Part shown: positions 1 to 64,000 of the stretch, piece by piece
Layout: every line of letters starts with the position of its first letter
Numbering within the stretch: the first letter of the stretch is position 1
Assembly (NCBI GenBank): GCA_030141605.1
Contig: JAQGDQ010000091.1
Span: 310,001-374,000, forward strand
Length of the DNA stretch: 64,000 nucleotides
From: Tubiluchus corallicola
Taxonomy: Eukaryota; Priapulida; Priapulimorpha; Priapulimorphida; Tubiluchidae
Direction of reading: 5' to 3'
Notes under the pieces: generated by a model
Databases searched by the model: none
What the model was told of the DNA's origin: nothing
What the model saw: only the letters and a program-made list of their open reading frames with translations
Position numbers and translations under genes: made by a program

Positions 1-3000
1 AATCTCCTAATAAAGAAATAACAAGTACACGATATTACAATTAAGATCAATTGTGTAATGTTATTTCCTGTGCAATTTAATCCTGTCGATCGGTGATAGT
101 TTAAATTATTAGCAAATTAAAAAATTGTCTTTAGATTTTTTCCGTTTTTCCGTTTTCTTTTTTCCTTTCCGCCTGAAGTTCAAGATAGCAAATTATGGCG
201 TGCTGAAATCATTGGAATATCTCGTTTTTCATTTTTTAATTGCAGAATTTTTATGAGTAGTACATTGAACTGAAAAAAAACATGTAAATATCTAATGGAG
301 CGATGAAGCGTGATTATGACATTATTAAAAAAACATTAAGCATTCCTACGGAGCTCCATGATCAACCTAGAATAATAAACTAAACTCATCGTAGATTCCC
401 TTTGTGCTTGCTATTATAGTAGTATACATCCAAATATTGGATTTCAAGTTAGCTTACTAAGTCACTAGTAGCAGAAAACAGTAGCACAGAGTCTATATAG
501 CGAAAAAATACGAGTTGCCATAAATTGCCTTGGTTTTTTATGTAGAAATTGTTTGGTGAAACATTTTTGTATATTTCGAAATAAGGCTGCCTATTATTTG
601 AGATTGTATTGTACCTCCCTTTATTGGCTTTATTTTGTCAGGATGTGAAATATAATACTAAAAACGGGCAGGCCGGATTTTGTAATATCCTACAGCTATG
701 CCTTCCTTCCTCGCAAATATACCTAGATGGATCGGCCGTCAGAAGCTTGTAATTGCAGAGTAAAATTGTTCCATTAATTATGCATTGTTTATTTAAGCTA
801 GCCATATACACGTACTCACAATCGACCGGTTATAGTAAACTGACCATTGGCCAAATAAAGACCGATTGGCTAAACACGAGATGTTATAGGAATGGGCTTC
901 ACTGGGATTTGGCTTCTGTGGAAGTTTCTGCCTGCCTAGCTATATGACGATGTCGCTTGATGAACTACTGTTCCTGCGGCTTGGGGCACTCATTGGTTCC
1001 TTATTTGATATAATATTTCTTTTTGGTCAGTTGCGATAAAAATATGACTTAACATTAAATTTGCATACTGCCTTATTACCTGCCTTGGGCATTGCGTTCC
1101 ATTTTCTGTGTATATTGAGTATAATGTATCGCCAAATATGTGGTCACTTGTCTATGAAATGCATGTCTGTTATGATGATTTCCACGATATGAATTGATAA
1201 TTCTGGCTGTTGTTTGGTAACTATTTCTTTTAGGTTTTACTAGCGTTAATTAGTTATTGCAAGAATTTAGTCTTTCGCTTACTAAATTGTAAAAGGTATA
1301 GCGAGCTTCTTAAGCGCTTTTCATACATGTCATATAATGTAATGTTTATTGAGACCGCAAGCTAATACAGAGGCTAATGCATTTTTTTTAATTAGTGACT
1401 GATGTACTATTCTTCGATTATATGTAATCTAATTTGAGTTATTTTTCGGGCTTTGGTAAAGCTAGCAATTACCTTTCTGAATCCTAATAAAGACTGCGGC
1501 AGTTATATTCGGTTTGAACTCAATCAACGTTTATGTCAACATTCAGGTAGTAACGGTTTGCCATAATTTCTCGAATTATAATTTCGAGTTTTAATGGGCT
1601 TATTCTCGTGTTGAATAACTGGAGTTATTGTGAAAACGAGTAAGTATTCTCCTGTCTGATGCACGTGCGTTCTCTGCAAAATTTTGAACATTTCAAGGCG
1701 AGTTATTACAGCACGATTACGTTGGGCTTCACTACGCTCTCAGGATTCAATGTCATCAATCAATCAGGCAAGCGGGCAGTAATAGGAAGCTAACAGCCGA
1801 TTGAGACGTGCCACAGACCCTAACTCAATTTGTTAACACCAGCTTAAGAGATTTGCCCATTCCATTACGAAAGCCGTTGCCGTAATGGCCGTTTTGGTAG
1901 TGCGTTCGGGTATGGCAGTTTAATTTAATTAAGGAGCTCGAGAAGAGGTTGTTTCTCGTTAAGTTCTTTGTAGTCTCGTTTACTGCGTTGCAAATTGTAG
2001 AGGTTGAAAGCGGGAATGCGAAAAGCAGTGCAGTCTCATGCAGTCTCTAAGGTAAGCCTATATGACACATGACAGTAAAATGATTTTGCCCTAATTGTTG
2101 GGCATATACATACATACATGTCATATAAGATACTTTAAGTGTTATCCTGGACAGTATGTCCTAACGAAATTATTAATTATTGTTAGTCAAACGTAGCTAG
2201 TGTAAAGGCGTGCCAGGAAATCATGGCTTTCCGCAATACAGAGAAACAAAAGGAACAGGTGAAAACTGGCAAAACTATGAGAAGGAACATCTATTTTTTT
2301 CCAACACTTATCTTAATATCTAGTTCTGCCCTTAATTTCTTTGCGGTTCTGGGGGTTATAAACGGACTGGAATATGACTTACGTTGGTTTGGTGTCACAT
2401 ATATAATATATATAATTTAAATGTACAAAATTGGCTTGCGTAATAAGGTGACCACTCAACATTGTATGAGTAAACCTTTAGTATTTTGGCGCTGGTTGTT
2501 AAAATGTTTTTGAAGAGCTATTCCTTTTGTTATTCTGTGTGCTTGTTTGTAGGTTCGTAACAGCAATCGTGACTTCTTTTTTACAGTCTTTTGACCCGCG
2601 CGATTTGTATACTGCGCCCCATAATACTGAACTATTGAACCCTAAATGTGCCGGAATTTCATTTAGCAAGTGACTTCAGAAAGAGGATAATGTCACTGCG
2701 AAAATATTTACACTGTATTTCCATCATGCATTATTGCTGCTTCTGTATGGCTTCATTTGGGAAATCAACGTTTTTTCTATTCATATTATACTGGTGTATT
2801 TGAATAATGATCGATTATGGTACATTAGCTATTTACTTCAGCAGGAAGTGCAGTTGAAATGGTTTCCATTTAGACCATGGTTTAGTCAATTTTGGTATAG
2901 AGGATTATGTCGAGCACTCAGTCATATTAAAATTTTCGTAATGTTCTTAACTTTACATTTGTTAAATGGCTTTGGGGATAACAATGGGAGTATGCTTCTT

Positions 3001-4055
3001 CAAGAATATTGTATCTATAGAGCAGTATTCTTAACCAGTGGACCACGCATAGGCAATTGTCTAGCACTTGACTAGCACTATTAAAGCAGTCTGATGAAAA
3101 AATCTTTGTTGATTTGCGTTTTTTGTAAATTGGGAGAAGGTTCAAAGAGCGGAAAATGATATAGAAATTTTTTCTAATGAAGGCTTCATTATTTAGTAGA
3201 ATTCAACACGGATATTTGCCTAAAGCCAAGTGTGGCCGTAGACTGGGGTGTCTGCGACACTTTCTTCTGAAAGCTAAGTGGGTCGTGAAACAAAAAAGGT
3301 TGACCTGGTGTGTATCAAAGGATCACCAGTCAAAGGACTGCCTATCGTTGTACCGTCACGGACAAACACCACTGGTCAAATATTCACCTGAAAAGCCAAA
3401 GGTCCTTTGCCTGCCCGCCGTTTTGTCCTCTGTCTGCGCGTCGCATTCCCTATTCAGTGGTATTTGCCAAATGAATGCACATGCAGAAGTTTTTCTCTTG
3501 CATTTTAACACTTTATTCCCATCGGTGTCATTTTGCATGTCGTTAAAATCTGCATTTTCTTCATCTTGTACGAATACGCACATTATGGCAGGAGAATAGC
3601 TCTAAATCATTACTTGCCTCACTGCTTAACGATCCCTGTTTTAAGCTTTAGGATGTGTTGATGAACCTACTGTAATGTTTTTAGTTTTGGTCCAAGTACA
3701 GATATGAATTTTATGATAATGACACGGTTCCATAGACAATAATATGCTCGTAAGAATGTTTTGCAACTCGGTTTCGGGTACATAAACTTACTTAGTAGGA
3801 GGTAGAAATGGATGATTGTGTCGTGGGTCACCGTTATGTGGGTTCACATCGGCAAAAGTACGATATGCTGATCTTCCATTTTAAGTTTTATTCAGCTGTC
3901 ATTTTTGCAAATGTTTCTATAAGGTTGGGCTCTTTCTCGGATACAAATTTTGGTTGGTATAACATGTAGATCTAGATCTGTGAGTTAAGTTTTTTATCCG
4001 CATCCGGTTTTATGCTGAAGAAAATTGTATTCGTACGTGCTTCACTATGGGCTTT
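1..4055. other. AT-rich non-genic stretch
   Basis: I see no recognisable gene here. A somewhat GC-richer patch at about 1690-2050 has a hairpin (8-bp arms 1862-1869 and 1881-1888) and ends in a good splice-donor-like CTCTAAG/GTAAGC at about 2050. An ATG in good context at 2223 opens a 12-codon frame that reaches a GTGAAA donor-like site. An open frame of 140 codons at 3177-3599 matches no family I know and overlaps an open frame on the other strand, so I do not call it a gene. The stretch may be intergenic or an upstream intron of the NCKAP5-like gene. Confidence 0.6.
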
Positions 4056-4334
4056 TTTATTATTATTATTTAATTTTCACATCAGTACAACATTACAGAA
4101 CAATGTACAAAAAATAAAGTAACCAAAATAATTAGCATCAAATCAGAAAAAAAAACGTAGGTCGTACATACTGCACTGCAGAACTCTGAAGAAGCTGAGA
4201 GCTTGTAAAAGCTTTCTGGAAATGTGAATAAACGTTGAGGAAAAATTGTGTGAAGAATTTAGATCGATGGGGGGTGGGGTGTATTGCGAAAAAAACTATA
4301 TTCTTAACTGATATTAAATGATAAAGATATAGAG

Positions 4335-4540
4335 AAAGATAGACATAAACTACAATTAATGTTTGCAAATTTGACAATTGAAAAAGATATACGTTATGTA
4401 CATATAATATATATATTTACAAAATAAACAAACCATAAGACATAGACAAAGATAGACAAATTACAATTAATGTTTGTAAATTTTTCAGTTGACAAAGATA
4501 TTCGTTATGTACATATAATTATATTAACAAAATAAGCAAA
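4335..4540. repeat. Degenerate tandem duplication in LINE 3' UTR
   Basis: Two diverged copies (about 4335-4430 and 4448-4540, period about 113 bp) share the order AAAGATAGACA, ACAATTAATGTTTG, AAAGATAT and CGTTATGTACATATAAT. They lie inside the 3' UTR of the LINE relic, so the duplication probably belonged to the element. Confidence 0.75.
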
Positions 4541-4564
4541 AAAACACATAAAAAGCACAGGTAG

Positions 4565-4762
4565 TCAATAATTGCTGAATAAATGATTTTTCATTACTTT
4601 CTTAAACTTATAAATTGAGTGAACTTGTTTTACAGCTACGGGGAGGGAATTCCAGATTTTAGGTGTAGTCATGCTTATAAAGTTTTTCATGGCATTGGTT
4701 CTACATGGCGGAATAATGTATTCGTTAAATCTGGTGTTATGGACTTTGGGGTTTAAACTCAC
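4565..4762 (-). pseudogene. LINE reverse transcriptase C-terminal fragment
   Basis: An intact 65-codon stretch forms the extreme C-terminus of the decayed LINE ORF2. It shows the conserved H-N-T-R, R-T-N and P-K-I-W-N-S-L-P positions, then a basic FKKVMKNHLFSNY end. The apparent initiator methionine is internal to the original polyprotein, so this is not an independent gene. It lies about 500 bp from the 3' tail of the element, which is its 3' UTR. Confidence 0.8.
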
Positions 4763-5410
4763 TGGATTTGCAAAAAAATTAGGGAGCAGTTTGTTATGGG
4801 TTTTATATATTTAAATACAAACATCGTAAGACACGAGATCGTCAACGACAGTGTATCCGACAGTCTTTAGTACTAACAGGATGGCGGTCTGGTAAACAAT
4901 AATGGATTCTTAGGAATTTTCTTTGTAGTGTACTGAGTTGTTTTAAGTTGGTTACGTATGTTTTACCTCAGAGAACATTACAGTCGCTAAGATAAGGTGA
5001 AATCAGCGTGTTGTACAAGGTTAAAAAGCTAGACTTGGTGAGACTACGTCGTAAATATGAGATTATTGCATCATTTTTTGCAACCTTATTACTGATGTTA
5101 CATTTTCGTGTAGTACTACGTCCAGGAATTTAGGTTGATGTATTCGTTCTATTGGACAGTCGTCTATTTTTAAGTTAAGCGTTGGCACAGTTTTGTTGTT
5201 AGAGTGAAAGATAATGTGCACTTTGTTGTATCAGGGTTTGATGATAACTTATTAGCTTTGAACCAGTCCGACTTTTCGATTCAATCACTGGAAGTGACTA
5301 AGTTTAATGTTGGCATTACCAGCAACTGCAGTAAGATATTCACTGATGTTTTTGAATCATATAATTCTCAGTTGATGATTGTTTATTTTATGTTGAATTT
5401 GTGTTAGATT

Positions 5411-8400
5411 TTAGCCTTGAATGCGAATTTCCTTTAATCCGCTTATTTGTCCGACAGATGTTTTTGATTGACAATTTTATCTATAGCATGTTCTGGCTAT
5501 TTAAACATTAGGTAAGCTTCAGTTTGCGAAATTTTCGCTCCTTTAAGTCACGAAGGCGAATATTAAATCGATAATGTCTTCTGCGTTTCATGGTGAATTT
5601 TAATATCCTTCAGAACTTTACTATAACTGTGATCCAACAGCAGCAAAGGTGGCAAACTTATAGCCCTGCATGTGCAGTTTATCCTTGTAATAAGTGTTGA
5701 AAGTCTATTATGAGCAAGCTAGAAATCAATACACTCTATGATTAATCGTTTGTTAAGATTTTATGATTAATTAAAATAATTGTAATCATAAACTACTAAA
5801 AATGAGCAGTTTCCGTTGTTTATTGTCTAGTCAAAAATATGCGTCAAATCCGGTCTGAGATAATTTATGGTTAGCAATTACCATTTTTGTGTGGCTTATA
5901 TAATTTTTATCCTGGTACTACAGCACCGTTACTGTTGTTGTTACCGCTGCAGCTGTTGTTGTTGTCAACTAAAGTTGAAGTAATTTTAGAATTTCGCACC
6001 ACCTGTTAATTTGGTTTATTCGAAACTGGCGTGAGTTTTGTAAAAATGCAGTCATGCGTGTACGTTAATGGTGTCTGTGGTTCTTGAGCATTGTATTGTG
6101 TACGGTATATCAGCTTTATCGGAAAGGGCCGTAATATAATACATGTAAAAGCCTACTTATATTAGTAGAACTTTCATTTAACACAATTCACTATTGGTTG
6201 CAGAATTACTAAGATATGCCTGACTTGTTTTGTTGAGTTCATTTAATTAATTATTTTGAGCTTTTGACGAATTACCGGCCTTTTCTTTGCGGCGTCATTG
6301 CGAAACGTACAGCTATACTTACTTCACTGTACGTAATATATGGGCACATAGTGAAAAAAGCAAAAAAAGCAGGGGTTCGATCTTATCAACGTCTAAAAGA
6401 AATGCAGACAGAACAGGATTGATTTTGCCAGATCTTGTCAGAATTGCTTTTTCACAAGTGAACGCAGTTAATCTTCTGATGGAACCTGATGAATGCTGCG
6501 ATAGTGCTGCCCCTCGTCTTCTATTCATATAAAACGGATTGACGTATTTAAAGCGAAATTAATAAGCATCAATTTGCTTAATTGAGGCACTGATGAGCCT
6601 GCCTGGGGATTATACTAATCTACTCATCTTTGAGACGTCAAGACGTGTACGTGTCTTTATAAAACTGCGTACATTACTTTTCCCATCATTTGAATTCCCG
6701 CTACTCCGAGCGACTGGCAGCATAGTCTGGCTTGAATGTATGTAGACATTTTTCCTTAATAATATAAGTAATCCACGCATGTGAAAAATTATTTTTTTTC
6801 AAGAAAGCATCCTGTTAAAGTCATGTTTAAGAAATTGCTGTATTGTATTATATTGGAGTTTCTTTTCAAGTTCTGAAAAAAGTCATTGTATTAATGCGTA
6901 TATTAATTTTCCAGGTATTTCCTTACATTTATATTTGTGTGTCTGCATTTATTTATATAATACGGATTTTCTCTCCAACTACTGAACAGTTTTTTACAAA
7001 TTAGTGTCACATTCCATAAATGCACAGTATAATCAATAAACTAAAAAAAGCTTGGAAAGTGGGACATCTCTAAATAAAGAATAGTATATAAAGCCCACTT
7101 ATTCCAGTTTCTTGTAATAGCATCCTGCCTTCCACCATGCAGGATTTCCTGGATAATTTGAATTGCTTGTAGATTCGTGCGTAACGGGGCTTTCCTTTGT
7201 GTAATGTTAGATGCTTCATCTCTCCAGCACGCAAAAGAAGCCATTTTCTGCTTACCTGGTTCTCATAATGACATGGATGGCTCGTACCTTTCTTTGTCGG
7301 CATCTCCTGCACCTTGTAATTCTGCAGCGGAAGTCGGGAGAGCGTGATAATCAGCATGAATGAATGGATTCGTGGTAACTGAGCTGTTATCTTTTCCATT
7401 TCCTGAAGTGTATCTACCTCGGTTTAGCTTACCACGCCAAGCTCTATTTTGACTAACTAGTGCAATGACTTTGTGGCCATAAAGGTGGTGACCTATGTCA
7501 CCTTGATCAACAATTGGCGACTCAATATTCTGATGGTCTACATTTGCATTGATTTAACTTTAATGTATGTTACTGTAAAATGAAGTAAATTAATTTGTCA
7601 AAAATGTTTTATTTTGTATAAGGAGCTTAGCATATTTTTTATGGTAGAGCAACAAAAAACAGTAAGATTGAATTGAAAAACGAAATTTGGTACCCCTGGC
7701 TTTTTCACAAAAATTTCCCAAACTAGAAATTCGATTGGCTCTTATATATCTGTGTCATCTTTGTATTGAAACTTGGCTGTATTTACTTCTGTATTGGAAC
7801 TGCACTGACGGTACCCACTGTAATCCATCTCAAATGATAGCTCAGATGACCTTTCATGTAATAATGTCAGTGATGTTTCAATATTATCATTTTCGTGTTG
7901 TGAGTACTTGTGTACGCTTCATGCTTTTAGTGAAAATTAATTTGTAGAAGACATAAAGAGAATCTAGACGAGCTGCATATTCTAGATGACAGAAACTGCC
8001 TGCTTCTCACGTTCAGTCGTTCACAACTATTATTAACATGTCATCAACATGTATCTAGTTCTTTTGTCTGGCTCGCGAGCAGTTTCTATTGTAGCAGTAC
8101 GCCTAGTTTCAACAAAAACTAATTTCAACTAAAAAAAGAGGGAACCCATCACTCATGTGAGTCATCTAAGTACATTGCTAATCATATTTGGAAATCGTTG
8201 TGGTGTAAAATTTGTCAAACACGCCGAGTGAGAGAGTATCTGTGCTCTCCTGTCCTCCGGGGGTTGCCCAATCGAAATTTTATTGGCGTTTTTGCATGCG
8301 GAATTCATTGATTAGCAGGAGGAGGACAATGGAATAAAATTAGGAGGGACATTATGTACAGCTGCGCGTGTTCTGCGCTCCGCCAATGTGTATCACGGTG

Positions 8401-9540
8401 AACAAACGGGGGGAAAATTATACAGCTTGTGAAGCCAGTATATAAATGGAGATGTTATTGGTGAATTGGCAAGTAAGTCAACGCATGATGGCCGTTGGAT
8501 TGCCTATTTGAGTGCCGTGTTTTTGGTTAACGAGCCATTGTGCTCATTATAGACTGCATATTAGAAGCAGAGATCCAAATACATTGCGGAATGTGTAAGT
8601 TTAAATGGCCAATACGAGCATATTGTATATGCCTTCTTCTTTTTATACATATGTAAAAGTTTGATTTTGTTATTGACAAATTAGGGTAATACGCAACTAC
8701 CGTTCACTTTGTGCTGAGGTAGTTTCTTTGCTGTTGCTGTACAGCACCATCTATTGATCACTGTGATATTTATTTAGGAAAAAAAACAAAATTTCTGCTA
8801 CTCTTTATAAGTTTGGAAACTTATTTTTCAGAGTAAAAACCAACATTTAGATTTTAGAACAATTAGTTTAAAAGTTACTCATTCGCTGTTTGTGGTAAAT
8901 TCCTTAATTAAGCTTTTACAATTTGAATATCTATAGCAATTTGAATTTACAAGCTGCACTAACTTGGGGTAACGGGGATAACTATAGCAGTGGTAACTGG
9001 AGTTTTACAACTTGTTTAAAAATTACTCATTTCACTCTTTGTAAGGTCTATCTTAATTAGCCTCTGGAAAACTATATAGAGTAATTTGTGGCAACTGTAA
9101 CTGCTGTATCCGTGTGCTTAAGTATGATTATGATTTACTCATTTTTCCACTTTAGCAGGTAGGCAGAAAATGCACATGTAATAGTTTCCTTCCGTCCCCT
9201 GATAATGAAGACATGGAAAACATCAAGTACGCTGACTGTAAGAAAATGGATGAAAACTAGCACACTTTTTGTTATTGTGCCTTCTGACTGCAGAAAAACG
9301 GAAGGAAGCTGTTATGTTGATCAGCGCTGAGGAGATTGTCTAAAAGACATGCGCACTTAATCTTGTAAGGTGGCAGAATCGCGTGACCTAGAAACGAACT
9401 CAAGTAATTATTCTGACGTGGAGTGAAATAATGATAAATTTTAGTTTTGCGTTGAGTGGAAATTTGATGATTTTGAGAGAAAAATTAATGATAATTGTTT
9501 AATTATTTTAGTTAACTATTTTCGATGCTCAATTTTTACT
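5411..9540. other. AT-rich non-genic stretch with a GC-richer island
   Basis: No recognisable gene. At 7041-7555 the minus strand is open in all three frames over overlapping spans and contains donor-like GTAAGC sites (see findings). At 8220-8480 there are two CCAAT boxes (8268-8272, 8383-8387), a TATATAAA (8439-8446) and a GTAAGT donor-like site (8473), a promoter-like arrangement that I cannot confirm. The rest is AT-rich, with no domain-like open frames. Confidence 0.5.
8865..9061. repeat. Pair of degenerate 49-bp direct repeats
   Basis: Copies at 8865-8913 and 9013-9061 share GTTTAAAA, TTACTCATT, CTTAATTA and other blocks, with roughly three quarters of positions identical by eye. The spacing of 148 bp suggests an old tandem duplication. 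Confidence 0.55.
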
Positions 9541-9544
9541 GAAT

Positions 9545-9677
9545 TGTTGTCATCATTATTGTTATCGTGCTTCATCATTGTCATCTATATTACTATCATC
9601 ACTTTCATCGTCTTCATCATTATCGTCGTCGTCGTCGTCGTCGTCGTCGTCATCATCATCATCATCATCCATCATCT
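9545..9677 (+). repeat. (TCG/TCA)n trinucleotide tract
   Basis: A compound trinucleotide microsatellite: interrupted TCA/TCG units, then an uninterrupted (TCG)n at about 9623-9650, then (TCA)n to about 9670. The serine-rich and valine/isoleucine-rich open frames here are products of the repeat, not genes. Confidence 0.95.
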
Positions 9678-10402
9678 CCTTCTTTATAAATCACTATTCG
9701 GCACTATTATCGCCAGCATTATCCGTAGCATTTGCTTTGACTCCTGCCGTCATCACCATCATTGTCGTTATCGTCACTATCCTAATCCACCGGTTACGTT
9801 CCTGCATCCTCTACGTACAGTAGTGAATAATGCATATTCACTGTAGCTGCTGTGCGCAAGAATCCATCTTTGCCTGCTAAATATATAAATAGCATCTAAC
9901 CAATGCAAATTATTGAATTCAGCTTTGCAAACATTAATAATTCTGCAGCTTGGCATAAGAATGAATGCGAGGGGCTCACGTACGACATGCAATAACCATT
10001 GATACATTTAGTGCATTCACGAGGCGGCTATTGTTGCCACTCGGTGGATACAGGGGGTAATGAACTAATGGTGTTTGATTTTCCACTCACTTTTGTCAGG
10101 TGCGTCTATTTCCAATTAGTTTATTGGTCAAGACTGAACAAGCCTGATAAATAACACAACAGCTAATCTTTCTGGTTCTTTTCAGTGCGCATTTATGATA
10201 TTGTCAGTGTAAAAGTATGATCAAGCAGAGATGAAAATCACGGTTTAGTGAGTTTACTCATATATATCGATAATTTGTAGTTTTATGTAAATGTACTCTG
10301 ATGGAGTACCAATTGTGGACAAACTCCACCCTACTGATTCCAAAATGATAATATCCATTGACAATATGCGATTTACAATTATTCACGCATGCTAATTACA
10401 GA

Positions 10403-10442
10403 CTAGAAAATATTTGACTGTTTCAGCGTGAATATTTTCTAG
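10403..10442. repeat. 12-bp perfect inverted repeat (hairpin)
   Basis: CTAGAAAATATT at 10403-10414 is followed after 16 bases by its exact reverse complement at 10431-10442. Function unknown. Confidence 0.8.
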
Positions 10443-10870
10443 CTTATGCTATGCAATAAATAAATTAAAAAAGTTAAATAAAAGTGTAAAGTTAGGCTGA
10501 TTAAAGTGAGCAAGCGCTAAAGCACAAGAAAACCCTCAACTTACATAAAACTTGAAAAATTCGTCTTGAAATTTTATACCATATAGGCATATACTTACTG
10601 CCTTTTTGCATATTAGACTTGCGTCAGCAAGAACGCTGTATAAAACATGTAAATTTAAACATGACGATAAGTCATTTGAAACAAGTTTAGTTAACATTCT
10701 GTTCTGAAAAAATAATCAGGGCATTCGTAGCGCATCCATCACTAACTAAGTAAAAATTTAAAATTACTGTATCTTATCAATACGATTAAAAATACGTTTT
10801 TGGTTAGTGAGTGGTGCACCATGGAGGGTGAGCCTGCGACATTTTACCAATTGGTGAGAGCATTTTAAGT

Positions 10871-10929
10871 AATTAGTAATTTTCTTTTCTAGTTACAACA
10901 AATAATTAGTAATTTTCTTTTCTAGTTAC
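10871..10929. repeat. 26-bp exact tandem duplication
   Basis: A 26-bp unit starting AATTAGTAATTTTC occurs at 10871-10896 and identically at 10904-10929 (period 33, 7-bp spacer). Identity implies a recent local duplication. Confidence 0.9.
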
Positions 10930-11799
10930 CTAAGTCTTTCAAGCAGGTAAGCGAAATGCTAAGTAACATACTTTTGCATGGAAAGTTTTTTGGGACATAA
11001 TTGAACGTTTCCTTTTCTTCCCCTGATTTGCGTTTGCGTAAGTGACGTCACGTAATGGCGCCGTCGGAAGTTTAAAATGAAAAGTCATAAATTATACCTG
11101 ACAACTAGATAGTTTTTTATGGTCGTTTTTTATGCATTTAAACCATTTAAACATGTTACTCTTTGGGATAAGTGCAGTTTCTTGTCTGAAAAAGAAAGGT
11201 TTTGTCAAAAAATATGAGTTTTCGCTATTGATAATGTTTTTCGGCAAAAAGAAAAGTTGTTCCCAAAATGTGTACAAAACTGGCTTCCCTGTCTTCGCAG
11301 GGTAAATTTCTGGCAATACCCCTGTTGGTATTCTGCGGTTGATTTTAACGTGAGCGACTAGCGTTCGTTAGGTAGCCATATGGCTTTATATGGCTCGCTG
11401 ATTAATTTTATTAGGAACAGCTCACAACCAAATTATGTAGCTTTACATGTAATTCCGCAGTGAGGCTATTCAAATGTCAGGTTGTCCAGGCACTTTCCTA
11501 CAACAGACTGAATTGCTCAGTTCAGTATTAGATAAGTATAGAGGATGTTTTCATGCAATTTTCAGATTTTGTTACAGTTAGCCATAATAATTGCGTACGT
11601 TTTATAGATTATTATTAAGTTCATTATTTTTCCGAGAATCCTCCTTATTCCTTTTTAATGAGCAGTTTTGAGGTATTTGGGGGAATAAAGTGTTTGTGAT
11701 TACTTGGACAGGCTGAAAAAATGTCCAATTAACGGTTCTTCAATATTCCCCTGATTAGGAATTTGTTGACATTTCTCAACGAATCCATGGTTAACAAGG

Positions 11800-11843
11800 C
11801 TAATCTTTCTTTCCTTGCTAAACTAATCTTTCTTTCCTTGCTA
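11800..11843. repeat. 21-bp exact tandem duplication
   Basis: A pyrimidine-rich 21-bp unit beginning CTAATCTTTCTTTCC occurs at 11800-11820 and 11823-11843 (period 23). Confidence 0.9.
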
Positions 11844-14800
11844 GACATAGATAGTTTTTGGTTAGTTTTTCAGCTCGACTTTTTTCAACCACTGTCGTAA
11901 CCACATTCCACATTTCGCCGTCACGATTCGGTCACTATCATTGTTTTTGTTATCATCGTGGTAGTTTGTTATTATTATTATCTTCTGTTGTTACCATATA
12001 CTGTTACTGGTAGAATTTCACTACTACTTGCATGATGGTTACTAGTGACAAACGGCTGATGGAACGTTAAGAATCTGTACATAGTTCTAAGGAATAAACA
12101 TGGCTCCAGCAAAGTAAATTGTCACTTGTACAAGTATAGTTTTCATTATGCATAATGATGAGTTCGCAAACGAAATTTAATTAGGACGCAAAAACTGCAG
12201 AGCAAATTGTGAAAGTTCATTAAATTATGATTCGAATTGGTTGTCACCATTTCCATTCGAAATTGAAATTTCCAACCCCTGCTGTATTTGAAAATGTCAG
12301 CATCCCATTTCATTTAGTCTTTCTTATTAGCAACAAATAGGATCCGTGTGGTCAACAGCACTGCAGCAGATGCTAATGAGGGTCGTAAGTTTTTAATGTG
12401 GTTAGCTACACCTTAGCATATGCCAACAATTGTTGTTATAATCTTGTAGTTTTGTAGTTATCCATCTTGCATAAGTGTGTCTGGGGGTTCTGAGCATGAA
12501 GTGGTGTGTTAAACTAACGTTGACTAACGATGAGGTCTTTACCTCGCACAACACACAGCGATTGATTAGCATGGTCTAAATTCGGAAAAGGACCACGCGA
12601 GCCTGCGCTATAAAAAATCGCGAAAGCAGTGAGAGTGATGCGCCTCCAGGGCCTCTCGGGTGTAAACAATAGAGCACGCGTGTGTGCGGTTGTGGATGCA
12701 GAGTAACATGTGCGAAGCATCGATTTCTGAGACAAAAGTCCCAACGCTGACGTGAATGAAGCATGTACTGTGTGGTGCTGATGCAGAAACTGATGAGGAT
12801 GTAAACTAGCGCTTAACTGCATGCTTTACTAAATGAACGTGAAAATGCGAAATGTTCCCGGAATTTTTTTGATCTGACGTGATTTTGAGTTGTGACATAT
12901 TTTGAGATATCGTGGATTGACGTAATCACTTGTTTACGAACTTAATATTAAAAGAACGCGGATGTACTTGTTGTCGTGACGCTGCGTATTTAGATGGATA
13001 ATTTAATCGCATTTCTAGAAACTAGTCAGTGTTTTCGTGCTTTACACTATGTGGTTAACCACTAACATTGACTTTTGGATGTTAAACCAAGGCACATGCT
13101 CTATAGTGTATAACATTTGAGTTCGTCTAAAGTATTTATACCATTTCTGTTTTGGCAGTTTCATTTGACGTCTGGCTAGACCGAAGTTGTTCAAGCACAG
13201 ATTTATTCACTTTTGTTTTTGTACAGACATTGCCCATATACGTCAATCTTAAATACTGAAATGCTTCCAACAGTGAGCTGAAAGGAGCTTAGATTGTTTT
13301 TTCTTGCTGCGCGTAATAAAACGATAAATTCCTGGGGCGCGAGCTGGCTTCATGTCAATGAGTGGGGCTTTTTCTCTTCTGTATGAAAGCAGCCGAATTA
13401 TATTGTTGATAATGTAGCATCTACGATTTCAACAGCTGTTTAGCGACATCTGGATGCTGCTGGAGTTAAACTAAAGCACGTGTTGATTGTATTAGATAAT
13501 GAAGCTTGACACAGTGAACGTGCAGTTCATCCATAGTACACGCATACATTCCATATAAGTTAAATGTTCGAGCTTTAAATACGAGTCATATCGGAATTCC
13601 AAAGGATTCTTCAATTGGACTTGCGACTTAGGTCAAGATGTTGTCGACATTAACATTTACTTCCCTTACGATTTAGAATGCAGGACAGTCTTGAATAAAG
13701 ACTTTAAAGCGGAAGTTTATCGCGCTATAATAATAAGGTTTACTCTGTTAACAGTCGGCTTTTGTTGATACGTTGTCGGAAGAAATTCTTTTGTTGGCAT
13801 TGTCTTTTAAGCTCGTTGCCTTATCTGAGCTAGTTAATCCTTATGTCAAAGAGTTACAGAGAGTGATCTTTTACCTTTGGCGTAATTTCTTAATAATCAA
13901 AATAACATTTTCTCGTGTAAGAGGGCACGTTGTGAGGTCACGACTTTTATCAGTTTTATTTATTAGTCTTCAAAAGTCGATATAGAACAATAGTGACAAG
14001 TTAAATATGGTTATTAGTGAAAGGATAATTCGTTTATAATAGTATGATTTGGGTAAGTTCAAATGCTTGGTGAAATTAAAAGCAATGTTTGTAATAACTT
14101 AACGTGATAAGTAATGTGACTGCTTTTTGGCCTTTTGTTCAGTTTCGGCCAGTGGATTAGTAACATCGCAATTATTTTATCTTTTTGTATAATTTAATTA
14201 CGTTTAATTTCCCTTACGTCATCGCTGTTTCACTGTTCCATATAACACGGTACACAGAACCCGTTTGAAGTGCAACGTTGTTTTTGTTGATGTTTTAAGT
14301 TACTGACGTCTTTTATATTATTTACTTGACTGACCTACAACACTCATGATTAGGTTCTATTTAGAGGCATATGAATGTATATACAATAGACATAAATTTG
14401 ATCTTGACGCTTTTCTAATGTTATTGAAAGTCACACACAGCAGTGCCTATTCAGTGGTACCCAATGATTTTGTTTTAGTTTTTTTGGATGTTTTGGACTT
14501 CAGTCTACAATATTGACGTGTACGCTAACTATACACCCATATTAAAGACCACAAACAGACTTGCCAAGTGAAAGTGGTACATGTATAGCCCCTATGGCCA
14601 GGAGAATATAATTGCAAATTCAATGTATTTCGTATATTATTTCAACATGTAGATTCCAGCTTGTTGGCTTACATAACTCGACACAGAAACGCTGTTCTTG
14701 CACTTTGGCAAATCTGCATATAATTTTGACGGATGACTTTCTAATAGATGGACCGTCTGCCGCTGTATTGCGCTTCATTAAGTTTACCTGCGGTCAAGCG

Positions 14801-15175
14801 ATGAGATACAACAGCGCTACCTGCCGGTGCTGGTTTAATGACACCAGGTAGTAGTCGCGTAGTGTGTTAGTGCTGGTAGTGGAAGCAAGTACGTCGGATT
14901 GAGGTAATCAACAGGATTCGTCAAGGTGAATTTGTAATCGAATTACTTATTAGGAAAGGTAGCGTGTTCGAATTGACATTACTTGTAACTCATACAAAAA
15001 GTACTATAGTCTAGAACATGCAGATGTCAGCTGATTTTGAAACATCCGAGACTTCCACACGGATATAGTCTTTGTTAGTGAAAATAATTGTATTTGGTTT
15101 GTATAGTTATTACATTGCATTATGTAAACAAAAGATGTTCTGTTTCTGGATCAATTAGGATCTGCATACAGTATT

Positions 15176-15705
15176 ATTAGAAGAAATCAAGTAAAAGAGA
15201 AGTGCATTTGTGCTTGGGAATTAAAGTAGTTTTAACGTGAGGTATGAGGCCTTACATTAATCCATGTTTTTTGCGCGTAAGCATTTGTCTGTAACTTGTT
15301 GAGGGCTGTATTTTCTTTTTGCAACAACAGTGCTTCTACGTAATTTATACTTAGGCATTTGGGTGTCTTAATTAGCGTTTTGACATCTGCTTAATGCACT
15401 AATTGTGCGCGCTGTATCAATGAAAAAAACCGCTGAGGGAAATGCAACTTGCAAGTTTATAGAGCAATGCGTTTCTTTATTGCGAAGTGTCTCACAATAC
15501 TGTTGCAAGGGAATACTCGCAAATAACACACATTAGTAATATTAGAAGAAATAGAGTAAGAGATAAAATTGCGTTTGTACTTGGGGATTATGGCGGTTTT
15601 AGTGAGAGAAATGGTACATTACATTAACCTATGCTTTTGCGCGTTTAGGTGTTAAGCTGTGAGTGGTGTTTTTACATCAACAGTGCTGCCACTGTATGTA
15701 TTTGC
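15176..15705. repeat. Diverged ~170-bp direct repeat
   Basis: Copies at about 15176-15350 and 15541-15705 share, in the same order, ATTAGAAGAAAT, AGTAA, GTACTTGGG/GTGCTTGGG, TACATTAA, TTTTGCGCGT and CAACAGTGCT blocks. The period is about 366 bp. I cannot tell whether this is an old tandem duplication or two copies of one dispersed element. Confidence 0.65.
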
Positions 15706-18649
15706 GCGTCTTGAGTGTTACACCTCAAATTGTAAAATTGTTTAAGCGCATAGATTTGTGCTGCATTGTGTAGAAATTAAGGCCCTGCTTTTGTGAGTTT
15801 TTATATTAATAGCATTATCCTACATTATCCAACATGTACGCCATTAGTGGCATGCGCTTAGTTCTCAGCAAAGTGCTTTATAGTGTTACCAGCGTGCTGG
15901 GTTGGCGATGGCATTTTGAAGCCAGCATGACATGAAGCTTATTCGATTAACGTTTAATGCTGACATGTTGAACACTTTACATATAAGGGAAATGTTTTCA
16001 GCCCGTTCACTAAGGTGCACGTGAGTTATTTATAATCATTTTTGTTGAACCAAAAAGCAAAATTTGAATGGATATTTATTATTATTGAAAGCTGTGTGTT
16101 GTTACTTCATTTTATTTTTATTTTATTTTATTTTTTTTATTTTTTACATCGGGTGCCTTGCTAACACCGAGCCACAGTATGTAGTTCATTATCTACAATG
16201 ACTGAAATTTACTCTTTTTTATTATTCCTGGCATACAAATCGACAGTTACTCGTAGTGACTACATTTTGAGCTTAATTTGAGCTACATTACTGGTCAATT
16301 TGTAATCTCTCACGTGCTTTTAGAGGAATTATGCTGGGCCAGGGGTTTTTGATCCTTTTAAATTAGCGTATATGTCTGTTGTTAAGAGATTCTCCACAGT
16401 TAGCCACTCATAGCGTCGAATTCACGCCAGATTTAAAAACTTGGGCCATGTAACCTTTTTATATCAATTATCATTATGGATGTAATATTAAAATTGTGTG
16501 TTTAACACTTAAAATGAGAAGTTTAACATTAAAGAGTTACTATATTGTAGGCCACATCAAAGTTGGTCACATGTATTACATATTTTTTTGAAAATTGAGA
16601 TTCTGTAGAAATCCTCTTTTAACCCTGTACATAGTGTAGCACTTGACTATGAACTCTTCTCTGGCAAATATACTTGGAAAGCTGTATCACTTAAATACCA
16701 TATTTATTTTTCACTTTAGCTATTATTATTAACCAAGTGGAGGTTTTTCAATCGACGGTCCTTTACTTGTCATAATTAAAAACCCACCGAGCACAGTGTG
16801 GTTATTCACTTAGTTTCACTCTGTGGTTTGTTGGTAAAGAGATTAGAAGTCCAAAGCCCTTTAATTGGTGCAGATAACTGCTTGGAAAATGTTTTTCATT
16901 GGTGCCTCTGTAAATCATAATTAATAGCGTTTTTCACGATAGGAAGTCAAAAGGCATTTAACTTACAGCCCTTTGGGGCTCCACACATCTTCAATTTTAA
17001 AACAGCAACGTTTCTTTGTAACGTTTTAGGTCAAGATTTTTTTAAGAAGTCACACATACAGCTTTCGATTTTGTTTTGTATTCGTAGCTGCAGCACATTG
17101 GCGTTCATCGATTTCATAGTTTTTGTCATGAAATTTTTGAAGTTGAAACATCAGTGATTGCTGCTTATTTTTTACAATCTTTCGTGATATTTGAAACGTT
17201 AATGATTTCATAAATGATGTTCCCGGCACCATGGGTGTTAATGCACGTCAGAACTATTATAGTAGCAATTAATCAACTCGTAGTAATTTATTTACCTTTG
17301 GGATTTAAAAAAATGACGTTTCCCATTTCCTCGTGTCCATTTTGATATGCAGCAGTGGCGCCGCGATGCACGAAAAATGTGCAACTTTAAATCTGGAGGC
17401 GTTTTAGAAAATCGAATCTGACATTCTGTAAACTTTGATTTTGTTTTTAATATCTCTTTGTCGTTAAATTGAATGTTATATTTTGCTCGTCATCTACATA
17501 ATATGCATAATTACCAAATATTGACCATTTATAGACTTATAGTGCATACATGGGTCGAAATTTGCAAAAGAGAAAGGACAACAGAAGTCAGGCTAGTTGT
17601 TGAATTTTGATACCAACAGATTTAGTGTTTTACCCGATTCGCGCAGTTTTTCTCTCTCAAGAAGCAATTTGATATTCTTATTTGAAAGCATCTAGAACCT
17701 GAAGCATCCATGAGAAATTAGTGATTGTGTAGCACGGGGTCATAAGACGGCGAGATAGATAAAGAATACTAGATAACATGTTTGTATTCATATCCTTGCC
17801 TCTTCATATTGTTATCATGTTCAAAAAATGAAAAAATATTATTAAAAAAAAATTAACAGTCCAATGTGTATTGTAGACACGTGGTTGCACTCATAGCTTT
17901 GGATTTTACATTACAGCTGTTTGTATAGAGTATTTTCATGCAGTTTTAGCCTTTAAAGATTCATTGTGCTGTATAGTTTATTAGGAGTGAACTTGTTTTT
18001 ACATCAAGAACTGCTCAAGGGCCTGGTGGAAGTGCTGCCTAAAAGAATTCATTTGTTTCACGTGGGAAGAAATACAAAGACTCGAGGTTATCTTGTGTAC
18101 AGATGAGATTTACAGAAAGCAAGCAGCCATGTCTGCAAGTGTTTTGGTTCTTAGCCTAGTTCTGTCAAACTTTACGTTTACTTTTCGTTATTTGCTTGAT
18201 CTCTCATGGGATGCAAAATAGCGTTTAGATTGTCACAATGATTAAATGTATGCGCTGCAGGCATTGCGGCTTTGTTTGATTTCCTATGTAGTCTGTGAGG
18301 TGATTTGTGATCATTTAAGACGCTGTCAGTCTTAAAAATAATAGAAACTCAGACACCACTGCAATTACGTGAATGATGAGCATTGTGGCAGTTTGTGCTC
18401 TCTCGTCATTGTTAATTCTGACAGTGACTTTGAAGTCTGACTTCCCTGACCTTCGTTTACCAATTTGTCTTTTTTTCTCTAATTTTTGGCTGCCTAGAGA
18501 TAATGAGCACAATCACATGTCATAAACTTCTTGTCCTTTTGGATTTTTTTAACAAAATGCCATGATTATGATGAAATGATACAACAGTTATTAAATTTTT
18601 GAAATCAAATTTGACCAAAGGAAAGGAAATGTGAAAAAAATCATTTCTG
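15706..18649. other. AT-rich non-genic stretch
   Basis: No recognisable gene, RNA or mobile element. A T-rich (TTTTA)n-like run at 16108-16146 is the only clear simple repeat. Confidence 0.6.
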
Positions 18650-18785
18650 AGCATGGGTTTGAACAGAGCCCTATGACTTGCGTCTCATTTTGCACACTAG
18701 AGTATACTAGACCGTAATGTTATTTAACTCTCGTTGGGATAACTACTAGCTTATTAGGTTCTTAGTTCAAATCCATGCACACTGC
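18650..18785. mobile_element. Divergent pair of tRNA-like (SINE-like) sequences
   Basis: Two box-B-like sequences face outward. On the minus strand GTTCAAACCC is at 18655-18664. On the plus strand AGTTCAAATCC is at 18764-18774. Each is preceded, on its own strand, by stretches resembling a degenerate box A and anticodon arm. Neither folds to a canonical tRNA with a proper acceptor stem, so decayed tRNA-derived SINE heads are likelier than functional tRNA genes. The same outward arrangement recurs at 32.44-32.74 kb. Confidence 0.35.
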
Positions 18786-21700
18786 CGCTTTTTTCGCATT
18801 TCGTACCTTTTGGTCAACATCGATTTGATCAATTTAATATCATGAGTTTATTCCATTGCTGACCGATAATAATCCTGAAATTAAGATTATAATTTTAGCT
18901 TTCTGCAACGTTGATTGCAGAGATTCCTTTATATTTGCCGAGCCTGAGGTTATTGAATATATGCAATTTATTGTAGTTTGCCAAATTCCTGTAAGAATTT
19001 CCCCTTTTATAATACAGACTTTTCCAAGTTCGTTTAATAATTTTGGTTATTTGGAAAGACAAATTTCCAAAAAAACGTCTTTTTAGGGCACCTTGGAAAA
19101 ACAACCTCCAGAAAACCAATTATGAGTTTTTGCGATTGAAAAAAATAGCGAAAAATATAATTAGACTGTTGGAGAATTAATAGGAAATTTTTTCTTGCAA
19201 GATGATGACATTGGGCTTTGCTTTCATACCGATGTGTAATTTTTTGAAAACTTATTTAGGTACTAGGTCTTTGGTCGCGTAAAATTGAATGGTTCGGGGG
19301 TCTGGTCGATGAGTCTGCTAGAACCAATATGAATTGATGTTTCAAGTTATTCCTTCGCTGAAATTTTTTAACTAAGATCTAGCTACCTAGTGTAACTGAA
19401 ACGTCTATAGTCTATAACTTTCAGGTCCCTATAGCAAAGAAGCAGCAACAGAAACATTTTCGTGAAATTACATAGACTGATACGATCTGGACACCATGAA
19501 CTGGGGTGAAGGCGCTTTTGTATTGTGGTAGCGGCGATTTTTGAACGTCTCTTTTCCTTTGTGTGGTTGTCCTTCGTCAGTGATGAGTCATCCTACCTGG
19601 TGTGTTTGTACTTCCGACCAAACGTGAGCTCTAGGTCTTTTATTCCCATTTCTTTCATTCGCTTTCAATGCCCTCCTTGTGCGGTTTTCGTCTCCTTTTA
19701 CTGAAAGCGTGAAACACCCACCGTGCTCGTCGGGATTTGCATGATCAGGAAATGAGTCGCGAACATGTGCTAAATTATTAGCCGGCTGGAAATGTGTCAA
19801 TCTAGCCGGTCTTTAACATTAGTAGATAGGTGTCAGAGTTCGAAATTTTTCATGATTTGCAAATCTTCATTATTTACTACTCGATTTGAGCGTTCTAAGC
19901 ACTTTTTGTTGAAAGTTTCACGTTGATTTAATCAGGGTTTGAGCTTTTACATGCCAGAAAGTGGCGTCAACATTACAACTTGAAAGTTTTAGGTCTGGTG
20001 TTTTAATTAGGTGCCAACTGCCACAACAATTAATGGTAAAAGCGTTGGGCTACCAGCGACCTAATTTAAAATTCATCTTTCGAACATGCTCAAGATTGTT
20101 TACAAAGAGGAGTAAGTAACAATTTACTGTATGGGTGGAAAATTTGCACCTCATTTAGTTATTAGTGTTTCCATATTTGTCTGACATTTCTTTATGGGTT
20201 TGCAACGTATAGGCAAGGTTTGCTTAGTGGCTGTAGTAACACCTCACAGTAACCTCAATAATTTTGGCAGTTGTAGCTCAGGAAAGATCATACGAACCGT
20301 CTACTAAAATCCCACTTCTCCTTTGTACTGCTATTGTTCATTTTTTCGTCGTGTGGCGCCATTTTATCAATGTTTTCGGCCGTAAAACTTTCTTCTGGAA
20401 ATGCTGTCATTGTCGCAGTGTACGCTTTCCCACGACCGTCCAACACCCTCAGGTCACTCCAGCTTTGCAGTGATTAATTTCTCAATAATTAGTCAGCTAC
20501 GTATAAGCATAATTGCTTTATGGGACAGTCTCAAGTGGCTATTTAGTTCAAGATCGATGAATTCTTTATGCAGGCGAGTGAAAACTCTTGATTTCTTTCT
20601 CATTAATTTCTCTCAGCATCAAGTTCGTGTAATCAACGCGAGAGAGACGCAGCCACTTCTATGACCGAGATTTCAGAATGGTTGCCATAAGGCCTTTTAG
20701 CATTTAGCCAAATTGGCAGCGGCAGGCACGCCTCTTTGTAGATCTTTTTCCTAATTCATTCAGTTACCAAGTTCCTTGTTTCTTCGCAACCTTGAGGCGA
20801 TTTAAAGGCGCACTGGTTCGTTTACCTCGTACATGCTTTCTGTCTTTTTCTAGAGGGTTCTTCACCTTCATTTGCCTTAATGTCTCTTCCACTTGTTTAT
20901 AACCAAACGTTTATTGGTGCTGTAAATCGGTTATGGTCTCGACGTCGGTACAGATGTGTTATTATAATAAGTATATGTATAATTTTTTATATCTAGTATA
21001 TATTTATATTGTTTATTGATTAACGTCATATCTTAAACGTAAAATGATGAAAAAGATTAAATACCCAGAATTATCTCCTGTACTTATTTTCATATATCAC
21101 GTATATACTGGAGCAGTAAGTGTAAACTCAGTAAGATCTTGGCAAGTTTTGGAAATTGACGTTACTGCAACGTTTTGGGCGTGTAATCTTTTTCTATTAC
21201 ACCGGTAAAAGGTACCATTATAAAGAATTTACAGTAAATAAATGAAAAGACCTTTTTCATGGTTTTTTTACTACTACTAAGAATAATCTCCATTAATCTT
21301 CGACCCTTAATAGGTACTGGTGTACTTGACTTGGCAATTATCTTGGCTTTAAGTTTTTGGTGTGTATCTTCACATGCATCCATGGTTATGCTTTATAATT
21401 ATTTTATCAATCTTCCTAACGCGTATTACAAAAAGACAACCCTACAGTCCGGATTAGATAATTGCTGTCTCTGTGATGGAATTTATGTCTTTGATAAAAA
21501 AATAATCCGTGATTTGATAAACTTTTAAAAATGGCGGTTCTCTTTATGTGTAAGTCCAGTGTGTTAATTATTAAAATAAATTTCTGTTCTTTATATATAT
21601 TATTATTGAAGCGAAGCATGAAATTTACTTTGATGCGCTGCGATTAATTTGGAGGTTTTCGACTCGCAAGGTTTGGTAAATTGGCCTAAGATTACATTAT

Positions 21701-24700
21701 GCTGTTTGTGTTAAACATTAATCTTATTCAAATTTTAATTGATTTATTTATCTACAGGTAATGAAGTGCAGCGTAGCAAACGCAATTAAATTGAGAAGTC
21801 ATTAAATTATAAGCTAAACTGGGTTTGTGCATTTATAGCAGTCAAACGACTGAATTTGGTTTGGTCACTGTTCGTCTAAAAAGCCGACCACTTAAAACTC
21901 TCGAAAGTATGCCAGTTTGTTGAAACATATCAGCACGCCTCTGGCATATTGTTTGTTAGATGTTTATCTAATATCTATGAGTTATTATTGTTTTCAGTGT
22001 GTCTTCATTTAAATGCACATCAGGTAGATGTTGTACTGTATAAGTAGCGGCCTAAATTTTGCAAGTGTTCGCATTGTAAAGAATTATGTAGGTTAAAACT
22101 TAAAAGCAAAATCTTTGTTTTCTATATGGATTTCTTTGAACGACACATTTCCTTTTGTTTAAAGCCGATTTTTTCATTGTTTGCAAAGTTGTGTACTTTG
22201 TCTTTTACTTCGCTTTAAAATACTTTTAGCTTGTCTATGTAGTGTTTGATTATGAATTGGGCAAGTACGGTGGTCATATGAATACAGATTTTAAGTTATT
22301 TTATTAACGAGCAATTTACCAGAAAATCAGATTAATACATAGTACGTTATTCAAATGTTTATATCCATGATATAGTAGTTTAGTGCAGAAGCTATTGCAT
22401 GTTAATCGAGGATACTTGCTTGGATTGACTTTTGATTAAAACAACTTCATAACATTCTCGGTATCAAAATTTGTTATTCATTAGAAATATGTCCCAAAAC
22501 GCTCTTTAATTTCCGCATGTAATTAATCACTTCTGTATTAATTTGAATGTAACAATGACATTTTGAATTGCCTTGATTTGAGAATTTGTCTGTTCTACAC
22601 ATAAGCGCTCCTATCAGCACATTAAGATCTACTGTTGGACAGTATTAATTACAAGAAGATATATCTAATTCCCAATGTGTAATGTACTTTTTCAAATGTT
22701 CTTGAAATTTCACTAGTACGGTACAAATTGGGACCCAATTGGTGTACGCTTTTCAAAAAGCCTTTGATGTGTCTTATTTTGAACCTCTGCTTTGGTCAAG
22801 TGTTTGGTTTCCTGTGGGTGGGTTACTCTGCACTGCTTACTGGCAACCCACAGAAAAAAGCATTGGAGAAAGCCGATTTGAGTAGCTGTACCGTTTGTTT
22901 CAAGTACACTAGAGTTCAGCGCGGCACTTCCTTGAACCGTGTGTAATTTTATAGCTCGAATCAATCAAAATAATAGGCCACCGTGATTCTGTTGATAAAA
23001 GTGGTGATTATAGTATGCACGCAGTGTATACAACTGATCGGAATAGCTGGTGTTTCGTGCCGTTGCTCTATTAATAAACCTTGCGATGTGCTTGTGATGG
23101 AGAATTTCTTTGATTTCTACTAAGCGATGATTGTGGCAGCATCAGAGCCTTTCTGCTTTTTAGCCATCTCGTTACTGACCAGGTCCAACATTTCTTAATT
23201 TTAGTGGCTCAGTTCACACCATGTCAAGCTTTCCCTTATCTCTATCCACACTCTATCGCTCTATGGCGGTTGGGCCACAAAGCAGTCTCTTTTTTCTGTA
23301 GTATCTGAAAGGTGTCTCTATTTTGTTTTGTCTTATTTCATTGTACACTTCAGTTATACTGTATTCTTTGATAATCTCAGATCTGTATTTCTCCGCATTT
23401 ATAACAACAGAAAACCGGTAATATGCAAGTATAAAGTAAATTTAATATAATTCAGGATTTATTGTCATGCTTTGGTTGGCTTATTTTAAAGATGCCGACC
23501 CGTCGATTTTATTAGGCGTGCCTTCTGACTGGTTGCCACAAGTGGCCTAGCTAAGTCACTCCAGAAGAAAGATTTTGTGTTGACTTTGCACTTGTGAATG
23601 TTTTCCATCCTTGAAATCCAAACTGCGTGTTATAATAATCTTCAGGAAAACTATGTGCACACATTACCCACCTATGTGCATAGGTTCGGTGATTATTTCA
23701 GTTTCTGAGACCTACAAACTGTTATGCAAGATTGTAGTTTTTGAAATGATCCATCATTTGTACTAGGCTACATCCATTTATCTTATATATGCAACTAACA
23801 GTGTGGCAAAAAACTAATATGTTCATTTGCATTTAAACGTTTTCGCAGGAGAACAAAGCTCAATCTAACACCATCAATCAATCGCTTTTGTTTACCCGTC
23901 ACTGCACACTCAATCTTTTTTAATGCCAATCTTCCGTCTAGTGCTCCATTAGGTAGAGCTCTGTGAGGTATTTTTTATATTTTTATCAACTGCCAATTAC
24001 GACTGAAGCACACCTATAGAAAAATTACAGAAGTAATGTAGCTGTGAGTGTAGAAGTAAATAGCATCATTAAAAACTAAAGTAATAGAAGGTCAAGCTCT
24101 TGTGAAAGTAATGCACGGGTGCTAAAATGTTGTCGTTTTTTATCTTTTCCCATACTTTATCGTATCTATTTATAATTTATAACGCACTTTTTTGTTAGTT
24201 CAATTTTATTACATTTTGTGTTTTAATATTTTTAAACTAAAGTAGTTTACTTGCGGTTAAAGTGTATTTCTTGCACAAAAAAAATTAAAAAACGTTAAAA
24301 TTATCTTCATATTCTATTAAAAAAAAACACATCCTTTAGTTACGCGGAATTGCTTTCCATTTTTGCCTGTGATGTTCAGCACTAATATTGCCTCATGGTT
24401 CCAGAATTATTTCCATTTTCGGTCGTTTTGGGAACAATTATGTGAGTTTTACTATGTGATTTGTTACCTAATAATTTTGCGTGATTATAATGAATAAAAC
24501 CGGCTTTTGAGAATTGCGCTGGCACTCAAGTCATTCGTTTAATAGATGCAGTGATTGCTTTATACTATAGTAACAGATTATTACCTGCCAAGCGATCTGA
24601 AATTGACATAACAACATCCTGGTCCAAATGGAGATAATAGCAATGTCTGATTATGCAATTTCCAAAGCTTTGTCGTAAGTCTGTAATTTTCTAAAACACA

Positions 24701-27700
24701 CGATCAGATTCACTGCTGCAAAAAATCAATTAGTATTTGTCGTGTTTGCCTGCATTCTATGGCCTCGCTCTTGCAAATTGTGACTTTGCATTGCATAGTT
24801 CTGTAAATATAGTAGCTCACAGTAAAATTATAGTTTGAGTATAATTATGTATATTCATTCTATCTATTCTAATATGTATGTGTGCTTGTGATTTTATCTA
24901 CAATTTTAATGTTTATGGCTAATTTATGATGCTTTAATGAGCTTATATTGTATTTTATAATTCGACTTTAAATCAGATTTTCATTTTCAAATATACACAG
25001 CAAAATTAATCAAAAGCTTTTAATTTTAATCTTACTAATACACCTAGCATTGTAATATTGAGAATGTTGAGATTTGCCAGTCAGACCACTGTAAAAGTAT
25101 GTATTGTTTTGTTTCCAGCTTCATGTAAACTGTGTGTGTGTATTTCAAATTGCACAAAATGATAAATGTACACGAACACATTAATTAGTTGCATTTAAGT
25201 TTTGTCGTAAAATTATGCATCTGGCTACCCAATACTGACTCTTTGGTTATCTGGCATGGGCTAGTCAAACCCCTGCAAAAATATACTGTTTTGCCACAGC
25301 TGTGTGTACCTATAAAATTGTGTATTTCACATGCTTGCCCAAATTGTGTTACCCGCTTTTACACCCCATCCATGATTTATTTAGTATTATAAATTTCTTG
25401 TTCTTTGTTCCCTCACTGGTCTTTGTCTTGCAAGTATTTTCGGAAATTGTTAGCAGTTTGCCAGTAACTCACGCTGCCAACTGCTATTTAGCCGCGCTAA
25501 CTTTATGACGTTTCGTGAAAGGGTATCCTGCAGAAATATATCTTTGCAATGGGCCATTTTCGGTTAAGTGCCATATTTTTCATTTGGCTAATAGGAGACA
25601 TGAATGTTCTTTCCGTAGTGAGTACCGGTTTAGAAAAGAATGCCAAAAGCCGTTCGCCTTAATGGTGCATTGTTGGTCATAAATTGTGACATTTGCTTTT
25701 TTGTGCGCACTTACCTTGTAGGAAGATTTTCCTAGCAGGCCAGGTAGGTAATGCTTACAAATTGCTGAAATAAATGGAAAAATCGAGGAAAATTCAAGTT
25801 GTAAATGCTTCGTAGACGGCACTTGCTTGGCCCTATCAGTTCCTTTTTTCGAGTTGTTACTTCTGGAAGAAATCAGTGCGCCATTATAGTTAGCCATTTC
25901 CTTTGTTATTTAATCTTTCCAACGACTGGTCTTTGTTCTGTGGGTTTATCACGACAGTTTAGTTTGCAGCAGCACATTGAGACAGCAGCAGTTATTAACC
26001 ATAAAATGTCTCCTATCATTTCTATTGCTCATTCACCCTTGATACGTAAAACAGCTGCATTTTACCTATGAGCTGGAAGCTATTGTTGTGTATATTATTT
26101 GCGGGCGGAAAGCTGAGTATATATCAATAGAAAAACTCAGATCTCCATTTTGAGATTAGTTTGGAAGCATGAAAGCATAGTAGCATGGTTTCAGATATTA
26201 TTTTAATTAATTGCCCAAAAACGCCTTTGCTTTGGCGTAATAGTGCCGTTTATTGAAAGCCTTTGTGTGTGCATCAAAGCCAGACCTAGCATGTTTGCTA
26301 ACTAAATGGAACAACAGATGACAGCATTAGAGCGCTGATTCGTAATCAAAGGCGTGCGCGCATTCGTAAATTATATTCAGCGTTTATTAAAATGCTTACA
26401 TTTTAACTTATTGTTGATGCAATGAGGTTCGCTAAAGCTTTGTGTAAATAAATGCTAAATTCAGCTGTCCGGAAAACGGATCAAACAAAGGATTATTTTA
26501 AACACACTGCGTGTACTGTAAACATGTATATGCGGTTAAACGTGTTCTATGCGATTACTCAATTTTTGTTTGTTAGGTTAACTTGCATAGTTTGGATTTT
26601 AAACACTCTAACCCTCTAAAATTTAGTTAAATTTACACGTTATAGTGATAAGCTTTCTCACACTAGTTTCTTAGTATAACGTTCTTATCTGTATTTTGAA
26701 TCAGTTTTTCCCGTGGCAGAAAAAAAATCATATACATAAATTGTAATCTTTCACAATTAGTTCACATACTTCTAAATTTATTTGTTTGTACAAGTAAAAC
26801 ATGTAGTTTTTGCTAGCTTTATTGCACGTTCGCAAATTATCAGGAAATCCAAGAAATGTCATCTGTAAATGTTGCCTCACAGTCTCAAAAACTATGGAGA
26901 ACAATGCATTTATCTGATTGAGTTACAGCAACCGCTGGTGGCAGTAAAAGCATTTGTAAACGTCTCTGTTCTTATTTCTTTGCCCATTCTGTCTCGCCAC
27001 GGTGAACCAGAATACAATAAGTGCGTACTATAAGTAGGCCCAGTTATTCGCCTGATTCATGATCGCCATGGCTTTCTAGTCAAATGCCGTAAATACTAGT
27101 GTCATTTCCATAATTAGACATGGTCATTTCAGTCGCTGCCCAGCGTGATTTACTGCCACGCGATGACACGCTGTAATTTCTACAATCACTATAAATGTGC
27201 GGGGGTGGATGCCATTGCATAAGTACTCATGCACAAGTAGGCTGAGGAATCTAGGTCCCGCGAGCAAATTGCTTGATTCGTCAGCTTCTGGCGCCGTTTA
27301 TTGCAACTGTTGTAGAGAAAAACGGTCATTAAGTCATAATTAAGAGGTCAGTCATCTAAAGTGATGACAGTCTATAAGTGCTTCAAGTACAATATATAAA
27401 ATAACAATCTAGACTTCAGTGCGCAGAATTGTGACAAAAAAATGTACAACTGGATAAACAATGTTTTGATTGTTCTTGGGTACTTGTTGGAATTGTGTAA
27501 CTTACTGAAAAAGTCTTATAACCCATTCCAGTCCAAATGCCGTATTCCATTTTACAGATAAAAAGAGCATAAATTATGTTTTTCCCTACTTATAGCTCGA
27601 AGCTTAAAGAGAAACTAAGGTGGTAAGGTAGGTAGTAGGCTGCTGGCACTAATTGTACTCTTTGTGTCTCTCCTGTATTTATTTTAACTTGTCTCGCTTG

Positions 27701-30700
27701 TTATTGTGCGTAGTTAACTTTTATTGTTTTATGCAGTTAATATTTATCGTGTGTATGTAGATACTTTTAAAACGTAAAATACATAAGTAAATTATGCTCA
27801 TGTAATTTAATCACATCGCTTGTATTCGTAATTTCTTTCTTGTATTCCTTCCTTCGCTTGATCGGTGCATGTAAAGAAGTTGTTATACAAAGTGCACTGT
27901 TCCTCGGAGGACAAATATGAATATTTTCCGCTTCTAAAGTCAATATTTTTCAAGCGTTCACCCCCGCATTCTTGTTGTTTTAGGTTCTATGCAGGCCCTT
28001 GTGCAGAACGGAAATGGGATTTTTTCTTGTATTTGTGTAATATACTTCTCTTCGTATGTACACCATTATTCACACTATTCTTAATTACAATATCCATCCG
28101 TAACTTGAGGTTACCGGTTTTGGTTTATCTCTATCATATGCCCCCTAGCAAACTTTTAACAGAAATCAGTCTCGTCTTTTGATGGCATGGATATTTTCGC
28201 TTTGGTACTTCGCTCTATCAATAAACGTCAGATTTTCTCTCCATGGAATCACGGGCCCTGTTTTACGATGAATTTTTTGAGATTATCATCACCCCTTTAT
28301 CTCATTATTCTCATTTTGAACTTGAACATCAGCGACCAAGCGGCGGCAGCGTCGCAACTGCACAAATGGACTGGAGGTTTTTGCCAGTGTTCACAAAGGT
28401 CGTGGGTACAATAACCATTTGTTGTTATGCAAAGTGGCTTCTGCTGTAGTTCATTAAAGCAGCAGCTGCAGAGGCTATTAAGTTATCCGTGAAAACGAGT
28501 AGTCACCATTATTTAAGTATATTGTGCGAAAGTGAAGTGCTTGTTTTTTTTCAAACATTTGCAAATATTTACCTCTGAACCTTTTACTTTGTTATTTGTC
28601 ATTATTGTTTGAGAGTATAGTCCTTTATCAATCGTATCTGTTGTTCATAGCCAGCTACGATTTGAATTTGGGGAAATATGCTATTCATGTTAAAAAAGTA
28701 AAAACGTACTTGTATGTGTTTTATCTGTTATAAAACATTTTTGGCCTTCTGATTTGCCGGCCCCAGCCCAGGTTTGTATTAATAACACTAAGTACAGCAT
28801 TTTAAAGCTAACTGCGCCTTCCTAAAATTCTATACGTGATATTCTATAGTATGATATTGGTGCAACGTTAAAACGTTTTTATTTCTCTGCATTTGGTTCT
28901 GTAATCCTGTAATCTAAAATCTGTCAACGTTTTGTAAAGACTTGGGCGTGGCTACAATACAATGTAGCCTTTATCCGGGTATACTATCTGCAACTGCCTA
29001 TTTTAGTATGAAAATTACTAAATGATTTTTTCCTGCTCAGTCGCCTCAGGTGTAATGGCAACTTTGTGTATACTTGGCAACAATAGCAGGTGCGATACAT
29101 CACTGCTACAAGTATATACACTCTGTCATAATCCTATTACTATTTGCACCTGATGCCTACAAAAATTCTAAAATTGTAAGTAAGCATATTCATGTATGAT
29201 AAATGTGTGTAAAGTGTATCTGCACAGCTTGATAGGTAGATATTAGTCCGCCTTAGTAAAATACATTTTGGGGCTTTGGTTTTTATATTTTTATGATGGT
29301 ATGTAGGTTTGGTGTTTTTTCACAGTATATTGTGTGTATAATATATGTACACATATATTAGCAATTTCATTACTGTTATATAAATTTAATATTGCATAAT
29401 TGATAAGTAATTAATTACAATCTCAAATATACGTTGACTAGGTGGTATCTAGCCCCACGCGTATTGACAGATGGCTAGACATCGTTGTACTTGTCTAATT
29501 ATGCTAATATGAAATTATATATGACCGTGTGACGGTTTACTACTGGGGTGAATATGGAAGCCACTTTTATTTGGCTTACGAACTTCGCCGTAAGAAATCT
29601 TGACCGTGTATTACACCTTGTTGTTGTAAACATGCACAAATGCAGACGTTAGAACAAGTAAGGGACAGTGTGAAGCTTTAGCAAATTTATCACGTCGTTC
29701 TGCCACTGACGCTGAGATCTCTGTACTATAAAACATTTACATCCTCGGGCTTGCCGGCTTCAGTATATAACTGATTGGCAAGTTCATCGGGAAAGGTACT
29801 TTATTTATCGACCGCGCCGTTAATTCCCTTTATAGTAGGCGATGTTAGATGTGGCATTTGCGGCATGGCACCCTGGCGGATGCTTGAAGAGAGTTGATCA
29901 ATCATACTGAGCTGAAAGGAGCGGCAGGGTTGAGTTTTTCTTGTGCAAATTAGCGGCGTGTGTTATTATTATCGTAAAGTTGAACGGCTTTCGTGCGCAT
30001 TTTGGGCATTATGGAGTTAAATGGCGTGTGCAGAGTAGGTTATAGCATGATTAACTCGTCATCTGTTGTGAAAGACCTGTCATGTACACGTTTTACTCTC
30101 AGTCGCTCAGCGCATTCAACAACCTCACTTTGTAACTCAGATTAATGTCAAATGGATGATTGCAGCCGCAGCATTAGAGTTAAATTTCCCCAGTTTACAA
30201 TTACGACGACGTAGTTAGTCTAGCGATTCCCTTAACCTACAAGTGCTCCTTCAAATTTGATGTAGACACAGACGTCCGTGGCTGATACAAAACTAACTTT
30301 GCCTACATCAGTGTACAAGTACTTTTAGCTTTTTACAATACTTTGTGTAAGTCAAGTTAAACATGAGATATAACCAAATGATCAGTGTGCGAAACTTGTC
30401 TGTTTTCAAGTAAAACTTTCTTGTCCTGTTACAAATTTCTGGTTTCTATACTTGCTACCGTCTTTGCTTTTTCCGTGCACGTAGTTCTTTAGCTGTTGTA
30501 GTTAGCTGTTGTTAGCAGAGCTTCCTGAATAGTGGGATCAATTATAGCGCTCAGTGCGCTCTCACGCAAGGCTATAACTTATCTCAGGTTTAACCCGCTA
30601 ATAGGATGTCTCAATTGATTTCTCTGTTTAGCTGACGTGCAGTGGTTTAAAGGAAATGATTTGCGGCAGATTATCGTGATGTTCTACAAGTTTCCCTCCA

Positions 30701-32435
30701 CCATTGCGTGTTATTCCGCGAAGGTTGTCAATCTGCGGGCGACAAGTATTGACCATAGCGCAAAATTGACAGCAGCTTCTTTGTGCCACACACACACACG
30801 GGAGATTTTCTGCGAGAGAGTTGAAGTAGCGTGGACACCATAGAGCAGCGGTTGCAAATCTATTAATAGAAAGTAGAACATTAGTAAAAAGCAAAAAAGT
30901 AGAAAGTACAAACTGGTTTCAATTTGTTTTTGCTAATAATTTTATTTGTTTTGATTTACGACAAGTAACACTTTTTGATTCGGCCATTTCGATGGCCTGC
31001 CTCTTACGTTCATCTCGAATACTCCACAGTTAAAAAGATCTCATTTTCACTGCTTAAAAAGTCCTCTATAGCCCCTGAGGGCAATGTAAAAGAATTCTTA
31101 TAAATTCGTTTAATTTTTTTACATTTGCACCAATCTCACCTGTCACATTGTTAGGTCTGTAGCTGGCGCAATAATACCTGCCTTGACTGTTACTGCAAAA
31201 TTTCAGCGAAAGAAAGAACTGTTTGATAAGCCATGTTGCTGTTGCTGTCTAGTTTGCAAGTTTTTCTGCAGCTTTAATTCTTTGGTGACGCACGCTTCCC
31301 GTTTGAAAAGTGAAAACAGAAGCCAGACACTTTACACGAATGAGAAACAGTTATTGTTACAAACCTATCACAAGAACCAGTCAACTTCATGCCCCAGCCC
31401 CAGTAATCTAATTACTTTTTACTTGGAGGTTGCCTAAAAGCAAAAGATGAGGCTTATGTCATTGTTATTAGCACAGTCATTATCTCTGAGTCACTGGTTC
31501 AAATTACTCAAATTGTAGTTACATCTGATACACATCATTCACTAGGCACACACAATAATATTAATGATTACGTTTGTCATCTTTCACCTTATACTGGGTG
31601 TATGATAGTCTCTACTCACATTTTAATTGCGCATTATATAATTTTTGTGTAATTACGTTATACATTTTCTGCCGAGTGGTTTTTATTTCAACTAGGTGCC
31701 GGTTTTAATTACATTTTAATAGCAAACTAAATACACTAATTTAAAAAGAGGTAAGCAAATGCACAACCAAGACCAGGTCAACTTCTAGATCTAATAACAG
31801 GAAAACTCGTTGATTTTCTTTTTCTAAGATTAAACATTAATTGTACAAGTAGGAATATATGTGAGATACTGCACTTCTTGTAGTTCATATATGTCGGTAT
31901 GCACGGAACAGGAAAAACTGCCATCCGTGTGTATGATTTGGTTTACGATTCCTAGACTATTACGACAGCCATTGAAAGTACTTAACCTTTTTGATAGATC
32001 ACAAACATATTGATTGTAAAATCGCACCCACAAGATCTTGCGGAAATTTGTTGATTTGCTTTTTATTCCGGAAAGGATTGTAAGCCTATTTGTGCATAAC
32101 ATCTTTACACAATTATACGGCGAATTCAGTCCCACACGTGTTTTTTGAAACCGAATTACATATATCCTATGTGTGGAAAATGTGTTCACACTTATAGTGA
32201 ACAATTTGCCAATTTTTCTACCACTGGTGGTTCGCCCATAATTTACGTATGTATAATCTGAGTATATGTATCATTTGTCTTCGAATAACTCTTGACCAGG
32301 GTTAACGCAAATTTGCGGCATTCTAGGCTCGTTGTTGCTTCTTGAGTGTCTCTTGCTAATCATTTAATTATTATTAAAAGCATTTACTTTTAATGATTTA
32401 CTTATTATTTGGTAAGGCTGAAATTTTGTATATAG
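18786..32435. other. Long AT-rich non-genic stretch
   Basis: I recognise no gene in these 13.6 kb. It could be an upstream intron of the NCKAP5-like gene or intergenic DNA. GC-richer patches occur at 19.5-19.8 kb, 20.25-20.85 kb, 27.1-27.3 kb and 29.7-30.0 kb. The first two have minus-strand open frames bounded by plausible splice sites (see findings). A (CA)n of about 14 bases lies at 30787-30800. Conserved regulatory elements cannot be excluded without comparison to another species. Confidence 0.5.
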
Positions 32436-32605
32436 AATTAATCCCTTCAACAAGAAGAAGACCTGGTGAGAGTGGGGATATGCCAGGTAAAATCGTCCAG
32501 AAGTGATTTTTGTGAAGATCACCCATTCACATGCTCAGCATTTCATAATTACCACCGCGAAGCAGACGTTTTGACCACTTAGCTTACGGTTGCCCAACAG
32601 TCACA
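32436..32605 (-). mobile_element. tRNA-derived SINE-like relic
   Basis: Read on the minus strand, the right end begins GGGCAACCGTAAGCTAAGTGG and continues through AACGTCTGCTTCGCGG. This matches the 5' half of a tRNA (box A, D-arm, anticodon arm). A non-tRNA body of about 110 bp follows. The head is degenerate (box A has an extra base, box B is not clear), so this is a decayed SINE rather than a tRNA gene. Confidence 0.45.
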
Positions 32606-32649
32606 GTGGCCTCTCAAGTGTTCCCTCGCCCAGTCAGAAATGTTTTTCT

Positions 32650-32735
32650 TGACCTAATGTATTGTACATCCAGAGTAATGGATTGTGAATCAGAGGTCCT
32701 GAATGAAACCATCTGCTGAAGCCATGCTGCATTTC
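32650..32735 (+). mobile_element. Second tRNA-like SINE-like fragment
   Basis: The stretch GTAATGGATTGTGAATCAGA followed by GGTCCTGAATGAAACC resembles a tRNA anticodon arm, variable loop and a worn box B. It points away from the minus-strand tRNA-like sequence immediately to its left. The evidence is similarity by eye only. Confidence 0.35.
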
Positions 32736-33708
32736 TTCACTCCTACTCATTCGCTGCTGCAGAACCTTACATTTGTATGTTAATATTTGATATGGCACTT
32801 ACTGTTAATTGTACGCTACGACCTTTTAAACTAGAAATATCAATTCTGCTTACCAGAAAAGAGTTGTTTCTCATAGGTACCAATCCATATTGTATTTGAA
32901 GGTTCTTGCATTATTAATTAGCGCTTGCGTGCCTTCTGTACATGGGCATTCTTGATGTTTTTATGCAGTGTACATGTATTTTTATGTATATATGTCAGCG
33001 TTATAAATGACAGGCCTTATTTATACTGACTAGCCACAAAAGGTTAGGAAATATTTTTTATCTTTTTATCCGTCTTTGAATGCAAATCAATAAGTAGCAG
33101 ATTTTATTGGCTATACACCTGTTTTGAATTCCGTAAGTCATCACACTTTGTTGATTATGTAATTGTAAGCATTATTGTCACTATGACGTGTTTTGTGAAT
33201 TGGCTTTAAGTATTTGTATGGTGAATTTTCACTCTTAAAAGCTATATAACCAGTTAGGCAAGTAAGTTAAGCCAACATATTTATTGTTTACTTCCTTTAT
33301 GTATTTTATGAAGAGTAACAGGTTTAACAGCATTTTATTGGTCAAAAACAGTATTGAAGAATGGGCATGAGGCATTGAAATAGAGGTATTACTAGCAGGC
33401 TAACAGAAATAGTTCGTACTATCTCTAACTTCCATGAAAAGCTACCATTACAAATAAGTAGAATAACTTTAGATGCCAGATCTCAATTTTAATTTACAAT
33501 CAAATACTTATAAAATTGTTGTGTTAGAATAATAAGTAATAATATTTCATATTATGGATCATATTGCCTGTCTTACTAAAAACCTCTCAGTATTAACTCT
33601 GCAAAGTGCTATTCATAAGTGAAATGAAAAGGGCTTCAAACCTGCTGTATTTGGAAAACCAAACCATTTTTATTTGTCTATGTTGAATAAAATGTTGTTT
33701 TGTTGCAG
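32736..33708 (+). other. Sequence upstream of first recognised NCKAP5 exon (intron)
   Basis: AT-rich with no open frame of note. It ends in the polypyrimidine/CAG acceptor TTGTTTTGTTGCAG at 33708. Because the exon that follows starts mid-coiled-coil in phase 0, at least the 3' part of this stretch must be intron. Confidence 0.7.
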
Positions 33709-33842
33709 AAAGAACGTCTAAAGAAGGAACTAGAGAATGAGAGAACCTTACGGATTGAGGCTGAATACAGGATGCAAGAAATGGCTACAGACAATGATAG
33801 GTGCAAGACAAGATTAGATATGCTACAGGACGAATTCAACAA
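33709..33842 (+). CDS. NCKAP5: NCKAP5-like exon a (coiled coil)
   Basis: Residues 1-44 of the visible protein plus two bases. The acceptor is TTGTTGCAG and the donor AA/GTGTGT. It is a highly charged heptad sequence (KERLKKELENERTLRIEAEY...). It aligns with the vertebrate segment that contains EERHLRLQSEKRLQE. It starts in phase 0, so an upstream coding exon must exist. Reading past the donor leads into intron sequence and a stop at about 34160. Confidence 0.88.
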
Positions 33843-36800
33843 GTGTGTTTACTGTTCATATTACTTTGTGCCTAATTTACTGTCAGTCATTCTAAGTTTG
33901 AAAACAATTGAAATGAAGACTAGTTTAGTACTAAACATTTGCCACAATTATGCTAAGAACTTAAGATATCTGCCAAATATTTTGTTTGAAATATGTAATT
34001 TTGGTTATAAATTTATCCATTTCAAAAGTGTGTTGCATAATAATATGTTTAATTTATGTAACCTTGTTGGGTATTACCTAATAATTCAGAATAAATGGAC
34101 GAAACATGTCTGGTTTCCCAACTGGGTGCATCAGGAACTTGTCGGTCTAGGAGTTATGTGAAAATTCTTGCAAACTGTAATCAAAATAACCTCCAGACTG
34201 AAGTGATAAGCCTCTGCTGCATTCTAAGATTATAAATAAGCAGAAATGTTTGTTTGCAGACTAAGAAATGCCTTCTTGGTAATACATATGCTTTGCTGTA
34301 CTTAAACTTGAACTATTCAGACTGCAATGTACATAATTTTCAAAATTTCATATTAGACAGGCAAATAAATTTTTGTTTTCAGAATTTGCCATTATCTGCA
34401 CTTATTGAGATTCTTGTATTTTTGTTTATGGATACATTTTTGGATTTTTTTTAGTATGGAAGATGTGATCAAGCAGTTGATGCAGTGTAAAGGCAAGATC
34501 GATGAACTGCAACAAGAGAAGGCTGTTTTAATTCAGGAGCACCAGGGGGTAACACAGCAGCTTCGAACTCAAATTAGTCAAACTGAGCAAGAGAACTCCA
34601 GTCTACGAAATGAAGTCAAGCGCATGGAGGCTCTGGTAATTAAACATTATAGCTAAAAACATTTTATAACATCGCAGATCCTGTCTATTTTTTCAGCTAT
34701 ATATATCATTTGTGTCACTTTTCTTTTTTATTCTTTCTCATCTGGCATCACTGTCATTTCATGGAAGCCACATTTTCATTTTATCCTTTTTGTATGAAGA
34801 TAAATATATATGTAACATTCAGAAAATGAAGTAATCACAAATTGTCACTAGTACAGTGTCACTGCTAAATTATCATGCAAAGTATCACTATCACTATTAT
34901 ATTATATTATATTTCTATTTAAATAGTAGGTAAAATAATTCTACCATTTAACCATAATAAGTTGTGATTGTTTGAATTTTTACATTGACCGCCCATCATT
35001 TTAGTTGAGCACGTCCGCATTTTACTTATTTTCATTTAGGAGGTTCTTTTTTTCACTTTCTACATCTTATTCTAAATATTCTTTTTTCAAGCTGTCAGCT
35101 TTAGGTGAAAGTGAACAGGATGGTGAAGAGGAGGTAGGGCTGGAAATGCTCGATTTACTCATGGTCTTGTCGCTTTAATTTACTAATGTGGTCATTTCCT
35201 TGCTTTTGCTTCACTTTAGCATTTTCTTTTGTTGGCTTCATGTATCAATATTTACAAATGTGTATTGGCTGCTGGCTATTTTTACTCATTAATTACACTG
35301 ATGCTTATAGTTGGTAAAAAATCGTAACCAAATGTTTTTACTAAGAAAGGTAACAATTACAGATGGGCTGTTTGTGCTTTTTGTGTCAATTTGCTAAATG
35401 TTTCTCATTTTCTAGTAATGTTGCAAGCATGAAATGCACAGCTATTGGCCCTGCCAATAGAGTGTTAATAATTATTCATATCATTCAAGCTTCGTTATGC
35501 TTTACATTACACTTATAAATTGATAGTATTTTTGGTAATGTTTTTAAACTAAGCTCATTACACCTAGTTTGAATTTCAGCTTCTTTATTTATATAATAAT
35601 AATTCTTCACATATAATAATAATAGCTGACTCATACTGACAGCTTTAACCGTTTACGACAGTACAGTTTTCCAGTTCAGTATGTTCATATTGCTTTATCT
35701 AAAGTTAATATGTTTGGCCAATTTGTTGGTGCTTTTTTCTTTCGCCTTTAAAGTAATGAACTAGGACACTTATTTGATTTTCAAGTGGCTTTCTGTCAAG
35801 CCAGATAGCTGCTGTGTTATGCCCAGGCATTGTTGAAAACTTGTGAGAACAGTAGTATAACTCTTTCAATATGTTTTTAAGTGTCTTTTTAGGGTTCAGG
35901 CTTTTTTAGGTAAGCTCAACTTTAGAGCAGTTTTGAAAAGGGAAAGCTGTTCTATACACGATTACAAAATATTTGGTTGTTCGATTTCGTACAAGAGTTG
36001 TTAGTGTGGGATAAATTTTCTTATAGATCATTTGACTTTTCTGATGCTGCAACCTGCTTTTGATACCTAGGTTCCGTTGTGCAATAGCACTCTCCATGTA
36101 ACACTAATTTGTTTCAGATCACATCATTCTAATAAATGACTGATCTTCTTTTTTTAAAAGAGTATATATTTTTGAAAACAAAACATTTTTACACATAAAT
36201 AATTTCTTTGCCAGACCGGTGCTGTGTCAGATCAAGGGAAGTTTAGAGCATTGGTGGAAAGATTGAAAGCTCTGGAACAGCAAAACTCTAACCTGATGGT
36301 GGAAAGCGAAAAGCAAAGAGTTGAGTATGAGCGCTGCCTGGATGAGATAGCTAATCAAGTTGTACAAGCTGTTATGGCACAAAAGGTTTTTATAAGTTAT
36401 TTTGAATATGTTTATAATTGTATTTGTCTCATTTTCTCATTCCTTTCACAATTACATCACCTTAAAATATCCTCTCTTTTACTATAATGATATTTATAAC
36501 TTTCTGAAAATAAGTCGGTTTCGGTTTTGCATTTCCATTTAGGCATTTTTCCTACTGATATGCAGTTGTGACACATCTTCCCTGAAAAAAACAAAGTATT
36601 CCAGATTTGACCACTGCTCCGTTTAGACTAATGACCGTTTTTGTTTATGACTAATTTCAGCAGTCCTATACTGGTCAGTCCTATATGACGTATGAAATTT
36701 AAAATTCTGTCTTGTTTATGTGTTTTTGTTTCTGGCATTGAATGGCACCTGCCCAAGCTTGTATTATTATAATCTGTGTGTAATTCCCAATGTAATAACT

Positions 36801-39800
36801 GTAAAATTTATTTGTTTTTACACATGCATATATGTAAATAGAAAAATTTCACTTATTTTATACAGACCTAGAATTGTGTGAAACTTGTCACTATAGTATG
36901 ACGAACCTACCAATTCACTAATACACCACAGTGTGTTGTTTACATTTACATTTAGCATGCTTACAAATATGCTTACATTAAGCAATCTTCTTGATATTGA
37001 GAAGTTCATGAAGAATGTTATATAGGGCTCAACTATTGTTGTTGGAATTTTCATTATTTCTGTGTAAACAATACGCTGTATGGAACGTTGACACATTGAT
37101 CACTGATGATGCAGCATTTGTCATGTTATAGTTTTACAGTTTTGAGTTTGCATGAAATGTATTTATGAAGTCTTGCTGTTAAATATAATTAATACTTACA
37201 GAGCTTAAGAACGGAATGCATCAAGTTGCAGCAACGAGTATGGGACTTGGAAAAACAGAACAAGATGCTGAGCTTGCTGTTGCAGAGCAGATTGAAATCT
37301 GCTAGTACACAAGGAACTACTAATGATCACTCGCCTACTGCAGCTCGATCACCGAGTCATGACCAGTTAGCTCTCAGTTCCATTTTACCTCAGGTGAAAT
37401 CCTGTATTACTAAGTATTATTCTAGTTATTGGTAATTTATCACACTGGTGAATTTTGTTTTAAACAATTACATACTATAGCTTATCTCAGTTTGAGTTTT
37501 TAATTATATTTGAAAAATGCTTAAGTGAATCTGTATTTGGTCCTTTTGATTCAAAAGGTAATGTATAATTTCACGGTTTTTACTTGTAGCAACATAATAC
37601 CCAAAATAAAGACTTGTGATAATTTTGAGGAAGAGGGAAACCTTTTGTTATGTGTTCAGATTGTTTCTTCCCCTTATCGGCATTTTGCCATAGCTTTATT
37701 GCTTCTTGCTTAAGCAATAACTTTAGCTGTTTTCTTACTGATAATAACTCAGTGTGGCACATGTTTTGCATAGTATAGATGTTAGCAAGGCTCCATAAAA
37801 ACTAATCGTAGTAATACTTATTGTTAAGTACGTAGTGATAAATATACTGCCTTACTGTTAACAGACCCATGAGTTGTATGTTATCTTATTTGACTTGCTT
37901 GACTTGTGTGTTTTTGTACAGGTTTCACAGTGTAATATACGAAGCGGCAAGTCTCTGAGTCCTGCAGAACAGCTTGTGTTGTTGCTAAATGCCCAGTCTG
38001 GTCAAAAGAGTAGCTCAGAAAAACCCGTGGACTCTGACCTGTTTTTGCAGTTGCTAAATTGCCAAGATGCTGCAGATCAGAGACCATTTGCTAGCCAGCT
38101 TGTAAGCCACTTCCTACCTAATGGGAAGCAAGAATCACTACCAAACACTCAGAAGATACCTCCTGATATAAAAGATAAGGTTTGTAAATTTTCTGTTACT
38201 GGAAATATTGAAGGCTATATTTTCTTGCACAGTATTATTATCAATTTAACAAAAACTGCATTGAAAAACTGCAGACTTTGATAGTTATTTAAGCGAGATC
38301 TGCTAATAGCTGTACATTATTTTTATCCATGTTTTCTTAACTCAGGCGCTCTTAAAAAACTTCGCCAGTAAAAGAAATTTTAGTAATATATAGAAATGTT
38401 CTTTCACTGCCGGTTTAAAAAATGTCATGCTTCCAATTTATTAGTTTGCAAATTTGCATAATCATGAAAGAGACTAAGAGAAATGTTTAACCAATCAGTG
38501 CAATCTTACAGGCATAGTAGTACATATTGTATTTAAAGAAATGTCTATTTTATTGCAGCAACAGTATCAGATTACAAATGATGCACAGGAGAGCTATTTG
38601 AATGGACCAAGTAACAACAGTAGCTGCTCACTGTATAATACAAGATCTGCTCTGCCTGTATCAAGAACCGTCCCTCCATTCAGGGACGATGGCCCGGTGA
38701 GCATGTCAAGTCCACGACCAAACCGACAGTCTTCTCAACTCACAGACAGTTTAACCGAGAAAAGCCAGGTTAATCCTACTCGGGATGATAAGCCAGTTGT
38801 TATGAGAAAACCAAAAGTAGCACAGGATCCAATAGCTAAACTGCACGAAATGGATCTTGATTTCTACAGCAACGATGAAGTTTGTAATTACGCTGATCAG
38901 TCTCAAGAGAAAACTGAGGACAATAAGCCCAATGAGAACATTGCTCAGTTTAAACGCATGCAAGAAATATTAAATTTCCATGCTAGTGGAATTTTTAAAC
39001 ATTCTGATCCAGATACATCTGTTGGTGCAGAGTTATTAAAACTCTCTGATTCATTTAATTCTGGAAATAGTGACGGTGCGCAACAAGAGAAAAAACATGC
39101 CCTTAAAACTGACCGGTCTTCGCTTTTACAAAACTACAACAATTTGTCGCTGTCTTTGAGTGAACTGATAGGAAGTACTTCATATAGTTTTGATGAAGGT
39201 GATAACATAATATCAGAAGATGCCAGCACAGCTGATTCAGCATCCTTGTCTAGCCAGTTACAAACACTAATGGATACAATGAAATACGTACAGTCAACAG
39301 TGGATGGTATTAGTGAATCATCTACTAATGAGCAATCTTCAGATATTCAGACAGACAGACTTTTTGTTCCGGATGAGATGTTGGCTTCAAATGAGGGAAA
39401 GTATTCACCTACAAGTGATGTAAATCTTCCTAACATTCACGTGAGTCCAGACAAAAAGCCTGCAGCAAGCTTGCATCAGAAGCTCTTACAATCAAATGAA
39501 TCTCCGACATATCAAGCAGCTAACTCAGAAATCGTTACTTCTGTGGTAAAAAATGGTGAAATATTTGTTTGTAGTGAATCAAGGAGACACAGCCTTGGTG
39601 ATAAAGATAGCAATATTCCATATGAGTGTTTGGAACAGCCATGTCCAACCCGCCCAAATTCTCTTGTTATAGGTGGCCCTAGTGAAGAACAAGTGGAAAG
39701 AGGTGGTTCTGAACATGTTGATGCTAAATCAGATCAGCATAGTAAAGAGGATGAAACAAACACACCAACTCCCACCAATTCTTCTAAATCAACTGTGAGC

Positions 39801-42800
39801 TTTCATTCCGAAGGAAAAAGTAATGTAGGGAAACCCAGCGATTCATTGGTTATTGAAAAATCAGCTTGCACAGATAATGCTAGCAATAAGCAGCCTGAAT
39901 CTGCTTTTGAAAGTATTGTAGATGATGCTGGTAACAAAGATCCAATCTCAGCTGTCATAATTTCTAGTACTGATTTAAAAAATTCTAATCAAAATGTAAG
40001 CTGTTCCTCAGAAGCAACTAACAGTATAGCCAGTCAAAGGAAAGATGAGTCAGATCCTGTGCAAGATATTAAGCAGTCTCCTTCATCAGGATCAGCAACT
40101 AGCAGTGATGCATCACCTAATGAAGGGGTTACATTCCAAATAGAGCAAGAAGCAAAGAAAAGACGTAGTGGTCTAGTTGAAGAGGCAACAGTTAACTCTC
40201 CAAGTGGAGAAAATCAGACTTCATCTGCAAATGCTGCTAAACCAGTTCACAGAGAATATGTTGTAAATTGTGCTTATGATGTAGTTACTGGTTCTAGTGC
40301 AGTGATTACTGGCTCTGTAAAATCGATAACTGGTGAAACAAAGTCTTCTGTTTTATCACCTATTGATCATGTTGGCCAATTCATAGGGAGCCGTGATGAA
40401 GGTTACTCTACCATGTCTAGTCGATCTAGTGATATGACTGAGTCCAGATCTGTCGATGGAGCTAGTAGTAGAAGCCCCTTACAGAGTCCGGTAAGAAAAC
40501 GCGAAGTCGTTGAAGGAAATGTTAATAGTATTGAAGAAGACTGTAATACTGTTAAACGGATCACTGACAGCTGGGAAGTTTATCGAGTTAATGACCCGCT
40601 TTGTCAAGATTTGTCAAGTCCAAAAAGATCCAGCAGTAGCCCTCGAAGCTCTATTCACATTGGTTCTCATCCGTCCAGTCCAGTGAAGACTGTATCATCT
40701 CCTAAGCTAGTTCATTCACCAAAACGATTTTTTACTTCCCCCCAAAGAAACAGTGATGTAACTGCTGGAGCAAAATTTATACATAGCCTACCCGACCATC
40801 ATGAGGAACAAATTCTTTCAGTTACAGATGATGGAAGTCATCACATGAGCTATGTTGAACAAGAAGGTCCCCAGTATCCTAGATTGGCTTCTCCAACAAT
40901 AGTGCCAAGGTATGTTAAACGTAAGTCTAACAGTTTACCAGGACATTATGGGCGCGGCAGAGCCATCTGCATTAATCTAAATGAATACAAATCTAGCAGT
41001 CTGGATGACTTGGTTGGTGGTGATGATTCCAGCACCTGTGACAGTGATAGTTCTTTTGGTTCTAACAAAAGCACAGAACGGGTGCGTCAGCTGTGCAAGG
41101 TGTTTGAGCCTGATGGTGAAGCAGATTCTGTATGCCATTCTGAGTCTTTAAACACTGTCTCTCCGGGTGACACTGACAACAGTTACCAGCACAATTCATA
41201 TCCACCATATTCTCGTTCTGTGAAACGGAAAACTCGCACATGTACACAGATAATTTCCCTCTCAAGTGATGATAATTCCCAGGTGATCGCAGTGAGTAAA
41301 TACAAAGGTGCAAAAACTGCTATGGGCATCAACGGACTCATTACAAAATGGAAGCATGAACGTTTGATAAATTCTGATTCTAATCTAAGTGATTTGACTC
41401 CAGATACGAGTGTGCTGTATGGAAGCCCAGATAGTTCAACGTCGTCTGTTATACCACCATATGTACCTGCAAGCAGTGATTACTTGGGAACCGGTGATTG
41501 GCATCAGGTAGAGCGAAATCGTAGTTTAACTAAAAAGAACAGTTTACCTACCACTTGGGAAATTGACGAGCTGGAACCAGCCCCAGAAACACATAGCGAA
41601 ACTGTGCGCAATAACATTAATGATATGGCTAACAGTGTTCCAACTTGTTGGATGTATAGCGAACCGCAGCTGCCACCTATGAGTAGAAAATACAGTCTAC
41701 CTGAGAAATTGTCTGATGTGAAAAAGGCTCAGACAGCTTCAGAATTAAAGAACAAAAGCAGTTTATTTAATAAACATATTAGTACACCAGGTCGGATACC
41801 TCCACATGGTAACGCAGCTTCAGTAGATAAAACTACAAAACCATCAACATTATCTCATTTACCTTCATCAGAACCTACCTCAGAAGCTCTGCCATCATCT
41901 GTGCAGGCAAAAGCAGCAAAAGGATTGTTTGGCAATAGAACAACTCTTCCTGGACTTGTAAATAAAGAGAAGTCATTTGAAAAGAAACCGTCTGCAACCA
42001 CAACGAGTAAAAATAAGTATTTTAATTTGTCGCCACGTAAAAGCCAACCAGTAACCAGTGGAACGGATTCTTTACTTGGAAACGATGATCAGAATTTGAT
42101 TCCGCCTTCTAAAGCTATAAGGGAGAGACATAGTTCGGGTAGCAAAAGCTGTGCTTCTCAACTTCATACAAGTATTCCTTCTAAGCTTCCAATTTCTGGC
42201 AGTCAAACTCAGAAGCAAGGTTTGTATTACAATTTTTCTTAAAAATTGGTAGACTCTAAAAATGACTTTGTTTGCATTCTAATCACTTTACTACAAATGC
42301 ATTTAATTTATTTAGTTTAGTACAAAAGCACTTGAATTAAATATGTTAGTATTTAACTTTGTGTAAGAGTGTTTGGTTTAGTTCCAAGCTGTTTTGTTGC
42401 TGTAATTTACATTAGTTTCATTTAATTTAGTATGACAGATGCATAGGTTAAATATACAAAATTAGTTTGTGCATTATTCAATGTGTTTTAGTATGAATTT
42501 TATTAGCCAAATTGCTTATTTACATTTTATTTGTCTACAGTGCCTTGGCGATCTCCACTGCCATCCATCAGCACTACCAACCCTCCTTGCAGTAATGCTC
42601 CGGAACGTCCCGCATCTACCACAGGCTTTGATGAAGATGATCTAGCAGCATTCGGTGATGAAGCAGCTGTAAAACTGCTAACTCCATCTGAGGACGAAAG
42701 CGAAGGAGATATGTCCGGTGACAGGCGAGACAGGTTGTCGCCGCCAGAACACGCTCGTGCCATTTCCACCCCTGCATCGTCATTGAAACAACCAAGTGCA

Positions 42801-45800
42801 GCTAACTCTGTGAATATCAATGTAAATGACTGTTTGGTAAGGAGCTTCTCGTATTAATAAGTTCATTTTTGTATGTTTACATGGATTCTTTTTTGGATAT
42901 ATCCACTGATGTACATCACATAATTATACTGAAAGTATTTCTTTAGGACTTTGTGAATTTTTTTTATTAATGTTCCTGCTTACTATAACTAAGTCCATTA
43001 GTATAAACATGTGTGCAACGTAAAATCTGTTACTGTTAAGGCTGTCTGTAGTTGTGGTTTTAAAGCCGGTAAATCTTCGAAAGAAACTTCACTGCTGAAA
43101 TTCAAAAATTGTTAACAGTGCGTTTTTGTAATTCATTGCTACTCTAAAACTAAAAAATGTCTAATTGTACAGGATTCAGTGCTAAGTGATGACAGCTCTG
43201 ATATATCTATTGATGACATTAATGTGAATTACACTGATGTATGGAAAAATACAGGAGAGAAATCATTGCTGTCATATGGTAATGGCAAAGAGGTAAAACA
43301 GCTGCTTATGCAGTGTTTGTTAAAAAATTAATTCTAGAGCAAAGTAATTAATTGTCATTGATATAGATGTATCAGCATTTATCGAAGTGAGAAATGATTT
43401 TTTATTTTTGGAAACAAGTAAGTTATTAGGTTTTTTATGTTTCATAATTGGTTTTAGCTTTTTGTAGACAGCATTAATGACAGTACTAATTCACATGCAT
43501 GTTTTTTATAGTTGCTGGTATTGCTAAGTTCAGTGTTCAGAAGAATTTCTGAAATATATTGCAGGAAGGAAAAATTACATAATGTGTGCTGGATTTGTAA
43601 CTTTTGCTTCTTCCAACTCTTCATTTTCTCTGCTTAGCAGTCCGTTAATGATTTATGTTCCGTTATTTTTCACCGTGTATTTAGTTGAACATTCTAAACA
43701 GTGATTTGGTTACTCTAAATTTTCATGTATTTTAGGTTACTGATTGTGCTCAGGACAAAACAGACGATAATCATTCCTGGAATTTGGAAGAAGGTCATGG
43801 CAAATTATCTCCACCAAATAAAGATATCAATAATCTCTTGAAAAATGAAGATTTAAGTCCAGTGCGTAGCAACAAAAGTGGCGATTATTCGATCATTACA
43901 ATGACAGATCTTAACTGTACAGTGGGAAGTACTGAAGGAAATGGGAAGTCTTCTTCCAGCGAGTCATGGGTGAATATAAGCGACCCAAGGTCACCAACTC
44001 ACAGTAGTCAGACAGACAGCACATCTACATTGCAAGATTTGTCGCCTGATGGTACAAGCTCTGAGCACGTGGGTCAAACTAATACTAGTTTTAGCGATAT
44101 GAGTACAGATATTGCTGTTGTTAACAACAATAATTATATGTTAGATTTAAATGTGAGTGAGGAAATTCGTGATGATTCCGGTAGACCGCATGTTGATTGT
44201 GAACAGGCACTTCCTTCTCGTAAAGATGTTGCTGAGAGTGATAATGAAAAAGACGATGAGGTACCATCACCTTCTTCAAATGGTAGTTCGTCATTTGAAC
44301 TAATTCCGTCAGATTTTATCATTAATTCATCCACTGAATTTAACGAAAATGAAACGCAAGAGAAAAGTTCAATGAAAAACAAAGATAAATTCAAAATTGT
44401 ATCACCTAAATCCAAACTAGCAAAGCCGGCTTCATCTTTATCCACTTCTGCAAAACTCGGTGACAGCAGAAATTCTCTCAAACCAGTTGGCAAAGTGTTG
44501 CCAAATCTTCATAATGTGCCTGATACAGAAATTACCAATGCTGCTGAAAAATTTGTATTAAAAACTGTGGGAGATAATGCAACAGATATGAGCCCATCTG
44601 AGAGCAAGGCTGTTACCCAGGCAGCATCAGGGCATTTTACTTCACACTTACCATCCAAGGTGACATGTAAGAGTAAACTACCAACAGCTTTCTCACAACC
44701 ATGTACAAGTCCTAAAAGGCAGTTGGCACTAAAACCGACAGACAAGAATTTGCCTAGTAATGGTCAGGCTTCTTTTTCTGCATCTGCTAGAACACAAAGT
44801 GCACTTTCTCCACCACGTAGTCCTATTAGGAAATCTGATGTTGTGGTACCACCACGAAGCCCAACAAAAAAGCCATCAGAATTTAAGAGACTATCACCGT
44901 CACCAAGTCCCATCAAGTCCTTTACTCCTGACTCGTCAGAGAGTCCAAAAACTTCTCATAGTCCTTTTAGAGCTCAAAGTGCTAATCAGTCACCTGGTGG
45001 CAGATCAATTACCAGTCCATCCAGGATGCGAACTCCCGATTCTTCCTCGTGTTTTAAGCTCGAAAAAGGAAGCAGAAAGGAGGGAACCGGTAACTCATTA
45101 AACTCTCCACAGAACGTAAGGTCACACATTGCTAGTTTAAAACAGTTTAGTCAGAGGACAGCAGCCCAAACTACACATGATTCACCGGAAAAAAGTATGA
45201 GCTCCCAGAGTCGGAGACCTGCATCGCCTCTTGCTCAGGCATCATCTGATGGTGTTGACAGTGTGATTCAGTCACATTTACGCAATTCTCCATCTACTAG
45301 TCCTGTAAGATCGACACCAAGTCCACAAGCTTCAGAATGTGTACTAGACACAACTCCAAAACTTATTAAAAAGGGAATTCCTAAACCAGCCATCAAACAA
45401 AACCGGCTCAATAAAAGTCCCTCAGTTTCAAAATCGACTGAAAATGGAGTTGTGAAGAGTAGACTTCCTGGATTGAAATCAGGTGATTTCAATAAACAGT
45501 TTCCAACTATAAGCTCACCCCACTTAACTAGACCGCCTTTGAAAAGTGGCACAGCAACCAGTGTTATGAAAGTCACCAGTTTCATGAAGAATGCTTCAAC
45601 CTCAAAGCCACTTCCTGAGAAAGTTGAAAAACCACTGACACCAAAAAGTAAATTTTCGCAGTTCGGCTTTCGGTCACCCAAAATAGAGCGAAGTTTGAAA
45701 CTAGGTAGAAAAACGGGCGAACACAATTCCTCCTCTACCAACGAGCAGTTGAATGCCAATGGATGTCTTTCAAAAAGCCAGAAAAGCAAAAGTGATTCAA

Positions 45801-46982
45801 AGATTGTTACTTCTCCAAAAATTGGAAGGCTGAAGGCAGGAATTGGAAATGAAAAACAGTCTAATGGGACAGCTAAACGAATACAAGCAACTTCACAGCA
45901 GGTTTGTTTTTAAGTGCTAAGTAAAAACTTTGTTATATTAAATTAATTCCTCAGAAGCAAAAATATTCTGATAATTGCAGTTTGATGATTCTTTTCTATG
46001 CTTCCAACGCAAGCTTCTTTTTAACTAGGTTATACATAAGGGGGTATTGCTTTACCCCGATGATCACATTTATGGCTTATTTATCAGTTAGCTCAATCTG
46101 TCTGTCAGTTATTAAACAGGTTTTTTTACAAGATTTTACTATTTTAGAAAGAACTCGATGAGCTGCATTCAGCTACCAATGTTAGCAGTGATGGAGAAAG
46201 TGACAATTCCATAGATTGCAGTATCAGTCCATCATGTGATACTCACAGTTAGTAGTTTTTATGATATTGATGTTGATTTTATAACACTCAACTTTTTCGA
46301 CAAAGATCGGGTTAATCTACTTTGAAACATGTATTTAATAGAGTAAAGTTACAGTAGTACAAGCTAACAGCATTTTTACAAGTTAGTTTTAATTGGAAGA
46401 CTTCTGTTGTAACATTTCAGTGTATTTTATAGAATCTAGAGCTTCATATATCCTGGAAATGTTTTATCCACATTTGCTTATGTAACTGCAGAAATTGCAA
46501 GTTATACATTACCTCTTTACAATAGTTTCTTACTAATGGCAACCTTTTTGATGGTTTTTTTGGTTGGAGATACGTATTTTTAATTGAGCCAGAGCAATAG
46601 GAAAAGTTTTCTTGAGTAAAAATTATATTCTGTTAAGTGATGTTCTTCAAGCGAGAGAGAAATTGATACATTATTTTTAATTTTAGGTAAAGATAAACAA
46701 AAATCTCCGATACGACCTCGAAAGCCATTCTTCGGCATCAAAGATTTCTTTCATCGATTTAGCGATAAAGAGAAGCAGGCATTGCACTCATTTGATTTCT
46801 TAGCAGAGGAATCAGACTTTCCATCTCCTGATGACAGTACTGGAGTTTCACCAGCCATTATTAATGGAGCCGGCGGAAAAGTGGAGCGACTGTCAGAGAG
46901 CACTGTGGAGTCTCCGGAAAACATGTCCGAAAATGATTTTTCCATGAGTGACACTTGTGCAGAGGATTATCAGACAGACTAA
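33709..46982 (+). CDS. NCKAP5: Nck-associated protein 5-like (NCKAP5/NCKAP5L homologue), 5' incomplete
   Basis: Twelve exons splice in phase (33709-33842, 34455-34635, 35092-35133, 36215-36385, 37202-37393, 37922-38179, 38559-42219, 42541-42836, 43173-43292, 43736-45901, 46148-46247, 46687-46982). Together they encode 2538 residues plus stop, and all introns are GT-AG. The first 240 or so residues are coiled coil and match the vertebrate NCKAP5/NCKAP5L N-terminal block in order: an ENERTLRIEAEYRMQE segment, MEDVIKQL, an acidic linker, YERCLDEIANQVVQA, then RVWDLEKQNKMLSLLLQ. The remainder is a long Ser/Pro/Asn-rich, probably disordered tail with many SP sites, which is also typical of the family. 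By family knowledge these proteins bind Nck SH3 domains, and NCKAP5L (Cep169) works at centrosomes and microtubule plus ends. The exon(s) with the start codon and the beginning of the coiled coil were not found. Confidence 0.9.
34455..34635 (+). CDS. NCKAP5: NCKAP5-like exon b (coiled coil)
   Basis: Residues 45-105. The acceptor is a T-run plus TTAG and the donor CTG/GTAATT. It begins MEDVIKQLMQCKGKIDELQQ after the split codon, matching the family's MEETVRNLLQ position, and continues as coiled coil to KRMEAL. It ends in phase 0. Confidence 0.9.
35092..35133 (+). CDS. NCKAP5: NCKAP5-like 42-bp acidic microexon
   Basis: Fourteen codons (LSALGESEQDGEEE) lie between a CTTTTTTCAAG acceptor and a GAG/GTAGGG donor, phase 0 to phase 0. 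Inclusion keeps the frame between exons b and d and supplies an acidic linker where vertebrate NCKAP5 has VDEDSRSESSSTDEG. It may be alternatively spliced, since skipping it also keeps frame. Confidence 0.72.
36215..36385 (+). CDS. NCKAP5: NCKAP5-like exon d (core conserved coiled coil)
   Basis: Fifty-seven codons (residues 120-176). This is the most family-diagnostic exon: FRALVERLKALEQQNSNL, then EYERCLDEIANQVVQAVMAQK, near-identical in pattern to vertebrate NCKAP5. The acceptor is TTTGCCAG and the donor AAG/GTTTTT. Phase 0 at both ends. Confidence 0.95.
37202..37393 (+). CDS. NCKAP5: NCKAP5-like exon e (end of coiled coil)
   Basis: Sixty-four codons (residues 177-240). It carries SLRTECIKLQQRVWDLEKQN and KMLSLLLQSRL, matching the vertebrate LREECVKLKTRVFDLEQQN block, then turns Ser/Thr-rich. 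The acceptor is ATACTTACAG and the donor CAG/GTGAAA. Confidence 0.95.
37922..38179 (+). CDS. NCKAP5: NCKAP5-like exon f
   Basis: Eighty-six codons (residues 241-326), phase 0 to 0. It contains SPAEQLVLLLNAQSG and DSDLFLQLLNCQDAADQ, two short Leu-rich amphipathic stretches of unknown role, and ends IPPDIKDK. The acceptor TTTTTGTACAG/GTTTCACAG could also be used 9 bp downstream (CACAG/TGT) without a frame change. Confidence 0.88.
38559..42219 (+). CDS. NCKAP5: NCKAP5-like giant exon g (disordered Ser/Pro-rich)
   Basis: An exon of 3661 bp (1220 codons plus one base) between TTTATTGCAG and AAGCAAG/GTTTGT. The product is low-complexity Ser/Asn/Asp-rich. It has a tandem S/T-P block at about 40609-40755 (SSPKRSSSSPRSS, SSPVK, SSPKL, HSPKR, TSPQR), a DEGYSTMSSRSS motif, three basic-x-x-S-L-P motifs, and TSIPSKLP near its end (about 42168-42191). 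Long central exons are also typical of the vertebrate family. The internal ATG at 38541 lies in the intron's last bases and is not a start. Confidence 0.95.
42541..42836 (+). CDS. NCKAP5: NCKAP5-like exon h
   Basis: A 296-bp exon that completes the split Val codon from exon g (phase 1 to phase 0). It encodes PWRSPLPSIS, the acidic FDEDDLAAFGDEAAVKLLTP and SEDESEGDMSGDRRDRLSPP. The acceptor is TTTGTCTACAG and the donor TTG/GTAAGG. Confidence 0.92.
43173..43292 (+). CDS. NCKAP5: NCKAP5-like exon i (40 codons)
   Basis: Phase 0 to phase 0, 120 bp. It is acidic: DSVLSDDSSDISIDDINVN, then WKNTGEKSLLSYGNGKE. The acceptor is AATTGTACAG and the donor GAG/GTAAAA. Skipping would keep frame. Confidence 0.88.
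43736..45901 (+). CDS. NCKAP5: NCKAP5-like large exon j (Ser/Pro/Lys-rich)
   Basis: A 2166-bp exon (722 codons), phase 0 at both ends, between TGTATTTTAG and CAG/GTTTGT. The N-terminal third is acidic and Ser-rich. The rest is basic and SP-rich, with two PxxPx(K/R) SH3-ligand motifs (PPRSPIRK and PPRSPTKK, about 44807-44880) and repeated SPxK/R sites. It contains KSRLPGLKSG and the basic SPKIGRLKAGIG segment. Nck SH3 binding is inferred from the motif type and family name, not shown. Confidence 0.93.
46148..46247 (+). CDS. NCKAP5: NCKAP5-like exon k
   Basis: A 100-bp exon (33 codons plus one base), KELDELHSATNVSSDGESDN... The acceptor is TATTTTAG and the donor CACA/GTTAGT. If the donor were not used, an in-frame TAG would end the protein two bases later. 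The next exon restores a Ser codon across the junction, which supports splicing but leaves a short alternative C-terminus possible. Confidence 0.85.
46687..46982 (+). CDS. NCKAP5: NCKAP5-like terminal coding exon l
   Basis: A 296-bp coding part ending in TAA at 46980-46982. It begins with the Ser completed across the junction, then a strongly basic/aromatic RPRKPFFGIKDFFHRFSDKE. An acidic Ser-rich end (ENMSENDFSMSD...EDYQTD) follows. The acceptor is TAATTTTAG. The phase fits exon k exactly. Confidence 0.92.
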
Positions 46983-48999
46983 ATAAATTTATTGGAATAA
47001 AAACGAGCTTTGTACTTACCGAGTTCAAACTACCAGTTTTCTATATTTTGATTTTAGCTTTAGTGCTAAATGTCAAAAAGCACTTGAGGTTAATTTTGAC
47101 GACAATGAAACAAATAAAAAAATGTGATTTCTGCTACCATTAATATGCGCAAAATTCTTCTCCAACTTGTCTTATTAGATACGCACAAGCAACATGCACG
47201 TTTTATGAAAGTTGCAAGTATGAAATTATATCACGTACTTTGCATCCGCATGCTCGACTTTGTACCACTTTCGAAATCTGTTAAGTTTTGTGTTCTTAGC
47301 TAAGTCTTATGGCAGCTGTCTTTTCAAAGTGAAGTACTTGTTTATGCGGTTGTGTTTTTCAAAGTATTTTGGTTCAAAAGATTTATTTTTGCTTGCACGT
47401 GCATACTTAAACAGTAATTCTGGATAATGAAATTGTTGTATCCTAATATATGAATTGCTTATTTTAGGTACATATTATATACACCCACTGTCAATTTAGA
47501 GGTTGAATTATGGCGGTGCTATCATATTTGGTCCATTTTTCTATGACAGCAGATAGTGAAGAGGTAAAATTTGTTGTGAATTTTGACCAGATTAACTAAG
47601 CTGCCATTTTTGTACTGTCTTATCTTTAAAATTGTTGTGATTTGAGACTACTGCATTTTACAGTGATTCGTGTAGTGATGGAAGTGAAGATTATTTTTAA
47701 ATAACTGTACCTGAAATTTTTGTGAAAGCTGTGTTCAATAATAGTTACCTGCAGAATTTTTTTTGTAAATGAATTTGAATGCAATGTTACCATGATTACT
47801 ACAAGGCTGCCTTAGAAGAAGTAATAAATTTAACACAATACTGAAATGTTAATTTTGTTTTCAGCTTTCTGCAAAAGAGTTCTGCAAATCATTGTAATTG
47901 TAGTTTATTCGTTAACTAATTAACAAAAATTCACATATTAGCATTCAGGTTTTCATGTTTAAAATATAGTTTGTATGTTAATAATGAGACTGCTGTTATG
48001 TGAAATATTCCTGGGATTTTGAATTTCCATATTTTGTGCCTGTTACTTGACAAAATCGTTACAAGCTGATATATGAATGAGTATTAAATCATTGCATCAG
48101 TGTCTCTAGAACATGTACGAGCATTAAGTTTAACAGATTAATTTAGCAAAAAGAATGTCTTTTTCACTAATAAAACGTATATTCAGGAATTTTCTTATAA
48201 GTAGAGTGATTGTATTTGTTAGTAGGTATTGTCACTAAAAGCCCACAATTTTTAAATGTGTTACTGCGTGTTATAATTTATTTCATTCAATTTTTTCAGA
48301 CATGAAGTAATTGAAATTTTGCCAACTATGTAACTCTGAGAATGTGTTTAGGTAAATGCTTACAAAACCTCATTAAAAAATTGAATTTAGAGCTGTAATA
48401 TATTTGTAATAATTATTACTTTCATACAGGGTTTGTATTTTTGTATCTCTATATCTTTATAATATACGTTGGTCCGTTGTCAGTTTTTTACATCGTTGTT
48501 AAACTAATCACCTTCCTATATTAGGTTATATTGCAGCTTATGTAGCTTAAGTTTATTATTTTGCATTTGCTGAATTTCACATTTGTATGTTCAGCTTTTT
48601 TGTGTAACACTAATAATAAAATTATGTTGCCTCTACTGTAAAGTGTAAATTTTTGCAATTAATAAAACAAATTACTTTATTTTGACAAAGTTATTGTCGA
48701 AATTATTCTTTGTAAGTAATACTGTGCTTTAAGGTGTTGATACAGTATTTTGTGTATTTGCTCTATTGATTTAACAACTATACCTTATTGTATTTGTAGT
48801 ATGTCTAGGCGGTACCATGTAATTAGCTGTGCTCTTTAGGTTGCATACCCGTTTAAAATTAATAGCTAATTTTGGGACACTGTGTTAAAATTTGTAGCTA
48901 AGGTATTTGTACATAGTGAACTTGATACTTTTGAAAATAGTTTATATGTCTACAATGTATAAAGTTTTGAATTTTGTAATAAACAATGTTGTTTATAAA
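46983..48999 (+). other. NCKAP5-like 3' UTR
   Basis: About 2 kb of AT-rich sequence without coding frames follows the stop. AATAAA hexamers occur at 47823, 48169, 48615, 48661 and 48978. The last one, followed about 20 bases on by GTGCCTAATGGT, is the most likely main cleavage position. The earlier ones could give shorter 3' UTRs. Confidence 0.7.
48978..48983 (+). promoter_or_regulatory. Probable distal poly(A) signal of NCKAP5-like gene
   Basis: A canonical AATAAA near the end of the AT-rich 3' UTR. No recognisable exon lies downstream on the plus strand. Confidence 0.55.
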
Positions 49000-49679
49000 C
49001 ATTTTTGTGCCTAATGGTTATATTTGCAAAATTTGGGAAATGGGATAGCAAATGTTTGCGCTCCAAAAAATTGGTCATTAGAAATGAAATGTAGCCCCAA
49101 AGATCAGCTTTACAAAAAATGTAAATTGGAAAGTGGAAGATTCATTGCTCTGAAATAACAGCTGTATAATCGCAATGTTAAACAAAGTAACTAAATAGTG
49201 ACAATATTAAAACAGTTTAGGGTAACTTCCTTGCTCTTCAATAAAAACTTATAGAACTCTTAGAAGAAAACTTTATAAATTGAATTGAATTGAAGCACAA
49301 AACTCTATAGGGCACACAGATATTTTCTGCAAATTATCATTTTGCCTTGGAGGACTACCTACGAAGATGTAGTGGGTAGAAGTTAGTCTTAAGAATTAAT
49401 TATGTTTTCACAGAAATCTAGGCAGTGGGGTGGAAAAATTAATCTCAAAAAACGTTTTAACCTCGGCTTTTACAGTGCCACCATCCTTACTAACTTGGTA
49501 GACCATAATTCTCTTCACTTCACTTATAAATTCGTCACTAGATGGCGAAACGTCATTAAAAACAGCCAGCCGCAGCACTATAATTATTAGATCAACCAAA
49601 TGTTTAGATTTTGCTTCAGGACTATTTTCTAAAAAGTATTAGTGGCTAATTAATTATCAAACGCATTATCATGATACGT
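49000..49679. other. Repeat-derived intergenic sequence
   Basis: No gene. The minus-strand frame at 49408-49599 reads through a TGACGTTTCGCC...AAGTGAAGTGAAG arrangement of the kind often left by Penelope-type retroelements in invertebrate genomes. This assignment is a guess from pattern. Confidence 0.35.
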
Positions 49680-49935
49680 TTATGGTTTTAATATAAAATA
49701 AAATATTATAATTCGAAATAAAATATTATAGTGGTTTTGGTGAGAAGAAATGCTAATTTATTGCTTGGAACCAAACTGCGATTTTCTTGAATTCGTTGTT
49801 ACACAAATTTGTGTCGAATACTATACTATTATTTTGCTATATTGCTAGAAATACATGATATAATTTGCACTTGCAAATTAAGAAAAGTGCCAATAGTGGT
49901 GACAAGGTGGAACCCTAAGGAACTTGACGCAGCAT
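49680..49935 (-). mobile_element. LINE reverse transcriptase relic
   Basis: The minus strand shows the RT signature LRQVP-stop-GSTLSPLL (about 49890-49930), corresponding to VPQGSxLGPLLF with the Gln codon changed to a stop. Further on, NNEFKKIAVWFQA (about 49770-49805) corresponds to the ELKKIxxWFxANKL thumb block. The catalytic FADD box between them has been lost. It looks like the same broad type of non-LTR element as at 4.06-5.41 kb. AAATAAAATATTATA is duplicated at 49696-49710 and 49716-49730. Confidence 0.7.
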
Positions 49936-50073
49936 GATATTTTACATGATATATTAATTAGTGGTAAACAGTTTTTTTACTACTTTGGAAACAACTTGAG
50001 CCCAACTACGACATGAACTATGGTTATTAATATCTGCCCTTTTAACTACAAACCAAGGTATAATGATTGTTAA

Positions 50074-50099
50074 GAACGCGTCCGCGAGAAAACCATGCA
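50074..50099 (+). repeat. Left terminal inverted repeat
   Basis: A 26-bp terminus immediately inside the left TTAA. It differs from the right terminus at three positions only. Confidence 0.8.
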
Positions 50100-52677
50100 A
50101 AATCGAAAAATTCCGGCACAAGGTTAGGTAAACCGATTCAGACCAAAGTTCGAGTAAGAGGTCTACTAGTCACTAGTATTCACTATGTGAATCCGCTTGG
50201 CCCAACTCCTCATAGTAGCAGAGTTACGGCATAGACCGATTTTCATGAAAAAATGCCTATTCTCTATTTTTTACTCATATTTGAAGGATTAGTCATGCAG
50301 CAACTACTGAGTTTGAATAGCTCTGACTCTGCACAGTATTGGATCTTGTTATCTTCTCCAAAATGACTTTTCGACTTTTGTCCCAAACCCCCCTCTTTCG
50401 GTTCGGGGGTCTTTAAGCTCGCATTACGCACAAGATGCAAATACTCAGTCATTTCAAAGTCTTATATCTCACCCACTGCGGGGGCGGGGACAAAAATATC
50501 GATATGTATGTGAATAGAGCATCCCATCCCACTATGCTGTAGTGACAATTTCGATGGAGCGAATTTCCACCCTATTGTAAAAGACCCCTGAAAGAGGCAT
50601 ATATCAGGGTGAAAATATAGGTTCATTGTTTAAACTACCGACAGGATTGGACTCCATCATTCAAGATGGCGGCCACTGCTGAACTAAAATGTTCGTTTTC
50701 TGGGCTGTTTAGCAGCGTTAAATGCGGCATTCTGACTAGTTATCCGTACGAAATGAATATTGTGAATCTATTAGCCTGTACTAAAGACACTGGACCGCAT
50801 TTAGAGCGCTTGCATCTTCAAAAAAATGAAATATCTACGGAATGGAAATTGCTTCTTGCAAGGACTGGAAAATGTTTTATGTACTGTTCATTTTCTATGC
50901 TTTGTAAATGTTATGTACAGGTTATTACCTAGTTATTACTCATTGTCTTACATAGGCGTACAAGCCAGGACACAAAGAAAATTGCCCTAAATCTGAGCGA
51001 ATGCCCAAAAAATATGGGACAGACTTGATATCATTTGTCCGGTGATTTTTTGACTGTAAAACATCGAAAATATTTGTGCCATTGGCGCAGTCATTCAATC
51101 ACACTATTAATATTTTTTGTCAGAAGTATCGATTTTGTGCCACAAATACATTTTAGGCGAAGAAAAATTTTCTGAGCTAAATATCACCGCCATCCCCCTA
51201 GAAGCGGCCCATACGCTCATATTGTCTCATGTTTAGACTATAAAATTTTCATTTTATCACTTTCCCCATGACATATTTGTCTATATTTCTGTATCTATCT
51301 TCTAGTGATAATCTACCTGCATCGATAATTCTTTCTCTATTATTTAGATATTATGGTTTTGATTACTTGTACTACTCTTCAGTGATAGGATTATGCTGCT
51401 ACAATGGAAACAGTATTTTGGACTTAGAGAAATTAATTCTGCCTGAGTTTTGTAGTTTTTTCATTTTTTTGTACTGTAATTCATAATCTTCTATGTATAG
51501 CCATGAAGCTTATTCATATAAAAGTATAAAAAATGAACGGATGTATAAAAATGAACGGATTTCTAATTCATATGTATATACCAAGTGTTGTCAGATTCTT
51601 TCGCTAGCAATGACTCTCAATCTTAACAATCGGTACTTCTTTCTATTAGAGGGCTTATTGTTTAGTCTTTCCTGGTATCCATTAGCGATTCAGTGTGTAG
51701 AGAATGCCCTGAATCAGGGTCGGACTCGGTACTAGGGGCATGCATGATGTCCTGTCCTGAAATCCATCAGAAGAGGCAATTATTCATATTTGTAGTCATA
51801 TAAAAATTCCGACATAACTAAACCAATTTAAGATGAAATTCGCAAATTTCTAGCAATTTCCATGGCAAAGGAATCTATTGCTACTAGGAAATGAGAGCAC
51901 TAGTCACAGAAAATGCAGGTTAAACGTGGCTAAATGTCTACTGTCATATACGACCTGAGCCAAGTATGTCTACTTTTTACACATGGACGGAATTACTATG
52001 GAAAGTAAAAGAAGTGTGTTGATATGGCAATTTTTTCTAACAGTGCCCCTTTTATATAATGTCATTCATGATATTATCTCAGCTCGTGCGTTTTCATTAA
52101 ATTTAGAATACAGATCTGTCACTTATAATCCAGCATATAGATATTGAAAAACTACAAAAAAGGCGAATTTTGCTGATTTTTGTGAAATTTTAAAGTGCCT
52201 GTACTAAATACTGAAATAGGCTTCAGCGAATTTTCTTTTTTATATTATTAGTGAGGATGATGGTTAACACATACATGAAAACAAGAAGTTCTGTAGTCCC
52301 GCAGTGGGCGAGTTATGAGCCTTACAACTTAACCTCTCCCTGGACTCTTAACAAAGAGCCGAATTTGAAAAATCCCGTTCTCTGATACTATTAATAGTAT
52401 GTCAGAAAAAGTTAGGATATCAGAAGACAATGTGTGGGTCTATGTACCAGCCAACTTACATCGACCCATCTATAACAGTTTCCACAGGAGAAAAAGTTAA
52501 AATAACACCCCAAAATAGCGATTTTTTGCCTCTTTTGAGGTCAATTTCTTGATGTGGTCATTTCTCTGCTAATAGTAGCTCGATCGATCTGATATCTTGG
52601 TTACATGGTTTTGGGGGGTCGCCCTTCATGTTAGAAAAAATGATACAAATTCGTCACCCCCCCCCCGTGCCACCCTC

Positions 52678-52703
52678 TGCATGGTGCTCTCGCGGACTCG
52701 TTC
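52678..52703 (-). repeat. Right terminal inverted repeat
   Basis: The reverse complement of the left terminus, immediately inside the right TTAA (23 of 26 bases identical). A run of C lies just inside it (about 52656-52666). Confidence 0.8.
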
Positions 52704-52707
52704 TTAA

Positions 52708-54560
52708 GCTGTCAAGCCACGATTCTCGTTATCAATAAAGCCCATTACTCCGTTATAACCGGTTCGTTAAATTACTACACACATCGCAGTAATACATAAT
52801 ACAGTATTATTATGATACGACTCGCAATTAGCGTTATAATGTCGAAAAAAATTTGAGCCATATAGCTGTAGGTGTCTGGATTATAAGGGAAACAAGCATA
52901 TCCATATGACATATGACTGCATTTCCATTGTCTAGCTTACTGGAAAACTAGAAGGTGCACAGCTTTGCAATAGTTACTCTATCCGGAAGTACTTACATGG
53001 AAGACGAGTTATGAAGATGTAGCAGGGATCCAGATTACGTCCACTCCGCTAAGAGTCTTAATCCAAGATGATTCTTCTGAGCCATATTGCCGCCTCAATT
53101 TCTCGTCTGAGGATCTGAAGCTCGTGGTTATAACGGAAGCCAAGTCAGATTACCAACGTCTTAACAGAAGCGTTAATCTGCCTGTCTCCTTTAGCGCCTG
53201 CGTGTCCCGACAAAACTGATTAAAGGAGTAGAAAATTTCCAAACTATTTCCCTTTTTAAGGTTACGAACCAAGGCGTTGATACTTGATTTCAATTAAGAC
53301 CAAACGGTCCAGGAGAATTTTCTCAGTAAAGCTGATGCTACGAAAGAAGTTTTTGTATCAGTACTAAACACTTAGATTTAGCGTCAGTATTAAATACTTA
53401 GCGTGGGCGCTGAAGCAGCAGATGCTAAACTAATTGACCGACGAACAACAAAATGAGCGACTAATCAACAGAAGATTAACGACGACCGACCAACCAATCC
53501 ACTAAAGAACAAACGAACCTACAAACCACTCAACAAACAATCAATCAAACAACCAAACAAATAAACAAATAAGCAAGCAAGAAAACAAACAAAAAACAAC
53601 CAACACATCAACAACAAAGTAAGATATCAACACCATGTATTACCTTCTAGAAAAAAGTGATTGATAGCTAGCGCAAATAAATGTACCTGCTGTGTTTTTC
53701 CTACAAGTAATTAGGAGTTGCAAATATTTTGGCTTCCCTTCCGTATTTGCATAATAAGTTGTACTTTGGTGCACAGTCCGTGATTTAGCCACTCAATTCA
53801 AACAACAGGGTGATGCCATAAAAAGGCTGATGATGATGACGATGATGAGGAAGGGGAGGGGAGGAGGAGGAGGAGGAGGAGGATAACAACGTTGACGGCA
53901 ACAGCAGCGATGACAATTACCATAGTGATGGCAAGCCGTGACAATAACATTGACAAAATAGTAATATTCACAGTACAAACTTATCTCTATGCGGCCTATG
54001 GGCCATGTTGCACCACGTCTATGGGATAATTAAAAGAGCGTTAAATTTTGTGATCCTAAATTTCACGCGCGCAGCCATTTTAGAATTGTCAGTTTCATTT
54101 TTCATAGTAGCTGTATGGAGCTTATTAAAAGTATATCGTTTGCTGTGTTATATGACTCCCTTTACTCCACTGGTTATGGTTTTTACTATCCCCAGTAGAC
54201 TGATTAGCTGTCCATTGCAAAATAGTTTCTACTCGTATTTCATCTTCAAATCCTTCTCAGGGAAACAAACTGGTGGTAATGATGGTCTAGTCACTAGTAA
54301 GGGATTAGCGGATTAAGGGAGCTTGCGGTGGATTTGGCGCAATTTGTGTCTAGTTGTTATCTAGAATTATTGAATAATTAAGAAACATCACTGCCATGAG
54401 TATTAATTTGTATTATTATGTGAATCAAATATCAATCACAACATGTCGATATTTAGAAAATTGCAAGCGGTTGAACTTCATGCAATCATTGCATTTTTTT
54501 CAGCAAAAATTACAGCCCTACTACCTGCAAGACTCCATAGTCCATTTATAAATAAATCAC
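52708..54560. other. Intergenic sequence with simple repeats
   Basis: No gene. It contains CAAA-rich degenerate tetranucleotide sequence at about 53511-53610 and a GAT/GGA tract at 53826-53884. A 103-codon open frame at 54005-54316 has no recognisable domain and is not called. Confidence 0.6.
53826..53884 (+). repeat. (GAT)n-(GGA)n compound microsatellite
   Basis: Purine-rich trinucleotide tract: about six GAT-like units, then AGGGGAGGGG, then uninterrupted (AGG)n. It produces a polyproline artefact frame on the minus strand. Confidence 0.95.
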
Positions 54561-54826
<266 letters not shown>

Positions 54827-54950
54827 ATCTGAACAACCAACTAAAAAGATGTTGAGTTACATTTTCTATATCGTGATAGTCTACTTTATAGATATTCTAC
54901 CTATATGACAATATAACACAATTTACAAAAATTATTGTAATAGCGGTGAC

Positions 54951-55066
54951 AAACAAGAACAACAACAACAACCGCTACCACCATCGCCACTGCAGCAGCA
55001 GCAGCACCAACGACAATAACAGCAACACCAGCAACAGCAACAACAATAACAAAAATAACAGCGACG

Positions 55067-55097
<31 letters not shown>
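54951..55097 (+). repeat. (CAA/CAG)n-rich tract
   Basis: Interrupted CAA, CAG and AAT trinucleotides with a final uninterrupted (CAA)n at about 55066-55096. Low complexity, not coding. Confidence 0.93.
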
Positions 55098-57239
55098 AAT
55101 TACTTTGTTGGTCGAATCGGAATCAGTTTTTTTGGTCATTTTGAACGACACCACAAACGATTTTTGATTAAACTTAGTTTAATTTTCTTATCCCATTTCT
55201 CAACACGCGAATAGCCCCCATTTTATTAAACATACTATTGTCTGTTAACTTGTGTTTTTAGTGTGTGTTTGTTTTATGCTTTTTGTGAATTTTTTGGCAT
55301 TATCATTTCAGCTTTCAACACAAAGTGCTTCATCTTTTGACACACATTAATTCTTAATTATAAGAATAGTGACAATGAGTAAAAAGTCCCACAATTAAAT
55401 TTTAGTTTCTGTCGCATGCTCTGTTCAGTGACTGTGGCAAGTGATTTTATACTTCTGTGTAGCTCCGCTTTAGTTCCCTTTCCATGAGCTTGTGTCCTTT
55501 TTAGTGTGTTATCCTTTTTAGGTGTTAATAGTGTAAACAAGAAACTCCCAAAAATCAGTTCAGTAGTGCTTGTAATTTTTTCTCTTTTTCGTCCTTTTTT
55601 GTTCACCCGAAAAAGAATTACTGGTAGTTCAAAACTTGTGCCCTTTCTTTCTTTTTACATTTTTACCGTGTGATTTTTTTATTTGTTGCTTTGTGTTGTA
55701 GTAAGTGAATTTTGAATTGTTTTCATATTGTACATGTATGTAGCAGCTAATGCTGAACTATATGCAAGGTAGTGTTTTTTATTGTAATGTATTGAAATTG
55801 TTTATTTATTAGTTTCATGTTTTATGATCACACCCTATAATTAAGAAGTAAGCATTTCATCTCAAAAGTAAAATCAGATAGAAGCACGAGGTATTTAATA
55901 CCGCTTGCTGCTGATTATAGAAGCCTATAAATACGTAATATAACATTGACATGGATATAGCAATGTTCACTTGTTTCGTAAAGTAGTTGAACACGTCATA
56001 TTGAAAAAAAAACCCAGTAAACTGTGAAGATGATTCTAAAAGCTCCTAGTTAGCTAAAACAAGCACAGACCGAGCTTTTTCACTTAAACAACTCATGTTT
56101 TTCCTGTTTACACAAAACCCCATCTTGTACAAAAAAGGCGTAATTTAATATAAGTGACTTAGTCTCACGTAAACGAACTTGTATCGAGATTGTGAGCAAC
56201 ACATCAACAAATAAAGCTCAGATTGTGTTCCCCTGCACAAACAACATCAGCTTCTTCCAAAACAAGCAAGTATTGAAATACACGCAAGAAGTCTCCTGGG
56301 AAACTTGTCCCTGGTTTATTATGAGATGGAATTCAGTAAGATTTGTGTAACGTGAAAAAGCCAAAATGCCATTTATTATGTATTAGGCATGGGTAAAATT
56401 AAGTTAGAGTATAATTATTGGCGCATTACTTCAGAAGACACTATAAAAGGGGTATATTTTCGTCTTATAGTAAGTTGGTCTATCAGTCAATCGGTCAGTT
56501 ATTTAATCAGCAAGTAAATTAGTCAGCCAACCAATCAGCCAGACAGCAGCCAGTTAGTTAACGATACAGACCGTATGTTAATTAACTCGTTACTGAGACA
56601 GGAATGAGTTTAAAAACACACTTTAAGAGCTAAAAATAAAAACAGAAATTGTAAAATAAAGAATATCACAATTGTTTTATTTTAATAAAATAAAGTTATT
56701 GGAATTAATTATACAACTGTTTTATGTAATATCTTTGGTGTTGGAGTAAGTTTTAATGAAAATATGGTAAATTTTATTTGCACTCTGCAAATTCGTTATT
56801 ACACTAGTATGGCATTTATAATAAAAATTAATAATGCTAATATTTGTTACAAACAATACTAACGAAATGTTATAAAAATACCTAACAAAGCTTCAAATTT
56901 GGAACAAATAGAATATAAACTGCCTGCATCGATGAGTTTATTGCACATTCAGCTAGAATTATCATACTAGGATGAATTATTGCTTCACTTTTGAGTCAAC
57001 GTACACATCGTACAGTAATCTTAATGAACTGATTTCTGTGATTACAAAAAAGAATAAACAGTATTTACATTTTAGCACCGCACTATAACGAAACAATATT
57101 TACACTATAGTAGCACCACCAAGAAAACACAGTCAAGTGGCTACTGTCTTATTTACACCTGCATTCATAAGGCAATTAGCAACAATAACATATAACAATT
57201 AAAGATACAAGCTTCGTGTACTTCGAATGGTATAGGTGT
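55098..57239. other. AT-rich intergenic sequence
   Basis: No gene is recognised between the convergent NCKAP5-like and twist genes. At 56480-56555 there is a degenerate CAGT/CAAT-type simple repeat. An 82-codon minus-strand frame at 55358-55606 has no domain. Confidence 0.6.
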
Positions 57240-57490
57240 AAATGATTTTTATCAATATTTATTTTAAATCTTAAATAAATTATAAAGCAAAGTGGTAAAA
57301 AGTGCCTATACGGATTTCAATCCTCAGTACTCAGGCATTATATAGTCAGAAGAATCGTATGCAAAGTTTACTGCATAATAATCATTTCTCATTCTTCCTT
57401 GTTGTTCACATAACGTGCGTTTTCGTTTTGTCTTCGGTAAAAAAGTTGACAAGGATTTGTTCTATTACTTCATCGGTATATGGTGGAAAC
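57240..57490 (-). other. Probable non-coding second exon of twist (3' UTR)
   Basis: A strong minus-strand acceptor, TTTTTTATTTCAG, ends at 57491. A minus-strand AATAAA lies at 57263-57258, about 230 bases downstream. Together with the GTAAGT donor 30 bases after the twist stop, this gives a two-exon twist transcript whose second exon is untranslated, the arrangement known for vertebrate TWIST1. An open 28-codon frame (FPPYTDEVIEQILVNFF...) ends at a TGA at 57406-57408. It could equally mark the last exon of an unrecognised host gene. Confidence 0.5.
57258..57263 (-). promoter_or_regulatory. Probable poly(A) signal for twist
   Basis: AATAAA on the minus strand, in AT-rich sequence downstream of the candidate terminal exon. 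Confidence 0.45.
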
Positions 57491-59988
57491 CTGAAATAAA
57501 AAATATTAAACTATAAAGTTATTCTTTCCTTTACTTAATCAGAAACAGTGCATTGGAAAACCAAAACCAAAACACTCTACCACTGTTATCTGCATGTATC
57601 TTGCAAAATAACATAATATCATTCTGTTTGCAAAGCTGAGCATACAGTTATGTAGCCAGAGCCGCACACAAGCAATTCCAGAAGCGTCCATGCTCACAGC
57701 ATGCGTCCAAAAACTTTATCTAAGATTTTTCTCATCTTACATGAAGCACTTGACAACACTGGAAACCCTATCTCCCATTTATGCTTTTAACCACTTTGCT
57801 CTGGCCTTGTTGACAGTTTTCAATGGCTCAAGTCTGATGCAAAAACGCGATTCAAGAATACATGCACGAATTTTGAATCAAGAATACATTTCTGTCTACA
57901 AAATTAGTGGAAACTAAACAATCTATTATAAATCTGTTTAAGCCATTCTTACATTGAGAAATCAGAATGTGATCAGTTAGTTAGCGCTAAAGAAACCGTT
58001 AAAAGACAACCCATTGTTTGTTCTTAGTAAAAACGGTTACAAAGTAATTGTAGTTGTATTATTATTTAAGTCAATAAAAAAAGCTACAATCACTGTTTTG
58101 TTATCTGGCACGTTTGTGAATTTTTAAGGTACCACTGTTTTTTAAGATATACGTACGCAGTTTTTCAGTATTTAAATATAACACTTAATATTGTGTTAAA
58201 TATCATTAAAGCATTGAAAAATTACAAAAACTGTAGACCATAAATTATTAGCTTCGCAGAACTGAGGAAAATGAAAAACTGCGTGCCTCTACTTAAATAT
58301 GTATCATTTGTTCAGATTAGTATTACAACAATAAAAAATCTGACTGCTAATGAACTACAACGAATACCTATTATCTAGTGACTGCGAAATAGAATTTTTA
58401 TGAATAATTTTCACAACTACTGACCGTTTCGGCCAGGGTCCAGCAGCAGGCTCTATTCATTTCACAAGTAGCTGAGACGATATAACATTACAATATTCTC
58501 TGTGGGAAATGCGATATGAGCTGTGTGGAGATTCCTCGATTTTGTTTTGATGAGGAAAGTGAGAAAGAGCAACAAAACGCCAGAGAGCCGCTTTGACAAC
58601 TTAATATATAGAACTCTAGAGAGCTGAGAAGGGTCTCTTCTGGGTACACTGTTTGTGTTATCTCTGGCGTTCTGTTTCTATGTCTGATATGACCCCAGCG
58701 TAAGGAGGCATTTGTCTAAAGCCTCAATTTGTCTTATAGGAATTTTCGCAAAACGCACATTTATACTAACGTGTAACGTTAGATTTGTGTGAGACTCTCT
58801 GGCGTCGCAGGTGTCAGTGGAGACATGTAAAAGAGGAGGGCGTAATTTGTTGTTCCCAGGCGCATGCTAGGTTAATTTGTTTTTGGTCAGTTTTGGTAAA
58901 AAGACAGTGTTTACAATCACAAGTTATTGGAGCTAGAAATGTTTAAGCTTTCAGCAGCTGCTTTACAGCCCATAAATTTTAGAAAAGTATACAGAGTCCA
59001 GACATATACGTATAGTATCCCTGGGCTTTCATTTCGCACGATTAAGAGCAAATTTAGTTTTCATTTACGTTTTTAGTTTTGTTACGTACGAAAAAATGAA
59101 AAAGTCTCATTATTGATTTGGTTCGGCTATATGTTTTAGCTGTTAGCTGATTTACAGGCATATGTCATTAGTTTTGAAATCTTATGCGATTTAAATTCCA
59201 CGCGCTTAATTTATCGAATTACTTATAGCAATACAATGATGTTAAACTTTATACGTTGGTTGGTCATTAGGCTGTAATATAGAAATAAAACCTTGCACTC
59301 CTGCCACCAATATACTGTTAACCCAATATTTTTTAAAAACAAACTAAACTGTCGTGGAAATTTGGTGCTAATATTGCTTTATAATTGTCTGTTACTGTTG
59401 TTATCTTCGGTTAACAATCCGCCCCTTTATACTGATTAAAGATTAGAAGAGTTCGTAATGTCATTAAGGTAGTACGCAGTGGCACTACGACGATTTTTGC
59501 AAACGACGCCCATCATCAACCCATTTACGCCACCAAGTCTGATTCAAAATTTTGACATTTTCATACTTTACTAAAAACTTCTCGCATGCTAATTGTGATC
59601 TAAATTTCCATTAGTTAATGCAATTAATTATTTAGGAGCACTTATTAGTAATAATAATTATTTGGTGTACACGCTTAATTTTGCAAATTTAATAATCGCT
59701 AGATAAAAAACTTTGCGCATAAGTAATGGAAATTCTGTAAAGAGATTTCTATATAGCAAGTAATTATTTCAGTTTCTATTTTATAAATTGGCATACTAAA
59801 AATTATGGCCATACATTACATCTTCTATATTTATACAGTAATTAAACTCGTTTCTAGTTGCTAGAGACGCAGTAACATTAATTAAGCAAGCCTTAGTTCT
59901 TTCGGATTTGCTAAAATACATTAATGATATTTAAGCTGTAAGCACGCAAAAAACGAGATAATGAATAGCATAACTTGCTGCTACTTAC
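57491..59988 (-). other. Probable 3'-UTR intron of twist
   Basis: A 2.5-kb interval from AT/GTAAGTAG (donor at 59988) to TTTATTTCAG (57491). The twist stop is only 30 bases upstream of the junction, so the splice should not trigger nonsense-mediated decay. No coding frame lies inside. The patch 58.4-58.9 kb is GC-richer and carries a repeated 10-mer (listed separately), so it is a candidate regulatory region. Confidence 0.5.
58576..58805. promoter_or_regulatory. Cluster of three TCTCTGGCGT motifs, candidate enhancer
   Basis: TCTCTGGCGT occurs at 58661-58670 and 58796-58805, and its reverse complement at 58577-58586. The first and inverse copies extend to 17 of 20 matching bases. In between lies CTAACGTGTAACGTTAG, a near-palindrome. 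The cluster sits within the probable twist 3'-UTR intron. Regulatory function is inference. Confidence 0.35.
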
Positions 59989-60018
59989 ATTTGACAAAAA
60001 CATAAAGGTTCCTGGAAT
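59989..60018 (-). other. twist 3' UTR start up to splice donor
   Basis: Thirty bases between the TGA stop and an excellent GTAAGTAG donor. The donor is the main evidence for a 3'-UTR intron. Confidence 0.55.
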
Positions 60019-60507
60019 TCAGTGTGGCTGTTGCCAAGCTCCCTCCATTCTCCATACAGAAAAGGCATAACTGAGTCTCTCGTGTGCCACGTAACTGCAA
60101 CTACTGGCCATCTTCTGGTCAATCTCCTCACTTCTCAGCACCTGATACAGAAAGTCGATGTATCTGGCGGCTAGTTTTAAAGTTTGGATTTTGCTTAGTT
60201 TATCTGACGGCAATGTCGGTATGATCTTACGTAGCGATGTGAATGCTTCGTTCAATGACTGTGTCCGTTGTCGTTCTCGAACGTTAGCCAACACCCGTTG
60301 ATTCTGGAGTTCTTCGTACGTTTGAGGCGCAGCTCTGGTTTTGCGATTTTTTCCTTCGTCTCCACTGCTGCCATCCTGCTTGTACTTTCTCTTCCTCGAC
60401 AGCCTTTTCTCGTGGTCTAGGTCCAAAGTGGTGGTTCCCATATTGGAATCATCCATGAGATTGTTGTGCATCATGTGAAGTGGGTTCAATTCTCGCATGG
60501 CAAACAT
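60019..60507 (-). CDS. twist: Twist-family bHLH transcription factor
   Basis: An intact 162-residue protein from a single exon. Residues 36-41 and 54-58 are basic NLS-like clusters. The bHLH spans about 69-122: basic region [19 protein letters not shown], loop [10 protein letters not shown], helix 2 [18 protein letters not shown]. The C-terminal WR (Twist box) motif is at about 138-159 ([20 protein letters not shown]). Family knowledge: Twist dimerises with E/Daughterless proteins on CANNTG E-boxes and drives mesoderm, mesenchyme and EMT programmes in the nucleus. The first Met has G at -3, and an in-frame stop lies upstream at about 60530. A CAG acceptor-like site (60522-60524) just before it suggests a possible 5'-UTR intron. 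The N-terminus is short and lacks vertebrate TWIST1's Gly-rich stretch. One extra Ser precedes the WR motif. Confidence 0.97.
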
Positions 60508-61094
60508 TGCAATGTGCGACCCTGATGTAGAAAATTAAGAACATTTGCGTCAACCGGTAGATAGTTGGAAAGTTTCTGGACGCGCTGCGTTACGCCTGCT
60601 TTAGTACAGTTTAGGAAATCGGAGGCGGAGCATGCGCTGTTGCTGTTACTAAACTCGCATTCGTCATCAGCTTAGCCACGCCCATAGCGTAGGTACATAA
60701 ACTCTTACGCGCAGCATCTCAGTAACTGCCTTTTGAAAATGATAATTTCATTAAAAGATACCACTGCTTGCAGATTGATGGAATTAAGCCATTATATATA
60801 AATTTTACATTCTGATTTCATACTAAACATTTAATTGTAATGATTTCATCACACTTTGATATTCAGCGCTTAACAAAAGGAGCGCTTAACAATAATTTTT
60901 AAAGTTAATGATTGCTAGAATCCGACTCTCTTGCTTCGCACAAAACTAAGCCAACTTAATTTCAAATGTACTTGTAAGTGTAAGTATGTCTGTGGACGAA
61001 TGAGATTGGTTTACCACTTTGCTGCTACTGTGCTTTTAGTGATATTTTGTAATTATTGTGTTTATTCTTGTGAAGTTGTCTGTGTTGAGAATTT
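60508..61094 (-). promoter_or_regulatory. twist 5' region / probable promoter
   Basis: A GC-richer, CpG-containing patch at about 60550-60720 directly upstream of the coding start. On the minus strand it holds GGGCGTGGC (a KLF/CACCC-type box, about 60675) and GCATGCTCCGCC, but no convincing TATA box. From 60730 on it is AT-rich. The transcription start cannot be placed from sequence alone. Confidence 0.4.
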
Positions 61095-61455
61095 TATGTT
61101 TGATCACTGGTATTTTTTTGTTTTGTATTGTGCTTAATTAGTGACAGTGTTATCATCACAAAATGCAAAATCAGTGTGGAGTGAATGCTTTGAAAGTTTT
61201 TCAGCATTTTGTGTAGCCGCCTTTGCTTTCGATGTCTGCTTGTATACGTCTCAGCCTGCTGTTGATCAGGTAGTGACAGCAGTTTGCGATGATTTCCTTC
61301 ACCCAAAGATCTTTTAGTGACTTCTCTTAACGCTTCTGCTTTTGATGACTGCTTTACTGCAACCTTTTCTCCAATTTCCAACAAATTTTTCGTAGGCTTA
61401 AGATCCGAACTATTTCCATCTAAAAGCCAATCAATGCAGTGTTGTGGTGTTGGCT
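61095..61455 (-). mobile_element. Tc1/mariner transposase 3' relic
   Basis: The minus strand reads CIDWLLDGNSSDLKPTKNL, corresponding to the family's DWPxxSPDLNPIENLW with the catalytic Glu replaced by Lys. KVAVKQSSKAEALREVTKRS follows. After a frameshift come LINSRLRRIQADIESKGGYT and KC-stop (stop at 61201-61203), matching the usual SMPRRxxAVIKAKGGxTKY end. About 100 bp of 3' terminal sequence reaches roughly 61095. The transposase N-terminus and the other terminus are not visible, so the copy is truncated and inactive. Confidence 0.85.
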
Positions 61456-64000
61456 TTGGTTAAGGAATTCTGCATTAGTTAGTTAGATTTGTTGATTGAT
61501 AAAGAAAATACAATAAATATATATAGTATGAAAACTGCGTATTACATTCAGTTTTATACTTTAAATTACATTTGCCTAATGACTTAGGCACCATCAGTAT
61601 AAAGCGGATGTATTATATACAGTATTATATGTATTATTATATACATTATATACAAGTGTACGAAACAAAACGTCATGACATTGTATGTCATCTTATATTG
61701 CTGGCACACTGCCAAGCATGTGTTGGGACGGCATTGCTTTTGAAGAGGGGCACCCATCTCATCATCACACATAACACTCCTATGTCATAACACAAACTGT
61801 TGCATAATAGAAAGTCCCGCCGCAGTGAGTGATGTGTGCGCCATGGCCTATCTATTACACAAATTTGCAGCGACGATGACGGCACTCAAATTTTGAAATT
61901 TAGAACAAGCCTTAAAGTTGGGACCTTTCCTAAAATAATATGTGATTTTTTTAAGTGTCATGTAGACTAATTTAGACCGTTTGCTATTTGTGCATTCCGT
62001 TGCAAACGACCAAGGAAACATATACCTAAATAAGCAAAATTTACACTTTTTGCGCAATAATGCTTCTAGTTTAGTAATATAAGAATTGCACTTTAACATT
62101 GTTAATTGTGAAATAAAAAGCGGCCGAAACGTTTTAGTGCTAGTTATATAAATTAATAAAAAGAGAGGCAGGTTAAAAGCCACATTATTATTTCATGTCA
62201 TGCCAACTTAAACATTTTTTTCTGAAACTTAAATGTTTTAGGTTTTCGTATATACGTAAAAAGCAGTATTTACTCTCAGAAGTAAGCCGTTTTTTGAGTC
62301 GGAATACTGTTATTAATAACATGTTGTACGATGCTAACACAATTTTTAGATCGAACACTTTTAAGTCATGGCAAAGAATTTTATATATATACTCTAACTA
62401 ACATTTTCTTGTTAATACGCTTACTATATTTATAAATTATAATTATAAATAGACCTATAATATACTTATATTATAAATAAATAAGCTTACTGAGTTTTTT
62501 ATAAACCAACTGTGTGAGTTTTTACCTGTGCTTTATATTTATTTTTCTTTTATGGACTTTAGATGTCTGAAATAAAATTAAAGGCGAAACAACGTTATAT
62601 TTTCAGAATTTTTTAATGTTCATTGTATGCCAAAGTATTTTCTTTTTGGCGTGTACGTACTGTAGTCAGTCTGTTCTAGGCACTAAAGTAGATTTACTAT
62701 ATAATTTTTATAAATAAACGAAAACGATCATAAGCAGGTGTGATATTTTTCTAGCTATCATTAAGCCAACTGGTGCTTTTCTATACTTATATTTATACAG
62801 ACATCTGTTTGTTATTTAAAAATATTAAGTATAAATAAATCGTTAAACGTTATTAATCAATTTGACTAACTGATTTAGAATTACTGTATGTGTTTATCGT
62901 TAAAAAGTCACTTGCTGTTTAAAATTTTGCATTACCAGCTTCAAATTAATACAGTATGGCGTAGCTCGTTAACGTACTACAGATATTTGTGTAATACTTT
63001 TATAAATTATTTATAACATGATTTATAACATGGTTTATAAATTTAATGCATTAGATTATTTTAAGTACTTGACGCATTACTATTTAACCAGTTTTTAAAT
63101 CACAACCAAGTTTATAACAGAATACCATTTCTACATATGTATCTTACAACACGAAATTTTTCTTATAAATTTTACTTATATTATAATAAATCTTTTAATT
63201 ATTGTTCTAATAAAGAACGATTTAAGTTTTTGAAGTTGTGCAATATTAATACAAGTAAATATAAGAAGCCATAATATATGCAGATATCAAATGACTGTTG
63301 CATGATTATAGGTGGTATATATGATGCAAATTTCCAGGCTCATTTTTATTACCAAAAAAGCGATTGTTCTTTGAACACACAAGTCTGTCGGCAAAGATTT
63401 GGAGAGTTTTGTAGTCTCACAAAAAGGCTCATTACTCAGGAAGTTGAAGCATGTTGTCATCTTGAAGTGGTTAGACTCGTGTACATTTCAGCACGCGAAG
63501 CCAATGTGCTCCACATGTTCTTCGAAGATAATCAAGGCAGCACGGTGTGTGAGGGACCTAATCTCGGGCAAAATATCGCCAGTTGCCCACGTGTTTTTGT
63601 GGAAAGGAATTTACCTCATATGTTGTTCGTTTAGGCTTCAGACTGTACAATACATCTAGAAGATTCTTGAGATGGGGATTCAACGTGGGGCATAGATGCC
63701 AGACTAAAACTGAAGCCATGAGTCAGCTGAAATTTAAAATGGGGTTAACGCTTATTTTCAAACACGTGGGCGTGGTCAATGAATTTTGCCAACCTAGGCG
63801 TAGTTAATTATAATTATGAGATACTGAAGCATTTTGTTCGGCTGTATTATAGAACAAAAAATTACTTAATGTTTATACGTCTGTAAATTATTTGATCTCA
63901 CTTGCACCTTTGTGGTGTTTTTCAGAATTCATAATTACGAGTGAAAATATAGTATAGAACAGCAATTAAACTAAAATTCAGCTGCTAGAATACGCTTCCT
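61456..64000. other. AT-rich sequence upstream of twist
   Basis: No recognised gene. 61.6-61.66 kb and 62.38-63.25 kb are extremely AT-rich. The latter has a 12-bp ATTTATAACATG tandem pair at 63009-63032. At 63.35-63.80 kb composition becomes GC-richer, with two CACGTG E-boxes (63588-63593, 63763-63768) and an AP-1-like TGAGTCA (63719-63725). The overlapping open frames there show no domain. Confidence 0.5.

Follow-up and report, generated by a model that had tools for sequence, protein, structure and literature searches.

A large non-autonomous TTAA-flanked DNA transposon family in the genome of Tubiluchus corallicola

In a 64-kb stretch of genomic DNA from the priapulid Tubiluchus corallicola (referred to as the window), two nearly identical inverted sequences face each other across about 2.6 kb, each adjoining a TTAA tetramer, which raises the question of whether they bound a mobile element and, if so, which kind of transposase would move it. 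The segment at 50070-52707 (+ strand) measures 2638 bp with its TTAA tetramers included and is among at least 40 matches scored in the genome. We consider it a copy of a large non-autonomous DNA transposon family that inserts at TTAA and has a majority sequence of ~2.76 kb (probability about 0.9). The family has many dispersed copies with a star-like spread, and its TTAA is duplicated at the target site.

The left terminal inverted repeat (TIR) occupies 50074-50099 (+ strand; family majority GAACGCGTCCGCGAGAAGACCATGCA) and the right one 52678-52703, where the minus strand reads GAACGAGTCCGCGAGAGCACCATGCA. They sit directly inside the TTAA tetramers at 50070-50073 and 52704-52707 respectively, so that 50070-50099 and 52678-52707 form an inverted pair of 30 bp (TTAA plus 26 bp) with 27 of 30 positions identical. 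When inverted pairs were scanned for across the window (ungapped 30-base frame, at least 25/30 matching, span up to 6 kb), the two ends of the element were the sole pair reaching the threshold in 64 kb, and each of eight dinucleotide-preserving shuffles gave zero pairs. Further, TTAAGAACGNGTCCGCGAG occurs twice in the window at up to three mismatches, against an expectation of 0.02. The near-identical inverted ends inside two TTAA tetramers, as described in a first-pass annotation of this locus, are thus confirmed. Among the copies described below, all 21 left ends begin with GA (the bases following TTAA being GAAC, GAGC, or GAAT), and 18 of 20 right ends finish with TC; one finishes with TT (L024), and the remaining one (L009) is rearranged. 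Rfam gave no match anywhere in the window, and the TIR patterns gave no match in viral contigs.

A search of the host genome for further copies had been proposed as a check in the first-pass annotation, and such copies were found. In the genome searched (343.5 Mb, 2344 contigs, with the window at C1030:310001-374000), a 501-bp left-arm query gave at least 40 scored matches among 93 candidates, the window copy included, and the 39 others are 93-96% identical. An internal 1001-bp query, for which scores were likewise given to 40 of 93 candidates, returned at least 42 matches. A single locus assembled several times may account for a few of the 40 left-arm matches (C2264, C1787, and C2138, which have near-equal scores and mirrored positions). 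Twenty copies were taken with their flanks, and the right end was placed in 19 of these and in the window copy (L001); L002-L008 lie within or beside L009-L015. Sixteen of the 20 copies first taken fall between 2400 and 3000 bp, with lengths of 2642-2786 bp, and together with the window copy they make up a 17-row alignment whose majority sequence is 2762 bp long; L013 (right end unplaced) and L016, L019, and L021 (size outside 2400-3000 bp) were omitted. A 20-row alignment additionally includes L030, L031, and L033, with L029 and L032 (cut by a contig end) left unused. Relative to its sisters, the window copy (2638 bp) is missing ~112 bp after element position 553, as seen by BLAST (break at element positions 551-556, corresponding to 50622-50624 in the window).

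Any two of the 20 full-length copies are 93.7-97.1% identical (mean 95.4%), individual copies lie 1.8-3.4% from the majority, and 678 of the 870 variable columns are singleton-only. Their tree is star-like: the tips are long and the inner branches mostly short, with good support for a few of the latter. In the 17-copy set, CpG positions diverge from the majority by 6.5% and other positions by 2.2%. Based on this star-like pattern and the low divergence, we conclude that one or a few near-identical source copies gave rise to the family in a burst.

Of 21 copies, 20 carry TTAA at the left end; of the 20 in which the right end was also placed, 17 carry it there and 16 carry it at both ends. By inspection, the outer flanks are unlike from copy to copy. 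The first-pass annotation had looked to unfilled sites with one TTAA, and these are provided by the sister copy L012, which is inserted within another dispersed repeat (diverged, with relatives ~71-82% identical over the matches) and whose joined flanks align through the junction to unfilled relatives. One relative (L020:1942-1752) reads GATTAAATGTTTAG and a locus common to L010 and L003 reads GATTAAAGTTTAG, both with a single TTAA; in the third (L012:4303-4516), which reads GATTACATG, the site is altered to TTAC, so that the expectation held in two of the three. The right TTAA of L012 itself now reads TGAA. Since two of the three unfilled relatives carry a single TTAA, the tetramer is a true target-site duplication, established at a sister-copy site in a diverged repeat, and the two tetramers flanking the window copy are assigned accordingly. 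L009 occupies, in the opposite orientation, the matching TTAA in the repeat type that hosts L012. At the right end of L009 (L009:3730-3815), an additional TIR-like segment is present on the outer side of the first one, and it is this outer segment that adjoins the TTAA, beyond which the sequence runs on into the repeat; this is a duplicated transposon end, either used as such or gained later.

Besides the 30-bp ends, the only matching parts of the two arms are an imperfect inverted block of ~110 bp located ~385 bp from either end, at 50457-50567 (+ strand) and 52213-52323 (minus strand). With the first 30 bp removed, the best local arm-versus-arm match in the window copy scores 21 (shuffles: mean 12.1, max 17, n=300), and a score of 21.5 is obtained when the arms of the family majority are compared in this way (shuffles: mean 13.2, max 19.5, n=300). 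The mirrored inner motifs listed in the first-pass annotation (CCCACTGCGGG, ATGTATGTG, and TTCG.TG.AGC) are therefore real and colinear. Its further proposal, that the element is of fold-back type with inverted arms of ~500 bp, draws on these colinear blocks ~385 bp from both ends, which score above all 300 shuffles, but fails on the arms as a whole, whose end-to-end alignment from base 31 to base 560 scores 1.0 (shuffles: mean 2.6, max 12.5, n=300). As the whole arms lack an inverted match, we describe the element as having a 30-bp inverted end and a separate subterminal block on each side, and a fold-back structure is highly improbable. Direct repetition is limited to short units, with two tandem 18-bp units at 51529-51564 (+ strand) and a longest direct repeat of 19 nt in 49900-52900.

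The first-pass annotation saw no transposase in the element, and we detected none in the family: the longest stop-to-stop frame in the 2762-bp majority sequence is 103 aa and has no Pfam match. This frame contains the exon-like start AAGATGGCGGCC, from which an open reading frame (ORF) with no known domain extends in the window copy (50666-50932, + strand). Pfam scans of the exon-like ORF, taken from the window and from L016 and in one case starting at 50672, gave no match, and against PDB nothing significant was obtained (matches at E 0.38 and 0.88 only). Over its first 150 bases, 20 of 56 unique changes are synonymous against 16.05 expected (P 0.14), which is not significant evidence of selection. 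This ORF and its start context, which resembles animal promoters, recur in several copies as well as in the majority sequence, and the element could also be of Pack type, having captured the start context AAGATGGCGGCC and the first exon from the 5' end of a host gene. Such a capture would be compatible with the other readings considered here, but it is unlikely, as the ORF has neither a Pfam match nor significant selection and the exon might equally derive from a lost transposase gene.

Larger copies were considered as possible autonomous versions and rejected, because no transposase was seen in L016, L021, and L029 by inspection and by scans of a minority of their ORFs. In L016 (5716 bp), ~928 bp are inserted close to majority position 1040, and other repeats together with the end of a related family replace majority positions 1855-2384. 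By eye, an insert at L016 ~3777-5954 shows CCACTGGGGCGGGTATT-like ends in inverted orientation around a long core of CAGA-rich repeat, and is possibly another DNA transposon; a 171-aa ORF within an insert of L016 gave a match under the cut-off. L021 (3236 bp) has a nested insert of ~480 bp at ~2532-3014, which includes a GA-rich simple repeat, and L029 comprises two partial copies, with reverse-transcriptase-like ORFs (by eye) beyond the second. As for ORFs in the flanks of other copies, one of 948 aa beside L018 has a PDZ match just under the cut-off, one of 560 aa beside L026 matches TMEM175, and one of 310 aa beside L015 has no domain match.

Elsewhere in the window, a CAGA tetranucleotide array of ~60 copies (96% matching) lies at 54582-54820, and a ~111-bp unit is present in two tandem copies at 4324-4540. 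An ORF at 60019-60534 (minus strand) encodes a bHLH domain (Pfam HLH) that, judged by eye, appears Twist-like. Two serine-rich ORFs at 38478-42242 and 43736-45913 (1254 and 725 aa respectively) have no Pfam match and are perhaps exons of one gene.

The copies, the TTAA counts, and the ends together bear out the first-pass description of a TTAA-flanked, non-autonomous element of ~2.6 kb with ends unlike those of piggyBac, and the TIRs bound many dispersed copies. MITEs are usually shorter than 500 bp (PMC2872659), and at 2638 bp the window element is too large for one, as are the sister copies of 2642-2786 bp. A piggyBac-type transposase, with the family as a non-autonomous piggyBac derivative with unusual ends, would account for the TTAA duplication, which the two have in common; it is nevertheless improbable, as the CC[C/T]T terminal motif, given as the piggyBac hallmark in that source (PMC2872659), is absent and the 21 left ends read GAAC, GAGC, or GAAT. 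Kolobok elements, in contrast to piggyBac, are characterized by TTAA specificity and 5'-RR and YY-3' ends (PMC9587614). As the GA...TC ends fit the RR...YY rule, TTAA is duplicated, and piggyBac ends are absent, we give the driving transposase a slightly better than even chance of being of Kolobok type. The first-pass suggestion of a Kolobok-like element is compatible with the duplication and the ends, which make Kolobok a candidate superfamily. A Sola3 or an undescribed TTAA-specific transposase is a less probable alternative. Sola3 uses a TTAA target, and a related end in L016 (see below) starts with TTAA-GAGTC; no measurement favors either group over Kolobok, whose RR...YY rule the ends satisfy.

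The related end lies at L016:5954-6363 (minus strand), next to a TTAA within this copy of the 2.6-kb family, and belongs to a related but distinct family (TTAAGAGTCATTCCGCGAG...). The end itself, TTAAGAGTCATTCCGCGAGAAAACCATGCAAAA, adjoins the internal TTAA of L016 and begins with TTAA-GAGTC. It aligns with the left end of the 2.6-kb family over the first 69 bp (score 26.0) and with the right end over ~57 bp (score 18.5), both being scores without a shuffle reference. Past the first 45 bp, the left comparison scores 16.0, not clearly above its shuffles (mean 11.8, max 16.0, n=200), and the right comparison scores 10.5, not above its shuffles (mean 12.0, max 19.0). Judging from these alignments, it is plausible that a single transposase acts on the outermost tens of bases in the two families. 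An undescribed TTAA-specific lineage made up of the two families, with a transposase that engages each end at two sites (the outer TIR region and, for the 2.6-kb family, the subterminal block ~385 bp in), is an improbable reading.

With a Kolobok-type transposase as the favored reading, the family can be compared with known TTAA elements. The Xenopus T2-MITE, a non-autonomous Kolobok element, has in common with it the TTAA target, RR...YY ends, similar copies, and the lack of a transposase, but starts with AGGRR, whereas the element here, a candidate for the Kolobok type, starts with GA and is ~2.7 kb long (PMC6004289 for the T2-MITE). KolobokP likewise combines TTAA with RR...YY ends, and its non-autonomous families in oyster are of similar size (1,738-3,261 bp), but its terminal direct repeats of ~450 or 660 bp, as given in PMC9587614, have no counterpart here; KolobokP was ruled out on these grounds, given the 19-nt maximum for direct repeats reported above. 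The coral CMITE, a piggyBac-type MITE, also duplicates TTAA and lacks a transposase, but measures ~100 bp and ends with CC[C/T]T (PMC2872659), in contrast to the 2.6-2.8 kb and GA ends of the present family. Four end strings of the family and its relative had no related occurrence in the open-licence PMC texts; the one match to an end string was in a calf-nutrition paper, unrelated by title and abstract. We regard this as a new family of a familiar kind, the non-autonomous TTAA transposon.

In the proposed mechanism, a transposase encoded elsewhere in the genome would recognize the ends of the element in trans, excise it, and insert it at a TTAA tetramer by cut-and-paste, and the tetramer would be duplicated on insertion. 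As an ordinary DNA transposon, the family leaves the knowledge of transposition unchanged. It is cleanly bounded and its TTAA target is established, which helps both repeat masking and the hunt for its transposase in the host genome.
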